Virus record (IMG/VR): IMGVR_UViG_3300032462_001516
Coordinates: 34,663 to 98,662 of that record
Strand: one strand, 5' to 3'
Length of the DNA stretch: 64,000 nucleotides
Source of the DNA: a virus
This document shows, one piece after another, positions 1-64,000 of the stretch. The position numbers were made by a program, and so were the translations under genes. Position 1 is the stretch's first letter. Every line of letters begins with the position of its first letter. Under the pieces are notes generated by a model. That model was not told the DNA's origin, did not search any database, and saw only the letters and a list, made by a program, of their open reading frames with translations.

Positions 1-238
1 TGAATTTGCCGCCCCTCAGTCGCTTCTCCAAAGTCTCGAAAGCTCTTTGGTAGGTGTAGACCTCGATTTTTTGACGGTCGTGATATAGATCGCCACCAAA
101 TAGAATATTGGTTATTCCTCGTTGTTCAGCAACGTCAAATACCCAATCAAGTGCCTTTAGGCAATCTTCCAATCGACCATTGGATCGCTTGTGCGGGTGA
201 ACGTGAATATCGCTAAAGATCAAAACTTCATCATTCAT
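1..238 (-). CDS. Calcineurin-like metallophosphoesterase, SbcD/gp47-like (partial)
   Basis: The 5' 79 codons of a minus-strand gene that runs off the window start. The N-terminus shows two metallophosphoesterase motifs: a D-x-H block (SDIHVHPH) about residue 9 and a GGDLYHD block about residue 50, which bind the two catalytic metal ions. In T4-like phages the SbcD/Mre11-like subunit gp47 has this layout and works with an SMC-like ATPase in recombination and DNA end processing. That specific assignment is inference, because the C-terminal part is not visible. The ATG overlaps the stop of the upstream DUF4326 gene, so the two are translationally coupled. Confidence 0.75.
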   Translation of the reverse strand, partial: MNDEVLIFSDIHVHPHKRSNGRLEDCLKALDWVFDVAEQRGITNILFGGDLYHDRQKIEVYTYQRAFETLEKRLRGGKF

Positions 239-522
239 ACCGATTCTCCGAGCAGTTCGAGAAGGACATCGCCATGACAGAGTTTGGGACGACACCAGCA
301 ACCCAGACGTTTTCCACGAAGGTCTTCAAGCGATGCCATTAAATCAGGTTGGGTCTTTATCCATTCCCGATATTTGTCAATGGCTTCATAACGGGTCGCA
401 ACTTTTGTCTCGGCCAAGCAACTTGGTTTATGACTGAAAGGGTTGCCCCAGATTGAAGGTCGTCCGATATAAACGTCGTACTCATCACGACCGCAGTGTA
501 CGATACTGGTTTTCATGTTCAT
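235..522 (-). CDS. DUF4326 family protein
   Basis: A 95-residue protein with the hallmark of the DUF4326 family: an N-terminal Y-I-G-R-P-S-x-W-G-N-P-F block (residues 18-29) and a C-terminal C-W-C-R-P-K-x-C-H-G-D block (residues 75-85). The family is common in phages and has no agreed biochemical function; the Cys/His cluster suggests metal binding. Either Met1 or Met3 could be the start. Its stop overlaps the start of the metallophosphoesterase gene. Confidence 0.8.
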   Translation of the reverse strand: MNMKTSIVHCGRDEYDVYIGRPSIWGNPFSHKPSCLAETKVATRYEAIDKYREWIKTQPDLMASLEDLRGKRLGCWCRPKLCHGDVLLELLGESV

Positions 523-607
523 GGGCGTATTGTGCCTAAACCAGTGCGTTCAATCAAGACAAGATAAAAAAATAGACGACTCGTAAATAGTCGTCTATAA
601 AGCAGAT

Positions 608-925
608 TTATTGATTTTGCATATCGGGCTTATCGGGCTTTTCCTGTCCGTCTCCACTGAGAACTCTTTCCAAAACGTCCCAGACGTTGTATGCTTTGAG
701 CTTCTGAGGAGCGGTGCCACCAGCCGGTGCGCCAGGCATCCCTCCCATCGGTGGAGCGCCCATGCCCATTCCACCACCCATCGGTGGCATTCCACCCATT
801 GGGGGAGCGCCGCCAGCAGGCAGTAATGCCCCAGGACCACTGATTCCACCAGCCCCGCCCGGTGGAGGCGGTGGTGGTGCAGCTTCGTTCAGTTTGAATT
901 CGAGAAATTTCTTGAAGGTATTCAT
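608..925 (-). CDS. Pro/Gly/Met-rich protein with capsid-targeting-like N-terminus
   Basis: The start is placed at the ATG at 925 rather than the upstream one. It is preceded by TACATAAGGTG, a variant of the TATATAA cassette seen before five other reading frames here, and it gives the N-terminus MNTFKKFLEFKLNEA. That matches the F-K-x-[WF]-[LMV] pattern and includes an L-N-E tripeptide resembling a T4-type prohead-protease site. The middle (about residues 18-75) is low complexity: a run of prolines, then repeats rich in G, A, P and M (PPMGGMP-like). The C-terminus is charged (GDGQEKPDKPD). Likely an internal head or scaffold-associated protein; function unknown. Confidence 0.6.
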   Translation of the reverse strand: MNTFKKFLEFKLNEAAPPPPPPGGAGGISGPGALLPAGGAPPMGGMPPMGGGMGMGAPPMGGMPGAPAGGTAPQKLKAYNVWDVLERVLSGDGQEKPDKPDMQNQ

Positions 926-929
926 CACC

Positions 930-936
930 TTATGTA
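930..936 (-). promoter_or_regulatory. TATATAA-type motif (variant TACATAA)
   Basis: On the minus strand TACATAA lies four bases (GGTG) before the ATG at 925. This is the same position as the TATATAA element before other proteins with an F-K-x-W-L N-terminus. It may be a late promoter with a very short or no leader, or a translation signal. Confidence 0.35.
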
Positions 937-1115
937 GTGACGAAAATCGGAAATTTCCCAAAAGGATCGAACCTGAATCGTTTTTGACTCTCTAAGGTAT
1001 CTGAAGCCAAGTCGCTGGAAGTCTCGGAACCGACAAGTGCGTTTTCAACTTTGTCGAGAAGTAACTTTACAAGTGACAAAAGCCGTGGTATGATACCAAC
1101 GTCCTGATCGGACAA
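930..1115 (-). CDS. Small hypothetical protein (TTG start)
   Basis: A 61-codon minus-strand frame ending five bases before the start of the Pro/Gly-rich gene. The predicted protein begins MSDQDVGIIPRLLSLVKLLL and has a plausible amphipathic helix, with a basic, aromatic C-terminus. It has no recognised motif. The TTG start and lack of a clear ribosome-binding site keep this weak, but spacing and orientation suit an upstream operon member. Confidence 0.3.
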   Translation of the reverse strand: MSDQDVGIIPRLLSLVKLLLDKVENALVGSETSSDLASDTLESQKRFRFDPFGKFPIFVTT

Positions 1116-1222
1116 CGCTTCTTGTGAGTCTGGGCGTGTGGGGCTTGCCTCATTATCAGACGAGGGTGGGAGTCAACCTAATGACCGGGTTTTAATGTTT
1201 GCACCAAAGCATAAGCAAGCGT

Positions 1223-1374
1223 CGGCTTCTATGGGTTGTCTGTGCCGTAATCAGACCACCCGGCTTCTATGGGTTGTCTGTGCCGTAATCAGACCACCCG
1301 GCTTCTATGGGTTGTCTGTGCCGTAATCAGACCACCCGGCTTCTATGGGTTGTCTGTGCCTCAATCAGACCACC
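1223..1374. repeat. 38-bp direct repeat, four tandem copies
   Basis: Four head-to-tail copies of a 38-bp unit at 1223, 1261, 1299 and 1337. The first three are identical; the last differs at GTAA to TCAA. There are no spacers, so this is not a CRISPR. Within each unit GGGTTGTCT can pair with AGACCACCC except at one position, giving one hairpin per unit. Because 38 is not a multiple of three, the array is not a protein repeat. The surrounding 1116-1400 stretch has no convincing gene. Confidence 0.9.
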
Positions 1375-1408
1375 CGCCTGCGAGTTGAATAAAATTTCAG
1401 ATTCCGTC

Positions 1409-1437
1409 TTGAAATTTTGTTTCGAGACGACTACTAT
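1409..1437 (+). promoter_or_regulatory. Sigma70-like promoter
   Basis: TTGAAA at 1409-1414 and TACTAT at 1432-1437 are separated by 17 bases, which is good sigma70 spacing. It would start a short transcript near 1444 that ends at the strong terminator at 1590-1639. Confidence 0.4.
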
Positions 1438-1485
1438 AACAGACACAAGCGAACAAAACGTCCGCACAATCAATTGGAGTTCATC

Positions 1486-1566
1486 GTGAACACTTTATCC
1501 CTCAGTCTATCGCTCTCTTATTCCTTGCTATCATTTAGCAACGGAGAAGGCTGCGTCCTGACTTAA
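1486..1566 (+). CDS. Possible 26-residue peptide
   Basis: A GTG-started 26-codon frame lies behind GGAG (spacing about 9) between the predicted promoter and the terminator at 1590. The peptide is dominated by alternating Ser and Leu. It may be a leader peptide, or the transcript may be non-coding. Confidence 0.2.
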   Translation: MNTLSLSLSLSYSLLSFSNGEGCVLT

Positions 1567-1589
1567 AGGGACAATTGTGGGGAAGAATA

Positions 1590-1639
1590 AACCCCCGGCA
1601 GCTTTCTCCAGAAATGGAAAAGCTGCCGGGGGTTTTTTT
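1590..1639 (+). terminator. Intrinsic terminator
   Basis: A 16-bp GC-rich stem (AACCCCCGGCAGCTTT with its complement at 1619-1634), a 13-base loop and a U-tract. It separates the repeat region from the tRNA array. Confidence 0.9.
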
Positions 1640-1644
1640 AGTTT

Positions 1645-1734
1645 GGGAGTAAGGCGACTGCTGGTTGTGTCGCACCTGCCTGTAAAGCAGGGCCTACAAG
1701 GTAAACATCGCAGGTTCAATTCCTGCTGCTCCCA
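1645..1734 (+). tRNA. tRNA-Tyr(GTA)
   Basis: The acceptor stem is GGGAGTA/TGCTCCC with discriminator A. The D-stem is GCGAC/GTCGC. The anticodon stem is CCTGC/GCAGG around CTGTAAA, which gives GTA. The variable arm is long, as in bacterial tRNA-Tyr, and the T-arm is GCAGG-TTCAATT-CCTGC. No CCA is encoded. It is the first member of the array. Confidence 0.93.
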
Positions 1735-1806
1735 CTGTGTACGTCAGATTTATTGTTGCGTCCTCACTCTTGTAGTGCGGAGGCAACTAATGAAAGAATA
1801 ACAAAC

Positions 1807-1878
1807 GGATCGGTAGCTGAGATGGAGTATCGCTGGCCTGAAAAGCCGGAGACGAGGATTCGAGCGACTCCCGATCCA
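1807..1878 (+). tRNA. tRNA-Phe(GAA)
   Basis: The acceptor stem is GGATCGG/CCGATCC with discriminator A. The anticodon stem CTGGC/GCCGG holds loop CTGAAAA, giving anticodon GAA. The T-loop is TTCGAGC. The T-stem GAGGA/GACTC contains two adjacent G.A oppositions, so it is imperfect and automatic tRNA finders may score it low. It lies just before the AlkB-like gene, whose start must therefore be downstream. No CCA is encoded. Confidence 0.7.
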
Positions 1879-1890
1879 CTGAAAGGAACA

Positions 1891-2451
1891 ATGATGGAAC
1901 CGATTTATTTGCCATCTGCTGGCAACGATATGAGCAGAGTGGTTAACTCTATTTTCGATGAAACGAAGGGTCTTGAATGGCTGACCGAGAGGTCTGCCCG
2001 GAAAGAATACTTCATGTCCACGAAAGACAGAGAGTATAGCTACGGGAACAGACATCAAGGCGACGTAATGTACAGAAGCAAGCCATTCAGTTTTTTAGTG
2101 GGACAGTTTATGGAGTACATAAACGAAACACAGAAATCTGAATTCAATGTTTGTTTTCTGAACCGCTACGAAAACGAACAACAGCACCTTGGATGGCACG
2201 CTGATGATTTTCCGGGAATGAGAGCCGATCAGTCAATCGCCGTGTTGTCGTTGGGAGCAGAACGGGAAATATGGTGGAAGGAAAAATCCTTCAAAGGAAT
2301 TATTCCACCAGAAAATAAACAACTGTTGGAACACGGCAGCATATGGATTATGCCTGTTGGATTTCAAGATGTTTATCTTCACAAAATTCCAAAACATGGA
2401 AAGCCTTGTGGAGAAAGGATCAGTTTGACATTCAGAAGTTTTGTTGATTGA
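1891..2451 (+). CDS. AlkB-like 2-oxoglutarate/Fe(II) dioxygenase
   Basis: A 186-residue protein of the AlkB superfamily, which oxidatively removes alkyl groups from DNA or RNA bases. The iron ligands are visible: H-A-D-D near residue 110 (HxD) and the distal histidine near residue 165. They are followed by the 2-oxoglutarate-binding R-x-S-L-T-F-R block near the C-terminus. N-R-Y-x-x-x-x-x-x-L-G-W-H precedes the first motif as usual. The start is put at the first ATG after tRNA-Phe, behind AAAGGA; 1894 is an alternative. In a phage it could repair its own nucleic acid or act on host tRNA, which would suit the tRNA-rich setting. The substrate is not readable from sequence. Confidence 0.85.
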   Translation: MMEPIYLPSAGNDMSRVVNSIFDETKGLEWLTERSARKEYFMSTKDREYSYGNRHQGDVMYRSKPFSFLVGQFMEYINETQKSEFNVCFLNRYENEQQHLGWHADDFPGMRADQSIAVLSLGAEREIWWKEKSFKGIIPPENKQLLEHGSIWIMPVGFQDVYLHKIPKHGKPCGERISLTFRSFVD

Positions 2452-2548
2452 CGGTAGAAGTCTGTATGTTGTCCACCGGCTTGCCGAGTTCAACGGGACT
2501 CTGAGCTAATGACTCAGACGAAAGATTGATGCTCCGATCAACAAAAAT

Positions 2549-2623
2549 GGCACGGTGATGCAATTTGGCAGACATCTCACGCTTAGAACGTGGGTTCTGT
2601 GGGTTCGAGTCCCACCCGTGTCA
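2549..2623 (+). tRNA. tRNA-Leu(TAG), short variable arm
   Basis: The acceptor stem is GGCACGG/CCGTGTC with discriminator A. The anticodon loop CTTAGAA gives TAG, which reads CUA. The T-arm is GTGGG-TTCGAGT-CCCAC. The D-arm resembles that of other tRNA-Leu genes here, but the variable region is only five bases (GTTCT), unlike the long arm normal for bacterial tRNA-Leu. The 2452-2548 gap before it holds several short hairpins and a T-loop-like GTTCAAC, perhaps tRNA debris. Confidence 0.8.
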
Positions 2624-2639
2624 CTTTCCTGGAAAACAA

Positions 2640-2725
2640 GGGTTCTGTTCCTCATGCCTGACTGTAAATCAGGTGACAAAAAATTTTGAGGCGGCTGTCG
2701 AGGGGTTCAACTCCCTCAGAACCCA
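2640..2725 (+). tRNA. tRNA-Tyr(GTA)-like, D-arm missing
   Basis: The acceptor stem GGGTTCT/AGAACCC is perfect. The anticodon arm CCTGA-CTGTAAA-TCAGG gives GTA, and there is a long variable region (GACA...TGTC) as for Tyr. However, only ten bases (GTTCCTCATG) separate acceptor and anticodon stems, so there is no D-arm, and the T-loop has an extra G. It could be a deleted, non-functional copy or an unusual minimal tRNA. Confidence 0.5.
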
Positions 2726-2764
2726 CTTCGGCTTTACAGCCGAATTTGATGGTGATAGAATCAT

Positions 2765-2841
2765 GCCCAGGTGATGCAACCTTCGGTAGACATCCGATAC
2801 TCAAAATATCGGTTTTACGGGTTCGAGTCCCGTCCTGGGTA
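2765..2841 (+). tRNA. tRNA-Leu(CAA), short variable arm
   Basis: The acceptor stem is GCCCAGG/CCTGGGT (first pair G.U) with discriminator A. The anticodon arm CGATA-CTCAAAA-TATCG gives CAA. The T-arm is ACGGG-TTCGAGT-CCCGT. The variable region is about five bases. Its D-arm is closely similar to that of the TAG gene 140 bp upstream, suggesting duplication of one short-arm Leu tRNA lineage. Confidence 0.8.
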
Positions 2842-2857
2842 CTTTGCGGAGAATGTG

Positions 2858-3388
2858 ATGGAAGAGAAATGCACGGAGTTGACTCTCGAACAATGTGAAT
2901 TTGCTTGCAAGATGGTTTGCCAGTGGATGAATATTTGCGAGGACAATAAGCGTGGATCAAGTTCGGCTGATGTCGATCATTCTGCCCTTTTGCGAAGGAT
3001 GTTGATGGGTGGGACGGTTCATAAAAATCCTCCACCAAAAAGATTCAGTTATCCTTGTTGGGGATTGGTTGAACAAGAAGAGATCGAAATCCAAGACATG
3101 CACGAATATGACATAGACATTGAAGGCATGAAAGGAACTGTGGTTGTCGATCAACATCGTGAATACGAATGGGTGGATAAAGAAAATAAAATCATCAAAC
3201 ACACACGATTGGGCATTGAGTATCAATATTCCGAACGTGAAGTAACACCAGATGCCAGACGTTTACGAAAGGGTTTGAACCCCGAAGACCATAAATACAC
3301 TGGTAAATTTTTGAAGAGATTGAATGATCCACCAACAGGAAAAGAAGAAGTGTGGAAAATGCAAGTGAGTGGCTTTTGTTCAGGATGA
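2858..3388 (+). CDS. Hypothetical protein
   Basis: A 176-residue protein that I do not recognise. It is rich in charged residues. The N-terminal half holds several cysteines (residues 4, 12, 16, 20 and 26), and a stretch near residues 75-100 is acidic (EEIEIQDMHEYDIDIEG). The start is placed at the ATG at 2858 behind GGAGA, after the tRNA-Leu gene; the frame is open further upstream only because it passes through that tRNA. It sits inside the tRNA array. Confidence 0.65.
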   Translation: MEEKCTELTLEQCEFACKMVCQWMNICEDNKRGSSSADVDHSALLRRMLMGGTVHKNPPPKRFSYPCWGLVEQEEIEIQDMHEYDIDIEGMKGTVVVDQHREYEWVDKENKIIKHTRLGIEYQYSEREVTPDARRLRKGLNPEDHKYTGKFLKRLNDPPTGKEEVWKMQVSGFCSG

Positions 3389-3499
3389 ACATCAGGCTGA
3401 CCCCGGTAGCGTAACTCGCCAATGATCGGTAAGTAACATCATCAAGGAAGATGAAACCACTAAGGAATAAAATGATGAAAAATAATCACGAAAGTTTGG

Positions 3500-3542
3500 G
3501 TAGCGTCTTTTAAGTGCATTCCGCACTTAGGAGAATCGCTAC
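3500..3542 (+). promoter_or_regulatory. Leader hairpin around a ribosome-binding site
   Basis: GTAGCG (3500-3505) pairs with CGCTAC (3537-3542), directly before the ATG at 3543. Inside it TAAGTGC (3511-3517) pairs with GCACTTA (3523-3529). The AGGAG at 3529-3533 is partly enclosed, so folding could limit translation. The 3389-3499 stretch holds no clear gene. Confidence 0.4.
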
Positions 3543-3995
3543 ATGGCAAAAAAAAGATGGTTCTCGGCATTCCTTCGGTATCCGAGAACAACACAAGAAC
3601 TAAGAGCAAACCAAGACCGCAATGATCCCTATGTCCGTGGAAAGAGACGAAACCTTCCCACGGCATGGGACGATCGGTTTGTTCGCAAGCAAAAATCATG
3701 GAAATATCTCGGTCGAGATCATCAATACCGAGAACAAGGTCATGGTTACGAGTGGCATGAATTCCAATACTCGTGGCGTGATACTGAACGGAGAATGATC
3801 GCCAGAACCATCATGGACTGGCTGGAACGACTTGGATGCTTCTACGAAACGATTCGTGGCGGCTTCCGTTGGTTTGGACCAGCATGGTGGATCAAAGGTC
3901 ATTGTCGCTGTTGTTATACACAATTGATTTCTGACACCCAATCCGAAGAGTTCGGAGATTGGTGTCCAAACCCGGACTGTTGCTTCCTTAACTAA
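3543..3995 (+). CDS. Hypothetical Trp/Arg-rich protein with C-terminal zinc-binding-like cysteines
   Basis: A 150-residue basic protein, unusually rich in Trp, Tyr and Arg. The C-terminus has C-R-C-C (about residues 122-125) and C-P-N-P-D-C-C (about residues 142-148), a pattern expected of a zinc ribbon. No known family is recognised. It starts immediately after a hairpin enclosing its ribosome-binding site. Confidence 0.65.
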   Translation: MAKKRWFSAFLRYPRTTQELRANQDRNDPYVRGKRRNLPTAWDDRFVRKQKSWKYLGRDHQYREQGHGYEWHEFQYSWRDTERRMIARTIMDWLERLGCFYETIRGGFRWFGPAWWIKGHCRCCYTQLISDTQSEEFGDWCPNPDCCFLN

Positions 3996-4005
3996 GAGAA
4001 AAACC

Positions 4006-4113
4006 ATGAACAAATTCACTCAAATCCTTGGACTCATCAAACCTATTACCCAAACCCATTATGGAGGGAACGATGAGAAGGTGGAACGAGGATTACAAGA
4101 TCACTCTGCGTGA
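4006..4113 (+). CDS. Possible 35-residue peptide
   Basis: A short frame beginning MNKFTQILGLIKPI that overlaps the start of the next gene by 41 bases. It has a weak ribosome-binding site (AAGAGAA). It may be a leader for the gene at 4073. Confidence 0.25.
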   Translation: MNKFTQILGLIKPITQTHYGGNDEKVERGLQDHSA

Positions 4114-4372
4114 GTGGAAAAAGCACCGTCGCTCTCATGTTGAGAGTAACAAAAGCTGGATAAATCGCATCGGAGTCAGCGCCTATGTCGTTGATTGTGA
4201 GCGTGATGAACAAAAAGGTCGATTCCGTAAGAAAGACGCTTTCGATTGTGGCAATACGCAGTGCAGAATTTGTCACAGCGACAAGTATCCCAAGCGGGAA
4301 AAACACGAACACGAATTGAAGTCCGATGTGGACTTCAAAGAACAACTCAAAGAGTTGCGTGGTGAAGAGTAA
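4073..4372 (+). CDS. Small basic protein with C-x2-C motif
   Basis: A 99-residue protein starting at an ATG behind GGAGGG. It is highly charged, with Cys residues at about 44 and 61 and a C-R-I-C pair near residue 66, and its C-terminus is Lys/Glu-rich. It is not assigned to a family. A GAAGG...CCTTC hairpin follows at 4380-4400, just before the next tRNA. Confidence 0.55.
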   Translation: MRRWNEDYKITLREWKKHRRSHVESNKSWINRIGVSAYVVDCERDEQKGRFRKKDAFDCGNTQCRICHSDKYPKREKHEHELKSDVDFKEQLKELRGEE

Positions 4373-4406
4373 AAGAAGACGAAGGTTTGAAAAAGCCTTC
4401 GTTTGA

Positions 4407-4483
4407 GTCCAAGTAGGCAAACCTCCGGCAAAGCCGCCAGATCGAGAGTCTGGTGTTTGTGGGTTCGACTCCCACCTTGGACA
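4407..4483 (+). tRNA. tRNA-Leu(GAG)-like, C33
   Basis: The acceptor stem is GTCCAAG/CTTGGAC with discriminator A. The T-arm is GTGGG-TTCGACT-CCCAC. The anticodon stem CCAGA/TCTGG encloses TCGAGAG, which gives GAG (Leu) but puts C, not U, at position 33. The variable region is five bases. The non-standard position 33 makes function and identity uncertain. Confidence 0.6.
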
Positions 4484-4560
4484 TTTTCTAAATCCTGTTC
4501 AACAATCAACGAGAATTGGGAGTGTCAGACAATGCAGTTAGAAAACGGCAGTTAGAAAAC

Positions 4561-4634
4561 GGCTCAGTAGGCAATCGGCAGACCACCCAGGCTTAAACCC
4601 AGGGATGCTGTGAGTTCAAATCTCACCTGAGCCA
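4561..4634 (+). tRNA. tRNA-Leu(TAA), short variable arm
   Basis: The acceptor stem is GGCTCAG/CTGAGCC with discriminator A. Anticodon loop CTTAAAC gives TAA. The anticodon stem CCAGG/CCAGG has a central A.A mismatch. The T-arm is GTGAG-TTCAAAT-CTCAC, and the variable region is short. A 14-bp direct repeat (CAGTTAGAAAACGG, twice) lies immediately upstream. Confidence 0.7.
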
Positions 4635-4649
4635 CTTGATTTTTAATAC

Positions 4650-4731
4650 GGCTTTGTGGTGAAATTGGCAAACGCACAGCACTCAAAATGCTGCGTCGAA
4701 AGACTTGTGGGTTCGAGTCCCACCAAAGCCA
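4650..4731 (+). tRNA. tRNA-Leu(CAA), long variable arm
   Basis: The acceptor stem is GGCTTTG/CAAAGCC with discriminator A. The anticodon arm CAGCA-CTCAAAA-TGCTG gives CAA. The variable arm is long (CGTCGAAAGACTT) and the T-arm is GTGGG-TTCGAGT-CCCAC: a standard class II tRNA-Leu. It is the last tRNA before EF-Tu, reproducing the tRNA-tufB order of many bacteria. Confidence 0.93.
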
Positions 4732-4817
4732 CTGTTTCGATTTCTGGATCTGGCTCTTACTCGTTGTGAGTAGAAACACCTTTTTTTGGTGGGGTTATAG
4801 AAGTCAAACCTCCAACG

Positions 4818-4841
4818 GTGATCTCGTAAAGATCACAGGAG
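4818..4841 (+). promoter_or_regulatory. Hairpin and ribosome-binding site before EF-Tu
   Basis: GTGATCT (4818-4824) pairs with AGATCAC (4830-4836), directly followed by AGGAG at 4837-4841, nine bases from the GTG start at 4850. The hairpin leaves the Shine-Dalgarno exposed and may insulate it from the upstream tRNA transcript. Confidence 0.5.
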
Positions 4842-4849
4842 AAAGTAAA

Positions 4850-6022
4850 GTGAAGAAAGTCCACATCAATGTCGGAACGATTGGTCACATTGACCACGGG
4901 AAGACGACTCTGACAGCAGCAATTCTCGCTGTTCAGTCCGAGAAGGGTTACGCAAAAAAGAAAGCATACGGCGACATCGCCAAGGGCGGCACCGTTCGTG
5001 ACGTTACCAAAACGGTAACGATCACCACGTCGCACGTTGAGTATGAGACGGATACCCGTCACTATGCTCACATTGACTGCCCCGGTCACGCCGACTATGT
5101 AAAAAATATGATTACCGGGGCTGCTCAAATGGACGGCGCTGTATTGCTCGTCAATGCAGCAGACGGTCCTATGCCTCAGACGAAAGAGCATATTCTGCTC
5201 GCTCGTCAGGTGGGCGTGCCGGATATTGTAGTATTCCTCAATAAGTGCGATCTTGTCAAAGACGAAGAATTGCTGGAACTGGTCGAGATGGAAACAAGAG
5301 ACTTGCTGACGAAGTATGGCTTCGACGGCGAGAAGACTCCGTTTATCCGTGGAGCAGCAAAACCTGCCTTGGATAATCCTGCTGATCCCGCAGCAAGCAA
5401 GTGTATTGTAGAATTGTTGGCGGCTCTGGATTCTTATATTCCTGACCCCAGCCGTTCTATCGACCGTCCCTTCTTGATGCCCGTCGAAGGTGTTCACAAT
5501 ATCGAAGGTCGTGGCTGCGTAGTCACGGGCAAGATCGAGCAAGGAACCATCACGGTCGGAACCAAAGTTGAAATCCTTGGGTTGACTGATATTCTGGAGT
5601 CAGTTGTCACCAGCGTCGAGGCTTTCAATAAGCAACTGGAATATGGAGAAGCTGGACAGAATGTCGGTTTGCTGCTGAGAGGCATCAAGGCCGATCAAGT
5701 TCAGCGTGGACAGGTTGTGGCACAACCACGAAGCATCAAGCCTCACACCAAGTTCAAGAGCGAAATTTACGTCTTGGGCAAGGATGAGGGCGGGCGTCAC
5801 ACCCCGATCTTCAATGGTTACAAGCCACAGTTCTTCTTCAGAACTACCAACGTCACCGGCCTTGTCCAAATGCCGGAAGGAATTGAGTTGGTCATGCCGG
5901 GCGAGAACACTTGCCTGTTTATCACCCTGGATAAGCCGATTGCTATCGAAAAAGGTAGTCACTTCGCCATTCGTGAGGGTGGTATGACAGTCGGTTCTGG
6001 CGTCGTGACGGAATTGCTGTAA
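4850..6022 (+). CDS. tuf: Elongation factor Tu, full length
   Basis: A 390-residue GTPase matching bacterial EF-Tu over its whole length. EF-Tu carries aminoacyl-tRNA to the ribosome. Visible elements are the P-loop GHIDHGKT (residues 14-21), [13 protein letters not shown], and the C-terminal beta-barrel domains with GRG, PHTKF and GGRHTPIF. The GTG start behind AGGAG fits the family's N-terminus ([12 protein letters not shown]). The effector (switch I) region departs from the bacterial R-G-I-T consensus: here it reads K-T-V-T, with the magnesium-binding Thr kept. Three back-to-back copies of a TAAAACGGCTG-type unit cover the stop codon. Placement behind a tRNA array suggests co-transcription. 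It is complete and not visibly decayed, so a working phage EF-Tu is likely. Confidence 0.96.
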
Positions 6023-6046
6023 AACGGCTGTAAAACGGCTGTAAAG
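6018..6046. repeat. Short tandem duplication at the tuf stop codon
   Basis: The 11-bp unit CTGTAAAACGG is repeated, with a third partial copy, over and after the tuf stop codon. Confidence 0.6.
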
Positions 6047-6049
6047 CAA

Positions 6050-6087
6050 AGCGAAAGCGTGGTATAATCAAATACCACGCTTTCGCT
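6050..6087. terminator. 16-bp inverted repeat after tuf
   Basis: AGCGAAAGCGTGGTAT at 6050-6065 is perfectly complementary to 6072-6087 around a six-base loop. There is no U-tract after it on the plus strand. It may be a terminator, a processing site or an RNA stabiliser for the tRNA-tuf transcript. Confidence 0.55.
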
Positions 6088-6130
6088 GCAACGGTTAAGA
6101 AATTTCCATTGGCACGCACCAGGCATAAAC

Positions 6131-6412
6131 ATGCGTCGAGAAACAACCATCATCGGCATGATAACAATCATTTTCATGATTGTCGTTTTCTTCATTTCAA
6201 GTGCCACTAATTCCAGCGATCAAGCCAAAATACAAAAATGGGCTAGTGACAACAAATATGTCATAGTCACATCTGAACGGTGTTTTTTCTACTCCGGCCC
6301 TTATTGGACGACTAAAAACACTCGGATTTACAAAGTCGATTTGGAAAATAACAAAACCCATTGGTTCCGATTCGGACTTTGGGGAACCGACACCGACATC
6401 GAGGAATATTGA
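6131..6412 (+). CDS. Small membrane-anchored protein
   Basis: A 93-residue protein with one N-terminal membrane helix (about residues 7-24, IIGMITIIFMIVVFFI) and a polar C-terminal domain. Two basic residues at the start suggest the C-terminus faces outward. No family is recognised. Its last codon overlaps the start of the next gene (TGATG). Confidence 0.6.
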   Translation: MRRETTIIGMITIIFMIVVFFISSATNSSDQAKIQKWASDNKYVIVTSERCFFYSGPYWTTKNTRIYKVDLENNKTHWFRFGLWGTDTDIEEY

Positions 6413-6783
6413 TGCGAAGACAAAGACCCACCGCTTGTGAAATCCGAAAACAAATGAACACTGCCGATAGCACCCACCAAAGGTGTGTGTCGGATTATTC
6501 ATTTGGTAAATTCAAAATGAAACCGGGAGAAGTAATTCTTACTTGGCACGACAAAGAAAACGACAAGCACAATAGAATGGTATTGACCCACCGTTCAACT
6601 GGCGTCCAAATATTTGGATATATCAAGCCAGGATACAACCCATCCAAAAAAGAGATCAGCGAAATGCGAAAGCATTTTATCAAAAAGAATTTGTCTTTAC
6701 TTGAAAGCATGACGAGGCGACACCTTAGAGCGTGCATGGCAAGTCAGTATGGACCCATTCCAAAAGGACAGTTCGATGAGTAG
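6412..6783 (+). CDS. Hypothetical protein
   Basis: A 123-residue basic protein starting at the ATG that overlaps the preceding stop. The N-terminus is Arg-rich. The middle (W-H-D-K-E-N-D-K-H-N-R-M-V-L-T-H) looks like a beta-strand region. Not assigned. It overlaps the next gene by eight bases, consistent with an operon of three small genes. Confidence 0.55.
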   Translation: MRRQRPTACEIRKQMNTADSTHQRCVSDYSFGKFKMKPGEVILTWHDKENDKHNRMVLTHRSTGVQIFGYIKPGYNPSKKEISEMRKHFIKKNLSLLESMTRRHLRACMASQYGPIPKGQFDE

Positions 6784-7009
6784 AAATCAAATCAAACGAT
6801 GTGCCTGTGGGCTACCGCTTCATTATCGAGACAAAACCAAAGAAGCGGAAGTTCAAGGAGAGATCGACAAGCTCGGAGAATGGATACCATTCAGCATTGG
6901 TCAAAGTCGATATTTGGTGCAAAGACACTACAAAGAACTGCACGGCCTTAATCCAAATGAAGTTCCTGCTTTAATGAAGCAAGGAATTATCAGAATAAAC
7001 AAGGATTAA
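6776..7009 (+). CDS. Hypothetical protein with C-x-C motif
   Basis: A 77-residue protein that begins MSRNQIKRCACGLPLHYRD; C-A-C-G near the N-terminus may be half of a metal site. The start is the ATG overlapping the upstream stop. A 16-codon frame (7018-7068) follows and is probably not a gene. Nothing else is seen in 7069-7199. Confidence 0.5.
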   Translation: MSRNQIKRCACGLPLHYRDKTKEAEVQGEIDKLGEWIPFSIGQSRYLVQRHYKELHGLNPNEVPALMKQGIIRINKD

Positions 7010-7199
7010 AGTCGATATGAACACCTACTCCAACGAACTCATGCAAAAACTGACAAATCAGTTTTAGGCGACATTTTACAATTGGTGCCAAACATTTGGA
7101 AGTTGCTAGTTTTTCGACCTTTTCATGAATTGGCAATAGCATCAATCACAGACAATGTTGCATCATCAGATATTGTCGCTAGAGCTTTGGGCAATTTTT

Positions 7200-7511
7200 T
7201 TAGCTCCCAAGATTTTCTTTGTTGGTTGGCAATAATTCAGACGCCCAATTATACATTTCAGATAATAAATCTCCAAATTGTTTGGCTCGACTTTGATTAC
7301 AAAAATGTAAAGGATAATTGCTATGAGGAAAATGCCAATTAGAACAACCATCCCACTTAATGTGTCCAATTAACAATGGATCTTCATCAGAAACTTCTTG
7401 ATTTCCTTGGTAAATAAAAAAATTAACAATATGTCCATTTTTATGCAAGTCAGCCAACACCACATAAGGATCTTCTGATCCTTGAAAGAACTCTCTTAAT
7501 GTATTCGACAT
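7200..7511 (-). CDS. Hypothetical protein
   Basis: A 103-residue minus-strand protein that begins MSNTLREFFQGSEDPYVVLA. It has mixed alpha/beta character and several Trp and His residues. No known family is recognised. It stands alone between plus-strand operons, followed by another minus-strand gene on its upstream side. Confidence 0.5.
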   Translation of the reverse strand: MSNTLREFFQGSEDPYVVLADLHKNGHIVNFFIYQGNQEVSDEDPLLIGHIKWDGCSNWHFPHSNYPLHFCNQSRAKQFGDLLSEMYNWASELLPTNKENLGS

Positions 7512-7549
7512 TTCATTGTCTTTCTAAATTTATTTTATTGTCTAATGGC

Positions 7550-7774
7550 TCATACAACAATTCTTACGTTTCCGGGTGGCTTTCTAGGAGCCATCTCTCC
7601 CTGTCCCAAAATCATTACAGAGTGTCCAACTTGTGTTAGGTGAAACTCTAAAGTCACATCCTCAACCATCCAAAGTCCCATGCCAGTTCCATTACAGTGT
7701 GGACAAGGTCCATCAACCAAACCACTGCAATTACAATTTCCACAAGATTTCTTTACGAAAAAATCCATATCCAT
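7550..7774 (-). CDS. Small protein with DnaJ-type zinc-finger cysteines
   Basis: The start is placed at Met-Asp-Met-Asp (7774), giving 74 residues; an upstream ATG at 7810 would overlap the divergent gene. It contains C-G-N-C-N-C-S-G-L-V and C-P-H-C-N-G-T-G, the C-x2-C-x-G repeats of the DnaJ central zinc domain, without J domain or substrate-binding domains. It may act as a small RNA- or protein-binding zinc finger. Confidence 0.55.
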   Translation of the reverse strand: MDMDFFVKKSCGNCNCSGLVDGPCPHCNGTGMGLWMVEDVTLEFHLTQVGHSVMILGQGEMAPRKPPGNVRIVV

Positions 7775-7801
7775 CTCCGCCACAAGTGTAACAAAAATCA
7801 C

Positions 7802-8083
7802 ATGGCACAAAATCGCTCAGTGGAAGAAAGAATGAACATTTTGGCTCTTATCCCAATTGGTGGGATTGCCGGTATGCCGCCATATACGCCACATGCAGGA
7901 TCAGGAAAAATCGCCTGTGCTGGCTGTGGTATAGCTTGTTGGATCGGTCCTCGTCAAACCGTGATGAAGCTCGAAAAGCCTGAACTCCCGGCATTGTGCA
8001 TGTTGTGTGCGTGCAAAGAAATACAAAAACAAAAAGAATCAGACGAAGAAGTAACTGCATCCGTGATTCCATTAGGTGATTGA
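7802..8083 (+). CDS. Hypothetical Cys-rich protein
   Basis: A 93-residue protein. It has C-A-G-C-G-I-A-C in the middle and C-M-L-C-A-C in the second half, spaced as possible metal ligands. The N-terminal stretch is hydrophobic and Gly/Pro-rich. Not assigned. The stop (TGA) is two bases before the methyltransferase start. Confidence 0.5.
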   Translation: MAQNRSVEERMNILALIPIGGIAGMPPYTPHAGSGKIACAGCGIACWIGPRQTVMKLEKPELPALCMLCACKEIQKQKESDEEVTASVIPLGD

Positions 8084-8085
8084 AT

Positions 8086-8736
8086 ATGCAAAGAGATTAT
8101 AGTTGGAAGCCATCCTGGAGTCCTATTCACAAAGAATGTGACGTTCACCCTCATGTCCCTGCGGAACGTGCTGATTTATTTGAGGTCGCCGATGGCGGCT
8201 CTACTGAATATGAAGTCTTAAATTGGCTTCATTCCACAATCCGAGTATTGAAGCCACAACTGGTTCTTGAAACTGGTGCGTGGGAGGGTTTCGGAACAAC
8301 CGCCCTAGCTCATGCTTGCAAACTCAATGGATTCGGCAAGGTGCATTCTCTTGAAGTTCTGCCGCCACAATGCGTGCGACTTCAGACGGTTCTTGAAGAA
8401 GAACACTTGCTTAAATGGGTTGAAGTGCATTGCGTAGATTCGCTTGAATTCTTGCAACAATCTAATATTATCTTCGATATTGGATTCTTTGATAGCCTGA
8501 CCGAGATCAGGCCCATCGAATGCGAGATAATGCTCAACAAAGGCACGTTGAGAAACCTTGCTGTCTTCCACGACACATCGCCTCATCGGTCTGAATCCGC
8601 TCCTGATTGGACCAGCACAGAAACTCAAAACACATACAGAGAAAAGGTCTTGGCCTTAGCCAAACATCCCCGATGTACTGGCTACTATGATTCCCCACTA
8701 TCCAGAGGATTCATGGCCTTGTTCTTAAAAGGCTAA
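8086..8736 (+). CDS. Class I SAM-dependent methyltransferase-like protein
   Basis: A 216-residue protein with a Rossmann-type methyltransferase core: the SAM-binding [12 protein letters not shown] loop at about residues 60-72, an acidic residue after strand two (LEVLPP), and V-x-C-V-D-S-L-E-F followed by F-D-I-G-F-F-D. This fits the Methyltransf_24 type, often found in glycan and O-antigen clusters. A glycosyltransferase lies 340 bases downstream. The start at 8086 is preferred to a TTG two codons upstream. The substrate is unknown. Confidence 0.65.
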
Positions 8737-8737
8737 C

Positions 8738-9075
8738 ATGAAAAACGTAGTTGTAATGTTCCCATATCCATCGGGTGCCGGTTTACACTTGGGGCATTAC
8801 TATAATTATGCCATTATCGACAGCTATTGTCGATTTCTGCGATATGAGGGCGAAGAAGTCTTTCAGCCTTTTGGATATGACGCATTCGGACTGCCTGCCG
8901 AGATCAAGGCTTGAAGAATTCAGTACGAAATTATTTGTTCTTTTGGAAAGTGAACAAGGTGGTCAGCACATTCATGACCTTCTATAACGACAACAAAGAC
9001 AAAAAAGTCTCGCCCGCCAACGCCAAAGAGATTGTCCAGTTGCTTCAAAATTTTGCACCTGGATTTAATCTTTGA
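8738..9075 (+). pseudogene. leuS: Decayed leucyl-tRNA synthetase (N- and C-terminal remnants)
   Basis: 8738-8914 encodes 58 residues with the LeuRS catalytic N-terminus, including [18 protein letters not shown] (the HIGH signature as H-L-G-H) and [10 protein letters not shown], then stops. After about 35 bases, in another frame (8950-9075), comes a segment ending V-Q-L-L-Q-N-F-A-P-G-F-N-L, which matches the anticodon-binding end of LeuRS (the F-A-P-H-x-x-E region). Roughly 700 residues in between are gone. It is a deletion remnant next to many tRNA-Leu genes. Confidence 0.8.
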
Positions 9076-9791
9076 AAATATCGTTCTGCACAACTTGTAT
9101 GGGCAGGGTTCATCATCTAATGAGAACCCTGCCCATAAATATTCATGTCGCTCCAGATTGCGAATTTGTGTTGCTTAACTATGGCAGCAAAGATGGAATG
9201 CACGAGTGGGTCCGAGACAATATGCGTCCTTGGATAAATCGAGGAACCATCAAGTATTATAGAACTCAGCTTCCTGAATACTTCGTGGCGACACATGCCA
9301 AAAACATTGCACATCGCCAAGCGACCGGCGATATTCTTTGCAATTTAGACGCAGACAATTTCTTGATTGACGGCTTTGTTGAATTGGTTAAAAAGACCAT
9401 GAGCGACAAACAAAGCATTATGACTGCTCCTATATTTGATATGTTCAATATGTCGGGCAGTTGCGGAAAGATAGCAGTTCATCGAGAGCATTTCTATAGC
9501 GTAAATGGATACAACGAAGACATCAATTTGGGATGGGGGTGGGATGATATTGATTTTGAATTACGTGCAGCCATGCACAACAAATTGAAATACGCTCAAA
9601 CTCCCGTGAAGTTTTGCCGAGTAATAGACCACGACGAATCAGATCGAGTCAAGAACTTTCGCACCAAAAACTTGAAGGATTCCCAACGGACAAATGGGGA
9701 ACTGTTGGAAACGGTGAAAAATACTAGAAATTACGTTGTCAACAAAAACAGAGAGTGGGGAGTTGCATTAGATTTATCCAGTGATATATAA
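9072..9791 (+). CDS. Family 2-type glycosyltransferase
   Basis: A 239-residue GT-A fold glycosyltransferase. The N-terminus is a beta-strand with F-C-T-T-C-M-G-R. A metal-binding D-A-D follows T-G-D-I-L-C-N-L near residue 93. The acceptor-side motif G-W-G-W-D-D-I-D-F appears about residue 160, as in galactosyltransferase C-terminal domains. The TTG start overlaps the stop of the leuS remnant (TTGA). It ends inside the TATATAA element that precedes the next gene. Confidence 0.75.
   Translation: MKISFCTTCMGRVHHLMRTLPINIHVAPDCEFVLLNYGSKDGMHEWVRDNMRPWINRGTIKYYRTQLPEYFVATHAKNIAHRQATGDILCNLDADNFLIDGFVELVKKTMSDKQSIMTAPIFDMFNMSGSCGKIAVHREHFYSVNGYNEDINLGWGWDDIDFELRAAMHNKLKYAQTPVKFCRVIDHDESDRVKNFRTKNLKDSQRTNGELLETVKNTRNYVVNKNREWGVALDLSSDI
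9785..9791 (+). promoter_or_regulatory. TATATAA cassette motif
   Basis: TATATAA ends three bases before the ATG at 9795. Its last three bases are the stop codon of the glycosyltransferase. Confidence 0.5.
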
Positions 9792-9794
9792 GAC

Positions 9795-10019
9795 ATGATT
9801 AAATTCAAAGACTGGATGCAGACAAGAGAAGCCAAACTCCGAGAAATGGGGAGTGGTCCATATATTGGAAACTGCACTGACACCAGTGATTATCAAGTAA
9901 TTGGTGCTTGTAGCGATCAAAATTCCGAAGAAAAGAACAAGGCGTATCGAAAAGGTGGCGTAGACCACAAAAAAGTCCACAAGCATTCCGACAAGATCAG
10001 ATCAAAAGTCGGTATATAA
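9795..10019 (+). CDS. Small protein with capsid-targeting-like N-terminus
   Basis: A 74-residue protein that begins MIKFKDWMQTREAKLREMG, giving the F-K-x-W-M pattern followed by L-R-E, which fits a T4-type capsid-targeting sequence with an L-x-E cleavage site. The remainder is hydrophilic and ends in a Lys/His-rich tail (HKKVHKHSDKIRSK), as expected of a DNA-associated internal head protein. Its stop lies within the next TATATAA element. Confidence 0.6.
   Translation: MIKFKDWMQTREAKLREMGSGPYIGNCTDTSDYQVIGACSDQNSEEKNKAYRKGGVDHKKVHKHSDKIRSKVGI
10013..10019 (+). promoter_or_regulatory. TATATAA cassette motif
   Basis: TATATAA ends three bases before the ATG at 10023 and supplies the stop codon of the previous gene. 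Confidence 0.5.
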
Positions 10020-10022
10020 GGT

Positions 10023-10442
10023 ATGATGACGTTCAAGGAATTCGTGGGATCGCAAGAAGTACAGCCGCAGGTGCAACAGCCTCAAGCGGCTGGTTCTCAG
10101 CAATCATCCAAATGGAAGGCCACAAAAGATGAAATTGTGGGCTACTGGAAGAACTTACGTCCCGACACACCCGTCCAAATGCGAGCCATTGATTACACCC
10201 ATAAGGGATCAACATATGGCGAAGACGGAATGCGACTAACAGGCAGTCCGCAGTTTATTGCATCAATTTTAGCCAGAATGAAAGAGTTGTTGACTTACGA
10301 AACTCCAACAACCAAACTCGCCGTTACATATCGACAAACAGAGTCCCCCAGCAAGATGGCAATGGGACAAAGTAAAACTTCCTACGTCTTTTACGTTGCT
10401 GCTCGTCAACGTGGCGGCAAAACTCAAATCGCACCCAACTAG
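10023..10442 (+). CDS. Hypothetical protein with capsid-targeting-like N-terminus
   Basis: A 139-residue protein that begins MMTFKEFVGSQEVQPQVQQ: the F-K-E-F-V variant of the cassette N-terminus, then a Gln-rich linker and an alpha/beta domain with no recognised family. The second Met (10026) may be the real start. It is the second of two adjacent cassette genes. Confidence 0.55.
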   Translation: MMTFKEFVGSQEVQPQVQQPQAAGSQQSSKWKATKDEIVGYWKNLRPDTPVQMRAIDYTHKGSTYGEDGMRLTGSPQFIASILARMKELLTYETPTTKLAVTYRQTESPSKMAMGQSKTSYVFYVAARQRGGKTQIAPN

Positions 10443-10519
10443 ACTTGATTTTATCTTTCGTGATTGTATACTCATAACTTGTGTTGAGAACCAACCAAGG
10501 CCCCAAAGGAGAGTTTACA

Positions 10520-10972
10520 GTGAGTATGAAAATTGCGTGGACGATTGCCGGAATTGTCGGAATTTCCGCTCTGTGTGTGGGATCAATGACGTGGCACGCC
10601 TGGAGTGTCCAGAAGGAAAACCAACGACTCTCGCTGGTGAATTACATCTATGTTGCGGAGCATCGTATTCTCAAGGATGAAATCTCTGAACTTGCATCTA
10701 AGCCAACATACGATCAGGGATATAAAGACGCTCTGATCCGCATCGGCGGACCACAAGTCCCTGGTGCATACCAAGATGGCTGGGACGACGCTCAGAAGCT
10801 CTGTGGTGCGGAAAACAATTACGCAGACGGGTATCACGCTGCAATCCAACAGTTTGGATATACTAAGACTACAACAATGGCTCGTTGGTTGGTTCCCGAA
10901 CCAAAAGACAAGGCTATTGCTGCGGATAAGTCCAACAAGGAAGGCATCACGCCTGCTAAATTGGAAAAGTAA
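10520..10972 (+). CDS. Membrane-anchored hypothetical protein
   Basis: A 150-residue protein. The GTG start is preferred because AAAGGAG sits eight bases upstream; an ATG two codons later would be too far. One membrane helix (about residues 5-25, IAWTIAGIVGISALCVGSM) is followed by a soluble domain with repeated D-G/Y-x-x-G-Y-x-D-A and D-G-W-D-D-A elements and a charged, Lys-rich C-terminus. No family is recognised. Confidence 0.6.
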   Translation: MSMKIAWTIAGIVGISALCVGSMTWHAWSVQKENQRLSLVNYIYVAEHRILKDEISELASKPTYDQGYKDALIRIGGPQVPGAYQDGWDDAQKLCGAENNYADGYHAAIQQFGYTKTTTMARWLVPEPKDKAIAADKSNKEGITPAKLEK

Positions 10973-10988
10973 TCCAAACCGCTATAGA
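10961..10988 (+). promoter_or_regulatory. Possible sigma70 promoter for the GTPase-centre RNA
   Basis: TTGGAA (10961-10966) and TATAGA (10983-10988) are 16 bases apart, placing a start near 10995, upstream of the hairpin series that ends in a terminator at 11239. Confidence 0.35.
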
Positions 10989-10994
10989 AAGCAT

Positions 10995-11239
10995 TGGCTA
11001 CAGTAAATCGGGTGATTTAGGGAAAGGTACGTCCTTTCCTTTGGGGAAACAAAGACAGCCAGGATGTTGGCCTAGAAGTAGCCAACATTCAAAGAGTAGG
11101 GTTACACAGGGACTTCCTGTTAACGGACCCTTTTGGTGTAATAACACACTGGCCGAGCCACCCAACACTCGACACTGGCAATGCTGGTGCCTGGAGAGCA
11201 TGTCGCCGACGAAGGCTTAGGCGACATGCTCATTTTTTG
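10995..11239 (+). ncRNA. Non-coding RNA containing a 23S rRNA GTPase-associated-centre mimic
   Basis: Bases 11058-11095 and 11138-11153 align with E. coli 23S rRNA 1051-1088 and 1093-1108 (helices 42-44). By hand, 47 of 54 positions are identical, including GCCAGGATGTTGGC, TAGAAG (with A1067), AAAGA and GTAATA (with A1095/A1096), then CACTGG. E. coli 1089-1092 is replaced by 42 bases that can fold as an extra hairpin. Differences in helix 43 improve pairing (ATGTTGGC/GCCAACAT). Around the core are hairpins TAAATC/GATTTA (11004-11019), GGAAAGG/CCTTTCC, CTTTG/CAAAG and CACTGGC/GCTGGTG, and the unit ends in a strong terminator. No protein frame fits. It carries the site that binds L11 and contacts EF-Tu and EF-G. 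A decoy or mimic role is inference. Confidence 0.85.
11196..11239 (+). terminator. Intrinsic terminator of the GTPase-centre RNA
   Basis: GAGCATGTCGCC (11196-11207) pairs perfectly with GGCGACATGCTC (11220-11231), followed by A and six Ts. Confidence 0.93.
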
Positions 11240-11253
11240 AAAAGAAAGATGAA

Positions 11254-11436
11254 ATGATAGCTTGTATTTGCGGTGGATTTTTGGAACTAGGTTACATCCT
11301 AGTGATGGCAATTATTTCTATTTCGGGAGCAATATTTGGCACCAACTGGTACAATACAGCACGATATAAAAAGTACATAAAATACAAAGACAAACACAAA
11401 GGCTGTGGTTGCGACTGTCACAAAGAAGACGAGTAG
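11254..11436 (+). CDS. Small membrane protein with Cys/His tail
   Basis: A 60-residue protein. There is one membrane helix (about residues 8-30) after a short C-I-C-G-G start, then a Lys/Tyr-rich stretch and a tail C-G-C-D-C-H-K-E-D-E that could bind metal. No family is recognised. Its stop lies just before a tRNA-Leu gene. Confidence 0.5.
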   Translation: MIACICGGFLELGYILVMAIISISGAIFGTNWYNTARYKKYIKYKDKHKGCGCDCHKEDE

Positions 11437-11439
11437 TGC

Positions 11440-11521
11440 GGCCCTGTGGTGGAATTGGAATACACATGGGACTTAAAATCCCACGCCGAAAGGATTGCGG
11501 GTTCGAGTCCCGCCAGGGCTA
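11440..11521 (+). tRNA. tRNA-Leu(TAA), long variable arm
   Basis: The acceptor stem is GGCCCTG/CAGGGCT (first pair G.U) with discriminator A. The anticodon arm TGGGA-CTTAAAA-TCCCA gives TAA. The class II variable arm is CGCCGAAAGGATT and the T-arm GCGGG-TTCGAGT-CCCGC. Confidence 0.93.
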
Positions 11522-11554
11522 CGTTTTACAAGATGCCTAAAACGTGGTAAAACT

Positions 11555-11635
11555 GGCCGAGTGGTGGAATGGCATACACGATGGTTTTAGGAACCATTGC
11601 CGCAAGGCTTGCAGGTTCAAGTCCTGTCTCGGTCA
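11555..11635 (+). tRNA. tRNA-Leu(TAG), long variable arm
   Basis: The acceptor stem is GGCCGAG/CTCGGTC with discriminator A. The anticodon arm ATGGT-TTTAGGA-ACCAT gives TAG. The variable arm is class II (TGCCGCAAGGCTT) and the T-arm is GCAGG-TTCAAGT-CCTGT. It is followed by a 7-bp tandem repeat (ATGAGGA) before the next gene. Confidence 0.92.
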
Positions 11636-11663
11636 CTAATGAGGAATGAGGAATGAGGATACG

Positions 11664-12158
11664 ATGGAAGTTTCGGTTGGCGATTACGGTCGCATGATGT
11701 TCGAGATGATGGTTGCTGAAAAAGGCAATCTCCCGGAACACTGGCAAAGCATTCAAGTCCTTGCTGAACCTCTAGTTCGTCAGCTTATTGCCCTCAACGG
11801 TCAAATGACTAACGGTGGATATGAAATCCACGGTTATGTTGAACCGGGCAACAAGAAAATATTATCCAAACACGAACTGATCCAAGCCGCTCAAGAAAAA
11901 GCCCTAAAGTTCCCTGCCAATAAATTGAAGATAGGCGACCGTCTTTGGTTGATTGAAGATGGTGAGCTTGACATGAGTTTCGACCAAGACCCTGTGGCAG
12001 TAAGTGATATTGGCAATACAGGCAGCATCTATGTTGAAATGCAAGGCGGATACGTTGCCCAAATCCACCCTTCTAACCTTGTGTTGAAGGCACCAGACGA
12101 TTGGGATGAAAACGAAGATCAATATCGTTCTGATGATTACTGGTTAAATGCAAAATGA
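11664..12158 (+). CDS. Hypothetical protein
   Basis: A 164-residue protein. The start at 11664 (MEVSVGDYGR) follows GAGGATAC; an in-frame ATG at 11646 is the alternative. It is mostly alpha/beta with an acidic C-terminus (DDWDENEDQYRSDD). Not recognised. Its stop overlaps the ATG of the next short frame (ATGA), so the following genes are probably co-translated. Confidence 0.6.
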   Translation: MEVSVGDYGRMMFEMMVAEKGNLPEHWQSIQVLAEPLVRQLIALNGQMTNGGYEIHGYVEPGNKKILSKHELIQAAQEKALKFPANKLKIGDRLWLIEDGELDMSFDQDPVAVSDIGNTGSIYVEMQGGYVAQIHPSNLVLKAPDDWDENEDQYRSDDYWLNAK

Positions 12159-12258
12159 AAATTAAGCCTATTGATTCAACAAAAAAGAAGAAAAGCCTTT
12201 GGGCGTCGAAGTCATCTACTTGAAAAGAGAATCAGACGGCAACTGGAAAACCTTATGA
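12155..12258 (+). CDS. Small protein needing a -1 frameshift at A-AAA-AAG
   Basis: From the ATG at 12155 (overlapping the upstream stop) the zero frame reads MKIKPIDSTKKKK and ends after 21 codons. A slippery heptamer A-AAA-AAG sits in the zero frame at about 12180-12186. Slipping back one base gives MKIKPIDSTKK-EEKPLGVEVIYLKRESDGNWKTL, whose stop overlaps the deacetylase ATG (ATGA). That double overlap suggests a true gene. The alternatives are a decayed gene or a sequencing error in the A-run. Confidence 0.4.
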
Positions 12259-13139
12259 AAGTTTTTTACAACGAAAATCAGTCAGTGGAAAATAATCCAA
12301 GCATTTCGCCAAGTGCCAAGAAGCCCACGGCAGTATTGAAGTCGTGGCAGGAAATTGTGCCTGTCGAGATCATGCCAGTTGTTCCTGTAACCGTTGCAGA
12401 CTTGGAGTTGGTGCATGACAGAGAATACGTTAATGATGTTATCTCTTGTCGCATAGAAAATGGGTTCGGCAACAAACTGAAAACCATTGCTGATTCTTTG
12501 CTGTGGACAAATGGTAGTTTTCTTAGTGCTGCTAAATACGCAGTTGAAAACAAAACAAATACAGTTAGCCCAACAAGTGGTTTTCACCATGCAGGATATT
12601 ATGCTGGTAGTGGATTTTGTACATTTAATGGACTTATGTTGGCGGCAATAACGCTCAAAAATGCCATGCTGGTCAATCGAGTTGCCATTGCTGATTTAGA
12701 TATGCACTATGGCAATGGCACGGATTGCATCCTTGAGCAGTTATCCATTCGAGGAATGAAAGATTTCATCTCTCATTATACTTTTGGCGGGCATTTAGAC
12801 ACTGTTGATCGTGGAGCTAAAAGTCGGCTTGCTTTTGGCCAAGCATACACAAAACTTTTGCCCGACATTATCACTAGGTTGCTTGATGATGCAGATGTTC
12901 TGTTCTATCAGGCTGGGGCTGACCCTCATGTGAATGATCCATATGGCGGCGTTCTCACGACTGAAGAGTTAAAAGAAAGAGATCGCATTGTTTTTACAAT
13001 TGCGAAAGAAAGAGGAGTGCCGGTTGTTTGGAATTTAGCAGGCGGGTATCAAACCGACTTTTCTAAAGTCTTGGAAATCCACAACAACACAGCTTTGTTG
13101 CACGTTGAGATATTCGAGAATGCACCGGAAACCTTGTGA
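12255..13139 (+). CDS. Histone-deacetylase superfamily amidohydrolase (acetylpolyamine/acetoin type)
   Basis: A 294-residue member of the zinc-dependent deacetylase superfamily, which removes acetyl groups from lysines, polyamines or related amines. The start MKVFYNENQ is family-typical. Motifs are F-H-H-A-G-Y-Y near residue 113, the zinc ligands in D-L-D-M-H-Y-G-N-G-T near residue 150, Q-A-G-A-D-P-H near residue 228, and a C-terminal L-A-G-G-Y. It is coupled to both neighbours by overlapping start/stop codons. Nearby glutathionylspermidine-ligase-like and DUF350 genes hint at polyamine chemistry. Confidence 0.85.
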   Translation: MKVFYNENQSVENNPSISPSAKKPTAVLKSWQEIVPVEIMPVVPVTVADLELVHDREYVNDVISCRIENGFGNKLKTIADSLLWTNGSFLSAAKYAVENKTNTVSPTSGFHHAGYYAGSGFCTFNGLMLAAITLKNAMLVNRVAIADLDMHYGNGTDCILEQLSIRGMKDFISHYTFGGHLDTVDRGAKSRLAFGQAYTKLLPDIITRLLDDADVLFYQAGADPHVNDPYGGVLTTEELKERDRIVFTIAKERGVPVVWNLAGGYQTDFSKVLEIHNNTALLHVEIFENAPETL

Positions 13140-13498
13140 GGCATTTAATTATGTGGGCTGTTCTTTGCACGGATGGACAATTGAACCTCAACGAAGTTCG
13201 CAACGAATGTGTGCCCGGCAAATGGGTGCCATTATTCGTTTACAGAACGAACCCTGAAGACAATCCTGTTGTCCCTGTATTCCACGATGGGTTAACTACC
13301 AAGAAATTCGCCAAACGAAACATGCCTAAGAATTGGATGTGTGGCGGGGTAGAGCTTACCGACAGGGATGTTGAGTGGATGAAAGAAAAAGGATGGATCA
13401 TCAAAGAAATGACTTATCCTCAAAAAGTTGACAACTTCATCTGTGGCTTTGAGGTTCTTGAGTTTGCCGAAGCCCCTGATTTCAGGACAAGTAGATGA
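13136..13498 (+). CDS. Hypothetical protein
   Basis: A 120-residue protein of unknown family. The GTG start at 13136 overlaps the deacetylase stop (GTGA); an ATG five codons on (13151) is also possible. It has a Trp/Pro-rich central part (R-N-M-P-K-N-W-M-C-G-G). The stop overlaps the next ATG. Confidence 0.55.
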   Translation: MRHLIMWAVLCTDGQLNLNEVRNECVPGKWVPLFVYRTNPEDNPVVPVFHDGLTTKKFAKRNMPKNWMCGGVELTDRDVEWMKEKGWIIKEMTYPQKVDNFICGFEVLEFAEAPDFRTSR

Positions 13499-14118
13499 AA
13501 CGTGAAGTTGACGACATTCATGTTGCCGCCAAAAAGTTCGTGTCTCGATATATTCGAGGCCGCAAACCTCGTCGTTTACACACATCCAGCAGCAAGCTGG
13601 CTCTGAAGGATATTCATCTCACACCACAAATCACCGATCACAAACCTAAAGGCATTTGGTACGGAATTGCCGATTCATGGATTGATTGGTGTATTAGCGA
13701 ACATTTTGGAGGCATCCACCAATACATCTACGAAGTCGTATTGGACGAAGGCAATATATTGACCATTGACAATATCCAAGACTTTGAAAAGTTCGAGGAC
13801 GAACACAAGGATATTCCTGAGTGGCGTAAAGAACTTCAGTCCGTCGATGGCTTCCCATTTGATCTGCCATTCGGAAGATCGAGATATTTTGACAGCATGA
13901 ACTACAGGAAGGTTTCTGAAACTTTCGGAGGGATTGAAATTACTCCCTATCAATGGGAAAAAAGACTTGAATCTATGTGGTATCATGGTTGGGACTGTGC
14001 CAGCGGGTGCATTTGGAATCCCAGCGTCATCAAGGATTTAAGGCTTTTTGCCTACTTTGATGCCCGAAAAGGTGAGTTCGTCAAAACGAGTTTACAACCC
14101 GACAAAACCAAGGTATAA
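13495..14118 (+). CDS. Hypothetical protein
   Basis: A 207-residue protein. An N-terminal basic stretch (Y-I-R-G-R-K-P-R-R-L-H) is followed by a core with K-P-K-G-I-W-Y-G-I-A-D-S-W near residue 50, and conserved-looking W and H residues later (W-Y-H-G-W-D). The K-P-x-G-I-W-Y block is reminiscent of phage proteins sometimes annotated as ADP-ribosyltransferase-like, but I cannot identify a catalytic triad. It is coupled to the upstream gene. Confidence 0.55.
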   Translation: MKREVDDIHVAAKKFVSRYIRGRKPRRLHTSSSKLALKDIHLTPQITDHKPKGIWYGIADSWIDWCISEHFGGIHQYIYEVVLDEGNILTIDNIQDFEKFEDEHKDIPEWRKELQSVDGFPFDLPFGRSRYFDSMNYRKVSETFGGIEITPYQWEKRLESMWYHGWDCASGCIWNPSVIKDLRLFAYFDARKGEFVKTSLQPDKTKV

Positions 14119-14179
14119 TCCTTTCGTTGCTTCTAAACCTTCAGTTCACAGTTCACAGTACACAAACAGGGGAGTTGAG

Positions 14180-14398
14180 ATGAATTTGCCAGAGAACTTT
14201 TGGATCGGTGTGTTTGGTTCTTTGATTTTCGGTTTCATGGGCATCGTGTTGTTGCTCGTTGGCTTCAAGATGTTCGACTGGCTTCTGCCCAAGGTCGATT
14301 TCCAGGCTGAAATGAGAGGAAACCCGCTCGCAACGTCCATCATCGTTGCCTCGTTTTTTCTGGCGTTAGCACACATCATCGCCTCGTGCGTACACTAA
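14180..14398 (+). CDS. DUF350 family membrane protein (YjfL-like)
   Basis: A 72-residue integral membrane protein with two helices (about residues 8-28 and 52-70) around a polar loop with F-D-W-L-L-P and R-G-N-P-L-A-T. This fits half of the DUF350/UPF0719 repeat. In E. coli the yjfL-yjfM-yjfC genes pair a DUF350 protein with a DUF1190 lipoprotein and a glutathionylspermidine-synthetase-like protein. Here a lipoprotein and such a ligase follow. The start lies behind GGGGAG. Confidence 0.75.
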   Translation: MNLPENFWIGVFGSLIFGFMGIVLLLVGFKMFDWLLPKVDFQAEMRGNPLATSIIVASFFLALAHIIASCVH

Positions 14399-14421
14399 CG
14401 GTATTCACGTTGCTCGATCAT

Positions 14422-14473
14422 AAGTCCGGCTAACGGCGAGCAGCAATTGCGGCTTGTCTAGTCGGACTTTTTC
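14422..14473 (+). terminator. Probable intrinsic terminator
   Basis: AAGTCCG (14422-14428) pairs with CGGACTT (14463-14469), followed by Ts. The 34-base loop can fold further. It separates the DUF350 gene from the lipoprotein gene, so the two may be read at different levels. Confidence 0.6.
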
Positions 14474-14506
14474 TTATGTGAGCGAGTCATGCCAATAAGT
14501 CGATTC

Positions 14507-14851
14507 ATGAACAACAAGATGACTAAAAAGGTCGGACTTGTTCTGATCTCGTCATCTTTGATCCTCAATGGATGTTCACATCATGTGCCAGAGCAAGACC
14601 CTTCACAAGAGGGTCAACCGCAAATAATTCATGGTGGCGTTCATCCGTTTTGGTATTTCCATCACAGTGGCGGCTACGTTGGCGGAAGTGGATATAGTGG
14701 CGGGGGTTTCCATCCCGGCACTTATACGCATGGTGGCGGCATAGTCTCAAGCGGTGGAATTCGCAGTGGTGGAGGATTCAAAGCATCGCCATCAGTTAGC
14801 GCCCGTGGCGGCTTTGGTGCTTCCAGTCATGCCTTTGGTGGAGGATCATAA
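14507..14851 (+). CDS. Gly/Ser/His-rich lipoprotein
   Basis: A 114-residue protein with a lipoprotein signal peptide: Lys-rich start, hydrophobic core G-L-V-L-I-S-S-S-L-I, lipobox L-N-G-C with Cys near residue 23. The mature part is rich in Gly, Ser and His (HSGGYVGGSGYSGGG). It lies between the DUF350 and GspS-like genes, the place a DUF1190 lipoprotein takes in E. coli. I see only a general resemblance to that family. An upstream ATG at 14489 is possible. Confidence 0.65.
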   Translation: MNNKMTKKVGLVLISSSLILNGCSHHVPEQDPSQEGQPQIIHGGVHPFWYFHHSGGYVGGSGYSGGGFHPGTYTHGGGIVSSGGIRSGGGFKASPSVSARGGFGASSHAFGGGS

Positions 14852-14852
14852 C

Positions 14853-15074
14853 ATGGCAGTTGAAACAGATATTACAAAGCGTTGGGAACAAGGGATAGAT
14901 CACCATCCCAAAAGCATCGCTTTGTTCAAAAAACTAGCAGAAATCGACTTCAAATTCGGTGGAGATTTCTTCGACTGGTCATCAGGTGGCGATGGAGACA
15001 ATGGCGAACATTTAATGTACGAAATGGACATTATGTTCGAGAAAGAAGATGCTGAAATAGGAGCTTCATCATGA
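14853..15074 (+). CDS. Small acidic protein
   Basis: A 73-residue acidic protein (MAVETDITKRWEQG...). Near the end is a D/G/S-rich stretch (DWSSGGDGDNGE). Unknown family. The stop overlaps the start of the GspS-like gene by four bases, so both are likely made together. Confidence 0.55.
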   Translation: MAVETDITKRWEQGIDHHPKSIALFKKLAEIDFKFGGDFFDWSSGGDGDNGEHLMYEMDIMFEKEDAEIGASS

Positions 15075-16216
15075 AGCGACACACAACCGATCTTAGGCAT
15101 GATTGGAAAAAGACCATTGAAGGTCAGGGAATGTTATTTCATACATTTGATGGCGATATTTATTGGGACGAGTCAGCATACTACGAGTTAAACAGTCCTG
15201 AAGTAGACACCATAGAGGCGGCTACTTACGAACTGAATGATCGTTGTCTTGAAGCTGTTCAACACGTCATCGACAATGATCTGTTAGATGCTTTCTTGAT
15301 CCCGCCCGAATTCCATCAGTTTATCCAAGACAGTTGGGAGAGAGACGAACACACCATTTATGGTCGGTTTGACTTTTCCTATGACGGAAAAACCCAACCA
15401 AAGATGTTGGAGTTCAATGCCGACACGCCTACCGGCCTGATAGAAGCTGCTGTTACCCAATGGTATTGGGCAAAAGACAAGTTTCCAAATCGGAACCAAT
15501 TCAACTCAATACACGAGCGGCTAATTAAGGTTTGGAAAGAACTGAAGTCCGTGACGCCAGGAGTATTGTATTTTACGGCACTCGCTGGCAATCTCGAAGA
15601 TTACATGAACGTCAATTATCTTCGAGACACTGCCATCCAAGCCGGGTGGGATACTGAATATATTGACATTGAAAACATCGGATGGAACGAAGGTCGCCGT
15701 ACATTCACCGACCTGAACGAAAATCCAATACAGACATGCTTCAAGCTGTATCCTTGGGAATGGATGCAGACCGACGAGTTTGGCAGAAAACTATTCCTCA
15801 AGACCACCAAATGGCTTGAGGCTCCGTGGAAGGCAATCCTTAGCAACAAGGCCATTCTGCCTATATTGTGGGAGTTGTTTCCCGATCATCCAAACTTATT
15901 AGAAGCATCGTTTCAACCAATTCGCACAAAACCTTACGTTCAGAAGCCAATTCTGAGTCGTGAGGGAGCTAATGTGCAAATATTTGAGCATGGCGAATTG
16001 CTGCTTAAAACTGATGGTCCTTACGATGGACCATGTGTATATCAACAACTATGGGAACTTCCCAACTTTGATGGCAATCACGCCTGCATTGGTAGTTGGT
16101 TGGTCAACGGCTGGGCTTGTGGAATAGGCATTCGAGAAGACAAAACCATTGTAACGGGGAACCTGAGTCGGTTCGTACCGCACATTTTCGGTGTTCGACC
16201 AAAATACGGGAGTTAA
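15071..16216 (+). CDS. Glutathionylspermidine synthase family ATP-grasp ligase (YgiC/YjfC-like)
   Basis: A 381-residue protein matching the preATP-grasp and ATP-grasp domains of the GspS family. Visible blocks are G-R-F-D-F-S-Y-D-G-K near residue 98, K-M-L-E-F-N-A-D-T-P-T-G near residue 110, a W-K-A-I-L-S-N-K-A-I-L-P block near residue 255, and K-P-I-L-S-R-E-G-A-N near residue 290. The E. coli homologues YgiC and YjfC lack the amidase half of GspS, as here. The family ligates an amine or peptide carboxylate at ATP cost; the phage substrate is unknown. It closes the DUF350-lipoprotein-ligase set. Confidence 0.85.
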   Translation: MKRHTTDLRHDWKKTIEGQGMLFHTFDGDIYWDESAYYELNSPEVDTIEAATYELNDRCLEAVQHVIDNDLLDAFLIPPEFHQFIQDSWERDEHTIYGRFDFSYDGKTQPKMLEFNADTPTGLIEAAVTQWYWAKDKFPNRNQFNSIHERLIKVWKELKSVTPGVLYFTALAGNLEDYMNVNYLRDTAIQAGWDTEYIDIENIGWNEGRRTFTDLNENPIQTCFKLYPWEWMQTDEFGRKLFLKTTKWLEAPWKAILSNKAILPILWELFPDHPNLLEASFQPIRTKPYVQKPILSREGANVQIFEHGELLLKTDGPYDGPCVYQQLWELPNFDGNHACIGSWLVNGWACGIGIREDKTIVTGNLSRFVPHIFGVRPKYGS

Positions 16217-16220
16217 GATC

Positions 16221-17474
16221 ATGGCTGCAAACAAAAAGATTCACATCATCGGTGGTGGAACGGTCGCACAAATTGGCCCGCACTTGGCTTTGTGCGCCCC
16301 AGCTTATGGTGGCACTGCAAAGAGACTACATCACTTGTGCTGGCAGCAGTGCCACACTCTGGACTCTGAACTCCATCTCACCAAGATGGCTGGCGGAAAT
16401 GAACTGGAAACCAATGCTGATATTGCAAAATTGGTGAACGAAATCGTTGCCGATCCAGCATCAAAGATCGTGTTTTTGAATGCTGCTCTGGTTGATTTTC
16501 AATACGATGGTGTTGCCGACAAATACGGCGAGCGAATTAAATCTCGTGAAACTCCACACCTTCAGTTGAACTTTGTTCCAGCGGATAAAGTCGTTGGCAA
16601 TATCCGCAAGAATCGTAAGGATATTTTTGCCGTCGCATTCAAAACGACTTCAGGAGCAACGCCAGAAGAACAATACATCGCTGGCTTAAATCTCCTGAAA
16701 GAGTCCAGCCTGAATTTGGTTTTTGCCAACGATGTGAAAACTCGATTGAACATGGTCATTACGCCTGAAGAGGCTCGTTATCACGAAACCACAGATCGTG
16801 ATGAAGCCCTGGAAGGCTTGGTCGAAATGACTTTGCTTCGATCTCATTTGACCTTCACTAGATCAACCGTCGTAGACGGTCAACCTGTGCCTTGGGACTC
16901 GGAATTGGTGCCTGAAGCACTCCGCACGGTTGTCGATCACTGCATCAGTGCTGGTGCCTACAAGCCATTCCGAGGGGCGACTGTGGGGCATTTTGCTTGT
17001 AAGGTAAACGACACAACTTTCCTTACAAGTATTCGCAAGTCGAACTTCAACGATCTACCCAATACTGGTCTGGTTCGTATTGTGACTGATGGGCCAGACA
17101 GCGTGATCGCTTATGGTGCCAAACCGAGTGTCGGTGGGCAAAGTCAACGTATTGTGTTCCACGATCATCAGGAATACGACTGCATTGTTCACTTCCATTG
17201 CCCGATTAAACCGGGATCAGAAGTACCAGAAGTCTCACAGCGGGAATACGAGTGTGGGTCGCATCAATGTGGAGAGAACACCAGCAAAGGACTGAAGCAG
17301 TTCGGAAACTTGAGCGCCGTTTATCTTCAAGAGCATGGACCCAATATTGTTTTCAATCGCTCGATCAATCCGCAAGAAGTGATCGACTTCATTGATGCCA
17401 ACTTCGATCTGAGCGATAAGACTGGCGGTTATGTGAGCTTGGGGCAAATCCTCACGACTCCTCACGACTCCTGA
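16221..17474 (+). CDS. CoaB-like (DFP) domain fused to class II aldolase/adducin domain
   Basis: A 417-residue two-domain protein. The N-terminal half resembles phosphopantothenoylcysteine synthetase: H-I-I-G-G-G-T near residue 7, K-S-R-E-T-P-H-L-Q-L near residue 100, A-V-A-F-K-T-T near residue 140 and V-F-A-N-D-V near residue 170. The C-terminal half looks like a class II aldolase/adducin fold, with F-L-T-S-I-R-K-S-N near residue 270 and a metal-site V-H-F-H-C-P near residue 323. The start is behind GGGAG. The fusion is unusual; catalytic competence of both halves is unproven. A 10-bp repeat (CCTCACGACT) overlaps the C-terminus. Confidence 0.7.
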   Translation: MAANKKIHIIGGGTVAQIGPHLALCAPAYGGTAKRLHHLCWQQCHTLDSELHLTKMAGGNELETNADIAKLVNEIVADPASKIVFLNAALVDFQYDGVADKYGERIKSRETPHLQLNFVPADKVVGNIRKNRKDIFAVAFKTTSGATPEEQYIAGLNLLKESSLNLVFANDVKTRLNMVITPEEARYHETTDRDEALEGLVEMTLLRSHLTFTRSTVVDGQPVPWDSELVPEALRTVVDHCISAGAYKPFRGATVGHFACKVNDTTFLTSIRKSNFNDLPNTGLVRIVTDGPDSVIAYGAKPSVGGQSQRIVFHDHQEYDCIVHFHCPIKPGSEVPEVSQREYECGSHQCGENTSKGLKQFGNLSAVYLQEHGPNIVFNRSINPQEVIDFIDANFDLSDKTGGYVSLGQILTTPHDS

Positions 17475-17510
17475 CACTGTGGATTTTCTACGCTTTTCCT
17501 ATGAGGGGCA

Positions 17511-18263
17511 ATGATGAAGAAGGTTGTGCTTTTTGCTTGTTTGTTAATGATTGGATGTAGCAAATCCACCGAAACAGTTGCCGAGGCACAAGTGTCGGTA
17601 CAGACAGAGCCGACAATGCTTCAAAGGTTTTTTGGAGGCCCCACCAAAGAAGAGATTGCCACACAGCAAGAACTATTGGCTCAACAGCAAGAGTTGCACG
17701 CTCAACAACTCAAGGCCAAACAAGAGTTGCAGGCTCAACAGCTTAAAGACGGAGACGCATTGGTTGCTAAGTGGGCTGATAAGATTCAAGAAACAGCAAC
17801 TAAAGACAGCTTCGGATATGAGCGAATGGAAGGTTTGACGGAAGCTGATCCCTGGGGTCAGCAAATTAAGGTGAACTATCGCCAAGAATGGTTCAAAGAA
17901 ATTGCAACTATTCAATCTGCTGGACCTGATGGTGTTTTTGGAAATACCGATGACTTGATTAGAACAAGATCAGCCAAGAATCCCGCTGGAATCATTGAGG
18001 GAATTTCTTCATTAGGTTGGGTTGTATTGGCTTGGTTGTTTTGTGGTGGATTGGCATTGGCATTCTCGTCGGGAATTGGTCATCGCCGAGTCACTAAAGG
18101 CAAATCAAAAAATCATCGTCGTCCACTTGTGTTCGGCGTGACAACTGTATTATTTGCTCCTGTGGCGGTGTTGATTTACGGATTGCAATTCATTGGCGGG
18201 GCTTTGGGTGCAAACGGTGAATTCTTCGATGGATTTGACTTCGACTTCGACATTGACCTATGA
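17511..18263 (+). CDS. Lipoprotein with coiled-coil and pseudopilin-like segment
   Basis: A 250-residue protein with signal peptide and lipobox (L-L-M-I-G-C, Cys near residue 16). A Gln/Leu-rich coiled coil spans about residues 50-85 (repeats of QQELHAQQLKAKQELQAQQL type). A segment D-P-W-G-Q-Q-I-K-V and S-A-G-P-D-G-V-F-G-N-T-D-D-L near residues 110-145 resembles the C-terminal domain of type II secretion pseudopilin GspG. Two membrane helices follow (about 165-187 and 205-230), and the end is acidic (FDGFDFDFDIDL). An envelope role is likely; the details are unknown. Confidence 0.65.
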   Translation: MMKKVVLFACLLMIGCSKSTETVAEAQVSVQTEPTMLQRFFGGPTKEEIATQQELLAQQQELHAQQLKAKQELQAQQLKDGDALVAKWADKIQETATKDSFGYERMEGLTEADPWGQQIKVNYRQEWFKEIATIQSAGPDGVFGNTDDLIRTRSAKNPAGIIEGISSLGWVVLAWLFCGGLALAFSSGIGHRRVTKGKSKNHRRPLVFGVTTVLFAPVAVLIYGLQFIGGALGANGEFFDGFDFDFDIDL

Positions 18264-18271
18264 GGATGAAT

Positions 18272-18427
18272 ATGAGCAACTGTCCACAAGAAGAACGTTA
18301 CCAGGATATTTTACAAAAGAATACCTCCACGATGAACTTGCTCAATAACATTGAGCGGTCACAAAGGCGACGAAGATTCAACGCCTGGGTCAAACGATGG
18401 TGGTATAAACTAACCTTCCGAGGTTAA
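18272..18427 (+). CDS. Small basic protein
   Basis: A 51-residue protein with ATG behind GAGGATGA. The second half is very basic (ERSQRRRRFNAWVKRWWYK), suggesting nucleic acid or membrane binding. It fills the gap between the lipoprotein and HNH genes with short spacings on both sides. Confidence 0.45.
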   Translation: MSNCPQEERYQDILQKNTSTMNLLNNIERSQRRRRFNAWVKRWWYKLTFRG

Positions 18428-18429
18428 AA

Positions 18430-18972
18430 ATGAGCGAAAAAAAGTCAACAAGGGATGATTTTCGTAATGCCGTATTCAAACGGGATGGCTATGCCTGCGC
18501 TATGTGCGGGCATAAACCAGAAAACGTCAATGAATTAGACGCCCACCACATTACAGATAGAACCTACATGCCATTCGGTGGATATTGTGCCGCCAATGGC
18601 ATTTCGCTTTGTACAGATCGCTGCAAGAAGGAATCTTGGCTGGGTTCTTCGCTCGATTGTCACCAGAAGGCAGAACACCTTCACGCTACCGGAATTGAAT
18701 TTCCGGGATATGCTCCAGTGAACCTTTATGCTAGAATCAAGTCTTCCTATAAACAGGCTTATTCGCACAGTCTCAAGCTAGAGATCACAGCCAATAGAGC
18801 CGACGCAATGATGGCCGTCATTGACGTAATCTCCAAAAAAGAATTGGAGGTATGTCTTCGCTTGTGTGAAAACACCAGCCCGGAGACATGGGAGTTAACT
18901 TGTGACGAACTAAGTGAGTGGGAACCCCTCAATAGAACTTACGGAAAAGGTCGCTATGTCCCTGACAAATGA
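18430..18972 (+). CDS. HNH endonuclease
   Basis: A 180-residue protein. The HNH fold is visible: F-K-R-D-G-Y-A-C-A-M-C-G (zinc Cys pair, residues 16-27), D-A-H-H-I-T-D-R (catalytic His, about residue 38), and N-G-I-S-L-C followed by D-C-H-Q-K-A-E. It may be a homing-type nuclease or a DNA-processing enzyme. The 3' end overlaps the helicase gene by 17 bases, so it is integrated in the operon rather than inserted in a gene. Confidence 0.85.
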   Translation: MSEKKSTRDDFRNAVFKRDGYACAMCGHKPENVNELDAHHITDRTYMPFGGYCAANGISLCTDRCKKESWLGSSLDCHQKAEHLHATGIEFPGYAPVNLYARIKSSYKQAYSHSLKLEITANRADAMMAVIDVISKKELEVCLRLCENTSPETWELTCDELSEWEPLNRTYGKGRYVPDK

Positions 18973-20047
18973 ACAGAAAGATGTCCTGAAGCTCTTAGTG
19001 GGCAATATGGACAACCACCAGCAGCAAACTCTTGGTGGATATGCGGGGACAGGAAAATCAACAATTATTCGAGTGATGCTCGACGCCCTTCAACGAAAAG
19101 GGCGATATTTTTGCGCAGCCGCATTTACCGGCAAAGCCACGAACGTATTGCGCAAAAAGGGAATGAATGCCAATACGATTCACAGCACGATATACCAGCC
19201 GTACAAAGACGAGCATGGCGAAACCGTGTGGTTCTTAGCTGACAAAACTGACTTAGTGTCCAAGGGCATTGACGGCTTCATTATTGATGAAGCGTCTATG
19301 GTGAGCAAGGAAATACACGACGATCTTATGTCGTTTGGCCTGCCAATTATCTATGTTGGCGATCACGGTCAACTTGAGCCTATTGGCACCAAATTCAACC
19401 TTATGCAAAAGCCAATGTATAAGCTGGAGACGGTTCATCGAAATGCTGGTGAGATTGCATATTTTGCCGAGCATCTTCGCAAGGGCAATTCTGCCAATTC
19501 CTTCATGGGAGCAACGAAGGTTCAGATTGTTCAAGAAAAAGCAATTGAGGATCGACACCTTGCTGCCGTCGATCAAATCATCTGCGCCTTCAATAAGACT
19601 CGTGTGCAACTCAACGAGCGTGTGCGTATCGAGAAAAAGATTCAATATACATTCATTGCCAAAGGCGAGAAGGTCATTTGTTTAAGGAACAATAAGAAGC
19701 AGGGTTTGTTTAATGGGATGCAAGGCGTTGTCCAGAAAATCCACAAGAACGACCGCTTTGACTTTATATCGGATGGCAACTTCTTCGAGAAGGTCCATTA
19801 CGATCCTGACCAGTTTGGAAAAGACTCAAATAAGTTTGAGTTTTCCCAGGCAGCAAATCCATTCGATTACGCATACGCCATCACTTGCCATAAGGCTCAA
19901 GGCGACGAATGGGGCAATGTGATCGTATACGAACAGCGATGCGATAAATGGGATAACGTGCGATGGTCTTATACAGCAGCCAGTCGTGCAAAAAACGGAC
20001 TGATCTGGATCGCTGTAGAAGAGTTCCGACCCAACTATCTAGGGTAA
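18956..20047 (+). CDS. SF1B helicase, Dda/RecD2-like
   Basis: A 363-residue superfamily 1B helicase that would move 5'-3' on DNA. Motif I is G-G-Y-A-G-T-G-K-S near residue 28. Motif Ia contains F-T-G-K-A, motif II reads F-I-I-D-E-A-S-M near residue 108, and motif III G-D-H-G-Q-L-E-P. The C-terminal motif C-H-K-A-Q-G-D-E-W and Y-T-A-A-S-R-A complete the set. T4 Dda is the obvious phage parallel, acting in replication start and fork remodelling. The start at 18956 is chosen from the family's N-terminus (L-T-N-E-Q-K). Confidence 0.88.
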   Translation: MSLTNEQKDVLKLLVGNMDNHQQQTLGGYAGTGKSTIIRVMLDALQRKGRYFCAAAFTGKATNVLRKKGMNANTIHSTIYQPYKDEHGETVWFLADKTDLVSKGIDGFIIDEASMVSKEIHDDLMSFGLPIIYVGDHGQLEPIGTKFNLMQKPMYKLETVHRNAGEIAYFAEHLRKGNSANSFMGATKVQIVQEKAIEDRHLAAVDQIICAFNKTRVQLNERVRIEKKIQYTFIAKGEKVICLRNNKKQGLFNGMQGVVQKIHKNDRFDFISDGNFFEKVHYDPDQFGKDSNKFEFSQAANPFDYAYAITCHKAQGDEWGNVIVYEQRCDKWDNVRWSYTAASRAKNGLIWIAVEEFRPNYLG

Positions 20048-20262
20048 TGTTAAAAGAACCAATCAGTAAATGTGCATCGCATTGGGCTGTGGGCGTACTC
20101 GACACCAATCGTGCCGAATATTTCAAAGCCAAGAATTTGGAGATTAGTTTACAGATCGCCGAAATCGTGGTATCATCTATCGCAAAAATCAAGCTCCACG
20201 AGTATGATATAAGGGGATGCAACTTGTCGAGTCGTCGCTGTAATCCCCTCAAGGGGTTGTAG
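20047..20262 (+). CDS. Small hypothetical protein overlapping the RNase P RNA gene
   Basis: A 71-codon frame whose ATG overlaps the helicase stop (TAATG). The first 55 codons read like protein (alanine/isoleucine-rich helix AEIVVSSIAKIKL). The last 17 or so lie inside the RNase P RNA gene. It may be a genuine coupled gene whose 3' end was overprinted, or a chance frame. Confidence 0.35.
   Translation: MLKEPISKCASHWAVGVLDTNRAEYFKAKNLEISLQIAEIVVSSIAKIKLHEYDIRGCNLSSRRCNPLKGL
20203..20208 (+). promoter_or_regulatory. -10 element for the RNase P RNA gene
   Basis: TATGAT lies five bases before the first base of helix P1, placing the start at about 20214. No good -35 is visible at 17 bases. Confidence 0.4.
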
Positions 20263-20493
20263 AGGAAGTTCTGGACACTACTGCTTTTAAGGTAGGAGCG
20301 AAAACCTCGAAAGGGGCTAATAGTGTTTGAACTACCGAGGGTGCAAGCCATACAGACCAAAATCTCGTAAGAGGTACGCCGGTGAGCAGGGCGTCATCAT
20401 GGTCGGGTCGGTGCAGTCCGCAAGGACCGGGGGCAACTCCGAGATAAATGACGACATAGAACAGAATCCAGGCTATGGATAAGTTGCATCTCC
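20213..20493 (+). ncRNA. rnpB: RNase P RNA
   Basis: The catalytic RNA that trims tRNA 5' ends, encoded on the phage. The ends pair as a 13-bp P1: GGGGATGCAACTT (20213-20225) with AAGTTGCATCTCC (20481-20493), one G.U. The universal core is readable: GAGGAAGTTCTGGAC (20262-20276), GTGCAAGCCATACAGACC, CTCGTAAGAGG, then CGAGATAAATGAC and AGAACAGAATCCAGG near the 3' end. Helix P4 shows compensatory change: CTGGA/TCCAG here where bacteria usually have CCGGG/CCCGG. At about 281 bases it is shorter than the E. coli RNA (377), so peripheral helices are reduced. It sits between the helicase and an unknown gene. Confidence 0.93.
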
Positions 20494-20513
20494 TTTTCAA
20501 GTCAAAAAGGAGA
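20489..20513 (+). terminator. Hairpin between rnpB and the next gene
   Basis: TCTCCTTTT pairs with AAAAAGGAGA around a short loop, overlapping both the 3' strand of P1 and the AAGGAG ribosome-binding site of the gene at 20518. P1 formation and this hairpin are mutually exclusive, so RNA folding may link the two. Confidence 0.4.
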
Positions 20514-20517
20514 TGTC

Positions 20518-21309
20518 ATGCGTGCCGAAATTGTCCACGTTACGGACCACGCTTTGTTGCGATGGAAAGAACGTGCGTCGAAAACAGGTGAAGTCAACGT
20601 AGAAGAAATCGTTCAGGCTGTAAAAGAATCCAAGGTCATCAAAAAAAACGAACCTTTGCCTTACCCGATGCCTCGTTTAGATGGATCAGTTTACAGCTTC
20701 AATGCCGGAGTGTTGTTCATTCTCGAATCAGTAACCATTGATGAATATCGACTCGTCACAGTTATCGCCGACGAGCCGACCTATCAACGGATTGCTCGAC
20801 CGCCGAAGAAACAACTTAATCCTCGAAAGAGACAGAAATACGAGGAAGTTCAAAAGGTGCAAATCGACATTCCTTGCTTTGAAAGTTTCATCGAAGAACG
20901 TCAATGGTTGACCGACGAGAAACGAAAACTCGAAAGTGAACTGGCAACAACAGCGAAGAAATCTTCCACTCGCAAAGAAATATTGAAGGTGTGGGGCGAG
21001 ATTGAAGCCCGACTCACCGAGAACAAACCTCAATATCTCGAAGAGCGGAAAAAATCAGGAGACGGATATGTTGACTATGGTTCTCTTCTTTTGCAAATTA
21101 TCAGAGAGTTAAAAGAAATACGCTCTGAACAACAGGAATTACGTAACCTAATCGAAGGCTCCAATGGACAACAACCGAGATCACCGAGCAATCGGAAAAA
21201 AGCTAGACCTCTTCATGTTCAGCCCTCTATCGCCGGGTTGTCCGATCTGGCTCCCGAAGGGAGTTGTGCTTTATCAGTCTTTGCTGAACCGCATTCGTCA
21301 ACTCAATGA
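20518..21309 (+). CDS. Hypothetical protein with coiled-coil C-terminus
   Basis: A 263-residue protein behind AAGGAG. The N-terminus V-H-V-T-D-H-A-L-L-R-W-K-E-R begins a conserved-looking globular part to about residue 95. The rest is charged and helical (W-L-T-D-E-K-R-K-L-E-S-E-L; R-E-L-K-E-I-R-S-E-Q-Q-E-L), likely a coiled coil. The last 49 codons overlap the start of thrS in another frame, an unusually long overlap; either this gene's tail is a run-on or thrS starts later. The function is not recognised. Confidence 0.6.
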   Translation: MRAEIVHVTDHALLRWKERASKTGEVNVEEIVQAVKESKVIKKNEPLPYPMPRLDGSVYSFNAGVLFILESVTIDEYRLVTVIADEPTYQRIARPPKKQLNPRKRQKYEEVQKVQIDIPCFESFIEERQWLTDEKRKLESELATTAKKSSTRKEILKVWGEIEARLTENKPQYLEERKKSGDGYVDYGSLLLQIIRELKEIRSEQQELRNLIEGSNGQQPRSPSNRKKARPLHVQPSIAGLSDLAPEGSCALSVFAEPHSSTQ

Positions 21310-22387
21310 AGCCAATGGTTGCCAAGAAGTTCGGACCCCACTTATATGGAAGTCCGAACTTTATGCAACCAGCGGACACCTGGATCACTATGCAAAAAAT
21401 ATGTTCTTCGTCAGTGATAAGCCTGCTGGCGAGTCCCACGAAGAAGGACATGAAGATCAGTGCTTAAAACCAATGAATTGTCCTGGGCATATGGAGATAT
21501 TCCGCTCGAAACAGTGGAGCTATCGAGACTTGCCTGTTCGATTCGCTGAATATGGTCCTTTACACCGCAATGAAGTTTCTGGTGCCTTGGGTGGGCTAAC
21601 TCGCTGTCGTGCATTCTGCCAGGATGACGCCCACATTTTCGTTTCGCCGGACAACCTACAAAGCGAAATCAAACGAATCCTTGTCATGATCGAAAGAGTT
21701 TACGGATGGTTTGGAATGAAGTTCCGATCCGTACTCAGCACTCGTCCTTATAACTTCATGGGCGAGAAGTTGGTTTGGGATAATGCTGAGGCGAACCTCG
21801 AAGATGCTTTATGCGAAAATGGATTGAAGTTCGAGATTGCCCATAAAGACGGTGCGTTTTATGGTCCAAAAATAGACTTCATTGTGACTGATTCCCTTGG
21901 ACGTGATTGGCAAACAGCAACAATCCAATTGGACTTCCAGTTGCCTCAAAGATTCGGTTGTACCTATACCGACAAGGACGACAAAGAGCAAACTCCAATT
22001 GTCATTCACAGAGCAATATACGGCAGCTTTGAAAGATTCATTGGTGTATTGTTGGAACATACTGACGGGCATCTACCATTATGGTTGGCTCCTGTTGGTG
22101 TAACCATTGCACCAATCAGCGACAAAGTTGCTGAATACGCTGATGAGATCAAAGAGGTTTTGCTTGCTCATGGAATTCGGTGTGAATGCGATCACTCGAA
22201 TCGAACTCTGCAACAGAAGATTGCCATCGGGTACGATAAAAAAGTACCCTACATGGTCATCTTGGGAGAGAAAGAAAAATCCGCAAGAACCGTTACCCTC
22301 AAACAAATGAGATCAACTGCTGTCGCACAGGAAACCTTATCTTTGGAAGTATTCCTTCCTCAGATGGTCGCACTGGCGAAAGAGTAA
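21164..22387 (+). CDS. thrS: Threonyl-tRNA synthetase, catalytic and anticodon-binding domains only
   Basis: A 407-residue class II synthetase that attaches threonine to tRNA-Thr. It begins at the start of the catalytic core (D-H-R-A-I-G-K-K-L-D-L-F). Motif 1 is near G-V-V-L-Y-Q-S-L; motif 2 is R-F-A-E-Y-G-P-L-H-R-N-E with the zinc Cys in K-P-M-N-C-P-G-H before it; motif 3 is G-S-F-E-R-F-I-G-V-L-L-E-H. The anticodon-binding domain (W-L-A-P-V-G-V to the end) is complete. The TGS and editing domains (about 240 residues) of bacterial ThrRS are absent, so mischarged Ser-tRNA would not be cleared in cis. No tRNA-Thr gene is seen in the window. Confidence 0.93.
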   Translation: MDNNRDHRAIGKKLDLFMFSPLSPGCPIWLPKGVVLYQSLLNRIRQLNEANGCQEVRTPLIWKSELYATSGHLDHYAKNMFFVSDKPAGESHEEGHEDQCLKPMNCPGHMEIFRSKQWSYRDLPVRFAEYGPLHRNEVSGALGGLTRCRAFCQDDAHIFVSPDNLQSEIKRILVMIERVYGWFGMKFRSVLSTRPYNFMGEKLVWDNAEANLEDALCENGLKFEIAHKDGAFYGPKIDFIVTDSLGRDWQTATIQLDFQLPQRFGCTYTDKDDKEQTPIVIHRAIYGSFERFIGVLLEHTDGHLPLWLAPVGVTIAPISDKVAEYADEIKEVLLAHGIRCECDHSNRTLQQKIAIGYDKKVPYMVILGEKEKSARTVTLKQMRSTAVAQETLSLEVFLPQMVALAKE

Positions 22388-22470
22388 GCCAAGGATGAGT
22401 GATACATAATGTTGTATGAGGTACGACATTATTCAAAATTTACCCTTCCGAATATATTTGTTGGAAGTAG

Positions 22471-22686
22471 ATGGAACTACACAATATTGGATACATCGAT
22501 GACGATTTCCGAACGGACCTGCGTACATTCAGTGCCACGTCCAAAAATTCAAGCCCTGATTCAATCATCAAGGGCTTGAACGCTTTCCTGGAAAGTGAAG
22601 GATACATCAACGTCGCCGAGTTGGTTTCCGAAGAATACAAAGCTGGCGTCGTCAGCATTCGATCACGACTCATAGAAAGAGACTAA
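22471..22686 (+). CDS. Small acidic hypothetical protein
   Basis: A 71-residue, mostly helical protein (MELHNIGYIDDDFRTDLRTF...). It has no known family. It is followed two bases later by the next gene; the 22388-22470 stretch before it holds no clear gene. Confidence 0.5.
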   Translation: MELHNIGYIDDDFRTDLRTFSATSKNSSPDSIIKGLNAFLESEGYINVAELVSEEYKAGVVSIRSRLIERD

Positions 22687-22688
22687 TC

Positions 22689-23645
22689 ATGTCAGAGCAT
22701 ATTGAGTTCACGCCCAATGGACTCGTGCTTCATAAGTGGAACGGCAACAAGCGTAAGTTTGTTCGCAAGCGTCCCAAGAAACTGAGCATCATTACTCATC
22801 TTAGATCTCGCTGCGAGATTGCCGAAGGCACTACCCTGAAGCAAATCTTCGAGACGGTTGACAAATACAAGTTTCTGAAATTGGTGATTTCCCAATATTC
22901 ATGGTGCCGTCAATTGGACGCATTCCACGCACAGGCTCAAGAACCTATGCGTGACGATCCAGATGATACTGATCCGCTTGAATATCTGGAACTCTATCAT
23001 CATCCCGAAGTTTACAAGTTAACGGAAAAGAAGAAACACCCTGGTGGTATGCGTGAACGCACCATTACCGTTGACTTCGACACGTCAGTTGGGTTCCACG
23101 GCATTGGTCCCACCAAAGAAGAAGACGGTTTAGCCAACCGTACAGACGGGAAGACCAATTATTCCGTGTCTTATAGTCCCATGTGGAAGTTGGCTGATTT
23201 GCCGGTCAAACTCAACAAGACATTTGACGTATATGAACCTTTCGATACCAACAACCCTCGCAAAAAACCCGAAAAGCTGCTGACTGCTACTCGTGAATAT
23301 ACTCTCCTGGAAGTCCTCGATGCCATCTATTGGGACATTTCCTTTATGGGCGGTCCCGAAGATAACGCTAATTTTCTGGATAACATGAAAGAAACGGTGG
23401 ATCAAATCAAAAACGGCGAAGTGCCGATGATCCCCATTGAACAAGTTTTCACCGACATGAAAGAAGACATGTCGGAAGAAGGCGAACCCAAACCGATGAA
23501 AATTTTGATGCACCCGGATGTTGCCAGATTCTTCGGCTGCGACCCCGATAGCATCCCGTTGGATGACAAAGAAATCATTCGCAACGAAATCATTCGCAAC
23601 GAAATCATTCGCAACGAAATCATTCGCAACGACGATGAGTCTTGA
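22689..23645 (+). CDS. Hypothetical protein with C-terminal IIRNE repeats
   Basis: A 318-residue protein of unknown family. The middle (about residues 100-200) is rich in charged and aromatic residues; D-F-D-T-S-V-G-F-H-G-I-G-P stands out. Residues 296-314 are tandem E-I-I-R-N units from a 15-bp DNA repeat present four times at the 3' end. The first 290 residues look like a compact soluble protein. The C-terminal repeats are probably a recent slippage expansion. Confidence 0.65.
   Translation: MSEHIEFTPNGLVLHKWNGNKRKFVRKRPKKLSIITHLRSRCEIAEGTTLKQIFETVDKYKFLKLVISQYSWCRQLDAFHAQAQEPMRDDPDDTDPLEYLELYHHPEVYKLTEKKKHPGGMRERTITVDFDTSVGFHGIGPTKEEDGLANRTDGKTNYSVSYSPMWKLADLPVKLNKTFDVYEPFDTNNPRKKPEKLLTATREYTLLEVLDAIYWDISFMGGPEDNANFLDNMKETVDQIKNGEVPMIPIEQVFTDMKEDMSEEGEPKPMKILMHPDVARFFGCDPDSIPLDDKEIIRNEIIRNEIIRNEIIRNDDES
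23572..23633. repeat. 15-bp tandem repeat in coding sequence
   Basis: GAAATCATTCGCAAC is repeated four times at the 3' end of the preceding gene, encoding IIRNE units in frame. Confidence 0.9.
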
Positions 23646-23693
23646 CACTTCTTTTTGTTTGCTGTACAGTGACTTCAAGAAAGGAAGCGTGTC

Positions 23694-24062
23694 ATCGTAG
23701 TCAAAGAAATTCTAAATGCTGGCGGCGTTTGTCCTTTCTAGGTCGAAGGAAAAACAGATAAAGGTGAAGAGATATACGCCCGTTATCGCTGGGGTCGATT
23801 AAGAGTCGAGGTTACTCATGGTGACGGTGAACGTGAAGTCATTTTCACCAAGCAGGTTGGCGAAGACCAAGACGACGAAGAAATAAACAAAATGCGAGCA
23901 GCCGGAATGAGCGAGGAGCGTCTCACTCAAATGGCTGAAACTTTCAAAAACGTACGTGCCTATTCCGAAGGTGAGCCTCTTTGTTTCGACGGATATATGG
24001 ACATGGACAAACTCCGTGTTGCTACCGAAGGCGAAATAGAGTGGCCAGATTTTGAGGAATAA
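23694..24062 (+). pseudogene. Conserved small protein interrupted by an in-frame UAG
   Basis: One continuous frame reads V-V-K-E-I-L-N-A-G-G-V-C-P-F, then TAG (23739-23741), then V-E-G-K-T-D-K-G-E-E-I-Y-A-R-Y and about 95 further residues to TAA at 24060. The C-P-x-Q-x-E-G pattern known from small actinophage-type proteins would put Gln exactly at the TAG, so a CAG-to-TAG change is likely. No ATG/GTG/TTG start is in frame; AAAGGAAG lies before ATC at 23694. It is either decayed or read through. Other genes here end at TAG, so the code is not globally changed. Confidence 0.55.
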
Positions 24063-24091
24063 CTAATGTGGCCTTTCACCAGGAGAAAAAA

Positions 24092-24601
24092 ATGGGTGGT
24101 ATTAACGAGTCTGTTCTTGAGTCCGACGATAAGGGTGGAAAGAAGAAAAAAGATGCTGGTGCTGCTAGTCCCAGCATGGACGGAACAATCCTTGCACCTG
24201 ACCACGTTCAACCGCCTACGAACGTGGTCCCGCCGTTGTTGAGGCGGAAACCGCCGTCCTGGCCAAGGCGGAAACCGCCGTTAAACTTGCATGACGAGCA
24301 AGAAACTGGCGTTCCAATGCAGACTCAGGCTATTCGACAACATATGAATAATGGACAAGTCCATTTGCATGTAGATTTGCCACAGCCTCTCAAAGCTGCT
24401 GTGCCAGTTGCCGAATGGTTCGTCATCATGCGACATCTGCGTTCCTTGAACCCATTCACCTTTGTCGATGCAGAAAACAAGTGCGTGGCGTATTTACGCC
24501 CTTACGTTCATGGCGGTCTATTCGAGGTCGTCATTGAATTGGCTCCAATTGAAATTGGGCCTCGTTTCAACGATATGAATGCCGTCACTGGCAAGAGATA
24601 A
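24092..24601 (+). CDS. Hypothetical protein
   Basis: A 169-residue protein. The start MGGINESV is behind AGGAG; a GTG eight codons upstream is possible. The N-terminal 75 residues are low complexity, Lys/Gly-rich then Pro/Arg-rich, including two copies of a 16-bp AGGCGGAAACCGCCGT unit. The C-terminal part (W-F-V-I-M-R-H-L-R-S-L-N-P-F) looks folded. The function is not recognised. Confidence 0.55.
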   Translation: MGGINESVLESDDKGGKKKKDAGAASPSMDGTILAPDHVQPPTNVVPPLLRRKPPSWPRRKPPLNLHDEQETGVPMQTQAIRQHMNNGQVHLHVDLPQPLKAAVPVAEWFVIMRHLRSLNPFTFVDAENKCVAYLRPYVHGGLFEVVIELAPIEIGPRFNDMNAVTGKR

Positions 24602-24609
24602 GGTGACTA

Positions 24610-24987
24610 ATGGACAACAAAATATGGCAGGAATTTTACTGCGGCGAGTGTTCGGGCTATTTCCGTGTCAGATTGAACATGGCCCTGACTATCGGCGTAG
24701 AAATCGTTTGCCCCAAGTGCAAACATAAACACCATCGCTTCATTAAGGATGGAACGATATACGAAAATGGTCGCAGAGAAAATGGGGCCAAGGAAGAAAT
24801 CTGCCCGCCTTTGTCGGCTTACAGCAAAGAACCACTGACGGCCAAGATGAGATCGGCCACGGGGTATAGTGGTCGCAGGGACGGAGTGAAGATTGAGAAA
24901 GAAGAAGACCTCAACGAACGCAGTCCCATTGCCGATGCAATGATTAAAGAACGATGGTTCGAGTTATATGGAGGTAACATCAATTGA
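24610..24987 (+). CDS. Zinc-ribbon hypothetical protein
   Basis: A 125-residue protein. The N-terminus carries a zinc-ribbon pattern: C-G-E-C (residues 11-14) and C-P-K-C-K-H-K-H (residues 34-41). A Lys/Arg-rich middle and a C-terminal helix follow. It may bind nucleic acid. Its end overlaps the TTG start of the next gene. Confidence 0.6.
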   Translation: MDNKIWQEFYCGECSGYFRVRLNMALTIGVEIVCPKCKHKHHRFIKDGTIYENGRRENGAKEEICPPLSAYSKEPLTAKMRSATGYSGRRDGVKIEKEEDLNERSPIADAMIKERWFELYGGNIN

Positions 24988-25262
24988 AAAAGTTCTACGA
25001 CCCTCATCCTGGTGCGAGCATAGCATTGCCAGAAATTATTTCCCTTGTAGCCAAGGGAATCAGCGGCAAAGAAATGGAAATTGCCGATGTTGTCAGAATC
25101 ATTCAAGATGCTGCCGATACTTTGGTGGCAGACGGTTCTTTTGGTGACGCCAAAGTCGAAGACCAAAAAGACTACATCAGTCTTACCCTGGTTGAAGGAG
25201 AAGGTGGTGCCGAGGACTTTCCGAGGCACTCATTCAGAGTCATTCGATATAAGGAAAAGTAA
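24984..25262 (+). CDS. Hypothetical protein
   Basis: A 92-residue protein. The TTG start overlaps the upstream stop, and GGAGG lies ten bases before it. It is predicted helical in the first half (E-I-I-S-L-V-A-K-G-I) with a beta-rich end. Unknown family. Confidence 0.5.
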   Translation: MKKFYDPHPGASIALPEIISLVAKGISGKEMEIADVVRIIQDAADTLVADGSFGDAKVEDQKDYISLTLVEGEGGAEDFPRHSFRVIRYKEK

Positions 25263-25637
25263 ATGACCGCCACAGTAGATCGTGAAATCGACGCTGCAAT
25301 GCTTCGAGTAGGCAATAAACCCGGCAATCTGTCGGCCAAGATCAGGATTCCCGACATTTTGGGAATCATGGATGATCCATCACAAAAGGCACCCGAAGGG
25401 TTCGGTTGTTTCCGCATCATGACGCCAAAAGACGGCGACAAGCGTGTGGTGTGGGATAGCCGAGACTTCGCTCAAATCAGTGAAGCAAAAACAATGTTCG
25501 ACGAACTGGTCGTCCAAGGACTTGTTCCATATTGTGTGGGAGTAAACGGTCGAGCTTCATCAGAAGTCATGGCTGAGTTCGATCCTTACGCCGAAGAGAT
25601 CATCTTTCTCCCCGTAGCAATGGTTGCAGGAGGTTAA
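25263..25637 (+). CDS. Hypothetical protein
   Basis: A 124-residue protein directly after the upstream stop. P-E-G-F-G-C-F-R-I-M-T-P-K-D-G-D-K-R-V-V-W-D is the most conserved-looking part, and the end is hydrophobic with Gly. The sequence suggests a small alpha/beta fold. It is not recognised; it is one of a run of unknown genes (22.4-26.5 kb). Confidence 0.5.
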   Translation: MTATVDREIDAAMLRVGNKPGNLSAKIRIPDILGIMDDPSQKAPEGFGCFRIMTPKDGDKRVVWDSRDFAQISEAKTMFDELVVQGLVPYCVGVNGRASSEVMAEFDPYAEEIIFLPVAMVAGG

Positions 25638-25638
25638 T

Positions 25639-26472
25639 ATGGCCACAAGTGGATACTTGATACTCGGTAACAACAAATACACTGTAGGTAGTTGTGAAAT
25701 CACCTACGATTGTAATCCTGCTGCAACCTCCAGTTGTAATTCTTGGGTCAATTACGATTATGGCACCGGAACAGCCAGCCCTCGCATCAAAGTGAAGGCA
25801 TACCGTGCTGACCCTTGGTCTACTGGAAATGTCTATCGTGTTGCTTCGACAGCTACTACGGCGTGTACCATTCAATTGAATAATTGGGGCTGGAGCGATA
25901 ACGATTGCTCTGTTGAATACGAATACGAATGGTATGGAGTTGCCGCCAAGCCGATGTCGGCTGAAGAAAAGAAAGCCTATGAGGAAAAACGGCTCAAAGA
26001 ACGGTTTTCTCAAATCATCCAAGGTCGGTGTGCGCCGAATATCGCTATTCGGCAAAATACAAAACGGCAACCCTTGCCGTTGCCTGCGGATATTCGAGAA
26101 CAACGAGCGAGAGAAACGCTGCGAAGGGTTATTGGAGATCAGAAGTACGTCAACTTCATCAAGCACGGGTTTATCTCAGTGAAGGGTAGAAGTGGATTGG
26201 TCTACCAAATCTTCACTGGACAAGGTATAACCCATGTGTTCGACCAGGGCAACTTGGTTGAACGATTGTGCGTCGTACTTCAGGGCAGCTTCCCACCCAC
26301 TGACTCGCTTATTATGAGATATCTACTCATCCTAAATAATGAGCAGCAGTTCCGATCCCTCGCCATCAAGCACTCGATCTCTGGATACGAGCGCTCCCGC
26401 CAAGTTAATGGCCCTGCGGAAATTAAGCCGCTTGCGGAACTCTTCAAGGAATTGAAGTCCAAAGTTGCATAA
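25639..26472 (+). CDS. Two-part hypothetical protein
   Basis: A 277-residue protein with start ATG behind GGAGG. Residues 1-105 are beta-rich with repeated Cys, Ser, Thr and Trp, resembling a surface or virion domain. Residues 110-240 form a separate basic domain with F-I-K-H-G-F-I-S-V-K-G-R-S-G-L-V-Y-Q-I-F and P-T-D-S-L-I-M-R-Y-L-L-I-L-N, which looks conserved but has no name I can give. Confidence 0.55.
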   Translation: MATSGYLILGNNKYTVGSCEITYDCNPAATSSCNSWVNYDYGTGTASPRIKVKAYRADPWSTGNVYRVASTATTACTIQLNNWGWSDNDCSVEYEYEWYGVAAKPMSAEEKKAYEEKRLKERFSQIIQGRCAPNIAIRQNTKRQPLPLPADIREQRARETLRRVIGDQKYVNFIKHGFISVKGRSGLVYQIFTGQGITHVFDQGNLVERLCVVLQGSFPPTDSLIMRYLLILNNEQQFRSLAIKHSISGYERSRQVNGPAEIKPLAELFKELKSKVA

Positions 26473-26492
26473 CTCTGAAGATGAAACACGAA

Positions 26493-26522
26493 ATAGCCAG
26501 GGATAAAACCCTGGCTATTTTT
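26493..26522 (+). terminator. Intrinsic terminator
   Basis: ATAGCCAGGG pairs with CCCTGGCTAT, followed by Ts that run directly into the TATATAA motif of the next gene. Confidence 0.85.
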
Positions 26523-26523
26523 A

Positions 26524-26530
26524 TATATAA
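26524..26530 (+). promoter_or_regulatory. TATATAA cassette motif
   Basis: TATATAA ends three bases before the ATG at 26534 and directly follows a terminator, so transcription of the next gene must begin close to here. Confidence 0.55.
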
Positions 26531-26533
26531 GGC

Positions 26534-26992
26534 ATGAATTTTAAGAAATGGCTCCTCATAGAGCATGAACAAAATGTCAATCTACAGCAAGCAATCCAAA
26601 TTGCTACGGCTCATAATGGACCTATTTCTGCAAAAGAAATGCGTATAGACACATTGCAGAATGCCGCTCGTTTAGAGAAGTCGATATCATTTGATTCAGA
26701 ATTCGCCGTAGCTAATATCGGCAGAAGAATTCAAGGATATGACATGCAACGAGTAATGCAGATGATTGGGGTCATGTTTCAAGCATTGAACCTACCTGCT
26801 CCCCAAGACCCACGACAGATCGACAAGCAAGTGGTTCAACAGCATGTTCCTAAAATCAAAGAGATGTTGCCACCGATCATTGTTAGCGTAATGCCAGATG
26901 AATCCTATGATCTGGATGACGGCAACCACAGATTAGGCTGTGCGAGAGTTTTGGGGCTTCTAACCATGAAAGCCTTTGTAATCCGTGATTAG
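26534..26992 (+). CDS. ParB-like domain protein with capsid-targeting-like N-terminus
   Basis: A 152-residue protein that begins MNFKKWLLIEHEQNVNL: F-K-K-W-L followed by L-I-E, the same layout as T4 internal-protein targeting peptides and their protease site. The C-terminal half has V-S-V-M-P-D-E-S-Y-D-L-D-D-G-N-H-R-L-G-C-A-R-V-L-G, the D-G-x-H-R signature of the ParB/sulfiredoxin fold, which can bind nucleotide or cut DNA. It is flanked by terminators on both sides, so it forms a single-gene unit. It may be carried in the head and injected. Confidence 0.65.
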   Translation: MNFKKWLLIEHEQNVNLQQAIQIATAHNGPISAKEMRIDTLQNAARLEKSISFDSEFAVANIGRRIQGYDMQRVMQMIGVMFQALNLPAPQDPRQIDKQVVQQHVPKIKEMLPPIIVSVMPDESYDLDDGNHRLGCARVLGLLTMKAFVIRD

Positions 26993-27007
26993 AAACATTA
27001 AAGCACG

Positions 27008-27039
27008 AAAAAGTCAGGGATGTATCCCTGACTTTTTTT
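27008..27039 (+). terminator. Intrinsic terminator
   Basis: AAAAAGTCAGGG pairs with CCCTGACTTTTT around ATGTAT, ending in a T-run. Confidence 0.88.
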
Positions 27040-27122
27040 ATTGGTCGTCCAAACTAATTTAGTCAGCATATAAATTAGAAGCCCAATTACGGATCAAAAT
27101 CGAGGAAAATATGGCAACCGGC

Positions 27123-27176
27123 TATTGTTATTGTTATTGTTATTGTTATTGATCTTGATCTTGATCTTGATCTTGA
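27123..27176. repeat. Hexanucleotide microsatellite tracts
   Basis: About five TTATTG-type units are followed by four ATCTTG-type units. It is non-coding and 24 bases before the next ATG, so unit number could affect expression. Region 27040-27199 holds nothing else. Confidence 0.9.
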
Positions 27177-27199
27177 TTTTATATTTTTGATCCGATAAG

Positions 27200-27619
27200 A
27201 TGGGATTTTTCGCCACCATCGCAATTTTCAATGAGACCGACATGCCAACCAAATACTCAGAACGACTGATTCTCCCCTCTGATGGCTCCGAAGAAATTGT
27301 ATTCAAAACAAAAAATGGCTTGACAATCGCCACTGGCTACAGAAAAGTGAATTTTAGCGAAAAAAAGCCACTTATCGAGTTTGTAGACTCAATGATTGAA
27401 AAAGAAAATATCTTCATGCCGCTGAACCAGCAGTGGAAAGAGAAAAACCCATCTATCCAATATGCTGAATATCGCAGCCGGGATTATTGCAATATCAGGA
27501 TTTTGAGAGATAAAACAAATGGCAGGTTTTACATCTCGCCCTTTGATCTCATTTCTGATGAAATCCCCGTATTGATCTCACCACTGCGGCGTAAAAAAAC
27601 CATTCTCGCCATAGCCTAA
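27200..27619 (+). CDS. Hypothetical protein
   Basis: A 139-residue basic protein, perhaps starting at the internal Met at 27242 (MPTKYSERLILPSD). It has alternating strands and helices and no known motif. It is preceded by the hexanucleotide repeats. Confidence 0.5.
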   Translation: MGFFATIAIFNETDMPTKYSERLILPSDGSEEIVFKTKNGLTIATGYRKVNFSEKKPLIEFVDSMIEKENIFMPLNQQWKEKNPSIQYAEYRSRDYCNIRILRDKTNGRFYISPFDLISDEIPVLISPLRRKKTILAIA

Positions 27620-27674
27620 CCAGCATGATTTACGATGCCAGAAAGAAAACTGATGTTGGAATCATAAATACAGC

Positions 27675-28013
27675 ATGGCAGACTTTGAATATATCGGAAG
27701 TGGTGGCGCTGAAACACTTGGCTGTGCCGAATACAGTATGCAGGTGTACTACACCTACGCATTTGAAGTAGGTTCTATCGTATATCTTAAACATAAAGCA
27801 AAAAAAGGAATTTTGGAACGTGTTGCCATCAAACGAATATTCATTCGTCAAAACAAGGCAACTTGGGGACAACCAATATTCATTTATCAAGACACCTTAA
27901 ACTCGTTGTATAACGAAGCAGACCTAGTGACTCATCAGCAGGCCGTCGATTTGACATTGATCTACCATGAAAATATTCAACTCAACACCCTGGCCGCTCT
28001 AAGATTGTGCTAG
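27675..28013 (+). CDS. Hypothetical protein
   Basis: A 112-residue protein (MADFEYIGSGGAETLGCAEY...). The central part (V-G-S-I-V-Y-L-K-H-K-A-K-K-G) suggests a small beta-barrel. No family is recognised. It sits alone between short gaps. Confidence 0.5.
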   Translation: MADFEYIGSGGAETLGCAEYSMQVYYTYAFEVGSIVYLKHKAKKGILERVAIKRIFIRQNKATWGQPIFIYQDTLNSLYNEADLVTHQQAVDLTLIYHENIQLNTLAALRLC

Positions 28014-28073
28014 ACCGACATCCATCTTCAAGTTACAATACAATATCCATTTTGACAACTTCAGGAGATGAAC

Positions 28074-28679
28074 ATGCTTTATTGCTCAATCGACATTGAA
28101 ACAACAGGACTCAATCCAAAAACTTGCGATATTGTGCAGTTTGCGGCAATAATTGATGATCTGTCTAATCCGCAGCCACTCGAAAAGCTGCCGAAGTTTC
28201 AAACTCATTTCGCACAGCCAACATATACTGGCGAGCCATACGCCTTGGGGATGCACCCTCAAATATTCAAGAAAATCGCCGATGCTCAAAAGAAGCGAAT
28301 TGAAGAGAATGAATTCGGCGACCGATTCATGAATATTCTCGACCTGCCTTCTGCATTCAAGAACTTCTTAACACAGAATGGCGTCCCAGAAGACCCAAAG
28401 AGCGGTCGGGTCAGAATTACTATGGCAGGCAAGAATGTAGCTATGTTCGATCTTCCATTTTTGAACAAGAAGCTCAAAAAGCATTGGGGCGACATCACGA
28501 TTTTACATCGTGTGATTGACCCGGCAATCCTTTATTATCAACCTGGAGATAAAAACCTGCCTGACTCGGCAACATGCCTGGAGCGAGCAGGATACGCTGG
28601 AGAAGTGGCTCACACGGCTCTGGAAGACGCCTTAATGGTCGTCAAGCTGGTACGACACAAGTTGCTGCCAAAGACTTAA
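28074..28679 (+). CDS. DnaQ-like (DEDDh) 3'-5' exonuclease
   Basis: A 201-residue exonuclease of the DnaQ/oligoribonuclease type. Exo I reads D-I-E-T-T-G near residue 6. Exo II is in the region N-V-A-M-F-D-L-P-F near residue 120, and Exo III is H-T-A-L-E-D-A near residue 180 (His and Asp). The start at 28074 gives AGGAG a spacing of six; the ATG at 28068 touches it. It may supply proofreading, since the family A polymerase in this window has no exonuclease domain, or degrade short RNA. Confidence 0.85.
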   Translation: MLYCSIDIETTGLNPKTCDIVQFAAIIDDLSNPQPLEKLPKFQTHFAQPTYTGEPYALGMHPQIFKKIADAQKKRIEENEFGDRFMNILDLPSAFKNFLTQNGVPEDPKSGRVRITMAGKNVAMFDLPFLNKKLKKHWGDITILHRVIDPAILYYQPGDKNLPDSATCLERAGYAGEVAHTALEDALMVVKLVRHKLLPKT

Positions 28680-29026
28680 TCGAACCGTGAAACCTCCCAT
28701 TCTGCGTCGATGGGTCTTGGAACAATCCTCTTTTTTCGGTTTTTGAATCGCACCTCGGCTTCGGCAGAAATTCTGAACGAATCAGTTGAACCATTACGAG
28801 CTAGGTCTTCAAGGATTTCCTTGTCGATCTCGCTCGCAATTTCTTGCGCTATAATATCAGCCAATGATTTTGCTGCATCTATGTTGTACAAATCTTGTGC
28901 GGCTTCCATGCTCCATACGGCTTTTAGCTTGCGTTGGACTGGAACAATTTCCTGGGACTCTATGCCCAACACGATTTCAGGGGCATACATACTTGTTGAC
29001 ATATTTTTTAATTGAGGAAATGCCAT
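28676..29026 (-). CDS. Protein with T4 gp23-like (major capsid) segment
   Basis: A 116-residue minus-strand protein. Residues 25-75 (V-P-V-Q-R-K-L-K-A-V-W-S-M-E-A-A-Q-D-L, then S-L-A-D-I-I-A-Q-E-I-A-S-E-I-D-K-E-I) match the gp23 stretch around R-A-L-K-A-E-Y-T-M-E-L-A-Q-D-L. The rest of gp23 (over 400 residues) is missing, and the C-terminal 40 residues are unrelated and basic. It could be a capsid paralogue cut down to one element, a decoration or assembly modulator, or a fragment. The start is placed at Met-Ala-Phe (29026). Confidence 0.65.
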   Translation of the reverse strand: MAFPQLKNMSTSMYAPEIVLGIESQEIVPVQRKLKAVWSMEAAQDLYNIDAAKSLADIIAQEIASEIDKEILEDLARNGSTDSFRISAEAEVRFKNRKKRIVPRPIDAEWEVSRFD

Positions 29027-29124
29027 GTGTTGTGGTTCAAAACGGAGTGGTACAAGAGGCAGTAAATCTGGTAGAATAACCCGTGCCAGGAAGATCATAC
29101 AAACTCAGGCAATAGATACAAACA

Positions 29125-30567
29125 ATGAGCAACCTACTGAGAATAGAGAACGATTACTCGTACTTCCTGTCGGAAGACCTACAGACGAAACACGAGATTT
29201 GGGATCGTCTGAGATTCAGGGACAAGAACTACTTCCATAACCGTGCATACAAAATGCGGAAGTGGGATGGTTATATCCAATTCTTCGCTATGGAAACAGG
29301 CAAATTTCTCACAGGGTTGCTTCCTGAAGTCACGGCTGTTCTACGACATTTCAAAATTGATTTTGTTGTAGAAGACAACCGGAAGAAAACCTCTTTTATT
29401 TATGAAGAAGTAGATCAAAATTTCTTAAATCAATGGCTTCCAGCTAAAACATTGGGCGGCGATCCAATGAAGCCGGTTACACTACATGATTATCAAGTTG
29501 AACTCATCAATCAAGTCCTGAAGCATCGAAGGGGCGTTATTTATGCTCCCACCAGTGCCGGTAAAACTTTCATCATGTTGGGAATCCTGAAGTCGATCCC
29601 ACCAGGAACTCCCACTCTTGTTCTTCAAAACAGAGTAACGCTCGCCCAACAGAATTATGATGAAATCAACAATTGGGGTTTCAATAATGTAGGCACTCTT
29701 TGGGGTGGTGCGGTAAAACCAAATGTTATCACTGTTGCCAGCGTCCAAAGTGTTGCAAAAATTGAAAAACTTTTGCCTAAAATAAAAGTCCTCATCGTCG
29801 ATGAAATCCACGATATGATGAGTGCTTTACCAAAAGCTGTATATCGTCGCTTGAAGGCTTGTGATATACGAGTTGCAGTCAGTGCTACACCATTCAAATT
29901 TGGCGGCACAGACAACGTACAGAAGTTCCACGTTCGAGGATTCTTTGGTCCTATCCTCAAAGTGAAGAGTGCAGCAACCGGCGTATTGACGACTGCCGAG
30001 CTTCAAGGGCGAGGCATTCTATCATCCAGCAAGTGTACATTCTATCCTATTTATGAACCGATGATCCCGCACGACATCTATATCGATGCCGTGACCAGAG
30101 GAATTGCGGAGTCCTATCATTTCCATAGAATTGTAACCAGACTGGCAAAGTTACAAACCGGACGAACTTTAATTTTGGTAGATCGAGTAGCACATGGAGA
30201 TGCTTTACATAATTTACTACCAGGAAGTTTATGGGTGCAAGGAAAAGACACCCAAGCCACTCGCAAGGGAGTAATTAAACAACTACAAAAAGATGAACAT
30301 TGTATTGCTATTGCGACACAACAGATATTCAACACAGGAGTGAATTGTCACATCCACAATCTTATCAACTGCGCAGGAGGTTCTGCCGAACATATGATAA
30401 TTCAAAGAATGGGTAGAGGACTACGAACCGCTGCTGATAAAGCAGTTTTGAACTATTACGATTTTCTTTTCAAGATCAACGATTATCTTGAAAAACACAG
30501 CAATGATCGTATAGCCATATTAAAAAGAGAAGGTCATGAAATTATCGTAAAAGAAATTGATTTCTAG
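29125..30567 (+). CDS. uvsW: UvsW-type SF2 DNA helicase
   Basis: A 480-residue superfamily 2 helicase. Walker A is A-P-T-S-A-G-K-T-F near residue 140, DEAH-type motif II is V-D-E-I-H-D near residue 227, motif III S-A-T-P near residue 252, and motif VI Q-R-M-G-R-G-L-R near residue 430. The N-terminal 80 residues match the small UvsW domain (W-D-G-Y-I-Q-F-F). In T4, UvsW unwinds R-loops and branched DNA, switching replication from origin to recombination mode. The stop (TAG) runs into a degenerate HNH gene. Confidence 0.88.
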   Translation: MSNLLRIENDYSYFLSEDLQTKHEIWDRLRFRDKNYFHNRAYKMRKWDGYIQFFAMETGKFLTGLLPEVTAVLRHFKIDFVVEDNRKKTSFIYEEVDQNFLNQWLPAKTLGGDPMKPVTLHDYQVELINQVLKHRRGVIYAPTSAGKTFIMLGILKSIPPGTPTLVLQNRVTLAQQNYDEINNWGFNNVGTLWGGAVKPNVITVASVQSVAKIEKLLPKIKVLIVDEIHDMMSALPKAVYRRLKACDIRVAVSATPFKFGGTDNVQKFHVRGFFGPILKVKSAATGVLTTAELQGRGILSSSKCTFYPIYEPMIPHDIYIDAVTRGIAESYHFHRIVTRLAKLQTGRTLILVDRVAHGDALHNLLPGSLWVQGKDTQATRKGVIKQLQKDEHCIAIATQQIFNTGVNCHIHNLINCAGGSAEHMIIQRMGRGLRTAADKAVLNYYDFLFKINDYLEKHSNDRIAILKREGHEIIVKEIDF

Positions 30568-30680
30568 TCAACTCAAGCATACGGGCTACAACAAAATATT
30601 GCTCAAGGAAATGCAAAGGCATAGACAAACGAAAAATCAAAAATGAAGGAATTAGACAGTGCAACAAATGCAAAGAAATA

Positions 30681-30920
30681 TTGCCTATGTCAAACTTTGG
30701 AAACAAAAAATGTCATTATTGCTTTGATGATCTCAATCCAACTGGAACAGGACTTGATAGAAAAGATAATGACAAAGGATACTTAATCGATAATGTGGTT
30801 TCTTGTTGTTGTACTTGCAACAGAATGAGATCGGATAAATTCAGCTACGAAGAAATGCTTGTGCTGTCTGTGACAATTAGAGCAATCAAGGAAAAAAGAG
30901 TTTCTAATGGACACTCCTGA
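30681..30920 (+). CDS. HNH-type endonuclease lacking a normal start
   Basis: The visible frame has two Cys pairs (C-H-Y-C near the start and C-C-C-T-C-N-R-M-R-S-D-K) and the G-L-D-R-K-D-N-x-x-G-Y motif of small phage HNH enzymes. Protein-like sequence, including C-N-K-C-K-E-I-L-P, continues upstream in frame to about 30571, but it has no ATG, GTG or usable TTG before 30681. The N-terminal zinc finger is therefore cut off or translated unusually. It lies directly behind uvsW, a common place for homing endonucleases. Confidence 0.55.
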   Translation: MPMSNFGNKKCHYCFDDLNPTGTGLDRKDNDKGYLIDNVVSCCCTCNRMRSDKFSYEEMLVLSVTIRAIKEKRVSNGHS

Positions 30921-31212
30921 TTACGAACCAGAATTCTATGAGAAACAGATCAAGATGATGGAGGACAGATACTCCAAATTGTTCAAGAAATGGAATCTCA
31001 GTTGGGATGCGTATCACAACCATGTTATCGAAAAACTCAGAAACAAACGATATTGGGTGTGGTGCTACCTGTGCGGCTTCGAGAAGTTTGTACAGGAACA
31101 AGGTGATACAAAACGGGGTCGCTGTGATCGCCTTTACAAAGATGCCGACGAACGTATCAGACGTATCGTTGGCGATTACTTCAAAATACAATATTATGTG
31201 AAATCATTATGA
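30907..31212 (+). CDS. Hypothetical protein
   Basis: A 101-residue basic protein, predicted mostly helical, rich in Lys, Tyr and Trp with C-Y-L-C-G-F in the middle. It overlaps the HNH frame at its start and the next gene at its end (ATGA). Unknown family. Confidence 0.5.
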   Translation: MDTPDYEPEFYEKQIKMMEDRYSKLFKKWNLSWDAYHNHVIEKLRNKRYWVWCYLCGFEKFVQEQGDTKRGRCDRLYKDADERIRRIVGDYFKIQYYVKSL

Positions 31213-31415
31213 TTGCATTCATTAAAAAAATACCTTCGGTGCTGTTGTTCCTTCTCCTTGCCCTTGTGTACATCACTTGTGGTTACGTGATTGGCTATCA
31301 CCAAGGATATAAAGCCGGACAAGAAGATTACATCGTTTACATCAACAAGGTATTAGAAAATGCCGATGTGGGTAAAATTGATAACGCACCAGTTGATGTC
31401 AAAAAACAACCTTAA
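31209..31415 (+). CDS. Small membrane protein
   Basis: A 68-residue protein with one membrane helix (about residues 8-28, VLLFLLLALVYITCGYVIG), then a G-Y-H-Q-G-Y-K-A-G-Q-E-D segment. It resembles in layout the membrane protein at 10520. It converges on the tail-fibre gene, overlapping its stop. Confidence 0.5.
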   Translation: MIAFIKKIPSVLLFLLLALVYITCGYVIGYHQGYKAGQEDYIVYINKVLENADVGKIDNAPVDVKKQP

Positions 31416-33364
31416 ACAATAGTAAAAATGTCCCCTTGGAATCCTTGCAAGCCCCGACTGTTTTGAGCGCCTTGAGGGCCTTGGAATCCCTGGAATCCAA
31501 TCGTCGCCACTCCCAAACTAACAACCTGACCATTGGAAAATAAAGTTCCGATGTCAGATAAGTAGCCAACGGAAAAGTTATAGTCGCCTGCGTTTTTTAC
31601 AACACTATTTGCCTCGAAAAACACATATTGAACTGCCGATCCCTCAGATGTTATGTACAACAGCGTTCCTATGCCTAAGCGATCAAGAACTCCTTGTTGT
31701 CCAACTCCATTTCTATCTGTTCTTGAAATATCCACATTAGTCACCGAAGACTTAGTGGCATGGTTGAATCTAATTTCACCTGAAGCCGCTGCCATTGTTG
31801 TGCTAGTGTTAAATGTATATGGAACGACAAATCCAACCATGACGGTGCCTTGGAAGCCTTGTGTTCCCTGACTGCCTTTCGTTGCTTGATTACCCTGAAA
31901 TCCTTGGTTACCCTGCGGTCCTTGATGTCCTTGACGACCTTGGCTCCCAATAAACCCTTGTAATCCTTGTGATCCCGCTAGACCCTGATTGCCTTGGCTT
32001 CCTTGGCTTCCTTGATTACCTTGCCGACCTTGGTTGCCTTGAGAGCCTTGCGACCCTTGAGGACTACTGCCCTGGTTCCCCTGGTTCCCCTGGTTTCCTT
32101 GACGACCTTGGTTGCCTTGAGAGCCTGTGGCTCCGATAACGCCTTGGTTGCCTTGAGAGCCTTGCGACCCTTGAGGACTGCTGCCCTGGTTTCCTTGTGA
32201 ACCTTGATTTCCCTGAGTTCCCTGGTTGCCTTGAAAGCCACGGTTGCCTTGATTTCCCTGAAAACCTTGGTTTCCCTGAGAATCTACTCCTTGGTTTCCT
32301 ACAAAACCTTGATTGCCTTGGTTGCCCTGATTGCCAATGTTACCCGCACTACCAACTGCTCCCTGCAATCCTGTCGGGCCATTGATCCATTCGAGTTGGG
32401 TAGTATCGGAATTCGTCTGCATATAGATATCGCCGCTATCGACACAAGCATAAACATTACCGTTTGCAGTGGCAGTCATACCAATCCAATTTCTCGAAGT
32501 TTGGCTTAGTGCAACGAAGTTCCCTGCTCCATTTGTCTGCATATAGATATCGCCAACCCAAACAGCAGCGTAAACATTGCCGTTTGGAGCGGTAGTCATG
32601 CCGTCCCAACCTCTAGTAGTCTGGCTTAGCGTAACGAAGCTACCTACTCCACCAGTCTGCATATAAATATCGCCGTTAAAGACACAAGCATAAACATTAC
32701 CGTTTGAAGCGGTAGTCATGGCATACCAATTTCTAGTAGTCTGGCTTAGTGCAACGAAGTTCCCTGCTCCACCAGTCTGCATAAAAATATCGCCGCCCCA
32801 GACACAAGCATAAACATTACCGTTTGGAGCCGTAGTCATGCCGAACCAAGCTCTCGCAGTCTGGCTTAGAGCAACGAAGTTCCCTACTCCGCCAGTCTGC
32901 ATATAGATATCGCCGTTGTTGACACCAGCATAAACATTGCCGTTTGGAGCGGCAGTCAGAACAGTCCACTGCCTAGTAGTCTGGCTTAGCGTAACGAAGT
33001 TGCCTGCTCCACCAGTCTGCATAAAGATATCGTCATTATAGACGCAAGCATAAACATTACCGTTTGGAGCGGTAGTCATGCCATACCACCGCCTAGTAGT
33101 CTGGCTTAGTCCATCGAAAACAATGCTTCCGGGATAGCCCATAACTTGGCCAGGACTACCAACTGTGTTTGCAAATTGATATTGACTCTGAACCCCTAAA
33201 GTCACTGCTTGGAAATTGCCCATAGAGACAATATTGCCAAATCTAACAGCCACATTAGACGGACTTGGAGAATCAACACTTAGGTCCGGGTCATACCAAT
33301 ACTGCACCTTATATTGATTGATTAAACTGGCTTCGGAATCAAATATAGATACAGATAATGTCAT
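31412..33364 (-). CDS. Tail fibre/adhesin: six 40-residue propeller-like repeats plus collagen-like stalk
   Basis: A 650-residue protein. Residues 1-85 resemble the N-terminus of the paralogue at 34365. About residues 85-325 are six copies of a 40-residue unit (L-S-Q-T-T-R-x-W-x-x-M-T, N-G-N-V-Y-A-C-V, G-D-I-Y-M-Q-T-G-G) likely to form a beta-propeller. A collagen-like Gly-x-Gln region dominated by G-N-Q-G and G-S-Q-G follows (about 340-505), then a C-terminal domain (P-Y-T-F-N-T-S-T...) shared with the paralogue. It is probably a host-binding fibre. Order and overlap with two further fibre genes mark one structural operon. Confidence 0.85.
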   Translation of the reverse strand: MTLSVSIFDSEASLINQYKVQYWYDPDLSVDSPSPSNVAVRFGNIVSMGNFQAVTLGVQSQYQFANTVGSPGQVMGYPGSIVFDGLSQTTRRWYGMTTAPNGNVYACVYNDDIFMQTGGAGNFVTLSQTTRQWTVLTAAPNGNVYAGVNNGDIYMQTGGVGNFVALSQTARAWFGMTTAPNGNVYACVWGGDIFMQTGGAGNFVALSQTTRNWYAMTTASNGNVYACVFNGDIYMQTGGVGSFVTLSQTTRGWDGMTTAPNGNVYAAVWVGDIYMQTNGAGNFVALSQTSRNWIGMTATANGNVYACVDSGDIYMQTNSDTTQLEWINGPTGLQGAVGSAGNIGNQGNQGNQGFVGNQGVDSQGNQGFQGNQGNRGFQGNQGTQGNQGSQGNQGSSPQGSQGSQGNQGVIGATGSQGNQGRQGNQGNQGNQGSSPQGSQGSQGNQGRQGNQGSQGSQGNQGLAGSQGLQGFIGSQGRQGHQGPQGNQGFQGNQATKGSQGTQGFQGTVMVGFVVPYTFNTSTTMAAASGEIRFNHATKSSVTNVDISRTDRNGVGQQGVLDRLGIGTLLYITSEGSAVQYVFFEANSVVKNAGDYNFSVGYLSDIGTLFSNGQVVSLGVATIGFQGFQGPQGAQNSRGLQGFQGDIFTIV

Positions 33365-34320
33365 GCGTTGTTGTTATCCAGCAACAATAAAGGAAAGCCG
33401 CCCACCCATGCTGCTTGCGCCGCAATTGTTGCTGCTGGGTTGGTCAAAGCACCGGCAGACACGGCGAATTGGGCATATCCACCATCCATGAAGCCATTAT
33501 CAATGTTAATCGAACCGGGCCATGCTTTGGGCAATACTACTATTTGTCCCGTGGTTGCAGCAAGGCTCGGTCCACAACACAACATGCCTGCTGTTGTGCT
33601 TGTTGTGCTGGCCGACACGGCCATAAAATACAATTGGTCCTTGGACAGCGTTAGAGCAAGATCATCGCCAACTTTGCCCCATGTGCTCGCCGTTGTGGTA
33701 ATCGACATTTGCCCCGTCAATCTTTCCAACGTATCGCCGTTGTAGATCGCAGTTTGGTAAATTCCTGTGACATTACCAACGCCATAGAATCGAATCGTGT
33801 TTACTATAATATTTTTTGGCGGTCTAAAATAGCTAATTCGGGCAATGGTGTTTGTTATATTGGTGGGTGTTGCTGCGATAGTGCCAGACATCTGAGCCAT
33901 GCGCATGCCTTGCTGTGGATCGCTCCTGCCATAAGTCCAATGCAATTGTCCTTGCCAAGAATCGACAACGGATAAACCAGTATCAGATAAGTTGAAACCA
34001 CTCTCAGCAAAATAGGTTATTGTGCCACTGGGTCCAATAGATATTTCTTTATACAGATTTTTTGAATTTGTCCCGTCATGGTGTAGGATTGTGACCACCA
34101 CCGATGTCGTGTCGTCATTTGATATAATCAAACTTTTGACATTTCTTGTGCCTGATGATGGGCTGCTAACAACTGTTGTTGTTGTAGCACTTGAAATCGT
34201 TGTTGTTTGTCGTCCTGGAACAACCGTAGTATCATAATCCATGTAGCTTGAGTAAACACTCAAGCTAGTGGTGGTTGCCGTAGTGATCCGAATAGTATCA
34301 GTAGTTGCTAGGATAATCAT
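33361..34320 (-). CDS. Virion/tail-associated hypothetical protein
   Basis: A 319-residue Thr/Ser/Ala/Val-rich, beta-dominated protein with no collagen repeats. The N-terminal 70 residues are Thr-rich (I-R-I-T-T-A-T-T-T-S-L). It overlaps the neighbouring fibre gene by four bases, so it is co-expressed. The composition suits a tail-fibre base, adaptor or decoration protein. No named family is recognised. Confidence 0.6.
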   Translation of the reverse strand: MIILATTDTIRITTATTTSLSVYSSYMDYDTTVVPGRQTTTISSATTTTVVSSPSSGTRNVKSLIISNDDTTSVVVTILHHDGTNSKNLYKEISIGPSGTITYFAESGFNLSDTGLSVVDSWQGQLHWTYGRSDPQQGMRMAQMSGTIAATPTNITNTIARISYFRPPKNIIVNTIRFYGVGNVTGIYQTAIYNGDTLERLTGQMSITTTASTWGKVGDDLALTLSKDQLYFMAVSASTTSTTAGMLCCGPSLAATTGQIVVLPKAWPGSINIDNGFMDGGYAQFAVSAGALTNPAATIAAQAAWVGGFPLLLLDNNNA

Positions 34321-34364
34321 GCTGTATCTATATGCCCTTCAAAATTTTGTGAAATACAATCTTA

Positions 34365-35672
34365 TTATGGTCCGCACCATTCGCCTTGGTGTCCTTGGTA
34401 GCCCTTATCGCCCTGGAAGCCTTGGTAACCTTGGTAGCCCTGATGACCTTGGTATCCAATAATTGCGACACCTAATCCAATATTGGCCGAGTTTGAAAAC
34501 AACGAGCCTCCATTTGATAGGTATCCAACAGAAAAGTTATATTCTGTTGCGTTTTTCGTAACACTATTCGCCTGGAAAAAAGCGTGCTGCGTTGCAGTGA
34601 TTTCAGAAGAAAATCTCATTAAAGTCCCAGACGCCATTCTATCGAGAATAGATTGATGACCAATTCCATTGCGGTCAGTTCTGGATACGTCGATATTAGT
34701 GACAGCGGCTACTGTGGAATTATTGAATCGAATTTCACCTGTTGCCGATGACATCGCTGTGTTAGTGTTAAAGGTGTATGGCAAGCCAAAACCCAATCCA
34801 GATATACCTTGGTTGCCCTGATTTCCGGTTAACCCTTGATTGCCTTGGAATCCTTGATTGCCTTGTAATCCTTGACTGCCTTGATTCCCCTGGTTGCCTT
34901 GTAACCCTTGATTTCCGGTCAACCCTTGGTTTCCTTGATTTCCTTGATTGCCTTGGTTTCCTTGATTTCCTTGATTGCCTTGATTGCCTTGAAAACCCTG
35001 TGAACCAGTTACACCAGCCGTGCCTTGATTGCCTTGTGAACCTTGATTTCCTTGGTTTCCTTGATTTCCTTGATTGCCTTGGTTTCCTTGATTTCCTTGA
35101 TTGCCTTGATTACCCTGAAAGCCAACTGTTCCTGACGCTCCTTGATTTCCCTGAAAGCCTTGATTGCCCTGATTTCCTTGCGTTCCTTGATTTCCCTGAT
35201 TTCCTTGTAAACCTTGTAAACCTTGATTACCCTGAAAGCCAACTGTTCCTGACGCTCCCTGAAAGCCTTGATTGCCCTGATCTCCTTGCGTTCCTTGATT
35301 TTTTCCTTGTAAACCTTGTGCGCCAATGCTGGTATCGACCCAAGCTAATTGACTGACGCCTTGATAACCAATGGCTTGTCCTGCGGTGCCTACAGTTGTA
35401 GGAAATTGATACTGGCTCTGTACGCCAATTGATGCTGCTTGAACATTGCCCAAAGAAATCATCGCACCAGTGCGCATCAACATATGCACTTCGGTAGTGG
35501 TTAGTTCAAGGCTGTCTTTAGCCATCACTAAGTCACTGAGAGCTTGTATAAAGCCATCAGCGTCTACTGAATCAATCTCTATGTTCTGGGGGTGAGTCGA
35601 AACGACGGTGCCATTCTCGTCAACCACCAAGTAGGTTGCTGTTAGCACTGGTTTAGTTATTACAATTGGCAT
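34365..35672 (-). CDS. Collagen-like tail fibre protein
   Basis: A 435-residue protein. The N-terminal 115 residues are a virion-attachment-type domain (P-I-V-I-T-K-P-V-L-T-A-T-Y-L-V). A long Gly-x-Gln/Asn collagen-like region of G-N-Q-G units, broken by two copies of a G-A-S-G-T-V-G-F segment, spans about 125-310. A C-terminal domain nearly parallel to that of the 31412 gene follows, ending with a short G-Y-Q-G tract. Gly-Asn-Gln triplets instead of Gly-Pro-Pro are notable, since proline hydroxylation is not available in bacteria. Confidence 0.85.
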   Translation of the reverse strand: MPIVITKPVLTATYLVVDENGTVVSTHPQNIEIDSVDADGFIQALSDLVMAKDSLELTTTEVHMLMRTGAMISLGNVQAASIGVQSQYQFPTTVGTAGQAIGYQGVSQLAWVDTSIGAQGLQGKNQGTQGDQGNQGFQGASGTVGFQGNQGLQGLQGNQGNQGTQGNQGNQGFQGNQGASGTVGFQGNQGNQGNQGNQGNQGNQGNQGNQGSQGNQGTAGVTGSQGFQGNQGNQGNQGNQGNQGNQGNQGLTGNQGLQGNQGNQGSQGLQGNQGFQGNQGLTGNQGNQGISGLGFGLPYTFNTNTAMSSATGEIRFNNSTVAAVTNIDVSRTDRNGIGHQSILDRMASGTLMRFSSEITATQHAFFQANSVTKNATEYNFSVGYLSNGGSLFSNSANIGLGVAIIGYQGHQGYQGYQGFQGDKGYQGHQGEWCGP

Positions 35673-35739
35673 TCTATGATTTCTCCACTCTCTTAAAGCA
35701 GCGTCAAGCAGTCGTTTTATATAGTGGAGTTCGGAAAAA

Positions 35740-36636
35740 ATGATGCCAAATTACGATCCTGAACATTTATGGTGGGAACCATACAAGCAGCACCCGAAAA
35801 AAAGCAGGATAATCCCGAAAATTATTCATCAGATGTGGATTGGAGAAAATCCACCAATGAATCTTATAAACACCTGGAAAGAGCAAAATCCTGAGTGGCG
35901 GCACATATTGTGGACGGACAAAACACTCAAAGAGTGGAAATTTCGTAATCAAGACAAACTTGACCATATGTCCGAACCTAACGGCAAATGTGATATTATG
36001 CGATATGAAATACTTTATCGCATGGGTGGTTTTTTCGTGGACGCCGACACAATTTGTATTAGGCCGTTAGAGGAAAAGCTGTTCGAGTACGATTGTGTGT
36101 CGGTATATGAAGGCGAAAAACAACGTGGTGGCTTGATCGCTTGCGGTTTCATGGCTTGTCAGCCTCGATGCGAACTAATGAAACTCTGCATTGAAGGAAT
36201 CGAAAAAGTCGCAAGTCCGGCGTGGTGGCATGTGGGTCCAGCTTATTTCACCCACATTGTAAAAATCCACAAATATCCAATCAGAATCTATCCATCTCAT
36301 TATTTCATACCAAAACACTACGCTGGTCCAATGTACAAAGGCCCTGGACCTGTTTTTTGCGATCACCTTTGGGGAGTAACCTATGAAGGAGGATATGAGC
36401 GATTTGTTGGTCTTATGCCAAAGAATCGGACAATCCAAGTTCAGCAGCCAAAAGTTCAGCAGCGTCAGCCAAGGCTTCAAATGGCTGGTATTTGCCGTCG
36501 TATGGGTATTTTATGTCAATCCCGATACATGATACAGGATCATACATCAAATCAATCTCTTGAGCATGATGGTCAACCGTGTAGCCGAGTGCCAAACTCT
36601 GCAACTCAGGTAATGAAGGTGCGATCCCCTTCTTAG
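35740..36636 (+). CDS. GT32-type glycosyltransferase with run-on C-terminus
   Basis: A 298-residue protein of the Och1-like capsular family: I-P-K-I-I-H-Q-M-W-I-G near residue 26, W-T-D near residue 58, and the sugar-nucleotide D-x-D as V-D-A-D-T near residue 106 after M-G-G-F-F. The enzyme probably ends near residue 225 (R-F-V-G-L-M). The last 70 residues are Gln/Arg-rich and are antisense to the 3' end of the gene at 36413, suggesting a lost stop codon. It transfers an unknown sugar, probably to surface glycans. Confidence 0.78.
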   Translation: MMPNYDPEHLWWEPYKQHPKKSRIIPKIIHQMWIGENPPMNLINTWKEQNPEWRHILWTDKTLKEWKFRNQDKLDHMSEPNGKCDIMRYEILYRMGGFFVDADTICIRPLEEKLFEYDCVSVYEGEKQRGGLIACGFMACQPRCELMKLCIEGIEKVASPAWWHVGPAYFTHIVKIHKYPIRIYPSHYFIPKHYAGPMYKGPGPVFCDHLWGVTYEGGYERFVGLMPKNRTIQVQQPKVQQRQPRLQMAGICRRMGILCQSRYMIQDHTSNQSLEHDGQPCSRVPNSATQVMKVRSPS

Positions 36637-37330
36637 CACGATCAAAGAACATTTTCCAATGCGACCAATCTGGTCGTAGCCCTCTATTTGCTGGATTGGC
36701 TAATTTTGCTGTCCATCCAACGAGGGCTTTTTTCATGAATTGGTCTGCTGACCGAATGGGAAAATGAGCCAGATGCAGATGTGGTGAAATCACCATTCGC
36801 AATACGCCGTCTCCCAAATAAACCTCGTGACACCCCTCTCGCATATGTGTATTCATGTCCAATATTGGACCTGGAATCATTGTTTTGTGCTGATTAGGAT
36901 TGATGTGTTTATTGCGATAGCAGATGTCCCTCAAAATATGAAAATTATCCTCTTTGGTCGGAGCATAGTTCCACCACAATGCCGAAAGAGTGCATGGATA
37001 GTTTTTTGGCAAATCATGAGCAGCCTGTCGAATGTCTCCCACAACGAACTCATCAGCGTCTATTGCCATCAACACAGAAGGCTTGTGTTTCTCTCGAACC
37101 TCTTTAAGAAGACTTGTCATGGCCTCGCCCTGAGCGTGGTAAAAAGAAGTTGACTGAGTCACCGTCAGTGGCAGTCCCTCTTTAACCAAGGCGGCAAGGA
37201 TGTCTGAAGTGCCGTCTTTGCTTAGATGGTCGATGATAAACACATGATCGAAAATTATAGCATGATACCTGACAAACAATTCAATGATGTCAGCTTCGTT
37301 GCGAACAATACTTATAACAGCACTTTTCAT
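36413..37330 (-). CDS. GT2 family glycosyltransferase (Glyco_tranf_2_4 type)
   Basis: A 305-residue protein that begins A-V-I-S-I-V-R-N-E-A-D-I-I, with F-I-I-D-H-L-S-K-D-G-T-S-D near residue 32 and the metal-binding A-I-D-A-D-E-F near residue 90. These are typical of the N-E-A-D type of family 2 transferases, which modify surface polysaccharides. It is coupled by overlap to the GT4 gene upstream (37327). Confidence 0.8.
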   Translation of the reverse strand: MKSAVISIVRNEADIIELFVRYHAIIFDHVFIIDHLSKDGTSDILAALVKEGLPLTVTQSTSFYHAQGEAMTSLLKEVREKHKPSVLMAIDADEFVVGDIRQAAHDLPKNYPCTLSALWWNYAPTKEDNFHILRDICYRNKHINPNQHKTMIPGPILDMNTHMREGCHEVYLGDGVLRMVISPHLHLAHFPIRSADQFMKKALVGWTAKLANPANRGLRPDWSHWKMFFDRAKKGIAPSLPELQSLALGYTVDHHAQEIDLMYDPVSCIGIDIKYPYDGKYQPFEALADAAELLAAELGLSDSLA

Positions 37331-38340
37331 GGTAGCTTAATGCCCTTCTTTTTCAACAATGATTGTTGAATGAAATGACCCCAATGCTGGGACATAAACT
37401 TATCATGCCACGGCAATATTTCTTTGCTAATTCCCCGTGACATATTAAAAAGAATCTCTGGATTATCTTTTAAGAAAAGAATCTTCTCTGCACAGGCTTC
37501 GGCATTGCGATCAATGATGAATAAATTTTTGAAGTAATCGCAATAACCAACCTTAGTCATAATAGGAACACACCCACATGCGGCAGCTTCGTGTAGAGTG
37601 CATGGACCACCTTCAGAAATAGACAAGCAAACGAACACCTGACATTCATTGTACAATGAATTCATTTCTTCTGGAGTCCGCTTGTTGTTGAATGAATCGG
37701 TAAGAATCTCAACAAATTCAATGTCGGTTCGATGGGCGAGTAATTCTTTAACCCGTTGCCAGATCGGATAACCCTTGTGATCCAATCGAACAATGCTCGA
37801 CGAAAAGAAAACCTTGAACTTTCTTTTCTGAATTGGCATGTCAGGACCAAATACATGCAAATCTACACCATCAAATGTTGTGTAGATATTGCTGAATCCT
37901 GCTTTGGAAAAATTTTCGTATGCCCAAGGATTGTTGACAGACAAGGCATTGAATACAGCATATCTTCTCAGATCGTTTTGAATCAACTCCAAAGGAGTAA
38001 CCTCGTTCTGAGTCAGAATAAACTGCGTGCCTTTTTTGTTTTGGTCGGCAACAAAAGCAAACCAACGATCATAACCAGGGACGTTATAGCCGTGAAGATG
38101 CCAAATCACATCGTACTTTTTTTGTCTCATCATATCTTCCCAATAACCAAATTCAGGGGCGAGATCACAACGAGCGTAGCCGATGTCTATTTCAAATTGT
38201 GGCAGATACTTTCTGTATTGATGTCCTTTAATGTCGAAGCTCCAGTTGGGAACATCAGCAACATAAAGCACTTTTGGCTTAATGGAATATTCAAATAAAT
38301 GAGGCGGATTTAGATTGAATAAAGTGGTTTCTTGACTCAT
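37327..38340 (-). CDS. GT4/GT-B glycosyltransferase
   Basis: A 337-residue GT-B transferase (start at Met-Ser-Gln, 38340; an ATG at 38394 is alternative). The C-terminal half carries V-F-F-S-S-S-I-V-R-L-D-H-K-G, then the nucleotide-sugar motif S-I-S-E-G-G-P-C-T-L-H-E-A-A-A-C-G-C-V-P, the E-x7-E signature of the family. The N-terminal acceptor domain is less conserved. It overlaps the gene upstream. Confidence 0.8.
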   Translation of the reverse strand: MSQETTLFNLNPPHLFEYSIKPKVLYVADVPNWSFDIKGHQYRKYLPQFEIDIGYARCDLAPEFGYWEDMMRQKKYDVIWHLHGYNVPGYDRWFAFVADQNKKGTQFILTQNEVTPLELIQNDLRRYAVFNALSVNNPWAYENFSKAGFSNIYTTFDGVDLHVFGPDMPIQKRKFKVFFSSSIVRLDHKGYPIWQRVKELLAHRTDIEFVEILTDSFNNKRTPEEMNSLYNECQVFVCLSISEGGPCTLHEAAACGCVPIMTKVGYCDYFKNLFIIDRNAEACAEKILFLKDNPEILFNMSRGISKEILPWHDKFMSQHWGHFIQQSLLKKKGIKLP

Positions 38341-39046
38341 TAGGTTCAAAGCCCTTTTTCTTTGGCGCAGAAGCCAGTGCTGGCGGTAATTCAAACGGAT
38401 ATTCTACATCCGGCATGTGATTGTACCCCTTCATGTCTTTCAAGAAGGAATCAACTTGCTGGTCTGTGTAACCGAGTAGTTCTCCAATTCTTTTGTGAAT
38501 TGGTTTACAATTCATACCGCCATAGCCTCGTTTACAAAACACATCGCACCTACCATGCAGCATTTGATTGACACGGCCTATGATTTCTGGAGCGACATTG
38601 CCGTGATCGGCAGAAGTGAGGAAATCCAAATAATATTGACATTGATAGACCTTCCACAATTCTTCGGCGGCTGCACGTCCTCCAACTATGATATTTGTTC
38701 TTGAATATCCTGGCAAATTCATGTGAATAATATGAAAATCAGGCCGCACTTTAATGCCATGCGTCAATAATTCTGCCTGAATGCGACCAAGGTTGCCAAA
38801 ATCCTTCTTGATCGCATCAGCGACAACGGATGAGGCGGGACTTTCGGGATGATAGTCATAACGCACAATAGCGGCTGGTTTAAGCCCCAATATGGCAGCG
38901 ATTAGATGATCGCCAGAATGCGGCCCAGGCTTGTAGGTTGCCTGAGTATGGTAAATGCGTGCCTGAGCCTCTGGAGAAAGTTCCAGGGCTTCTGCAAAGG
39001 TTACGACATGACCCTGATCGAGTCTGAAGACCTCGCTGACAACCAA
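38291..39046 (-). CDS. Hypothetical protein
   Basis: A 251-residue protein with no recognised domain. Blocks that look conserved are Y-K-P-G-P-H-S-G-D-H-L-I-A-A-I-L-G near residue 38, D-F-H-I-I-H-M-N-L-P-G near residue 103 and C-D-V-F-C-K-R-G-Y-G-G near residue 165. His/Asp-rich motifs suggest an enzyme. It begins just after a strong inverted repeat at 39057. Confidence 0.55.
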   Translation of the reverse strand: MVVSEVFRLDQGHVVTFAEALELSPEAQARIYHTQATYKPGPHSGDHLIAAILGLKPAAIVRYDYHPESPASSVVADAIKKDFGNLGRIQAELLTHGIKVRPDFHIIHMNLPGYSRTNIIVGGRAAAEELWKVYQCQYYLDFLTSADHGNVAPEIIGRVNQMLHGRCDVFCKRGYGGMNCKPIHKRIGELLGYTDQQVDSFLKDMKGYNHMPDVEYPFELPPALASAPKKKGFEPNESRNHFIQSKSASFI

Positions 39047-39056
39047 CCATTTAGAA

Positions 39057-39102
39057 AAATCTTAATCCCATGCGGTATTTAAGCCGCATGGGATTAAGAT
39101 TT
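39057..39102. terminator. 19-bp perfect inverted repeat, bidirectional terminator
   Basis: AAATCTTAATCCCATGCGG (39057-39075) is perfectly complementary to 39084-39102, with an eight-base loop. A-rich and T-rich ends on each side let it act in either direction. It splits two minus-strand operons. Confidence 0.85.
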
Positions 39103-39316
39103 ATATAACTTCAAGCACGGTTTCGATTTGAGCAAATTCTTCAATTTTGAACGCTGGAATGGAGATGAGAGCCGTCAATCCACCATCATACTTGAGTTCG
39201 CCACCCAATTCATTCAATTTTTGAATATCTTCAGGCGAAAGAGAAGTCGTCAAAAACAGCTTGAAATGAGTCGGCTCCAAGCTATTAGGGTCAAAAGTCG
39301 CCTTTATTTTGCTCAT
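39101..39316 (-). CDS. Small hypothetical protein
   Basis: A 71-residue protein with a beta-alpha-beta look (THFKLFLTTSLSPEDIQKL). No family is recognised. The stop lies in the inverted repeat and the start overlaps the kinase stop by four bases. Confidence 0.5.
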   Translation of the reverse strand: MSKIKATFDPNSLEPTHFKLFLTTSLSPEDIQKLNELGGELKYDGGLTALISIPAFKIEEFAQIETVLEVI

Positions 39317-39900
39317 GACTCATCCTTTGGCATCCCGGCATTACGGGCATAAATAGTTGCCAATTGCTCAACGGTGACGTTGTAGTGATACCGAAACAAC
39401 ATCTTCTTGATGCTTTCCAAAGGAACCTTGTGGGACAATTGATTCTTCTCCCACAGGGACTTGCACATCTTTTCCAAATGTTTCCGGTTCTTTTCCTTAT
39501 CGTCCAAATATGGAGCAATATCGTTGACCCACCAAGGCGAAGTTGCCTCTTCGATCTGAACTCGATATTGATACTGAAATGCCATCTCAAAGTATGGCAT
39601 CAACTCCCGGACCATCGTGTTGGTGTTGTCCACAATCGCCAAAGGAAGCTGCCGCTGCATTCGCATACGAATATTCTTATGGCACTGCTTGTGAGCCATG
39701 CCCAGCTTTTCGATGGACCAGTTGGCGACATACTCTTCAGGGGTATTGCCAAAGAAGTGGTCGGCAGAGTGAATCACAGAAGGATCATCACCAGCCAATT
39801 CCATCGCACGATAGCTCTTGCCTGATGAGGGAACCCCTCGCATCAAGATCAATACCTTATCGTTGTTCGGATCGAACATCCACTGGAATGCGCTGTTCAT
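39313..39900 (-). CDS. P-loop kinase, PNK/N4BP2-like
   Basis: A 195-residue ATPase with Walker A G-V-P-S-S-G-K-S near residue 22, A-D-H-F-F in place of the usual D-D-F-F/Y near residue 46, and I-V-D-N-T-N-T near residue 88. This layout is that of polynucleotide-kinase-like AAA_33 proteins that phosphorylate nucleic-acid 5' ends or small molecules. A full PNKP lies 300 bases away. The C-terminal half is helical. The start overlaps the small membrane protein upstream. Confidence 0.75.
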   Translation of the reverse strand: MNSAFQWMFDPNNDKVLILMRGVPSSGKSYRAMELAGDDPSVIHSADHFFGNTPEEYVANWSIEKLGMAHKQCHKNIRMRMQRQLPLAIVDNTNTMVRELMPYFEMAFQYQYRVQIEEATSPWWVNDIAPYLDDKEKNRKHLEKMCKSLWEKNQLSHKVPLESIKKMLFRYHYNVTVEQLATIYARNAGMPKDES

Positions 39901-40027
39901 TTTCTGCTTTCTTTATCGCCTCGTTAAAAGCCCCGCCTGCGATACCAGCACAAGCTATTGCCGCAATTATCAGGAATGTAACAAAATCCTCTTCACGATA
40001 CTTTATCGCAAGAATTACAAAAAGCAA
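39857..40027 (-). CDS. Small membrane protein (TTG start)
   Basis: About 56 residues. One membrane helix (F-V-T-F-L-I-I-A-A-I-A-C-A-G-I-A-G-G) follows a short hydrophobic start. There is no in-frame ATG; TTG at 40027 or CTG/ATC further up would serve. It overlaps the kinase gene by 44 bases. Confidence 0.35.
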   Translation of the reverse strand: MLFVILAIKYREEDFVTFLIIAAIACAGIAGGAFNEAIKKAENEQRIPVDVRSEQR

Positions 40028-40044
40028 TACGCCCAGGGTGCAAA

Positions 40045-40200
40045 CTAGCGACCCACGGATTCATCCTTGACGGAAGACAAAACAATATCCGCTGCTTGCC
40101 CTGTAGCGAACGATCCATCTTCGTGTCGAATTTCAAACGGAGAATTACATTCAATGGTCCAGCCGTTTGATTCCAATATTTTTTCATCTTGCGTTTTCAT
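40045..40200 (-). CDS. Small hypothetical protein
   Basis: A 51-residue protein (MKTQDEKILESNGWTIEC...). It looks like a small beta-sheet domain. Its ATG overlaps the PNKP stop (ATGA), so it is translationally coupled to it. Confidence 0.5.
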   Translation of the reverse strand: MKTQDEKILESNGWTIECNSPFEIRHEDGSFATGQAADIVLSSVKDESVGR

Positions 40201-41144
40201 CGGAAAAACTCCGTGTGATCCACGAATTTGAAGCCGCAACGGGCGGCAAAGGTCTTGTCGGTCGTCATGTCACCGACGTAAGTGCATTTACGAGGATCGA
40301 GCTTGTATTTGTAGATCAACTCCACGCCCATTCCAGGACCGGGCTTCCGACAATAACAAGTAATCGGAGGAACCTTGTGAGGACAATACAAGATTTCCTT
40401 GAATTCCACGCCCAACTGCTTTGTGGTTTCTGCAAAACAGGCTTCGGCATCTGCCGCTGTGAGTTTTCCTTTGGCGATGCCTGACTGATTGCTGGCCCCC
40501 AGGATTAAGACTCCCTGAAGACCTACGATTCGTTTGAGTCGAACAGACCGCTGTTTAATGGCTCGAACTTGATCCGGCGAAACCGGATATTTCTCTTCAC
40601 CAACATGGGTTCGGAGTGTGCCATCAAAATCAAAAATGGCAGCTTCATTGACCCAATCAGCGGGATAAATCCGCACGAACTTTTCAGATTTTACCGAAGC
40701 GAATCCCTCTGCAACCGTGGGCTTTTCAAAGTCTTTGCGATATTTGTAGAGAACGGCGACAGGGAAAAGATTCGGGTCGTCTTTGTACGGAGCCAACTTG
40801 TGGTCGTCGGGATGAAGAATCTTTCCGCAGCGTTCCATCATGCGACAACAAGCGTTGAATTGAGCGTCTTCAAGCGACGTATCCATCAGCACAAAATGGA
40901 CATCAACTCCAACGTCTTTTGCGGCTTTGAGAACTTCGGCCCGGCTCGTTTTGGTCGCATATAGATTGTCCATGACGACATTCTTGCCTGCCCGAAGTGC
41001 GGCCAGCATGGGCGAAATGAGGTCATTCACCTTGCCGCCCAAAGTATCCCGATTCAATCGGGTGTATCCCTGGTCAACAAAACGCTTTGTGACCGTTGTT
41101 TTCCCACCCGCAGGCATTCCGCCAACCAAAACGACTTCTGCCAT
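40197..41144 (-). CDS. pnkP: Polynucleotide kinase / 3'-phosphatase
   Basis: A 315-residue two-domain enzyme, like T4 PseT. The N-terminal kinase has the P-loop G-M-P-A-G-G-K-T-T (residues 8-16) and N-R-D-T-L-G near residue 34. The C-terminal HAD phosphatase has F-D-F-D-G-T-L-R near residue 175 and Y-V-G-D-M-T-T-D near residue 290. Such enzymes restore 5'-phosphate and 3'-hydroxyl ends, in T4 as part of repairing cleaved host tRNA. No RNA ligase is seen in the window. The start MAEVV follows AAGGAG. Confidence 0.9.
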   Translation of the reverse strand: MAEVVLVGGMPAGGKTTVTKRFVDQGYTRLNRDTLGGKVNDLISPMLAALRAGKNVVMDNLYATKTSRAEVLKAAKDVGVDVHFVLMDTSLEDAQFNACCRMMERCGKILHPDDHKLAPYKDDPNLFPVAVLYKYRKDFEKPTVAEGFASVKSEKFVRIYPADWVNEAAIFDFDGTLRTHVGEEKYPVSPDQVRAIKQRSVRLKRIVGLQGVLILGASNQSGIAKGKLTAADAEACFAETTKQLGVEFKEILYCPHKVPPITCYCRKPGPGMGVELIYKYKLDPRKCTYVGDMTTDKTFAARCGFKFVDHTEFFR

Positions 41145-41213
41145 GAGTTGCTCCTTTTGAAGTTGTAAAGACCAGAAACTATACCACAGAAGACTTCTTG
41201 TGTAAAGCAACAA

Positions 41214-41317
41214 CAAAAAGGCTTCAAAGTATCTCTTTTACAGCGACAGAATATGAGGAAAAGACCAAAAAGGCTTCAAAGTATCTCTTTTACAGCGACA
41301 GAATATGAGGAAAAGAC
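41214..41317. repeat. 52-bp direct repeat, two tandem copies
   Basis: Two identical 52-bp copies (41214-41265 and 41266-41317) end four bases before the ATG of the GT2 gene, so both carry the leader sequence GAGGAAAAGACC. Confidence 0.93.
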
Positions 41318-41321
41318 CAAT

Positions 41322-42380
41322 ATGACCCCAAAAGTAAGCATCGTAGTTCCCGTATGGAACGAAGAAAAATACCTAGAAAAATCCTTAGACACAATACGCT
41401 GCCAGACCTTTGAAGATTTCGAGGTCATTATCGTTGATGACTGTTCCACTGATCGAACCCCTAAAATCATCAAATATTTTGAAACACTCGATCCTCGCTT
41501 CAGAAGCATAAGGCTGTCAAAGAACTCCGGAACTGGCACGGCTTTGAATGCGGGATTCAAAGAAGCAGTTGGAAAATATCAAACATGGTTAAGTGGTGAC
41601 AGTTGGGTCATGGATGATGCTATTGAAAAACTTACGACGGCTTTGGATAAAACGGGACCAGAAATTGTTCTGGTGTACGCTGATTGGCTGCAAGTTGACG
41701 ATGTGTTTGGCGTTGTAGAAGAACGTAAAAACCCAGAATACAACAAAAAAGCACTGCAAGACTTTTGCTACCTGGGACCAAGTTGGCTTTGGCGGAAAGA
41801 AGCCAAGGACAAGGCAGGCGAATATTGTGCAGAAATCTGTGAGGACTATTACATGCACTTGCTTTTGTCTGAGCAGGGCGATTTTCAACACGTCCCGAAG
41901 ACATTAGGGATTTGGCGAAATCACGCAGAAAACTTAACCAATAAAGTTAACAATCCAGAGGGATGGACTCAATCGGTCGTGGCACGAGCGATGGCTCGCT
42001 GGACATTCTGCAAATACAGAGCGGCGTACATCTCCCAAACTTATACTTCAGAAGGATGGAAGTTCGTCGATATGATGAACAAAATTACTGACGACTTTTC
42101 TTATAGGCACATTACCTATGAACAAAGGCATGACTTCACCATCGGTGAACATGATGAAAAGATAGAAGAAATCCTCAAGGAATGTGATGTGGTGATTCTC
42201 TGGGGTGTAATGCCAGATTGCCTAAAAGATAAAATACATTGTCCAATTGTCGGTGACAAATGGACCAATGACCAAAACTTAGTTCCAGAATACGAACAAC
42301 GATATAAGGATGCAATCAATGGAACCATACGCAAGCAACAAAGCAAGCCTACACTTAAACCAACTGGTTCAACTGCGTGA
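41322..42380 (+). CDS. GT2 family glycosyltransferase
   Basis: A 352-residue protein. The GT-A core reads V-S-I-V-V-P-V-W-N-E-E-K-Y-L near residue 5, V-D-D-C-S-T-D near residue 38, and a D-x-D-like S-G-D-S-W near residue 90. An acceptor motif (E-D-Y-Y) lies near residue 175. About 130 residues at the C-terminus form an extra domain with no clear family. The ribosome-binding site is in the 52-bp repeat. Its 3' end overlaps the radical SAM gene by 62 bases. Confidence 0.8.
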   Translation: MTPKVSIVVPVWNEEKYLEKSLDTIRCQTFEDFEVIIVDDCSTDRTPKIIKYFETLDPRFRSIRLSKNSGTGTALNAGFKEAVGKYQTWLSGDSWVMDDAIEKLTTALDKTGPEIVLVYADWLQVDDVFGVVEERKNPEYNKKALQDFCYLGPSWLWRKEAKDKAGEYCAEICEDYYMHLLLSEQGDFQHVPKTLGIWRNHAENLTNKVNNPEGWTQSVVARAMARWTFCKYRAAYISQTYTSEGWKFVDMMNKITDDFSYRHITYEQRHDFTIGEHDEKIEEILKECDVVILWGVMPDCLKDKIHCPIVGDKWTNDQNLVPEYEQRYKDAINGTIRKQQSKPTLKPTGSTA

Positions 42381-43404
42381 CAGCAAGCAACCCTATCCTA
42401 TTCACGTTCAATTGATTGTTTCTGATTACTGTAATCAGGATTGCAGCTTTTGCGCATACCGAACAAGTGGGTATAGCAGTAATGAACTATTCAAAATCAT
42501 CGACGACAATGGTGGCGTAAACAATAATCCCCGTCGTATGATTCCTTGGGAGAAATTACAAGAGGTAGTGGAAGACTGCCACAAGATGGGTGTGAGAGCC
42601 ATTCAAATTACAGGTGGCGGTGAACCGACGCTGCACCCAAACTTCAATGAACTGTGCGAGATGATTCTCTCAAAAAACATTGACTTGGCTCTTGTCAGCA
42701 ATGGATTGCTGTTAAACAAAAAACGTGCTGAAATCATTGCCAGAGCAACATGGGCCAGGATTTCAATTGATGCGGGAACTCCAGAAACTTATTCAGGAAT
42801 CAGAAATGTTCCCAAGCAAGAGTTGGGAATTGTAGAAAAAAACATTCGTTATCTCACTTCAATCCCTGATCGTAAAGCCACGGTCGGCATCGGCTTTGTT
42901 GTGACAAAAGAAAACTACAAAGAGATAGCAATTGGTTGCAGACAATTCAAAGAATGGGGTGCAGATAACGTAAGATTATCGGCTGTATTCCAGAATGATG
43001 AAGAAAGGTTCTATGATGGAATCCATGATGAAATCATGGAACAAATTGAAACCATTTCTTATTTGAACGATAAGAAGTTCAGAATATTCAACAACTACAA
43101 CTCTCGATACGCAGACCTAGAACAAGGCAAACCGGATTACGAGAAATGCGGTTACATGAACTTCACAACTTACATTGGTGGCGACCAACACGTCTACACC
43201 TGCTGTGTGAATGCTTATAACCAAAAAGGTCAAATCGGCAGCATCAAAGAAATGAGTTTCAAAGACCTCTGGGACAGCAAACACAAACAAGAATTCTTTG
43301 GCGAATTTGATGCTCGCAACTGCACTCGTTGCATGTTCAACGACAAAAACAGAGCAATCAATCAGTTGCTTGTTGAGCCTCAATCACACGATAATTTCGT
43401 TTAG
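42319..43404 (+). CDS. Radical SAM protein with SPASM-like C-terminus
   Basis: A 361-residue radical SAM enzyme. The [4Fe-4S] cluster motif C-N-Q-D-C-S-F-C is near residue 40, followed by G-G-G-E-P-T (SAM contact) near residue 95. C-terminal cysteines (C-G-Y, C-C-V-N, C-T-R-C) suggest a second cluster, as in SPASM enzymes that modify peptides or sugars. It sits among glycosyltransferases, so a sugar or peptide decoration step is plausible. Its 3' end converges with and overlaps the giant glycosyltransferase. Confidence 0.85.
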   Translation: MEPYASNKASLHLNQLVQLRDSKQPYPIHVQLIVSDYCNQDCSFCAYRTSGYSSNELFKIIDDNGGVNNNPRRMIPWEKLQEVVEDCHKMGVRAIQITGGGEPTLHPNFNELCEMILSKNIDLALVSNGLLLNKKRAEIIARATWARISIDAGTPETYSGIRNVPKQELGIVEKNIRYLTSIPDRKATVGIGFVVTKENYKEIAIGCRQFKEWGADNVRLSAVFQNDEERFYDGIHDEIMEQIETISYLNDKKFRIFNNYNSRYADLEQGKPDYEKCGYMNFTTYIGGDQHVYTCCVNAYNQKGQIGSIKEMSFKDLWDSKHKQEFFGEFDARNCTRCMFNDKNRAINQLLVEPQSHDNFV

Positions 43405-45742
43405 CATTAGACTGCCCGTGGTACAAGTGGATGACATCTACATCTATTTGTACCATGTGAGCGGCTGATTGGTCTAAACCTCTTCGATAAGCCAAAACAT
43501 AAGGCTTATCGAAACAATCAAAATTATCACGAAAGACAAAAATTTGCTTGTCTTTTTTTACATAATTCAATGAACCAAAGTTATCGTTCAATTCTTTTAA
43601 CAAAACTCCGTCAATGTCGTCAACAACATGAGTCGTTGCAACCGCAGTGGGATCGTATTGAACTGACTTTATCAAGCGGTCCAAAATATCACGTTGAGGC
43701 ATGAATATATCTGCTCCGATAACCACAATGGTTTGTCCTACTGCTTGATTAAGCCCTTTTTCCAACGCCTGATTTGCTCCCTGGTGTATGAGCTTGCGAG
43801 CTAAAATGCCGTTGTTTCTCTGACCAGAGAATAGATGCCTAATATTCAGTCGCTTGTTATACAAACTACAAATGTTTTGTGTTTCGTCATATTCAAATCC
43901 ATCGTTGATTACAATAACTTCAAAATCAAAATCAGTTTGTTGATTAGCCAAAGAAAACAAATTCCATCTTAGTTGTTCAGTACGCTTAAAAGATGGAATT
44001 AAAACTGATACTGGTTTAGATTCTCTTTTAACATCAATATACTTCATGATGGTGTTGGACAACGTGCTGTTGCCGTAAGCCACGTTGTTTGGCGTGATTC
44101 TTTGATTGAATTGTTGAGCAATCAGATCGCCTGCGTACCAGTGGATACCAATCGTGTCTTGCTCCAGAGGAACATTATTGATGAAAATATCTTTGGTGCG
44201 ACTCCAATCCAAAGCATACACAGTGTCTTTCGAGATCAACCCCACGTTGATTGGGAACTTCATGAGATTCATCTCAGGAAGAAAAAACAGATCAGCCCCA
44301 ATGGATTGATATTTCTTGAGATTCAATCGTTGTTTCGCTAATACTTCTAGTTTGGCATAAACAGGGTTGCCAGCACAGCTAAACAAGAATCCAATAGGGA
44401 CCAGACCATCTTCAAAGATGCAGATACCTGTGTCTACATTGCCATTCTCTCTCTTGTTGATAGAAACAGAATTCATGGGACGAAAATACAAAATATCAAA
44501 ATCAGACCATACGCCGCCTTCTGTGGAAAGCAACAAATAGCGAAGATAGTCAGATTTGTATGTTTCAGGAATGTTGTTCTTGAAACCGTATTTTTCAAAG
44601 TCGTGACCTACAAACTCCACATAATATTCTTCTAGTTTTTCTATGTAAGCGTATTCGCCAGCAGTAGCTAAACCCTTTTCAGAATGCGGCAAATCTCCCC
44701 AGGTAATATCGCCATCATAAGGAAAAAGCGGACGGTGAATTTTTATTTTCCAATCAGGGTTGTGCTGCCTGAATGAAACAACAGTAAGGTATCTCAGGTA
44801 AGAAAGATTCTGACCGCCCCAATAAAGATGCAACACCTTGGGTATCTTGGTTAGATGCCATTGAGGCAAATGAGTCACTGAATAATCAATTCCTAAATTC
44901 AAAGCCTTAACAATAATCTTGCACAACGTATTGTCGAATATGAATACATTTTCAACAGTGATGCGTGAGTCAAAATCTTGAGAAATAGGAGTTCCAGCAA
45001 ACCAATGAATGCCTACGGCATCATCTGGATATGACACTTCACTAATGAATACATCTGAAAGACGCTTCCACTCAAAATAGTAAATTGAATTCTTATCAAT
45101 CTTACACAACTTAATGGGCAATTGATCGATTTGCATGTCTGGCAATGCGAATAAATCAGCACCAATAGACTGATAACTTGTAAGGTCAAGTTTCTCTTTA
45201 GCTAGAGCCTCTAGCTTGATGTACATAGGATTGTTTGCACTGCTGAACAGAAACGATATGTGAGGCAACCCATCTTCGATGTACAATCCTGTATCTGCTT
45301 CGCTGTTTTCTGCGTTGTTAAATGCAGTCATAGTCATTGGGCGAAAATACAAAATATCAAAATCAGACCACACACCACCTTCTGTGGAAAGTAGTCTGTA
45401 TCGCAGGTAGTCAGCTTTGAATGTTTCAGGGATATCGCTGCGAAACCCGTACGATTCAAAGTCATGTTCTACAAATTCTACATCGTAGTTTTTCAATTCA
45501 TCCTGGTATCGCCCAGCCATTTTGAAGCTGCGAGAATATTCCGGGGAGTCCCAAGTCGGCTTGCCTTTGTAGGCATTCTTAGGGATATGCACTTTAATTT
45601 GCCAATCAGGGTTGTATTGGCGAAAAGAGACGGCGGTGAGATGTCTTAAAAAAGACATATTCTCACCGCCCCAATAAAGGTGCAATACCTTTGGGACTTT
45701 ATGAAGATGCCACAAGCCGATGGGTCGTTGAGAAAACAACAT
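43358..45742 (-). CDS. Three-domain glycosyltransferase: two GT32-like modules plus GT2
   Basis: A 794-residue protein. Two GT32-like domains are arranged in tandem (about residues 5-265 and 275-560). Each has K-V-P/I-P-K-V-L-H-L-Y-W-G-G at the start and the D-x-D region G-G-V-W-S-D-F-D-I-L-Y-F, and they are nearly duplicates. A GT2 domain follows (about 575-794; S-V-L-I-P-S-F-K-R, V-I-N-D-G). The gene begins at 45742 overlapping the phosphatase stop (TAATG). It probably builds a repeating glycan by itself. Confidence 0.85.
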   Translation of the reverse strand: MLFSQRPIGLWHLHKVPKVLHLYWGGENMSFLRHLTAVSFRQYNPDWQIKVHIPKNAYKGKPTWDSPEYSRSFKMAGRYQDELKNYDVEFVEHDFESYGFRSDIPETFKADYLRYRLLSTEGGVWSDFDILYFRPMTMTAFNNAENSEADTGLYIEDGLPHISFLFSSANNPMYIKLEALAKEKLDLTSYQSIGADLFALPDMQIDQLPIKLCKIDKNSIYYFEWKRLSDVFISEVSYPDDAVGIHWFAGTPISQDFDSRITVENVFIFDNTLCKIIVKALNLGIDYSVTHLPQWHLTKIPKVLHLYWGGQNLSYLRYLTVVSFRQHNPDWKIKIHRPLFPYDGDITWGDLPHSEKGLATAGEYAYIEKLEEYYVEFVGHDFEKYGFKNNIPETYKSDYLRYLLLSTEGGVWSDFDILYFRPMNSVSINKRENGNVDTGICIFEDGLVPIGFLFSCAGNPVYAKLEVLAKQRLNLKKYQSIGADLFFLPEMNLMKFPINVGLISKDTVYALDWSRTKDIFINNVPLEQDTIGIHWYAGDLIAQQFNQRITPNNVAYGNSTLSNTIMKYIDVKRESKPVSVLIPSFKRTEQLRWNLFSLANQQTDFDFEVIVINDGFEYDETQNICSLYNKRLNIRHLFSGQRNNGILARKLIHQGANQALEKGLNQAVGQTIVVIGADIFMPQRDILDRLIKSVQYDPTAVATTHVVDDIDGVLLKELNDNFGSLNYVKKDKQIFVFRDNFDCFDKPYVLAYRRGLDQSAAHMVQIDVDVIHLYHGQSNAKRNYRVIEAQQATD

Positions 45743-46314
45743 TACTCTTCGTACACTACCTTCCCGAACCAAATGCCTTCTCCATTACGGACATAGCTGA
45801 GAGAGCAGTTTTTTACAAAGTTAATTGTATCTGCGCCGCCGTTTAATCCAACAGCAAATTCGTACATCGTATTAACTGGCGTGCCATGTGAGATAACCAC
45901 GAGCTTTTCGTGTTTCAAACTGTCATGGAATGCCTTCATTCGAGCAACAAATTGCTTGTCAGATTCTTGAGTGAAGAACAAGTCGTCGCTGTGATTCCAA
46001 ATAAATTCTGGAAATTTCTCTTGGTGATTTTTGACTTCCGCCGCCTGATATTTCATCATGATTTCCCGTGGTCCGGGATTCACAGTGAACTCTAAACCAG
46101 TTTCTTCTCGTATTATCCGAGAAGTTTGCAAACATCGCATGTATGGCGACGTAATGCCAACAAAGTTGTTGATGTGACCAAATTGTTCCTTGAGGAATTT
46201 ACCTGTCGTGCGAGCTTGTTCAATGCCTTTAGGAGTAAGCTCGCTATCCAGATGATCCGTCAAATAAGCGTTGTATTGGCTTTCCCCGTGACGAACTAAA
46301 ATCAATTCTTTCAT
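45742..46314 (-). CDS. Histidine phosphatase (phosphoglycerate mutase-like)
   Basis: A 190-residue protein with the R-H-G-E-S motif at residues 8-12 (phospho-accepting His) and the second catalytic His in I-S-H-G-T-P near residue 143. Small-molecule or phosphosugar dephosphorylation is likely. It overlaps both neighbours, fitting a single operon. Confidence 0.85.
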   Translation of the reverse strand: MKELILVRHGESQYNAYLTDHLDSELTPKGIEQARTTGKFLKEQFGHINNFVGITSPYMRCLQTSRIIREETGLEFTVNPGPREIMMKYQAAEVKNHQEKFPEFIWNHSDDLFFTQESDKQFVARMKAFHDSLKHEKLVVISHGTPVNTMYEFAVGLNGGADTINFVKNCSLSYVRNGEGIWFGKVVYEE

Positions 46315-47123
46315 TCCAACCTCAAAGTTAAGCATTTACAGGCACCACCCGCTTTGATGAATTCGCTCATATCAGTATCGAATACCTCAAAACCCGCACT
46401 CACCAAAAGAGCTTTTGTCGCCTCGCATCCGGCTGGAATGACAACTAGATTGCCAATAGCAACAGCATTGCAGGCGAACTTGCGAGCATCCTCTTCTGGT
46501 ACTCTGAGTAATTCTAGTCCGGCTTCCAGTGAAGAAACCGTATCTTTGTCAAAAGCTCCAGTCCAAATCAAAGCATAATCATCTTTGAGAGGACAAAAAC
46601 AGGTATCCAAGTGGTAAAAATATGGATCAATCAATTTTAGATATTGAGCGTTTTCTGTCCTGAAAATTCCCCAATGTGAATTGGTGTCATAATCGCTACG
46701 AAATCCATAGCCTAAATAAAGTTTTTTTTCAAAATCACTAGATTCTTCTTTGAATAAAGCATCGCCAGCACCCTCGAAATTAAACTCAGACGAAAATTGC
46801 ATAGTCTCAAAGCCGTTGGCCTCGAACCACATTTGATAATGTTTCTTTTCTGCCTGTCGTTCGGGATGTTTGAAATTAGAGAGCATGACTAGATTTTGAT
46901 CTCGAAACACAAGTCCCGCATTTGCGGTAAATACCATGTCTGGAAGTCCAGGTTGTCCTGGCATGGTCATGATAGTAGCACCTAATTGATTTAATATATC
47001 AATTAGGTCGTGCCATTGGCGAATAGCCAATTCTCGATCCGCTTGATTTTGGATACTCATCCAAGGATTGATTTCATATTCAATTCCATAATACGTTGGG
47101 TCGCAAACAAGTATTTTGTTCAT
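46311..47123 (-). CDS. DDAH/arginine deiminase-like amidinohydrolase
   Basis: A 270-residue protein of the guanidino-modifying superfamily. P-D-M-V-F-T-A-N-A-G near residue 61 binds the substrate guanidinium. The catalytic Cys is near the end in G-G-A-C-K-C-L-T. A central catalytic His near residue 170 (F-Y-H-L-D-T-C) completes the triad. Substrates in the family are arginine, methylarginine or agmatine. With the truncated amine oxidase and GspS-like ligase, it may point to arginine/polyamine metabolism. The start overlaps the capsid-targeted gene. Confidence 0.8.
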   Translation of the reverse strand: MNKILVCDPTYYGIEYEINPWMSIQNQADRELAIRQWHDLIDILNQLGATIMTMPGQPGLPDMVFTANAGLVFRDQNLVMLSNFKHPERQAEKKHYQMWFEANGFETMQFSSEFNFEGAGDALFKEESSDFEKKLYLGYGFRSDYDTNSHWGIFRTENAQYLKLIDPYFYHLDTCFCPLKDDYALIWTGAFDKDTVSSLEAGLELLRVPEEDARKFACNAVAIGNLVVIPAGCEATKALLVSAGFEVFDTDMSEFIKAGGACKCLTLRLE

Positions 47124-47404
47124 CCATTGGTGCCTAAAGTTGGTGATGAAGACATGATACGGATGAGATCGCCAAGCGTACCCATCCGGCTTCTAATTTG
47201 TCCAACAACTTGATCTTGGACTTGTTGCCGCAATCCTTTGAACTCGCCGAGTCCATTAAGAATATTGATTAACTGCTCTGGTTCCCATGTGTCAATTCCT
47301 TGGGATAGACCGTGGGTTCGATCAAGGTTCAGTTTGCCAAGAAGGATATTCTTGTAAAAGTCATAACCTTTATCTTCCATTTCGGCAAGCCAAACCTTGA
47401 ACAT
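47120..47404 (-). CDS. Small protein with capsid-targeting-like N-terminus
   Basis: A 94-residue protein that begins MFKVWLAEMEDKGYDF: the F-K-x-W-L pattern immediately followed by L-A-E, an ideal T4-type prohead-protease site. The rest is predicted helical. It is divergent from the next cassette gene at 47460, with 55 bases between them. Confidence 0.6.
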   Translation of the reverse strand: MFKVWLAEMEDKGYDFYKNILLGKLNLDRTHGLSQGIDTWEPEQLINILNGLGEFKGLRQQVQDQVVGQIRSRMGTLGDLIRIMSSSPTLGTNG

Positions 47405-47448
47405 TATTTACCACCTATATTTATTCTAAAGGAGTTGAGTCTATTCCA

Positions 47449-47455
47449 TATATAA
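47449..47455 (+). promoter_or_regulatory. TATATAA cassette motif
   Basis: TATATAA ends four bases before the ATG at 47460, in the divergent region between two capsid-targeted candidates. Confidence 0.5.
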
Positions 47456-47459
47456 AGTC

Positions 47460-48269
47460 ATGAACCGATTACTTTTCAAACAATGGATGTTATCCGAAAT
47501 GGCCGATTTCGGATTTGACCAGGACCAACAAGGCCAGCCAAAAGGCGGCACGGAGGAAATGGAAGGAGACAGTCCGTTCAAAAATTTAGACGGTAGCAAA
47601 ATCATTACAGAACTGGCTAGTTTTCCAGCTTTAGGCCCAAATCAACCGCTTCGACGCTGGAACGATGTGGTCGAGTGGGGGAGTGGCCCAGGGGCAATTC
47701 AAGTTGGCGTGACTCCATTGGGATCAATGAGAGTCGTAATTCGCAGAATGACCAAAGACCTTTGCGGAGAGAATACCTGGATATGCACCAAGGTCATTCC
47801 TCTGAGTGACAATGCCGCCGAGAGCAAAGAAACATCTATAGCTCATGATGTGTACGACATGATAACGGAATCATCCAATGAAATGATTCCTGGTCCCGCT
47901 AAAGAGTTCGACGAACTAGAACGATTGTCTTGGAAGCTGTGGGCGGCAACAAAGCGAGATCATCCTTCATATTGCATGTTCCCTATCGGGATGCGTCAGC
48001 AAAATGAGAACTACTACAAGCTCGTGTTCGAGTTTCGTGGACACGGAGTTCAAAAAATCGGTAGTGGTGCCCGTGCCGAACAATTCAATATCGACATGGT
48101 ATGGGAACCAAAACGTGGTTTGATTCGTTGCTTGGGATATGATATTGATTCAAGTCTAGGACAACACTCCTGGAAAGTTCAGCCATCTGAATTCAACGAA
48201 TATTTTTCGCCCCAACAAAAACATGAAACTATCATTGCCAGCATAGTTCAGACTTTCTTGCAGTATTGA
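47460..48269 (+). CDS. Hypothetical protein with capsid-targeting-like N-terminus
   Basis: A 269-residue protein that begins MNRLLFKQWMLSEMADFGFD: F-K-Q-W-M then L-S-E. A short acidic, Gln/Gly-rich linker follows, then an alpha/beta domain (about residues 55-265) with W-N-D-V-V-E-W-G-S-G-P and a Trp/Arg-rich C-terminus. It is the largest of the cassette proteins. The function is unknown; packaging in the head is inference. Confidence 0.6.
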   Translation: MNRLLFKQWMLSEMADFGFDQDQQGQPKGGTEEMEGDSPFKNLDGSKIITELASFPALGPNQPLRRWNDVVEWGSGPGAIQVGVTPLGSMRVVIRRMTKDLCGENTWICTKVIPLSDNAAESKETSIAHDVYDMITESSNEMIPGPAKEFDELERLSWKLWAATKRDHPSYCMFPIGMRQQNENYYKLVFEFRGHGVQKIGSGARAEQFNIDMVWEPKRGLIRCLGYDIDSSLGQHSWKVQPSEFNEYFSPQQKHETIIASIVQTFLQY

Positions 48270-48323
48270 CCAACCTATAATAAAACGATAGTTGATCTAA
48301 TCATTTACTTTACAGAGGATATT

Positions 48324-48881
48324 ATGGACGCAAAAAAAGTCTTGGTTGCTGTGTTACTTCTCGTTGGAGCCGGTGCCTTGTATGTCAAATTCGGCAAACA
48401 CATTGTTGCGCCAGTCAAACCACCAGTAGAGATGAATGATCCCATCATTACTCCACCAGTTGCGCCGCCTGTAGTGCCAGACGTGGCGAAGCCACCTATT
48501 ATACCTGAAATACCTGAAATATCTGAAATACTGGCCAGCTTCAGCAATTATCAAGAAGCCATAGCAGCAGCAAAAAAGCACAACCGACCATTGTTCTTGT
48601 ATTTTGGTGCCGAGTGGTGTGGCTGGTGCAAGAAGATGAAAGAAACACTTTCCAGTCCAGAAGTCAAAGACAAGCTAGGCAAGGAATATGTCACTTGCCT
48701 CATTGACACCGACAAAGATCGTGCAACCGCCAGAAAATACAAAGTCTCAGGCATCCCGGCCTATATGGTCGTAGATGGCTCTGAGACTGTTGTGATTCGA
48801 GATTCTGGGTTTAAGAGCAAAGACGACATGCTGGTTTGGTTGCGACCAAAGAATGTATCTTTGCTTGAGCTTAAAGACTAA
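48324..48881 (+). CDS. Membrane-anchored thioredoxin-like protein
   Basis: A 185-residue protein. One N-terminal membrane helix (about residues 7-22), a Pro/Val-rich linker (about 28-70, containing P-E-I-P-E-I-S-E-I slippage repeats), and a thioredoxin fold with active site W-C-G-W-C-K near residue 97. The cis-proline is in G-I-P-A-Y. It is likely exported and active in disulfide reduction or exchange outside the membrane. Confidence 0.85.
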   Translation: MDAKKVLVAVLLLVGAGALYVKFGKHIVAPVKPPVEMNDPIITPPVAPPVVPDVAKPPIIPEIPEISEILASFSNYQEAIAAAKKHNRPLFLYFGAEWCGWCKKMKETLSSPEVKDKLGKEYVTCLIDTDKDRATARKYKVSGIPAYMVVDGSETVVIRDSGFKSKDDMLVWLRPKNVSLLELKD

Positions 48882-49219
48882 GCTGCTTTATTTTCTTGTA
48901 GTTTTTCGTACAACACTTCCTCGGTGGCCTCTAAAAGATCATCGAGACGATTTCGTGTATAGAACTTGCCTTTAATGCCACGAGTGTTGTAGACCTTATA
49001 TCCAAGTTCAGTCAATGTGCCGAACACCTTCTCATGGGAGGGGTCCGGCATTTTTTCATTCAACCCCAAGGCGATTGCCAAGGGACAAAACTTGCCGTCT
49101 TCGTAGTTGTAAGTATCCAGGACCATTGGATCGGGATGCAGAAACACTCGCAGCAATTCCTCTACGTTCAATTGACGCAGGCCATTCTTGAGTCCAGTCT
49201 TGCGAGCATCTTCACACAT
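48878..49219 (-). CDS. Hypothetical protein
   Basis: A 113-residue protein, alpha/beta with a Cys near the N-terminus and a basic patch. It converges on the thioredoxin gene with a four-base overlap. Unknown family. Confidence 0.5.
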   Translation of the reverse strand: MCEDARKTGLKNGLRQLNVEELLRVFLHPDPMVLDTYNYEDGKFCPLAIALGLNEKMPDPSHEKVFGTLTELGYKVYNTRGIKGKFYTRNRLDDLLEATEEVLYEKLQENKAA

Positions 49220-49228
49220 TTCATTTCC

Positions 49229-49798
49229 TTACTGGAGATAACTAAGGTCAATTTCAGGAGTGGGCTTTGGCTTGATTAAAATCCATTTATCATGCAATTC
49301 AAAAAAATAACCTTGACCAACACATGGATCAAAAAAAGGTTCTTTTTCCCCATTTCTGTTTCTAGGTCGGCATATTATTATCCTAGATTTCAAAACAATC
49401 GCACGCTTGATGATAAAGGCTCTTTTGAAATCACCACCAATCATCATATGATGAGTAACCATTTCCCTAGTGGCAGAGCCTCTTTTGCGATATGGGAAGT
49501 GGGCCGTTGAATAAGGAAAAGGGAACGCTTTTTCAAGCCATCCCATTTTTTGGTTTGGATGATCTTCAAACCAAACGGTTCCCCAATCTTCCTTGACTTC
49601 TACTTCAACGATTATCCTTTTTCCATCTTTCCACGCTTCTAAATCAAATATGTTAACAAACCCATTTAGCCATTCTTTGTTTTCTTTAATGTTAGTATAA
49701 CCCATTCGCTCCAACAATTGAATGGCAGCTAGTTTACCGGGTCTATCATATTTATCGTTTACTATTTGTTCAAACGGCTTGTCGTTAGCTTGTGTCAT
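49229..49798 (-). CDS. PD-(D/E)XK-like nuclease candidate
   Basis: A 189-residue protein. Near residues 50-70 it has the pattern D-L-E-A-W-K-D-G-K-R-I-I-V-E-V-E-V-K, which resembles the D...E-x-K core of restriction-type nucleases. Trp/His-rich parts follow. It is small enough for a single nuclease domain. I cannot confirm the family without a structural comparison. Confidence 0.5.
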   Translation of the reverse strand: MTQANDKPFEQIVNDKYDRPGKLAAIQLLERMGYTNIKENKEWLNGFVNIFDLEAWKDGKRIIVEVEVKEDWGTVWFEDHPNQKMGWLEKAFPFPYSTAHFPYRKRGSATREMVTHHMMIGGDFKRAFIIKRAIVLKSRIIICRPRNRNGEKEPFFDPCVGQGYFFELHDKWILIKPKPTPEIDLSYLQ

Positions 49799-49802
49799 TC
49801 GA

Positions 49803-50570
49803 TCACCCCATCAAAATGGATTTTGCAGAAAGCAGTCTTGGAGTAGTGCAATATGTTCTTGGAGTATTTGTAACTCCAAAAGCCGCCAATGTTTCTTGAT
49901 GTTCATCCCAAGGTGTTTTGCCGTTTGAAAAAACACTAGAAATAGAAACACACGGTCTGGTGTGTTCAACGCTCAGTGAGTTGATGACGCCCACATTGGA
50001 CTTCTTGCTATTACTAACGATCATTGGCCAAACGAAATCTAAGCCCCATGCAGAATAAGACAAAGAAAATGTCCATAGACATGACATCATTGCTTTACGA
50101 GAAAATATTGGACACATTGGCTCAATCAAATTCATGTGTCTAATCAATATGTTTCTATTTTCAATCGGAGCTAAAGACGGATGGTTGAGATGGCCGGTAA
50201 TGGAAGGTTGACATAAATCCAAATCATATAACTTGGCCATAGCAAACAACTTGTTGATGTCTTCCACTCTGATCTTCAAGTCGGGATCAGGACACATCAC
50301 ATAGTTATATTTGCCAATAACTTTGAATTGTTCGCTGTAGAGCTTCACCAATGTGCGAAACTTATGTTCTTTGATTTGAAAGTAAAACTCTGGATTCCTA
50401 TCTTGGAAGAATCCAGAGTCGCCCCAATTGTTCACCAGGATGTCGTAATTTCTGCCCTCGCCGAACCAAAGATCGGCGAGGTCACAATTGGTTCTGCTAA
50501 GAGGCAAGTAGACCAAACAATTATTCAAAGTCAGCCTCTTGAATTTGAATAATGATTTCCATGACATCAT
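49803..50570 (-). CDS. DUF707-like putative glycosyltransferase
   Basis: A 255-residue protein with features of the DUF707 group: L-V-Y-L-P-L-S near the start, the D-x-D-type C-P-D-P-D-L-K-I near residue 95, F-S-R-K-A-M near residue 155, and Y-S-A-W-G-L-D-F-V-W-P near residue 171. This family is thought to be glycosyltransferase-related. It overlaps the next upstream gene by 50 bases. Confidence 0.65.
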   Translation of the reverse strand: MMSWKSLFKFKRLTLNNCLVYLPLSRTNCDLADLWFGEGRNYDILVNNWGDSGFFQDRNPEFYFQIKEHKFRTLVKLYSEQFKVIGKYNYVMCPDPDLKIRVEDINKLFAMAKLYDLDLCQPSITGHLNHPSLAPIENRNILIRHMNLIEPMCPIFSRKAMMSCLWTFSLSYSAWGLDFVWPMIVSNSKKSNVGVINSLSVEHTRPCVSISSVFSNGKTPWDEHQETLAAFGVTNTPRTYCTTPRLLSAKSILMG

Positions 50571-50775
50571 TCATCTCATCAGGGGTCATCTCAATTCCAC
50601 TCTCGGCGGCATGAAGTCTTAAATCAAACTTTTCCTTATTTGACATAAGACCAACGGGCTTGCGATTGAGATTTCTCTTCAAACTGCGTAGTCTTTTAAG
50701 AATGCCGAGAGCCTGCTTGGGCGTATATTCTTTGCCCAATTCAGCCAACCTATTGCGAAGTTCATTCTCGTTCAT
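50521..50775 (-). CDS. Small helical protein
   Basis: An 84-residue, charged, helical protein (coiled-coil-like). It overlaps the start of the next gene and is coupled to it by four bases at 50772. The function is not recognised. Confidence 0.5.
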   Translation of the reverse strand: MNENELRNRLAELGKEYTPKQALGILKRLRSLKRNLNRKPVGLMSNKEKFDLRLHAAESGIEMTPDEMNDVMEIIIQIQEADFE

Positions 50776-51512
50776 TGGACTTCCTCGAACTCGTGTGGGA
50801 ACATATCTCTAAATGTACGGACAACTAAGTCCGTAATGCACGGTTTATAGAGATCAGGATCGAAATTCATTCTTTTATAATCTTCCGGCTTCAGAATTGC
50901 CGCAATATGCGGCGACATCGCAATATAGTACGGACTGATTTTGCCGAAATTAACCCAGCGAAAGATGTTGTTGTTGATGTAGGACTCCCGGTACTTTTCA
51001 AGACTTGGACTGGCACCAAAAGTTTTGGCAAAGAACTCTTTGGTTCGCTCAAGTCCTTCGATGGCTTTGATAACGCCGGGACCAATAGGCTGGGATATTT
51101 CGGACGGTTTCGCAGAGATGGCATCATATTTTCTTTTCCATAGTTTCCACCGCTTCCAGGCTTTTTCTCCCACCAAACAATTGGTATCGATGAGAGGATG
51201 ACCTTTGCCGGTATTGATGTGTCGGAGAACATCAAGCTGCGCCCGGACATAAAAGGGATATTCTTTTTCTTCGAGTACGCCCTGTGTTTCACGAGCCAGC
51301 TTGTAGCAGACTTTGAATATCAGGGACTTCCGAGGATCGCCCTGCTTCATGGTCGTATGCTGATATTCAGGGAATACTTTACGACTTCTATCGAGCCAGA
51401 GCAAGCACAATTTATATGCTTTCGCCTCAAGTTCATCCATTTCGTAGTCAACAATTGCATCGAGACGCATATCTTTGATCTCCGGGAGTTCTTCTTTTTT
51501 GTTTTCAGTCAT
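50772..51512 (-). CDS. Hypothetical protein
   Basis: A 246-residue protein with high charge and Trp/Lys/Arg content (K-A-W-K-R-W-K-L-W-K-R-K-Y-D). Its C-terminal part reads D-L-V-V-R-T-F-R-D-M-F-P-H-E-F-E-E. No recognised family. It may be a structural or DNA-binding protein. Confidence 0.55.
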   Translation of the reverse strand: MTENKKEELPEIKDMRLDAIVDYEMDELEAKAYKLCLLWLDRSRKVFPEYQHTTMKQGDPRKSLIFKVCYKLARETQGVLEEKEYPFYVRAQLDVLRHINTGKGHPLIDTNCLVGEKAWKRWKLWKRKYDAISAKPSEISQPIGPGVIKAIEGLERTKEFFAKTFGASPSLEKYRESYINNNIFRWVNFGKISPYYIAMSPHIAAILKPEDYKRMNFDPDLYKPCITDLVVRTFRDMFPHEFEEVQ

Positions 51513-51545
51513 TTTACCTCACATCTAAATGGTAGCCAAGCCCAA

Positions 51546-51552
51546 TATATAA
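51546..51552 (+). promoter_or_regulatory. TATATAA cassette motif
   Basis: TATATAA lies four bases before the ATG of the nine-codon frame at 51557. Confidence 0.4.
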
Positions 51553-51556
51553 ATCC

Positions 51557-51586
51557 ATGAACTTCAGAGAATGGCTCTCACAATAG
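51557..51586 (+). CDS. Nine-codon cassette remnant
   Basis: The frame encodes MNFREWLSQ and stops. It has the cassette's TATATAA, spacing and F-R-E-W-L start but no body, and it is antisense to the 3' end of the amine oxidase. It may be a leftover of a rearranged cassette gene or a true micropeptide. Confidence 0.4.
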   Translation: MNFREWLSQ

Positions 51587-52526
51587 CAGAATAATCAGTT
51601 TGATCCTGACCTTCTGTGCCATTCCAAGTTTCATTGATTTTTCTATCACCCTTTGCATTCTGCGACACATTTTTGTCGATCCAATATTTGCTCTCAACTG
51701 CCGAGAGATGCTTAATATTCATGCCCATTTGCGGAGCAAAATCAGCAGGCAACTCTGGCGTGAAACAAATCGTAGACCACAATGAAGGAGGAATTGCCAA
51801 TACGACAATATCAGCTTCGTGGATCGAACCATGAGCATCAACAACAACGACGGATGGCTCGGTGATGATGTGAACTACGGGGCAATTCAAGATCAATCGA
51901 GTGCCTAATTTTTGAGCAAACTTCAAAGCGAATTGCTGATTGCCGCCCTTTGTGCGATAGCTCTCTGTATCGGCCCAAAATTTATCGAAACCACCGCCTC
52001 TGACGAGTACGATATTGCCCAACAAACTTTGTTTATCGGTAGAGACGCCGTTGTCACTTGACACTTGAATATCAAACAAATATTTGGCAATAGACGAAGC
52101 ATCTTGAGTGTGAATCCACTCTCGCATGGATATATTGTCCAAATATTCAGCTTGTGGCGACAGCCAAGGTTGATTTACGTCTATGTTTTCAGCCAATACC
52201 GATAATGCAATTTGCATTTTGAATATTTCTGATTTGATATTTTCGTATTCACCTTGCGTCAACTTTTGATTTTGCAAAATGATCGGCGTTTCCGCTTCAC
52301 TATCTTCGGCAAGGAGAAACTCCAAACCAAATTCACGAGCGTATTCGATCAAGCAATGGTGATGAGAGCCAATAAGCTCTCCACCGAATTCGACGTTCAT
52401 GCCAGAGATGAAATCGTCTCGACTGTATACTCGGCCACCAACTCGATTACGAGCTTCCAAGATTTCGACAGTGTGACCAGCGGTCATAAGCTCGTATGCA
52501 CAAGCAAGACCGGAGAATCCTTCCAT
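51564..52526 (-). CDS. Flavin monoamine oxidase-like protein, truncated
   Basis: A 320-residue protein. It starts inside the FAD-binding motif (G-F-S-G-L-A-C-A-Y-E-L), so the first strand of the Rossmann fold is missing. E-A-R-N-R-V-G-G-R follows, as in amine oxidases that act on amino acids, tyramine or polyamines. Typical members have 430 or more residues, so the C-terminal FAD-contact region is also lacking. The end overlaps the nine-codon cassette. Probably inactive; a possible remnant of polyamine catabolism. Confidence 0.6.
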   Translation of the reverse strand: MEGFSGLACAYELMTAGHTVEILEARNRVGGRVYSRDDFISGMNVEFGGELIGSHHHCLIEYAREFGLEFLLAEDSEAETPIILQNQKLTQGEYENIKSEIFKMQIALSVLAENIDVNQPWLSPQAEYLDNISMREWIHTQDASSIAKYLFDIQVSSDNGVSTDKQSLLGNIVLVRGGGFDKFWADTESYRTKGGNQQFALKFAQKLGTRLILNCPVVHIITEPSVVVVDAHGSIHEADIVVLAIPPSLWSTICFTPELPADFAPQMGMNIKHLSAVESKYWIDKNVSQNAKGDRKINETWNGTEGQDQTDYSAIVRAIL

Positions 52527-52621
52527 AGTAAAAAAATAACACTACCGTATTTATGCGCAACAACCAAACTATAACAAAAAACAACGATGCGAATGAATGG
52601 AAGCGGTAAAAATACACGAAA

Positions 52622-52834
52622 TCAGGCTTGATCTGCATGAGCTTCAGGTCTAGGATATTCACGTTCGGTGAAATAAGCGTGTCCAAATAACCGAACATAA
52701 AACCTAAAAAGGCATACAGGTAATCGCTGTCGAGGGTAAAACTTCTTCAGATTTCGGAAAGCCTTAGACACTACAGCCCCAATACCCCAGATTGGTTCGA
52801 GGGCCTGATTTACTGGATAGGGTTTCTTCCTCAA
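52622..52834 (-). CDS. Possible small protein in the upstream non-coding region
   Basis: A 70-codon frame with TTG start reading MRKKPYPVNQALEPIW. It ends Y-F-T-E-R-E-Y-P-R-P-E-A-H-A-D-Q-A, protein-like in composition. There is no ribosome-binding site, and RNA-like inverted repeats lie in the same place, so it is doubtful. Confidence 0.2.
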   Translation of the reverse strand: MRKKPYPVNQALEPIWGIGAVVSKAFRNLKKFYPRQRLPVCLFRFYVRLFGHAYFTEREYPRPEAHADQA

Positions 52835-52839
52835 CAGAG

Positions 52840-53160
52840 GTCTTAGGTGGCAATGGGCCGACGTGTAGCGGCTAATCGGAGAGCAATCTCCGAGGATTGA
52901 AAAGAGCTAGGATTCAACACCCACCAACGGCGTGCCTCGTCGCTCAGATAAATCGAGGCTGGGATAAATCACAAAGAAACCGATATAATCCGCTGAACCT
53001 ATATTACGCCTACCCGGAAGGGTGAGTGTAAATCAGAAAGAGCTTAGAGCTAACTTATTGTTGGGATTACAGCCGACTTTTCGGCTATTGTATAAGTGAC
53101 TAATTTCAGTTACTTCTACAATAGATAATCCCAATAATAAGAAGGCTCTTTTTGTATTAT
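52840..53160 (+). ncRNA. Candidate structured non-coding RNA upstream of DNA polymerase
   Basis: The 777-base gap between two divergent genes holds several strong stems: CGGAGA/TCTCCG with a GCAA tetraloop (about 52877-52892), GCCTCG/CGAGGC (about 52935-52960), ACCC/GGGT with a GGAA loop, and a three-way element. In the latter TTATTGTTGGGATTA (53052-53066) pairs fully with a stretch ending near 53141, enclosing hairpins AGCCGA/TCGGCT and AAGTGACT/AGTTACTT. It ends GGCTCTTTTTG, terminator-like. It is not tmRNA, RNase P or SRP RNA by the motifs I know. 53161-53303 shows nothing further. Confidence 0.55.
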
Positions 53161-53312
53161 AAACTAATTTACAAGAAGCGCTTGTTGTACAACAAACAAA
53201 GAGGCAACGTGACAGAACAGTCTTGCAATCAAAGGGTTTGCGTCTTATACTTAAAATGAAATGTGCCTCCCGTTGGCACGCACGCACGCACTAAACCGCA
53301 TGATTGAGGCAC

Positions 53313-54623
53313 ATGGATCACTCTCAACTGGCAAAGGCTCTATCAGATTCGATGGGGCCAAATGTGTATATCTGTTGTAAGCCGGAAGTTCTTGACTTCA
53401 CGGATCGGGTAGTTGTTCCTGAACTGCAAATATTCAGCCAGAGTGGGCTAGTCACGATTATGCTCACGGATGAAATATTGCCGATGCTTTTGCCTATGCT
53501 TCGATTGAGCGTATTTGGCAAGGGCAACAAGATTGTCACTTGGAATTGGAAGAACTTTGTAAGTTTCGTTCTGGCCAAGACTGGCAAGTCGTATTCCATT
53601 GATGGGGCTATTATCGACTTGAAGATAATCGAAACTTATTGTGGGCGCAAGTTCAAAGCTCCCAAAACACTGATCGAGGCCATGAACAGGTTGAAAGATT
53701 TAATCACCACAGGTATGTGGAAAGAGGTTGAGTCTGTATATCGCAAGGTTCATATTCCCCTCATCACCACGGTTATCCCGCATCTTGAAACCACAGGTAT
53801 TCTCAACACTCAGTTGGGCAATAAGGTTTATGCCTATTACGAGATCAATGGCCAGGAGAATGGCCGTCTGAAGTGTTCTGGCGAGTATCAGCAGGGCTAT
53901 GTGCCGCACGCCATGAAGCCAGAAACGAGGCAAATTCTAAAGCCTCGCACAGCCGATGAGTTGTTCATGGTCTTTGACTACAAGGGCATGGAAGTCTTCA
54001 TGTTGGCTTGGATGAGCCAAGACCCGCTCTTGATGGAGCTTTGTCGTGAACCGGATGTTTATTTTGCCTTGTTCGAGAAGATTACCGGCAAAAAGTGCGA
54101 AGGAAAAAATGATCGTGAAATGGCGAAAAAATTCTTTCTGCCGGTTATATATGGACAGTCGGCTTATTCATTAAGTCAACGCTGCGGTGTCGCTTTAGAT
54201 CTCGCAGAGATTATTACAGAACGCATTGACGCTTTGTTTCCGGCTGCTTTGGCCTTCATCGAGGGTTATCAGAAGCAGCTTCAAGAACTCGGATATGCCA
54301 AAGACATATTTGGCAAACGCCGCTCTAGCTTCGAGGAAGGCAAAGAATATTCTGTCAGAAATTTTGCAGTTCAGTCACCAGCATCCGTTGTGTGCCTGGA
54401 AAAGTTAGCCCACCTATATTTCGCCCTCAAAGATAAAACCGATCTCGCCTACACCGTCCATGACGGTTACGCTGTGTATGCAACGAAGGAGAACTGGAAG
54501 ACCATATACAAAATTGGTCGTGATGTTCTTACTGGCGATTCCGATTTTTGTCCCGGTTTACGACTTAGAGTAACTTGTCGTGCCGGTCGCAATCTTGATG
54601 ACCTGAAGTTACTCCGCACCTAG
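53313..54623 (+). CDS. Family A DNA polymerase, polymerase domain only
   Basis: A 436-residue DNA polymerase I-type enzyme, without 5' nuclease or a recognisable 3'-5' exonuclease. Motif A is F-D-Y-K-G-M-E-V near residue 222 (usually D-Y-S-x-I-E-L), motif B R-E-M-A-K-K-F-F-L-P-V-I-Y-G near residue 270, and motif C V-H-D-G near residue 390, where the usual Glu after the catalytic Asp is Gly. Both catalytic Asp residues are present. The start is placed at Met-Asp-His behind GAGG. It may be the replicative polymerase or a repair enzyme; proofreading could come from the DnaQ-like protein at 28074. Confidence 0.88.
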   Translation: MDHSQLAKALSDSMGPNVYICCKPEVLDFTDRVVVPELQIFSQSGLVTIMLTDEILPMLLPMLRLSVFGKGNKIVTWNWKNFVSFVLAKTGKSYSIDGAIIDLKIIETYCGRKFKAPKTLIEAMNRLKDLITTGMWKEVESVYRKVHIPLITTVIPHLETTGILNTQLGNKVYAYYEINGQENGRLKCSGEYQQGYVPHAMKPETRQILKPRTADELFMVFDYKGMEVFMLAWMSQDPLLMELCREPDVYFALFEKITGKKCEGKNDREMAKKFFLPVIYGQSAYSLSQRCGVALDLAEIITERIDALFPAALAFIEGYQKQLQELGYAKDIFGKRRSSFEEGKEYSVRNFAVQSPASVVCLEKLAHLYFALKDKTDLAYTVHDGYAVYATKENWKTIYKIGRDVLTGDSDFCPGLRLRVTCRAGRNLDDLKLLRT

Positions 54624-54630
54624 AGGACCA

Positions 54631-55188
54631 ATGTTAGACATTTGCATAAATTACAGTATCAACGAAGAAGAGTACCTAGAGCTTGAACATCGTTTCGGTC
54701 GTCTCTGTTGGCACGCCGCTCACGAACTCAAGAAAAAGAACTCTCGCAACAACTACACCGATGATCCCGAAGATATTAAGCAAGAACTCCAGATGTCTAT
54801 GCTTCGGGCCGGTAGCTATTACAAGCGACAGATATACATTGAAAAATGTCTTGCCGTTACAAAAAAATATGCTACTGACCCTCTCATGCAACATATCATA
54901 GAAGAGTTAGAGAGCTTATGGGCGAACCGAACTCGACATGGCGCAAATCGCCAAAAGTTTGGGACGTTTCAAGAGCAGCTACTCCAAAAAATCGTTCGGG
55001 AGATTGTCCCGAAGGATGAGCGGCCCAATAAGAAAGAAAACTTGAAGATCGACGCCAAGTTTGCTACTTATTGCAAAGCTATTGTTTGGAATGGCCAGAA
55101 AAGCATGGGCAAAAAGATAACCAGAGAGAAAGCAATCCGATCTGGCCAAGTAAGCCTTTCCGAATTCGATTACTTGGGTACGGTTTGA
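54631..55188 (+). CDS. Possible sigma-like transcription factor
   Basis: A 185-residue, basic, helical protein. D-P-E-D-I-K-Q-E-L-Q-M-S-M-L-R-A near residue 48 and I-D-A-K-F-A-T-Y-C-K-A-I-V-W-N-G near residue 138 resemble region 2 of small sigma factors such as T4 gp55, the late-promoter factor. The resemblance is weak and no region 4 is seen. If correct, it would be the natural reader of the TATATAA elements. It follows the polymerase by seven bases. Confidence 0.4.
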   Translation: MLDICINYSINEEEYLELEHRFGRLCWHAAHELKKKNSRNNYTDDPEDIKQELQMSMLRAGSYYKRQIYIEKCLAVTKKYATDPLMQHIIEELESLWANRTRHGANRQKFGTFQEQLLQKIVREIVPKDERPNKKENLKIDAKFATYCKAIVWNGQKSMGKKITREKAIRSGQVSLSEFDYLGTV

Positions 55189-55202
55189 TCGGTTTCTAAT
55201 AT

Positions 55203-55328
55203 GAAATAGGGAACGGTGTAGTCTGTCGCCGAAGGCATACAACTTGATAGTTATAGATAGATAGATTTTGTTTTTTGATAAAAAACATGCTTTAGTAATG
55301 CGACACGCTGTTTCCTATTTCTTTTTTA
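55203..55328 (+). ncRNA. Candidate structured small RNA
   Basis: A 17-bp closing stem, GAAATAGGGAACGGTGT (55203-55219) with ACGCTGTTTCCTATTTC (55305-55321), uses three G.U pairs, implying selection at the RNA level. It stacks on GTCGC/GCGAC (55225-55229 with 55300-55304) with a five-base bulge on one side. An inner GTTTTT/AAAAAC hairpin lies near 55270. A T-run follows. The layout (long stem, large internal region, U-tail) suits a stable RNA. It fills the gap between two genes. Confidence 0.6.
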
Positions 55329-55340
55329 TAAAGTGTTCCG

Positions 55341-55910
55341 ATGGAGTTGAATTCAGTAAGAGCCAAAATAACAACTGGATACGGCGATGATGGATGGACT
55401 CATGCTGGAATCCATAAACAATGTTCAAAAGACGATCTTGTTATTGATACCGTGGGTGACCTGGATGAACTTAATTGTTGGTTGGGTCGCACTAGAGAGT
55501 TACATCCACAATTCGATGAGGAATTGAAGACGATCCAAGGCAAGATTTTTGAGCTTGGTGTATTTGTCATTCAATATCGACTTTCATTATCTCTTGAAGA
55601 TGTCCGTTGGTTGGAAATCAAGTCTTTAGAACTCGAAAAACACCTGCCTGACCTCAAGAACTTCATTCTTCCTCATTATCCATCCGAAGTTCACATTGCA
55701 CGAGCGGTATGTCGTCGTGTAGAACGTAAGCTCTGCTCTTTCATGCGTAAGGATGGTGCGCAGAACGATTTTATCGTGCAGAACGATTTCATCGTGCCTT
55801 ACATCAATCGCTTGAGCGATTATTTGTTCATTATGGCTCGCCATATCTGTCATACGGCAGGTAAGTCAGAGACTATTTGGCAAGGCGAAAAACCGGAGGC
55901 AAGTAAGTGA
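55341..55910 (+). CDS. Cob(I)alamin adenosyltransferase, PduO type
   Basis: A 189-residue protein with the ATP- and cobalamin-binding blocks of PduO/MMAB-type enzymes: T-G-Y-G-D-D-G-W-T near residue 13, T-V-G-D-L-D-E-L-N near residue 37, and A-R-A-V-C-R-R-V-E-R near residue 120. These enzymes make adenosylcobalamin from cob(I)alamin and ATP. A QNDFIV sequence is duplicated near residue 140 by an 18-bp tandem repeat, probably harmless. A B12-dependent ribonucleotide reductase elsewhere in the genome would explain its use. Confidence 0.88.
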   Translation: MELNSVRAKITTGYGDDGWTHAGIHKQCSKDDLVIDTVGDLDELNCWLGRTRELHPQFDEELKTIQGKIFELGVFVIQYRLSLSLEDVRWLEIKSLELEKHLPDLKNFILPHYPSEVHIARAVCRRVERKLCSFMRKDGAQNDFIVQNDFIVPYINRLSDYLFIMARHICHTAGKSETIWQGEKPEASK

Positions 55911-56407
55911 AAAATTATGTCATCGTTCATGCTCGACATCCTGATGGGAAAATTTTGTTGGTCCTCAAGGACCGTCCCGAATGGCAAAAGGGTCGATTGA
56001 ATCTTGTCGGTGGCAAAATTGAAAAAGGCGAGACGCCGGGTCATGCCGCCATGCGAGAGTTGCAAGAAGAAGCCGGACTAATTGGAATCTCACCAGAATA
56101 CGGCACTCCAATTATTCCCAAGTTGTGCGGCGCAATCAAGGGAGTCGATTGTGTTGTTTATTGTTTTTCTGTGGATGTAAATGAAAAAATAATCAAGCCA
56201 CGAGAAGGCGAGACTGAAAAAGTTGATTGGTATTCTCTGGATGTGCTTGACGATTCAAGGCTTATGCCTAATTTAAGGCTTGTAGTTCCACTGTTGCAAA
56301 TGGGCGTCACGGATTGGGTTATTACCGATCACAAGTCGTCTTTGGGTGTACCAACTCATGAGGTTATGGTATCCTTGGGGATAGATAAACCTTTTGTAAA
56401 TGGATGA
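55907..56407 (+). CDS. Nudix hydrolase
   Basis: A 166-residue protein with the Nudix box G-G-K-I-E-K-G-E-T-P-G-H-A-A-M-R-E-L-Q-E (residues 34-53, extending to E-A-G-L). It hydrolyses nucleoside diphosphate derivatives, such as damaged dNTPs, Ap4A or capped RNA. The GTG start overlaps the stop of the adenosyltransferase by four bases, so the two are co-translated. Confidence 0.9.
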   Translation: MKNYVIVHARHPDGKILLVLKDRPEWQKGRLNLVGGKIEKGETPGHAAMRELQEEAGLIGISPEYGTPIIPKLCGAIKGVDCVVYCFSVDVNEKIIKPREGETEKVDWYSLDVLDDSRLMPNLRLVVPLLQMGVTDWVITDHKSSLGVPTHEVMVSLGIDKPFVNG

Positions 56408-56413
56408 CATTAC

Positions 56414-57961
56414 ATGCGTGATCTGACCCCAGAGGAGCAAGCGAAACTTGAAGCGATTTCCGACCCACAGGCTAATGCCAAAGTAAAATTTGCCTGGGAC
56501 GACACCTTTCAGCGAAAGCTGATGGGAATGTTGTTGACCGACCAATATATGCTCATCCAAGCAATGGATAAGCTAGAGTCGGGATACTTCAGCAACGAAG
56601 CACACGTTTTGATTTGTGATATATTGTTGAAGCATTTTGCCGTTCATAAGGCAATCCCTGAAAAATGGATCATTGAAAATGATCTCAAAGAAAAACTTAA
56701 AGACCGTGACGCCAGTGTTCAATTGCACTTCTTGGCAGAACTCCATTCTGTTTATGACTACTATGTTCCCGGTTTAGAAACACGGGAATATTTGATTGAT
56801 AAAATCACGTTTTTTGCAAAAGTACAAGCTGTAAAAAAGGCATTTGGTACGTCTCTCGAACTGATGGCAGAAGCCCCTGAGTCTGAAAAAACCTGGGCTG
56901 CTGTTTATGAAGAAATGCGAAAAGCAATGCTTATCGACCGGAGTTATGAGCCGGGCGTTGAATACTTCATGAACTTGGATGAGATGTTTTTAAGAATGGA
57001 TCAAGTCTTTGAAGGCAAAGATAGATTCACTTCTGGTTTCGCTCCCATTGATGAAGCACTCACTGGTGGCGGGCTATTCAACGGACAGATCGCTTCGTGG
57101 ATTGGATTGCCCGGAACAGGTAAATCACTTGCGCTTGTGCGTGGGGCCGTTCAGAATGTCATTCTGGGGCATAAGGTTCTCTATCTCACGATGGAAATGG
57201 ATGAGCTTGGCATCATGCAGCGATTCACATCGCAGTTCGCCAAGTTGGACATCAATAATCTGCGTGGCGTCAAAGACGAAGTATATCGCACAGTAGAGGA
57301 ATTTAAGAAGGGTTGGGACGATCCCAACTTACTTCACGTCAAGCAGTTCCCTGGTGGCGAAATGGATGTGAACGGCATCCGTGCATATATCGCTCAACTC
57401 GAACTACGAAAATTCAAACCCAACTTGGTCATTATTGACTATGTTGGCGAAATGAAAGACGACCCGAATGTCAAAAAATATGAATCGGCATATAAAATCC
57501 TTCGTGATTTGCGTGGTTTTGGTGTCAGCCGTGGGCATTGCACTATGACTTGCGTACAACCGAACGCTTCAGCGGCAAAACTTGAAGTAGGCCAATATAT
57601 CGACGAGTCTAACATCGGCACTTCGTTTGACCAGTTCAAGCCTTTGGATGCTTTCTGGAGCATCAACCAGCAGGTTATCGAGAAGGATGCTGAAGTCGGT
57701 CGAGTGTTCGTCATCAAACATCGTAATGGTCGCTCAAGATTTCCATTTAAGATCGGCTTTGACTATAAGCTGGGAACGCTGGATATGTTCTCTATCTCGA
57801 AGGAGAGTTATCGAGAACGCATGAATCTGGTTCAGGAAAAGAAGGCTGATGAAGTCACGATGGACAACATTGATACTGGTGCGCCGCAGCCTGGGAAAAA
57901 ACAAAGAAGCAAAAGAGGATTCAAAGGTGACGATCCGATGGAAGATACTTACGAGGCTTAA
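56414..57961 (+). CDS. DnaB-family replicative helicase
   Basis: A 515-residue hexameric helicase that unwinds ahead of the fork. The N-terminal domain (to about residue 185) is helical, as in DnaB and T4 gp41. The RecA-like core has Walker A G-L-P-G-T-G-K-S near residue 232, L-Y-L-T-M-E-M-D near residue 258 and Walker B L-V-I-I-D-Y-V-G near residue 343. A Lys/Arg-rich C-terminal tail (K-K-Q-R-S-K-R-G) could bind primase or DNA. Confidence 0.9.
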   Translation: MRDLTPEEQAKLEAISDPQANAKVKFAWDDTFQRKLMGMLLTDQYMLIQAMDKLESGYFSNEAHVLICDILLKHFAVHKAIPEKWIIENDLKEKLKDRDASVQLHFLAELHSVYDYYVPGLETREYLIDKITFFAKVQAVKKAFGTSLELMAEAPESEKTWAAVYEEMRKAMLIDRSYEPGVEYFMNLDEMFLRMDQVFEGKDRFTSGFAPIDEALTGGGLFNGQIASWIGLPGTGKSLALVRGAVQNVILGHKVLYLTMEMDELGIMQRFTSQFAKLDINNLRGVKDEVYRTVEEFKKGWDDPNLLHVKQFPGGEMDVNGIRAYIAQLELRKFKPNLVIIDYVGEMKDDPNVKKYESAYKILRDLRGFGVSRGHCTMTCVQPNASAAKLEVGQYIDESNIGTSFDQFKPLDAFWSINQQVIEKDAEVGRVFVIKHRNGRSRFPFKIGFDYKLGTLDMFSISKESYRERMNLVQEKKADEVTMDNIDTGAPQPGKKQRSKRGFKGDDPMEDTYEA

Positions 57962-58052
57962 CTCCAACCGAACTCCAATTGTTTATTTCGTAAACAAAGG
58001 TAGACTTCAATCTTTGGCAATCTAAAACAACGCAATCGAAGGATGAAATGAA

Positions 58053-58673
58053 ATGGACGACTCAAACGATTTGAAATTTGAAAATATGAATTTTGATGAT
58101 AGAGGTAGCAATGCTTGGAGCCGCAAGGATCGTTGTGCTTTTCATTTGAAAGTTGAAAAATTTATATTTCAGAGGCTTAGTCAAGAGTTGCCCGGAAAAC
58201 TTGAACGAGCATCTGAAATTGTTGATAAATATGAAAAAGTTGATTGGTTTTGGAATGATGCTTTGTGTGCCATCAAAACTCGTCAAATGAATAGTGGACC
58301 TGATTTATTGATAGATGTTTACGAGCCATTTAGTGGTTTTTTGTCTGATGAAAATGTCTTGGCAAGAGATATGCAAAAGGCATATGCGGCGATAGCTCAT
58401 TTGGAAAACACAAAAACAACTCTGAGTGTTGTGTGCGGACTTGAAGTTCACAGTATCATTAAAAACATAATACAAGAAAACGAAGAGAAAATTTCAGATG
58501 GAGAAATCTCTAATTCTCATGAACCCAAAAGAGTATTTTCATCGGATATACATTCGGATTGTCATTTTAAGGTTGTTATTGATGCCTACTCGAATAAGAA
58601 AAAATTAGTTGCAATTCTTCCTATTTCTTATTTGACCATAATCAAACAAATACCACTAAATCCTAATACATAG
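58053..58673 (+). CDS. Hypothetical protein
   Basis: A 206-residue protein with an acidic, Asn/Asp-rich start and helical middle. A segment (A-H-L-E-N-T-K-T-T-L-S-V-V-C-G) may be a short strand. I cannot assign it. AT content is higher than in its neighbours, suggesting a different origin. Confidence 0.5.
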   Translation: MDDSNDLKFENMNFDDRGSNAWSRKDRCAFHLKVEKFIFQRLSQELPGKLERASEIVDKYEKVDWFWNDALCAIKTRQMNSGPDLLIDVYEPFSGFLSDENVLARDMQKAYAAIAHLENTKTTLSVVCGLEVHSIIKNIIQENEEKISDGEISNSHEPKRVFSSDIHSDCHFKVVIDAYSNKKKLVAILPISYLTIIKQIPLNPNT

Positions 58674-58919
58674 GGCATGTTTCAATATTAAACGGCCATT
58701 AAAAGCCGACCGATATTGGGAGTTTTCCGGCAGGCTGCTCGCCAAGGTGCGAGTGGACGACCCACAAGTTGGAAAAATGGATAGTCATATTCCCTGATGG
58801 GGAGACGTTCAACTGAGCAGCAACATAACGCTCAAGCGATTCATCCTTGGTTTATGACAGGTCAAGTCCGCAACCGAGCAATTTGTGTCGAAAATGGAAT
58901 CTACTTTGAGGAATCTAAA
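58674..58919 (+). other. Intergenic region with RNA-like hairpins
   Basis: It contains CAATAT/ATATTG enclosing GGC/GCC, then TTTTCC/GGAAAA enclosing CTCGC/GCGAG (about 58725-58785). No gene is seen up to the ATG at 58920. It could be a small RNA or a leader, but without a terminator the call is weak. Confidence 0.3.
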
Positions 58920-59096
58920 ATGAAATATCGTATTTGCGAAATGACGCTCAATGAGTATGTCAATCATCCCACTGAAGTTAAAATTGATGAAGTCGAGGCC
59001 AACTCGATGGAAGAAGCTCGTAAGGTTGCCGCCATGCGGTGGCCAAATAGAGAAATTAAAGTGATCGCAGAGAATAACTCTGTTGATTGCAACTGA
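58920..59096 (+). CDS. Small hypothetical protein
   Basis: A 58-residue protein (MKYRICEMTLNEYVNHPTEV...). The ATG at 58920 follows GAGGAATCTAAA. The Y-V-N-H-P-T-E-V and E-A-N-S-M-E-E-A-R-K parts suggest a beta-alpha fold seen in small phage proteins. It is followed by a strong terminator. Confidence 0.5.
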   Translation: MKYRICEMTLNEYVNHPTEVKIDEVEANSMEEARKVAAMRWPNREIKVIAENNSVDCN

Positions 59097-59144
59097 GAGA
59101 AATGTTAAAGTAATCTCCAAAGGTCAACTATCACTACCCTAAAG

Positions 59145-59177
59145 AAGTTTGGGTCGGAGTACCGACCCAAACTTTCT
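59145..59177 (+). terminator. Intrinsic terminator-like hairpin
   Basis: AAGTTTGGGTCGG (59145-59157) pairs perfectly with CCGACCCAAACTT (59162-59174) around AGTA. The U-tract is short. Confidence 0.8.
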
Positions 59178-59205
59178 ACGCCTGCTCGCTCTTAGGTGAA
59201 AAACT

Positions 59206-59694
59206 ATGTCACAAGATGCACCCGTTGAAATTGTCAAGGTTATTGTTCAAGGTCGAGAGATCGAACTCAACCCTAAGAACATGAAGTACAACGAAAACAC
59301 CTTGGGCGAATACATGGGCAAGGAGTATGGGTGGGTCGATTATCTCGGCAAGCAGCTTGAGTACGCTCAAAAAGAAGTTTTGTTTGCCGACATAGAAGTT
59401 GATCGCCTTTTTAGTCTCCGTTACATAGAGGCGAAAGAAAAAGGAGAATCAGAAGGCTATTCAAAGGCTTTCGCCCTTTCTCGTGACGACGTGGTTGCAG
59501 CTAAGAAATATTTAGCTGAACGTAAGGAAGCTGTTGGACATATCAAGGCACACCTGAAAGCCTTTGATAAGAACCACGAGAATGCTCAGAATCGAGGACA
59601 TACGCTTCGTAAAGAATTGGACAAGCTCAATCGAGACATCTATGTATCGCCGGATGATGCCACTTGTACCTTTGAAGATGTGTTGAAGGAGTAG
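59206..59694 (+). CDS. Hypothetical coiled-coil protein
   Basis: A 162-residue, mostly helical protein. An N-terminal strand region is followed by long Lys/Glu-rich helices (V-G-H-I-K-A-H-L-K-A-F-D-K-N-H). Unknown function. It lies three bases before the glycosylase gene. Confidence 0.5.
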   Translation: MSQDAPVEIVKVIVQGREIELNPKNMKYNENTLGEYMGKEYGWVDYLGKQLEYAQKEVLFADIEVDRLFSLRYIEAKEKGESEGYSKAFALSRDDVVAAKKYLAERKEAVGHIKAHLKAFDKNHENAQNRGHTLRKELDKLNRDIYVSPDDATCTFEDVLKE

Positions 59695-59697
59695 TAT

Positions 59698-60288
59698 GTG
59701 GTCGATCCTACCAAGATTACCAATTATCATCTCACGCACGCACAGACAGAGGAAGTTCTTCTGTTTTGGGTTTGTGCAGCAGGCAAAAATGGCGTCACCG
59801 CCGCCAGATGCTTAGAGAGACTTCTCTCAACTTGGCGGGAGAGGGCGTCCAAACTCAAAGCAAATCCATCGCCGTTTGATATTGTTCAATACATTTCTGA
59901 CATTGGCGATCTTGCTGATGAAATGAAAAATCATGGCATTGGTTGTTACAACGCCAAGGCAAAAACTTTTTTGGCACTTGCTCTAAGTGCTATGAATTTC
60001 AAAAAATGTTCAGTTGAAGATTTGGAATCTTTTCCTGGCATCGGTCCCAAGACTGCCCGGTGTTTTTTAATTCATAGCCGTCCTAATCAGCAATATGCTG
60101 GTCTTGATACGCACGTTCTCAAGTTTCTTCGTGACAAAGGACATGAAGTTCCTAAAACAACTCCCACTGGCAAAAAATATCGTGATTTGGAAGCGGTGTT
60201 TTTGAAATATGTGGCCGAGTCCGGCATGAACGTGGCGGACTTTGATTTGATGATTTGGAACGACTATAGGAACAGGAAAGCGGCATGA
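59698..60288 (+). CDS. HhH-GPD DNA glycosylase-like protein
   Basis: A 196-residue protein with the helix-hairpin-helix motif L-E-S-F-P-G-I-G-P-K-T-A-R near residue 112 and then G-L-D-T-H-V-L-K-F-L, where the Asp is the likely catalytic residue, as in endonuclease III-like base excision enzymes. There is no C-terminal iron-sulfur cluster. The start is GTG. Base specificity is unknown. Confidence 0.8.
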   Translation: MVDPTKITNYHLTHAQTEEVLLFWVCAAGKNGVTAARCLERLLSTWRERASKLKANPSPFDIVQYISDIGDLADEMKNHGIGCYNAKAKTFLALALSAMNFKKCSVEDLESFPGIGPKTARCFLIHSRPNQQYAGLDTHVLKFLRDKGHEVPKTTPTGKKYRDLEAVFLKYVAESGMNVADFDLMIWNDYRNRKAA

Positions 60289-60380
60289 GTAATTTCAAAT
60301 CTCTGGTTGGTTTGAAAATTGGAAAACTTTTAATTCTTGAAGAGTTCAAAGATACAAGATGGAAGGTTCATTGTGGATGA
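60285..60380 (+). pseudogene. Fragment of an HNH-type DNA-binding N-terminus
   Basis: A 31-codon frame overlapping the glycosylase stop (ATGA). It reads S-L-V-G-L-K-I-G-K-L-L-I-L-E-E-F-K-D, like the N-terminal DNA-binding hairpin found in phage HNH endonucleases, then stops. The rest of such a protein is absent, so it is probably the edge of a deleted homing endonuclease. Confidence 0.35.
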
Positions 60381-60813
60381 AAAATGGGATAAGAGGTTTA
60401 TTGATCTTGCAAAACATTTTGCCAAATGGAGCAAAGACCCAAGCACTCAAGTCGGTGCAGTTATCTTTGATAAAGATAATCGAATTATTTCTGTAGGCTA
60501 CAATGGGCTACCGGCAGGTGTTTCTGATGTTGGTTTAGAAGATAGAGATAGAAAGTATAAAACAATAATACACGCCGAGATGAATGCTATTATATTTGCA
60601 AATAGAAGTTTGGATGGTTGCCAAATTGCAACGTGGCCTTTCATGCCTTGCTCTAATTGTTCATCTGCAATTATTCAATCGGGGATTGTTAGGTGTGTTT
60701 ACCCCAAAGCAACTGGTGAAAGAGCGATTAGATGGCAGGAATCTTTTAATTTGTCTAAGAGTCAATTTGATGAGGCTGGAGTTGTAACTAAAGAATATGA
60801 CGAAATTGATTGA
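60373..60813 (+). CDS. dCMP/cytidine deaminase family enzyme
   Basis: A 146-residue zinc deaminase. H-A-E-M-N-A near residue 61 (catalytic His and Glu) and P-C-S-N-C near residue 90 form the active site. The start of the family (K-W-D-K-R-F-I-D-L-A) is present and K-D-P-S-T-Q-V-G-A-V follows. The GTG start at 60373 follows the HNH fragment. In T4, dCMP deaminase (cd) supplies dUMP for thymidylate synthesis. Confidence 0.88.
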   Translation: MDEKWDKRFIDLAKHFAKWSKDPSTQVGAVIFDKDNRIISVGYNGLPAGVSDVGLEDRDRKYKTIIHAEMNAIIFANRSLDGCQIATWPFMPCSNCSSAIIQSGIVRCVYPKATGERAIRWQESFNLSKSQFDEAGVVTKEYDEID

Positions 60814-60849
60814 AGCTAAGTTGGTTCTTTTGCATGGCTGATTGGGCAA

Positions 60850-61707
60850 ATGAAATTATCGTTCACTTTAGGTGGTGGTCTTGGGGATTATATCCTCAAT
60901 TATTTAGGCGATCCGGGCAATCGGCTTGCCTACATAATGATGGCTGTCCAGGATATTGAGTTCAGAGTTTCTGCTCAGTGTCCGGCTGGTATTGATCTTG
61001 TGAAGAATTCGCCATATTTCAAATTCCAGCATGTCTATCAAGAAAAGAAGTTCGCTCAGAATAGACTTAAAGATGACATTTCTAACATCGGTAATCTTGC
61101 CGAATATCTAAAAGTTATTCCTCCTCTTTGGCTTTCTTCAGAAGAAGAGGATATTTTGGTCAATGTGGTGCGACCATATGCTGTCTTCCATCCATTTGCC
61201 TCTCACGGGCCTCGCAACCTTACTGCGGCGTTCAATACGACCAACATGGTGCAATGGATCGCAGATGCGTCTGGGATTAACGTAGTCGTTTTGGGGCAAG
61301 AGGATTTTGGATATGAATCTGCTAACGTGAGACACATCAAGGGTAGTCCTCGGTTGGCAACAAAATTGGTGGAGCATTCATCCTTTTTTGTCGGTAGTCA
61401 TAGTTCAATGCAGTGTGCTGCGTGGGTTCATGACATACCATCATTCTGCATAGGTCCAAGCCATTTGTTGTTTCACAATTTGTATTCACCGAGCAACAAC
61501 GACTTGTATTTGAAACCCTTATTTAAGGGCAAGAACATATTCATGATGTATGACCAAGCAGATCGGTTCTCTTATTTCTTAGACTATTTTTTAAGGACGG
61601 CCACTTCTCTACAGCCTCAGCGAACCCCCGAAGAATGTCGGAGGAGGATAGCTCTGTCAGGCATGGCTTCTGAGCTTCTTTTGACTTCGGACAAGCAATC
61701 ATGTTGA
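60850..61707 (+). CDS. GT9-type glycosyltransferase
   Basis: A 285-residue protein. The N-terminal G-G-G-L-G-D-Y-I is the family's nucleotide-sugar entry loop, and G-S-H-S-S-M-Q-C-A-A-W near residue 178 matches the GT9 G-x-D-S/T-x-x-x-H-x-A region. The 3' end overlaps by 167 bases with the convergent GT9 gene at 61541. Confidence 0.75.
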   Translation: MKLSFTLGGGLGDYILNYLGDPGNRLAYIMMAVQDIEFRVSAQCPAGIDLVKNSPYFKFQHVYQEKKFAQNRLKDDISNIGNLAEYLKVIPPLWLSSEEEDILVNVVRPYAVFHPFASHGPRNLTAAFNTTNMVQWIADASGINVVVLGQEDFGYESANVRHIKGSPRLATKLVEHSSFFVGSHSSMQCAAWVHDIPSFCIGPSHLLFHNLYSPSNNDLYLKPLFKGKNIFMMYDQADRFSYFLDYFLRTATSLQPQRTPEECRRRIALSGMASELLLTSDKQSC

Positions 61708-62554
61708 AACAAGGTCCGCAGTCCCAATCCCCATTGTCTCGATGCTTTTGAACCAGAACAAAATCGTAGTATTTGCCATACAATTTGCCATTGGTGAAAG
61801 AGAATATCCCGATTAAGGGCTTTTTAAGTCCTGCTGCAATATGAAATGTTCCGGTGTCCACCGAGATGACAGCATCGGCCAATTCAACCATAGCGATCCA
61901 GGCTTGTTGGTGAATACTGAATATTTGGTCTACGCCCAAGTTGTCATAGACCACTTGTTTGTCGCTGTGGATGGTAAACACATAGCACCCTATATCTCGC
62001 AGTGCTTTGACGACATCGCTTATTTGATTGTATGTGAGGCTTTTAGCTATTCCACATTGATCGTCACTGGAAGCGGAAGCTACTAATATAGCTGGTTTGC
62101 CTTCTTTGTTGTATCGCTTAAATGCTTCTCGGCATTGGTCTAGTACATTGGCATCTGGTTTCAGCATCATGTTGTGATTGGTCAATGTCACTCCGCAGTG
62201 CGCCGCCCAAATATCGCTGCGATTATCTTTGTTGTCGATTCCTTGGCGGTTTTCATGGACCCGGCAGGCTGTTGAAAGATCGTAAACTACGCCATATTCA
62301 TCTTCGTTTACAGACCCCAGATCAATTGCTGTGGCGAATGGGTGGTTTTTGGCCATTTCGACGTATTGTGCAGGACAGGCGAATGTGATCTCGGCTCCAG
62401 GAAAAGCCTGGGAGAAGTCTTCAAACAGCATTCTTTGCACAAGGATGTCACCGTAGCCGCCGCTGCGTCTTTTGATGAGAATCTTGTTGCGTCTTTCTTG
62501 GTGGTCTTTCAACGAAACAGGCTTCTTTACCTTCTTTTTCACCAACTTGAGCAT
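61541..62554 (-). CDS. GT9-type (heptosyltransferase-like) glycosyltransferase
   Basis: A 337-residue protein. The start is placed at MLKLVKKKV because the same N-terminus recurs in the decayed copy at 63367. R-R-S-G-G-Y-G-D-I-L is the N-terminal loop of the family, and S-V-D-T-G-T-F-H-I-A-A-G-L near residue 240 matches the donor-binding D-T/S-G-x-x-H-x-A motif. Several C-terminal Cys residues (C-G-P-C, C-P-K-S) may bind metal. Its 3' end is antisense to the other GT9 gene. Confidence 0.8.
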   Translation of the reverse strand: MLKLVKKKVKKPVSLKDHQERRNKILIKRRSGGYGDILVQRMLFEDFSQAFPGAEITFACPAQYVEMAKNHPFATAIDLGSVNEDEYGVVYDLSTACRVHENRQGIDNKDNRSDIWAAHCGVTLTNHNMMLKPDANVLDQCREAFKRYNKEGKPAILVASASSDDQCGIAKSLTYNQISDVVKALRDIGCYVFTIHSDKQVVYDNLGVDQIFSIHQQAWIAMVELADAVISVDTGTFHIAAGLKKPLIGIFSFTNGKLYGKYYDFVLVQKHRDNGDWDCGPCFNMIACPKSKEAQKPCLTELSSSDILRGFAEAVEKWPSLKNSLRNKRTDLLGHTS

Positions 62555-62609
62555 ATATTTTTCTCGTGTTCTTTCATAACAACCAGATATACAGTTTCTA
62601 TCTTCTTCA

Positions 62610-63326
62610 TTATTCCTCCAAGCTCGTGTCTCTTGGCCGGACATATCTGGTGTCATCGGAAAGCAATATTGGCTTAATGGTACGACCACCAGAAGTCGCT
62701 ACGGCAAATTCGTAAATGCTTCGCTTTGGACCGCATACATGCTTTGTTCCAATTGCGTTAAGTTCGATGAGAGCCGTGATTTTTGTCGCAGCTTCACTGG
62801 CCGTTAGTCTGGTAGAGAACTGGTCTTGGTAGGCTTGTTCATGTGGAAATATGTCTGGGAAGAACGACAAGCGGATTATCAGGTGGTCTTTTACACTCTT
62901 TGCAACGTATTCCCCAGCCAATTTGGTTTCGGCATAGTAGTTCATTGGACCCACTTCGTCGCCAACTTTGTAGTTTCCTCGATCTCCTCGAAACACATAA
63001 TCCGTGCTGATATAGACCATTTTTGCACCAATGTCATGGCAGAAAGTAGACACATTTGCGGTGCCTACGACATTTGTGAGCATTCCTTCGATTGGCCCGC
63101 TGGTACAGGGTTCCATTTTGAGAGCGGCACAGTGGATGACTGTCGATATGGGGTTTGGGTTTATTTGCTTTATGTATAGAGAGTCTTTTAGTGGTTGACG
63201 AATATCCATTTCGTGATGTCTTGGCCGGTGTGCATTCGGAAAAAGCCGATGCAGGGCTTCTCCCAATAATCCATGACCGCCAGTGATTAAAACAGCAGAG
63301 GTTGATAATGATTTCGTATTGTCCAT
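62610..63326 (-). CDS. RmlD-like sugar-nucleotide dehydratase/reductase (SDR family)
   Basis: A 238-residue NAD(P)-binding protein with G-G-H-G-L-L-G near residue 16 (GxGxxG-like), V-I-H-C-A-A near residue 66, Y-I-S-T-D-Y-V-F near residue 105 and the catalytic Y-Y-A-E-T-K-L near residue 129. This is the pattern of dTDP-4-dehydrorhamnose reductase (RmlD) and related enzymes. It supplies a sugar nucleotide to neighbouring glycosyltransferases. It is shorter than RmlD (about 290), missing part of the C-terminal substrate region. Confidence 0.8.
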   Translation of the reverse strand: MDNTKSLSTSAVLITGGHGLLGEALHRLFPNAHRPRHHEMDIRQPLKDSLYIKQINPNPISTVIHCAALKMEPCTSGPIEGMLTNVVGTANVSTFCHDIGAKMVYISTDYVFRGDRGNYKVGDEVGPMNYYAETKLAGEYVAKSVKDHLIIRLSFFPDIFPHEQAYQDQFSTRLTASEAATKITALIELNAIGTKHVCGPKRSIYEFAVATSGGRTIKPILLSDDTRYVRPRDTSLEE

Positions 63327-63366
63327 TCGTCTACTCCTGGTACTCTTCTGATAGAGTGATGCTATT

Positions 63367-63537
63367 TTATTTATTGTCAATGCCATATCGACTCTCGTGG
63401 ACCCGGCAGGCTGTTGAAAGATCGTAAACTACGCCATATTCATCGCTACGTCTTTTGATGAGAATCTTGTTGCGTCGTTCTTGGTGGTCTTTCAACGAAA
63501 CAGGCTTCTTTACCTTCTTTTTCACCAACTTGAGCAT
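63367..63537 (-). pseudogene. Internally deleted copy of the GT9 gene at 61541
   Basis: A 56-codon frame nearly identical to the N-terminus of the GT9 gene (MLKLVKKKVKKPVSLKDHQE), then joined after K-R-R-S to D-E-Y-G-V-V-Y-D-L-S-T-A-C-R-V-H. About 160 bp of the parent (62303-62461) are missing, and the frame stops soon after. It shows duplication followed by deletion. Confidence 0.8.
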
Positions 63538-63595
63538 ATTTTTCCTCGTGTTCTAAAATTTCTTCCTCAGTATTATAGATACTGTGTCCTTGACT

Positions 63596-63751
63596 GACTC
63601 CCTAACTTCAGTCCGTGACGCTAACGTAGTTCCGACTGTCTGCATGGAAGTTTGATCTATGGTTGCGAGTGGGAATAGCCAATGCAGGATCAGGATGCTT
63701 TAAGGCACTGATTAGGCGAAAACCAATAGAGGCAAAACCTCGACCAAGGAT
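63596..63751 (+). ncRNA. Candidate terminated small RNA
   Basis: A gene-free stretch ending in a strong terminator. It contains TGATC/GATCA and GAGG/CCTC pairings and ATTAGG-cgaaaa-CCAAT, with no protein frame. The sequence suits a small RNA or a long leader; it resembles no family I know. Confidence 0.35.
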
Positions 63752-63791
63752 AAGGGAACCATTACTCGTATAGTATTGGTTCCCTTTTTTT
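63752..63791 (+). terminator. Intrinsic terminator
   Basis: AAGGGAACCATTACT pairs with AGTATTGGTTCCCTT (one mismatch), followed by a T-run. Confidence 0.88.
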
Positions 63792-63813
63792 ATGCGATTA
63801 CAGAGGATAAATT

Positions 63814-64000
63814 ATGGATCATCAAAAATTGATTTTGTTGCTAGAGCAAGCCATTGAAATTATAAAAGAGGCAGCAGTAGCAATTGAACCGGCAGTAGCA
63901 ATTGAACCGGCAGTAGCAATTGAACCGGCAGTAGCAATTGAACCGGCAGTAGCAATTGAACCGGCAGTAGCAATTGAACCGGCAGTAGCAATTGAACCGG
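63814..64000 (+). CDS. Repeat protein with AVAIEP hexapeptides (partial)
   Basis: It starts MDHQKLILLLEQAIEII and from 63874 consists of an 18-bp unit encoding A-V-A-I-E-P, seven copies before the window ends in mid-repeat. The repeats are nearly identical at DNA level, so they are young or actively maintained. Structure and function are unknown. The ATG follows AGAGGATAA. Confidence 0.7.
   Translation, partial: MDHQKLILLLEQAIEIIKEAAVAIEPAVAIEPAVAIEPAVAIEPAVAIEPAVAIEPAVAIEP
63874..64000. repeat. 18-bp tandem repeat running off the window
   Basis: Seven full copies of GCAGTAGCAATTGAACCG in phase with the reading frame. Confidence 0.95.

Follow-up and report, generated by a model that had tools for sequence, protein, structure and literature searches.

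The 58-nt GTPase-associated centre (GAC) of 23S rRNA folds autonomously and is the binding site of L11 (PMC4409310). The phage RNA described here shares with this domain the sequence and fold of E. coli positions 1055-1104, the tertiary pair U1060-A1088, the lone pair 1082-1086 and the loops of helices 43 and 44. Unlike the ribosomal domain, however, it is freestanding, carries an arm within helix 44, has a purine at position 1101 and, in most lineages, a rewritten helix 42, and shows compensatory changes at pairs that are fixed in the 23S sequences compared.

Leaders of ribosomal protein operons, e.g. the L10 leader, likewise are RNAs that copy an rRNA protein site. Yet none of 19 phage records contains an L11 gene (an L12 gene is present in two), and the RNA is surrounded by tRNAs and mostly hypothetical proteins. 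The missing L11 gene, these unrelated neighbours and the presence of several terminators belonging to the RNA itself argue against a cis-acting leader, and any uL11 ligand would have to be the host's.

RNA anti-CRISPRs and other decoy RNAs of phages imitate host RNAs, and the shared idea would be a phage RNA that captures the protein partner of the RNA it imitates. Here, however, rRNA is copied rather than a CRISPR repeat or an antitoxin, and translation would be the target. The small stable RNAs rnaC and rnaD of T4 are also encoded together with phage tRNAs, but the GAC sequence is missing from them, and our family model finds nothing in T4.

The sequence-only reading from which this analysis started knew of no phage RNA of this type. 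We found no published description in the open-access full texts searched, and there is no Rfam family for it; the RNA thus apparently represents a widespread, undescribed class.

The RNA in the window

The window, i.e. the whole 64,000-nt stretch of DNA analysed, belongs to a 98.7-kb IMG/VR viral record. The sequence-only reading had recognised a copy of helices 42-44 in it, and the Rfam model LSU_rRNA_bacteria indeed matches positions 11044-11163 (+) at these helices (38.6 bits, E=2e-9, model positions 1078-1159). The family's gathering threshold of 50 is thus not reached, which is usual for so short a fragment interrupted by an insert. Recounting reproduced the reported identity of 47 of 54 positions to E. 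coli 23S rRNA (34/38 at 1051-1088 and 13/16 at 1093-1108), with A1067 and A1095 present at 11074 and 11140; U1060 and A1088 correspond to 11067 and 11095. At position 1101, A takes the place of U, and the 5′ strand of helix 42 retains the 23S-like AGACAGCC in this lineage.

Other details needed adjustment. Positions 1089-1092 are replaced as described, but the 42-base hairpin amounts to a net gain of 38 nt. The terminator is present downstream of the RNA, with a 12-bp stem and a T run; it was read from the sequence, and its 12-nt loop exceeds what our scan accepted. The suggested promoter, by contrast, is unsupported, because a motif scan just 5′ of the RNA returned no sigma-70-like promoter.

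With the family model, the site reaches 70.9 bits (E=1.5e-18), which is not independent evidence because the window sequence is among the 49 sequences used to build the model. Folded as a single sequence, the RNA reaches a z-score of -4.75 and beats 200 of 200 shuffles. Aligned with its conserved counterparts in two related contigs (L002 and L008), it yields one consensus fold of 84 pairs, seven of which show compensatory change, and the terminator is kept in both with compensatory changes as well. This lineage combines a short arm (34 nt) with additional conserved outer helices and a terminator (Table 1).

Open reading frames overlap the RNA on both strands, none of which looks like a gene that would explain the stretch; a small ORF and two same-strand tRNA-Leu genes flank it. 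Neither ARAGORN nor the Rfam tRNA model recognises the RNA as a tRNA or tmRNA, and among the other families of Rfam 15, including introns, GOLLD, ROOL and RNase P, none matches over the RNA or its insert; over the RNA only LSU fragments are found, and over the inserts nothing.

Table 1. Features of the window RNA, its surroundings and a candidate partner gene (window coordinates unless another record is named; pairing positions in brackets are E. coli 23S numbers)
Feature	Coordinates	Strand	Remarks
EF-Tu gene	4688..6022	+	PF00009, E=1.5e-56; about 5 kb upstream of the RNA; start codon may be further in
Whole RNA, probable extent about 250 nt	10985..11238	+	outer helices, central GAC domain, 3′ terminator; 5′ end inferred
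Helix 42, 5′ strand (1047-1055)	11054..11062	+	pairs with 11149-11157; model alignment, covariation
GAC copy, 5′ half (1055-1090)	11062..11097	+	helix 43, lone pair 1082-1086, U1060, A1088
Extra arm within helix 44	11098..11131	+	closing AGGGU/ACCCU, inner hairpin ACAGG/CCUGU; insert site common to relatives, covarying closing helix
GAC copy, 3′ half (1091-1104)	11132..11149	+	linker UUU-G followed by the hairpin of helix 44, GUGUAAUAACAC
Helix 42, 3′ strand (1104-1112)	11149..11157	+	covariation, model alignment
Intrinsic terminator	11196..11238	+	stem 11196-11207 / 11220-11231, 12-nt loop, T run; sequence, alignment, fold
tRNA-Leu (taa)	11440..11522	+	downstream, same strand as RNA
tRNA-Leu (tag)	11555..11636	+	downstream, same strand as RNA
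phrog_850 gene, locus L199	8071-9594
phrog_850 gene, phage Milchi	74860-76239
phrog_850 gene, records G123, G127, G135

Relatives in large phages

Exact-pattern scans of viral contigs and BLAST searches against annotated phage genomes recovered at least 105 distinct relatives, almost all of which lie on phage contigs (as long as 533 kb) or in one of some 15 cultured large phages. The RNA is therefore widely conserved in other phages, and this, like the LSU match, is a point on which the sequence-only reading had left its proposal open to refutation. A 3′-arm pattern gave at least 120 matches; among the matches listed, about 105 of 112 that were checked in newly collected loci have a GAC 5′ arm within 500 nt upstream, even though the 5′ arm was absent from the search pattern. 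A 5′ arm was accepted if it had at least 24 of 36 consensus matches and if its positions 1087-1090 resembled GA[G/A]U; random 500-nt windows mostly score 16-20 on the consensus test, and the scores above 22 probably form a tail from true copies in the pool.

The cultured carriers identified by BLAST include Cronobacter phage GAP32, Pectobacterium phage CBB, Xanthomonas phages XacN1, XbC2 and XaC1, Erwinia phage Kaldavass and the SNUABM group, Serratia phage BF, Aeromonas phage 4_4572, Acinetobacter phage ME3 and Pseudomonas phages pf16, UNO-G1W1, Milchi and Astolliot, with Vibrio phage 2.275.O as a divergent member; their hosts are gammaproteobacteria. In most of these records the RNA lies in an unannotated gap, as in pf16, where it sits between tRNA-Asn and tRNA-Pro. 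Kaldavass, Milchi and UNO-G1W1 have small annotated ORFs that overlap it and are probably not genuine.

No member was found in T4 (including rnaC/rnaD), T5, phiKZ, Bacillus phage G, S-PM2 or Aeh1. A match in KVP40 falls inside a tail-fibre gene and was discarded as chance, as were the early pattern matches L010, L011, L013-L017, L019-L023 and L026, which are chance matches to coding sequence. A scan of bacterial genomes with a gap pattern returned nothing. A second scan gave seven matches, six of which are the same RNA, and a terminase match lies on the RNA's contig in two of three bacterial genomes checked (one of them below the cut-off). These copies thus look like phage contigs, and a bacterial origin of the RNA was rejected. 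Among plasmids, a search gave many matches, which resemble ordinary 23S genes.

A 198-kb phage carries a full GAC RNA directly 3′ of a tRNA (L198 200-700, minus). At a distance of about 7 kb lies another piece, in which helix 43 is kept and the rest is lost (L006 4385-4447, minus). This piece was considered as an insert-free member and rejected, given that the same phage has the full copy.

Constraint on the GAC core

The 105 distinct sequences share a common anatomy in which the core corresponding to 1055-1104 is kept, although 1091-1104 and the UUU linker look constant partly through ascertainment, because most members from L058 onward were found by their 3′ arm. Across lineages, core identity is 0.80, whereas flanks and insert ends reach about 0.3.

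In 49 diverse members, the covariation score of the fold is 0.593, as opposed to 0.150 +/- 0.011 for shuffled and at most 0.168 for slid controls, and 18 of 25 pairs have changed on both sides. This bears out the proposal that a structured phage RNA copying GAC helices 42-44 is under structural selection. Helix 42 covaries, as do pairs 1058-1080 and 1082-1086 (the latter being the lone tertiary pair) and the closing helix of the arm, which is specific to this RNA. The lone pair is formed in 96% of sequences, as U-A, C-G or A-U. In the bacterial 23S comparison, a set of 24 loci with seven distinct sequences from one phylum, 1082-1086 and 1058-1080 are only U-A and A1067 is only A. Since pairs covary where the compared bacterial 23S sequences are fixed, the phage RNA is diverging while its fold is kept.

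The tertiary pair U1060-A1088 is retained in 105/105, and constancy or near-constancy extends to G1059-C1079, A1084, A1085, A1077 and G1071. Position 1101, which can pair with a linker U, is A or G and never U in all 105 sequences; the 3′-arm pattern partly fixes this position, but the purine also occurs in relatives found by 5′-arm patterns. Position 1067 behaves differently: among the 80 members whose 5′ arm was not the search pattern, it is A in 81% and G in 12%, the rest being U or C. Its replacement in 19% suggests that the factor-facing surface is less constrained than the fold. In most relatives, only the first pairs of helix 42 have escaped rewriting, which makes the binding of L10/L12, named in the sequence-only reading as a property of the ribosomal domain, unlikely as a general trait.

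At 1087-1090, E. coli 23S rRNA reads GAAA. The phage RNAs read GAGU, with G1089 in 103/105 and U1090 in 105/105, counts that are partly imposed because the 5′-arm filter demanded a GA[G/A]U-like end. This difference makes recent copying improbable, and the phage RNAs were probably not taken recently from gammaproteobacterial hosts such as those of the cultured carriers.

The insert in helix 44

All 105 sequences carry an insert of 24-365 nt at a single site in helix 44, between G1089-U1090 and the helix-44 hairpin, with UUU and a purine following the arm; an uninterrupted helix 44 with U1101 was thus absent. At least two recurring types can be told apart. Type 1 (n=17; XacN1, ME3, GAP32 and CBB among them) has the motif CAGGGGAAGGACAAGUACAGUU or variants thereof and the end motif GACCCUUAGAG, with GGGCGAAGCC-AGACUUAAU in some members. 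Type 2 (n=29 by motif; pf16, Milchi and Aeromonas phage 4_4572 among them) has GGCACCCCGUAACUGGUAAGGC-type motifs, mostly GGCACCCCG-...-GGUAAGGC close to the insert end. No recognised shared type was assigned to 81 of 127 collected RNAs. Judged by these motifs, the inserts are not random filler in all lineages.

An Rfam search of the inserts in the loci scanned gave no match, and thus no known intron or ribozyme. Consensus folding of the two types (MAFFT, RNAalifold) produced no useful structure, the sequence lengths being too unequal.

Pseudomonas phages Milchi (L044 2730-3230) and Astolliot (L056 1230-1740) each encode two tandem GAC RNAs, one per insert type; the first copy of each pair has a degenerate core in which A1095 is changed.

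Genomic neighbourhood

A tRNA is present in 76 of the 105 loci, and the RNA lies on the same strand as the nearest tRNA in 76/76. The tRNA is within 100 nt in 47 of these 76, often only 8-20 nt away, compared with 25% of the time for random positions in the same loci. Some copies, namely those of the window, XacN1, L012 and L039, have their own terminator. Taken together, the RNA is a structured non-coding element of large phages, with a GAC core and a phage-specific arm, that is often located in tRNA arrays.

The EF-Tu gene that the sequence-only reading had noted in the same genome is indeed present (Table 1). EF-Tu occurs in 8 of 59 records surveyed, always 2.6-6.6 kb from the RNA, a proximity for which a rough product of chances over six lineages comes to about 1.5e-8. 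A further neighbour is phrog_850 (DUF2828/DUF7788, listed as RNA-binding in PHROGs), found in 26 of 70 RNA-carrying phages and located some 2-5 kb from the RNA in several of them. Its protein is a candidate partner of the RNA.

Possible functions

That a conserved RNA class exists is, in our view, practically certain. Its function is a different matter, as fold conservation alone does not name a ligand. The best explanation of the whole, which we hold tentatively and at slightly less than even chances, is that host uL11 meets in this RNA a decoy or platform working in trans, with an insert that serves a second function. What recommends this reading is that the positions of the fold are held constant while A1067 drifts, a pattern that fits selection for the folded L11-binding surface better than it fits a need to contact elongation factors or thiopeptides. 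The RNA would be transcribed together with the tRNAs or ended by its own terminator, would fold like the rRNA domain and could be bound by host uL11 through the retained fold. During infection, it might then lower in trans the uL11 available to ribosomes and to uL11-dependent signalling, such as RelA activation and RF1 termination, and the variable insert might recruit a second partner or block use of the RNA as rRNA. Binding of uL11 as such appears somewhat more likely than not; that sequestration is the purpose of this binding seems somewhat doubtful. The insert could clash with uL11, and uL11 is dispensable in E. coli, so that a gain from its titration is not obvious. The sequence-only reading had likewise suggested sequestration of L11 or a blunted stringent response, and either may be an effect of the RNA.

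Should this reading be correct, viruses would have their first known freestanding mimic of an rRNA domain, within the literature that we searched, and the RNA would form, beside the phage tRNAs, a second layer in the takeover of translation. Its distribution suggests a widespread means of interfering with host translation, and we see an even chance that an undescribed, widespread phage RNA with exchangeable helix 44 inserts reprograms host translation or the stringent response by capturing uL11. The RNA is common in large phages and unannotated in cultured genomes, making these proposals testable now. Evolution has, in effect, also run a separate experiment on the GAC fold here, with C-G and A-U at 1082-1086 where the compared 23S sequences are fixed. 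The RNA bears, moreover, on the possible roles of non-tRNA RNAs in phage tRNA arrays, and structural and antibiotic studies could gain from it a natural RNA ligand of L11.

Alternatively, the GAC core may be a mere handle, held by uL11 or by a phage protein, and the insert may do the work in regulation, tRNA-array processing or an RNA-protein particle. The recurring insert types with conserved motifs (17 and 29 sequences) speak for such a platform, as does phrog_850, which lies a few kb from the RNA in some of the 26 of 70 phages that have it. Even so, we consider it unlikely: the shortest inserts measure only 24 nt, 81 of 127 inserts lack a recognised shared type, and most phages surveyed do not have phrog_850.

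A decoy could also be aimed at an enzyme instead of a ribosomal protein. Here, the RNA would absorb an ADP-ribosyltransferase, methyltransferase or nuclease of the host or of a competitor that attacks helices 43-44, thereby shielding phage translation, in keeping with the other translation-supporting genes of large phages, e.g. tRNAs. We know of no anti-phage system that targets the GAC, the RNA's spread over many phages means that the attacker would have to be very common, and A1067 and loop positions, which vary, fit poorly with such a role. Nevertheless, a bacterial toxin directed at this site exists in Tre23, which ADP-ribosylates 23S rRNA at the GTPase-associated site (PMC9990079), and isolated GAC copies can be enzyme substrates, because NHR and TSR modify isolated 58-nt and 29-nt GAC RNAs (PMC4409310). 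On balance, we give an enzyme target only a small share of our confidence.

Translational GTPases, RelA and tRNA elbows all touch the ribosomal GAC, and the RNA might be a sponge for one of these. The sequence-only reading had raised the draining or tuning of elongation factors and protection against thiostrepton-like inhibitors. In RelA complexes, the tRNA elbow stacks on A1067 (PMC5829649), and wherever EF-Tu is present in a record (8/8), it lies 2.6-6.6 kb from the RNA. Against this stands the relaxation of A1067, the very contact of factors and tRNA elbows (81% A in the 80-sequence set), which disfavours a sponge for elongation factors or thiopeptides alike. Moreover, LSU searches of the loci scanned found no sarcin-ricin loop fragment, most RNA-carrying phages surveyed have no EF-Tu in their record (8/59 do), and starved complexes hardly need A1067 to activate RelA (PMC5829649). 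We therefore regard a factor sponge as improbable.

Finally, a non-functional captured 23S fragment or assembly contamination has a negligible probability, for although genuine 23S rRNA does occur among viral records (L007 and L050), covariation with compensatory evolution, the common insert site, the purine at 1101 throughout, the complete cultured genomes and the tRNA-strand bias all show that the RNA is not a stray piece of rRNA. Apart from the contamination case L007, no other LSU segment was found in the loci scanned.

Other observations in the loci

Ordinary 23S sequence in the two phage-labelled records just mentioned, L007 and Paenibacillus phage Pd_22F (L050 2300-2600), apparently stems from contamination or misassembly.

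Further RNA candidates were seen in loci of GAC-RNA phages. In the tRNA array of another such phage, the Rfam model of the Y RNA-like YrlA (cut-off 69) matches weakly at two places, with about 34 bits (L009 2666-2782 and 5209-5328, minus). A 49.6-kb contig contains a weak match to bacterial RNase P class A (L008 7658-7951; 41 bits, cut-off 100, E=2.2e-9) about 7 kb from its GAC RNA, a possible phage RNase P RNA.

In the window itself, a gene of the histone-deacetylase family (PF00850; 12171-13139) follows just 3′ of the tRNA-Leu pair, and a glutathionylspermidine synthase gene (PF03738, E=6.7e-145; 15071-16216) lies about 4 kb from the RNA. Aeromonas phage 4_4572 also encodes a glutathionylspermidine synthase (L047 412-1620), about 1.4 kb from its copy of the RNA.

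Follow-up and report, generated by a model that had tools for sequence, protein, structure and literature searches.

A phage-encoded class A-type RNase P RNA with a rewired P4 helix

Few known RNAs are as highly conserved as that of RNase P, and its gene is regarded as a cellular one. The stretch of viral DNA analysed here (hereafter the window; 64,000 nucleotides, positions 34,663 to 98,662 of IMG/VR record IMGVR_UViG_3300032462_001516) contains a 281-nt gene that we interpret, with a probability of roughly three in four, as a phage-encoded RNase P RNA of the bacterial type (class A), one that works, borrows its protein from the host and matures phage tRNAs, the activity being inferred. It is a known ribozyme, in a new variant and in an unexpected place. 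We consider the RNA real, under-annotated and probably functional, with activity inferred in the absence of expression or activity data.

A cmscan search by E-value of positions 20,150–20,560 matched RF00010, the bacterial RNase P class A model, over its full length (model positions 1–367 of 367) at 20,219–20,491 on the plus strand, with 53.7 bits and an E-value of 7e-16; the remaining two matches had E-values of 3.6 and 4.4 and were not significant. Such a search had been proposed as a check in the original prediction, and while its outcome was significant and full-length, it fell below the RF00010 gathering threshold of 100 bits. At Rfam gathering thresholds the RNase P RNA is therefore uncalled, a scan of the whole window returning eight tRNAs only, so that standard annotation would miss the gene. 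The gathering score is a database threshold and no property of the molecule, however, and we still count the window RNA as a diverged member of RF00010; L030 and L032, which belong with it to a variant group described below, score 102 and 101 bits. The strand at 20,205–20,500 also folds better than all of 200 dinucleotide shuffles (z = -4.18), and there is no other RF00010 match at E ≤ 0.001 in the 98,662-base record. The RNA lies 54.9 kb into this 98.7-kb record, which carries genes for a tail sheath (phrog_23), tail fibres, ribonucleotide reductase, an SbcC-like nuclease, a family A DNA polymerase and helicases of the Dda and DnaB types, and which we assign on this gene content to a tailed phage. 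The coordinates, the length and the 13-bp P1 (one of its pairs being G·U) of the original prediction were all right, and its identification of a compact phage RNase P RNA is supported by the covariance model, by syntenic relatives and by covariation.

Table 1. Coordinates of the RNA gene, its parts and its neighbours in the window
Feature	Position	Strand	Remarks
Dda/RecD-like helicase gene	18914..20047	+	upstream of RNA
Candidate sigma-70 promoter TTTACA-17-TATCAT	20148..20176	+	TG before second hexamer
TATGATATAAGGGG	20203..20216	+	same sequence in L036 and L038; may be a second start element
RNase P RNA gene, class A-like	20213..20493	+	281 nt; RF00010 match, covariation
P1 helix, 5' strand	20213..20225	+	13 pairs with 20481-20493, one G·U
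P2 helix, 5' strand	20231..20235	+	pairs with 20451-20455; covaries across 8 distinct P2 sequences
P3 hairpin	20239..20261	+	strands 20239-20248 and 20253-20261; other length in L036 and L038
P4 helix, 5' strand AGU[U]CUGGA	20267..20275	+	bulged U included
GUGCAAG	20341..20347	+	contains A equated with E. coli A248; RF00010 alignment
CGGGU	20404..20408	+	contains GGU equated with G292-U294 of L15; RF00010 alignment
P2 helix, 3' strand	20451..20455	+	pairs with 20231-20235
P4 helix, 3' strand UCCAGGCU	20467..20474	+	
P1 helix, 3' strand	20481..20493	+	pairs with 20213-20225
Gene of unknown function, directly 3' of RNA	20518..21309	+	start kept behind RNA in L036 and L038
Threonyl-tRNA synthetase-like gene	21164..22387	+	NCBIfam TIGR00418, 463.5 bits (cut-off 383.65)

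Helices P1, P2, P3 and P4 follow one another in the standard order, and the core elements GAGGA, GUGCAAG, CGGGU, AGAUAAAUG and ACAGAA are present. We take the bulged U of P4 to be the counterpart of E. coli U69 (our own assignment), and the A in GUGCAAG and the GGU in CGGGU presumably correspond to A248 and G292–U294. On this assignment of E. coli numbers the equivalents of bulged U69, A248, G292–U294 and A351–A352 are all kept. J11/12 reads AUACAG vs the consensus AAAUAGG, and the base that we align with E. coli G332 is an A; in L036, L038 and L112, ACAAAA replaces ACAGAA. The active site and substrate contacts, as described in PMC9433436 and PMC12710915, involve A67, G68, U69, A351, A352, A248 and G292–U294: a metal is held by the phosphates of A67 and G68 and by O4 of U69, A248 stacks on the cleavage-site pair and G292–U294 of L15 pairs with the tRNA 3' end (PMC9433436), and changes at position 332 affect the choice of cleavage site (PMC12710915). 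Either the lack of a significant covariance-model score or the absence of P4 and J11/12 would have refuted the original prediction; neither was the case, J11/12 being altered but recognisable.

In P4 the change to CTGGA/TCCAG had been correctly seen, and is compensatory, but this description was incomplete, since the AGU/GCU pairs across the bulged U differ as well. The window P4 reads AGU-[U]-CUGGA / UCCAG-GCU (eight pairs, one of them U·G, and the bulged U), and beside the bulge it departs from the consensus AAG/CUU to AGU/GCU, as do all ten variant RNAs, with pairing kept. Pairs 67–359 and 68–358 are accordingly G-C and U·G in 10 of 10 variant RNAs, vs A-U and G-C, as in E. coli, in 13 of the 13 canonical RNAs counted; the bulged U is kept in all 23. 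Two other pairs, 71–356 (U-A or C-G) and 74–353 (A-U or G-C, with one C-C mismatch in L112), vary with compensation. The combination AAAGUCCGG...CCCGGCUUA is the RF00010 consensus as seen in alignments, from which the frequency of the phage pairs among cellular RNAs does not follow. Because PMC9433436 describes the metal as bound through the phosphates of 67 and 68, a compensated swap of the bases is plausible in an active enzyme. In the ten variant RNAs, which have 8 distinct P2 sequences between them, 47 of 48 P2 cells are paired; shuffles of the partners gave a mean of 34.6 and a maximum of 46, none of 10,000 reaching 47 (relatedness uncorrected); covariation across relatives, another check that had been named in advance, was thus upheld. 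The count covered P2 (variant RNAs only) and P4, with P1, P3 and the S-domain outside it.

The ten distinct variant RNAs were those of the window, L030, L032, L033, L034, L036, L037, L038, L112 and L113. L030, L032, L033, L034 and L037 were obtained by the 3' motif alone, L113 by both motifs, L036 and L038 by way of the helicase and L112 by an RF00010 search, the window being given; due to this, and apart from the window, at least one strand was unselected in all variants except L113. The canonical RNAs were obtained by the 5' motif alone, and their P4 count comprises 13 of 33 matches. Left out as copies were L031 (of L030), L099 (of L098) and L101 (of L100), as was L035, whose RNA is identical to that of the window. 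The stretches of L075–L081, L083, L089, L091, L096 and L103 were too short for the fixed cut. Also omitted were L082, a likely host flank that reads canonical in the corrected register, L085 and L086, which have ACAGGA for ACAGAA and a canonical 3' strand, CCCGGCTTA, and three RF00010 matches without a locus (in G033, G031 and G051).

The RNA begins 165 nt behind the helicase gene, and the threonyl-tRNA synthetase-like gene lies 0.7 kb downstream of it; the latter ORF as listed overlaps ORF 20518..21309, and its true start may be later. The candidate promoter alone is not above chance (4 found vs a mean of 5.1 in shuffles of 18,800–22,500); TTTACA-17-TATGAT occurs at a like place in both L036 and L038. 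Elsewhere in the window TATGATATAAGGGG / TATGATATAAGG are not enriched. At 20,483–20,530 the 3' strand of P1 can also pair with the purine-rich AAAAAGGAGAUG before the next gene (12 main-stem pairs, -15.4 kcal/mol); we do not press a switch model based on this pairing, as the stretch reads differently in L036 and L038. Further away, the window encodes a glutathionylspermidine synthase domain (15,071–16,216, 483 bits) and a DFP-domain gene (16,191–17,474), as well as genes resembling histone deacetylases (12,171–13,139), dimethylarginine hydrolases (46,311–47,123) and cobalamin adenosyltransferases (55,341–55,910).

A search with the helicase identified four loci in IMG/VR records. One is an identical copy on a 117-kb record; two have helicases with 93% and 92% identity, on records of 223 kb and 49.6 kb, respectively, the former bearing a terminase and a tail sheath; and the fourth is a weak match (48% over 33 residues) on a record without an RF00010 match. 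The helicase gene is ~1.5 kb from the start of the RNA in the 223-kb record and ~0.2 kb in the 49.6-kb record. By record, the window RNA is also found in G019, with syntenic relatives in G023 and G024. Within this clade the upstream DNA differs among relatives, while conservation extends to the RNA, to the promoter-like element and to the beginning of the gene downstream, and the three RNAs differ by gaps of 1, 2, 4, 15 and 31 nt, which argues against a coding reading. The downstream protein retrieved only a record identical to the window; G023 and G024, where only the start of the gene is seen, were not returned.

In all, the searches added nine distinct RNAs of the variant type to that of the window: seven come from IMG/VR, and the remaining two share an archaeal bin. 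When IMG/VR was scanned with the 3' core pattern, 22 records, the 117-kb one included, each yielded one stretch, and seven of them have an RF00010 match; adding the other three records from the helicase search brings this to 9 of 25. A gapped version of the pattern ({191,221}) gave seven loci, three of them new (L107, L108 and L109), in records without an RF00010 match, and a tail-sheath search gave 13 loci, with no RF00010 match in any of the 11 new records (5–86 kb). BlastN searches with the window locus and with L030 found no match among 50,697 INPHARED records. In 84,980 bacterial and archaeal genomes, a scan with the 5' and 3' patterns, which was limited to 180–210 nt between the motifs and would miss longer cellular RNAs with the same P4, made one match, on a contig of 99.9 kb in LFW-28, a bin of an uncultured archaeon; a second variant RNA (L112) lies on another contig of this bin. 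Both sit among tRNA genes. Six proteins encoded around the first were tested: two turned out to be HNH endonucleases, and for the other four PHROG gave no match. We suspect, without proof, that these contigs are misbinned phage. The variant records G013 and G014 have a portal/head-tail adaptor gene but no terminase or sheath match, which suggests that the variant RNA is probably present in more than one phage type.

RNase P RNAs with a canonical core are also found in viral records. Scanning with the canonical 5' core identified 36 IMG/VR records, 33 with an RF00010 match and 32 over the cut-off. The nine best canonical RNAs (L075–L083) scored 331–335 bits, and eight of them are no more than 0.6 kb from a contig end, on contigs of 9–25 kb; these eight were taken as host flanks, and the nine may come from prophages ending at host rnpB. 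A terminase (phrog_2) was found in 8 of the 26 carrier records tested, namely the 223-kb relative of the window and seven canonical records of 169–497 kb, two of which (G027 and G058) hold an identical locus. BlastN searches with canonical L098, L095, L100 and L093 matched 6, 6, 3 and 9 INPHARED records, respectively. Several of these matches we judged to be no phage genes: Salmonella AGRM01000002 (691 kb) is named as a bacterium, of the Acinetobacter phage MD-2021a records, the one inspected has host-like genes including coaD beside an integrase, and the match in Microcystis phage MaAM05 (L105, MW495066) is near fliM, fabI and mtgA, and also glyS, in bacterial-looking surroundings. The faecal scaffolds MT835553 and MT836823 (unverified and unannotated) have strong RF00010 matches, with no tRNA in the 6.3 kb around them; the matches in MT835480, MT835987 and MT839420 were outside this inspection. 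With stricter filters, no RF00010 match was found in 11 cultured phage genomes (ten of 245–498 kb and T4) chosen as large or tRNA-bearing.

For 27 loci of ~2–3.4 kb (9 variant loci and 18 of the 30 canonical loci fetched) ARAGORN placed a tRNA on the same strand and no more than 10 nt from the RNA in 13, and any tRNA within 1.5 kb in 17; without copies (L100 = L101) the counts are 12 and 16 of 26. Of the 13, three (L088, L093 and L102) come from records of 363, 369 and 463 kb that also bear a terminase, and in L090, L092, L095 and L097 the edge of the model touches or nearly touches an adjoining tRNA on one or both sides. No tRNA lies within 1.5 kb of the RNA in L036, L037 or L038, nor in the window, where the nearest listed is ~8.6 kb away. 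At the level of whole records, 24 of 25 carriers have at least 10 tRNA matches (10 in the window's own record; none in the 16.7-kb carrier G002), vs 4 of 16 non-carriers with any tRNA (at most 4). The carriers tested comprised 10 records of the variant group and, from the 33 canonical carriers, 15 that were mostly among the larger; since carrier records are larger, the excess is partly one of size and choice. The suggestion that the phage matures its own tRNAs gains indirect support only, from the position of the gene among tRNA genes in many related loci, the window clade excepted, and from the tRNA-rich carriers tested. In the window, eight tRNA genes by Rfam and six by ARAGORN lie at 1,645–11,636; they include a tRNA-Tyr (1,645–1,735) and a tRNA-Leu (11,440–11,522), five of the six found by ARAGORN being Leu (taa twice, tag twice, caa once), and none of the eight Rfam genes, as read, encodes a full 3' CCA. 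An EF-Tu-like gene with all three EF-Tu domains is at 4,688–6,022 on the plus strand.

Bacterial RNase P RNA acts with the protein RnpA. We found no RnpA (PF00825) at E ≤ 1 in 10 records, namely that of the window together with those of its relatives and of the variant group. A further 23, made up of the LFW-28 bin and 22 canonical carriers out of 33, gave none over the cut-off, only one weak match of 16.2 bits in G051; any of these records may be incomplete or a fragment. Where either a host or a phage protein had been envisaged, host RnpA is therefore the likely partner by inference, with a phage RnpA over the cut-off in 0 of 33 records. We envisage that the RNA would be transcribed from a host-type promoter, would bind host RnpA and might then trim the 5' leaders of phage tRNA precursors, a cleavage that has not been shown; the tRNA supply would then depend less on the host's RNase P RNA. 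In relatives with the RNA 0–6 nt from tRNAs, cleavage of the downstream tRNA could also free the ribozyme's own 3' end.

The setting and the conservation favour a working ribozyme for phage tRNAs, although cleavage is inferred. As the metal site is where the pairs have changed, the chief alternative is decoy action: the RNA would bind host RnpA or pre-tRNA without cleaving, lowering host RNase P and shifting the tRNA pool towards the phage. The altered pairs at the site formed by the A67 and G68 phosphates and O4 of U69 (PMC9433436), the changes in J11/12 and at the 332 equivalent, and the lack of an RnpA gene in the records searched are all compatible with a decoy, but we think it unlikely given that the P4 changes are compensatory, that the bulged U, GCAA, the L15 GGU and the A351–A352 equivalents are kept, that canonical-P4 RNAs sit among tRNAs in other large records and that a pure decoy would have no need of a tRNA-binding loop. 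An RNase P fold acting on something other than tRNA, e.g., a phage mRNA or small RNA, would suit the window clade, with no tRNA next to its RNA; however the L15 GGU, which would pair with a tRNA 3' end, the recognisable J11/12 and the 10 tRNA matches on the record make this very improbable.

Equally hard to credit is a functionless host gene decaying in the phage that trapped it; the low model score, the altered J11/12 and the single match in the record could be so read, but P2 and P4 covary, and relatives have retained the RNA although the DNA upstream of it is different. Fusion of host rnpB to phage contigs by assembly or binning does occur, as the Acinetobacter phage MD-2021a match adjoining an integrase and coaD and the MaAM05 match among bacterial-looking genes indicate. 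For the window we regard it as the least credible explanation, with the RNA well inside a phage record and recurring in three further records, two of them diverged and both with the same downstream gene start, and with a single occurrence of the window P4 type, that in the archaeal bin, among 84,980 genomes (in a scan limited in spacing). A working ribozyme thus remains our preferred reading. Whether large phages of several lineages keep an RNase P ribozyme of their own, often in tRNA arrays, with one group forming a separate phage lineage in which two metal-site pairs were exchanged, host RnpA completes a hybrid enzyme tuned to phage pre-tRNAs and the RNA, where it lies in an array, excises itself from the tRNA transcript, we hold to be an even bet, activity being inferred.

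If the preferred reading holds, an RNase P RNA lineage that evolves in viruses and has exchanged its metal-site helix provides natural variants of positions that the Rfam consensus shows as conserved; it makes testable the limits of change in a ribozyme core, the purpose of phage tRNA arrays and hybrids of phage RNA and host protein. The siting of related RNAs among tRNA genes in other large viral sequences suggests that phages, if the inferred activity is real, equip themselves to finish their own tRNAs, and the window RNA illustrates that Rfam gathering cut-offs can hide RNase P RNA genes in phage annotation. A limited literature search turned up no paper that we could recognise as describing a phage RNase P RNA, and the term RNase P is absent from the main texts of PMC7162821, PMC7824862 and PMC13282480. 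During T4 infection host RNase P RNA is reported to be relatively stable and possibly to serve phage tRNAs (PMC9697503), so a phage copy is not generally needed.

Among known systems, the RNase P RNAs of the Candidate Phyla Radiation resemble that of the window in having escaped notice at standard cut-offs until these were relaxed, and in their diverged structures, but they are cellular genes; for its megaphages the same work reports no RNAs beyond tRNAs and a tmRNA (PMC8172020). Huge phages were reported to carry tRNAs, aminoacyl-tRNA synthetases, EF-Tu and tmRNA, much as the window has tRNAs and threonyl-tRNA synthetase-like and EF-Tu-like genes; RNA genes in that study were called with tRNAscan-SE and ARAGORN, and its main text lacks RNase P (PMC7162821). 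The theta ribozymes of gut phages are likewise phage ribozymes tied to phage tRNAs, but they are HDV-like and concern tRNA 3' ends, RNase P being named only as the general 5' enzyme (PMC10879173). The closest likeness is to RF00010 and E. coli M1 RNA (rnpB) itself, with which the window RNA shares P1–P4 and GAGGA, GCAA, CGGGU, AGAU.AAUG and ACAGAA in order over the full model (1–367), and from which it differs in being phage-encoded, in its 281 nt and 53.7 bits, and in its swapped P4 pairs 67–359 and 68–358.
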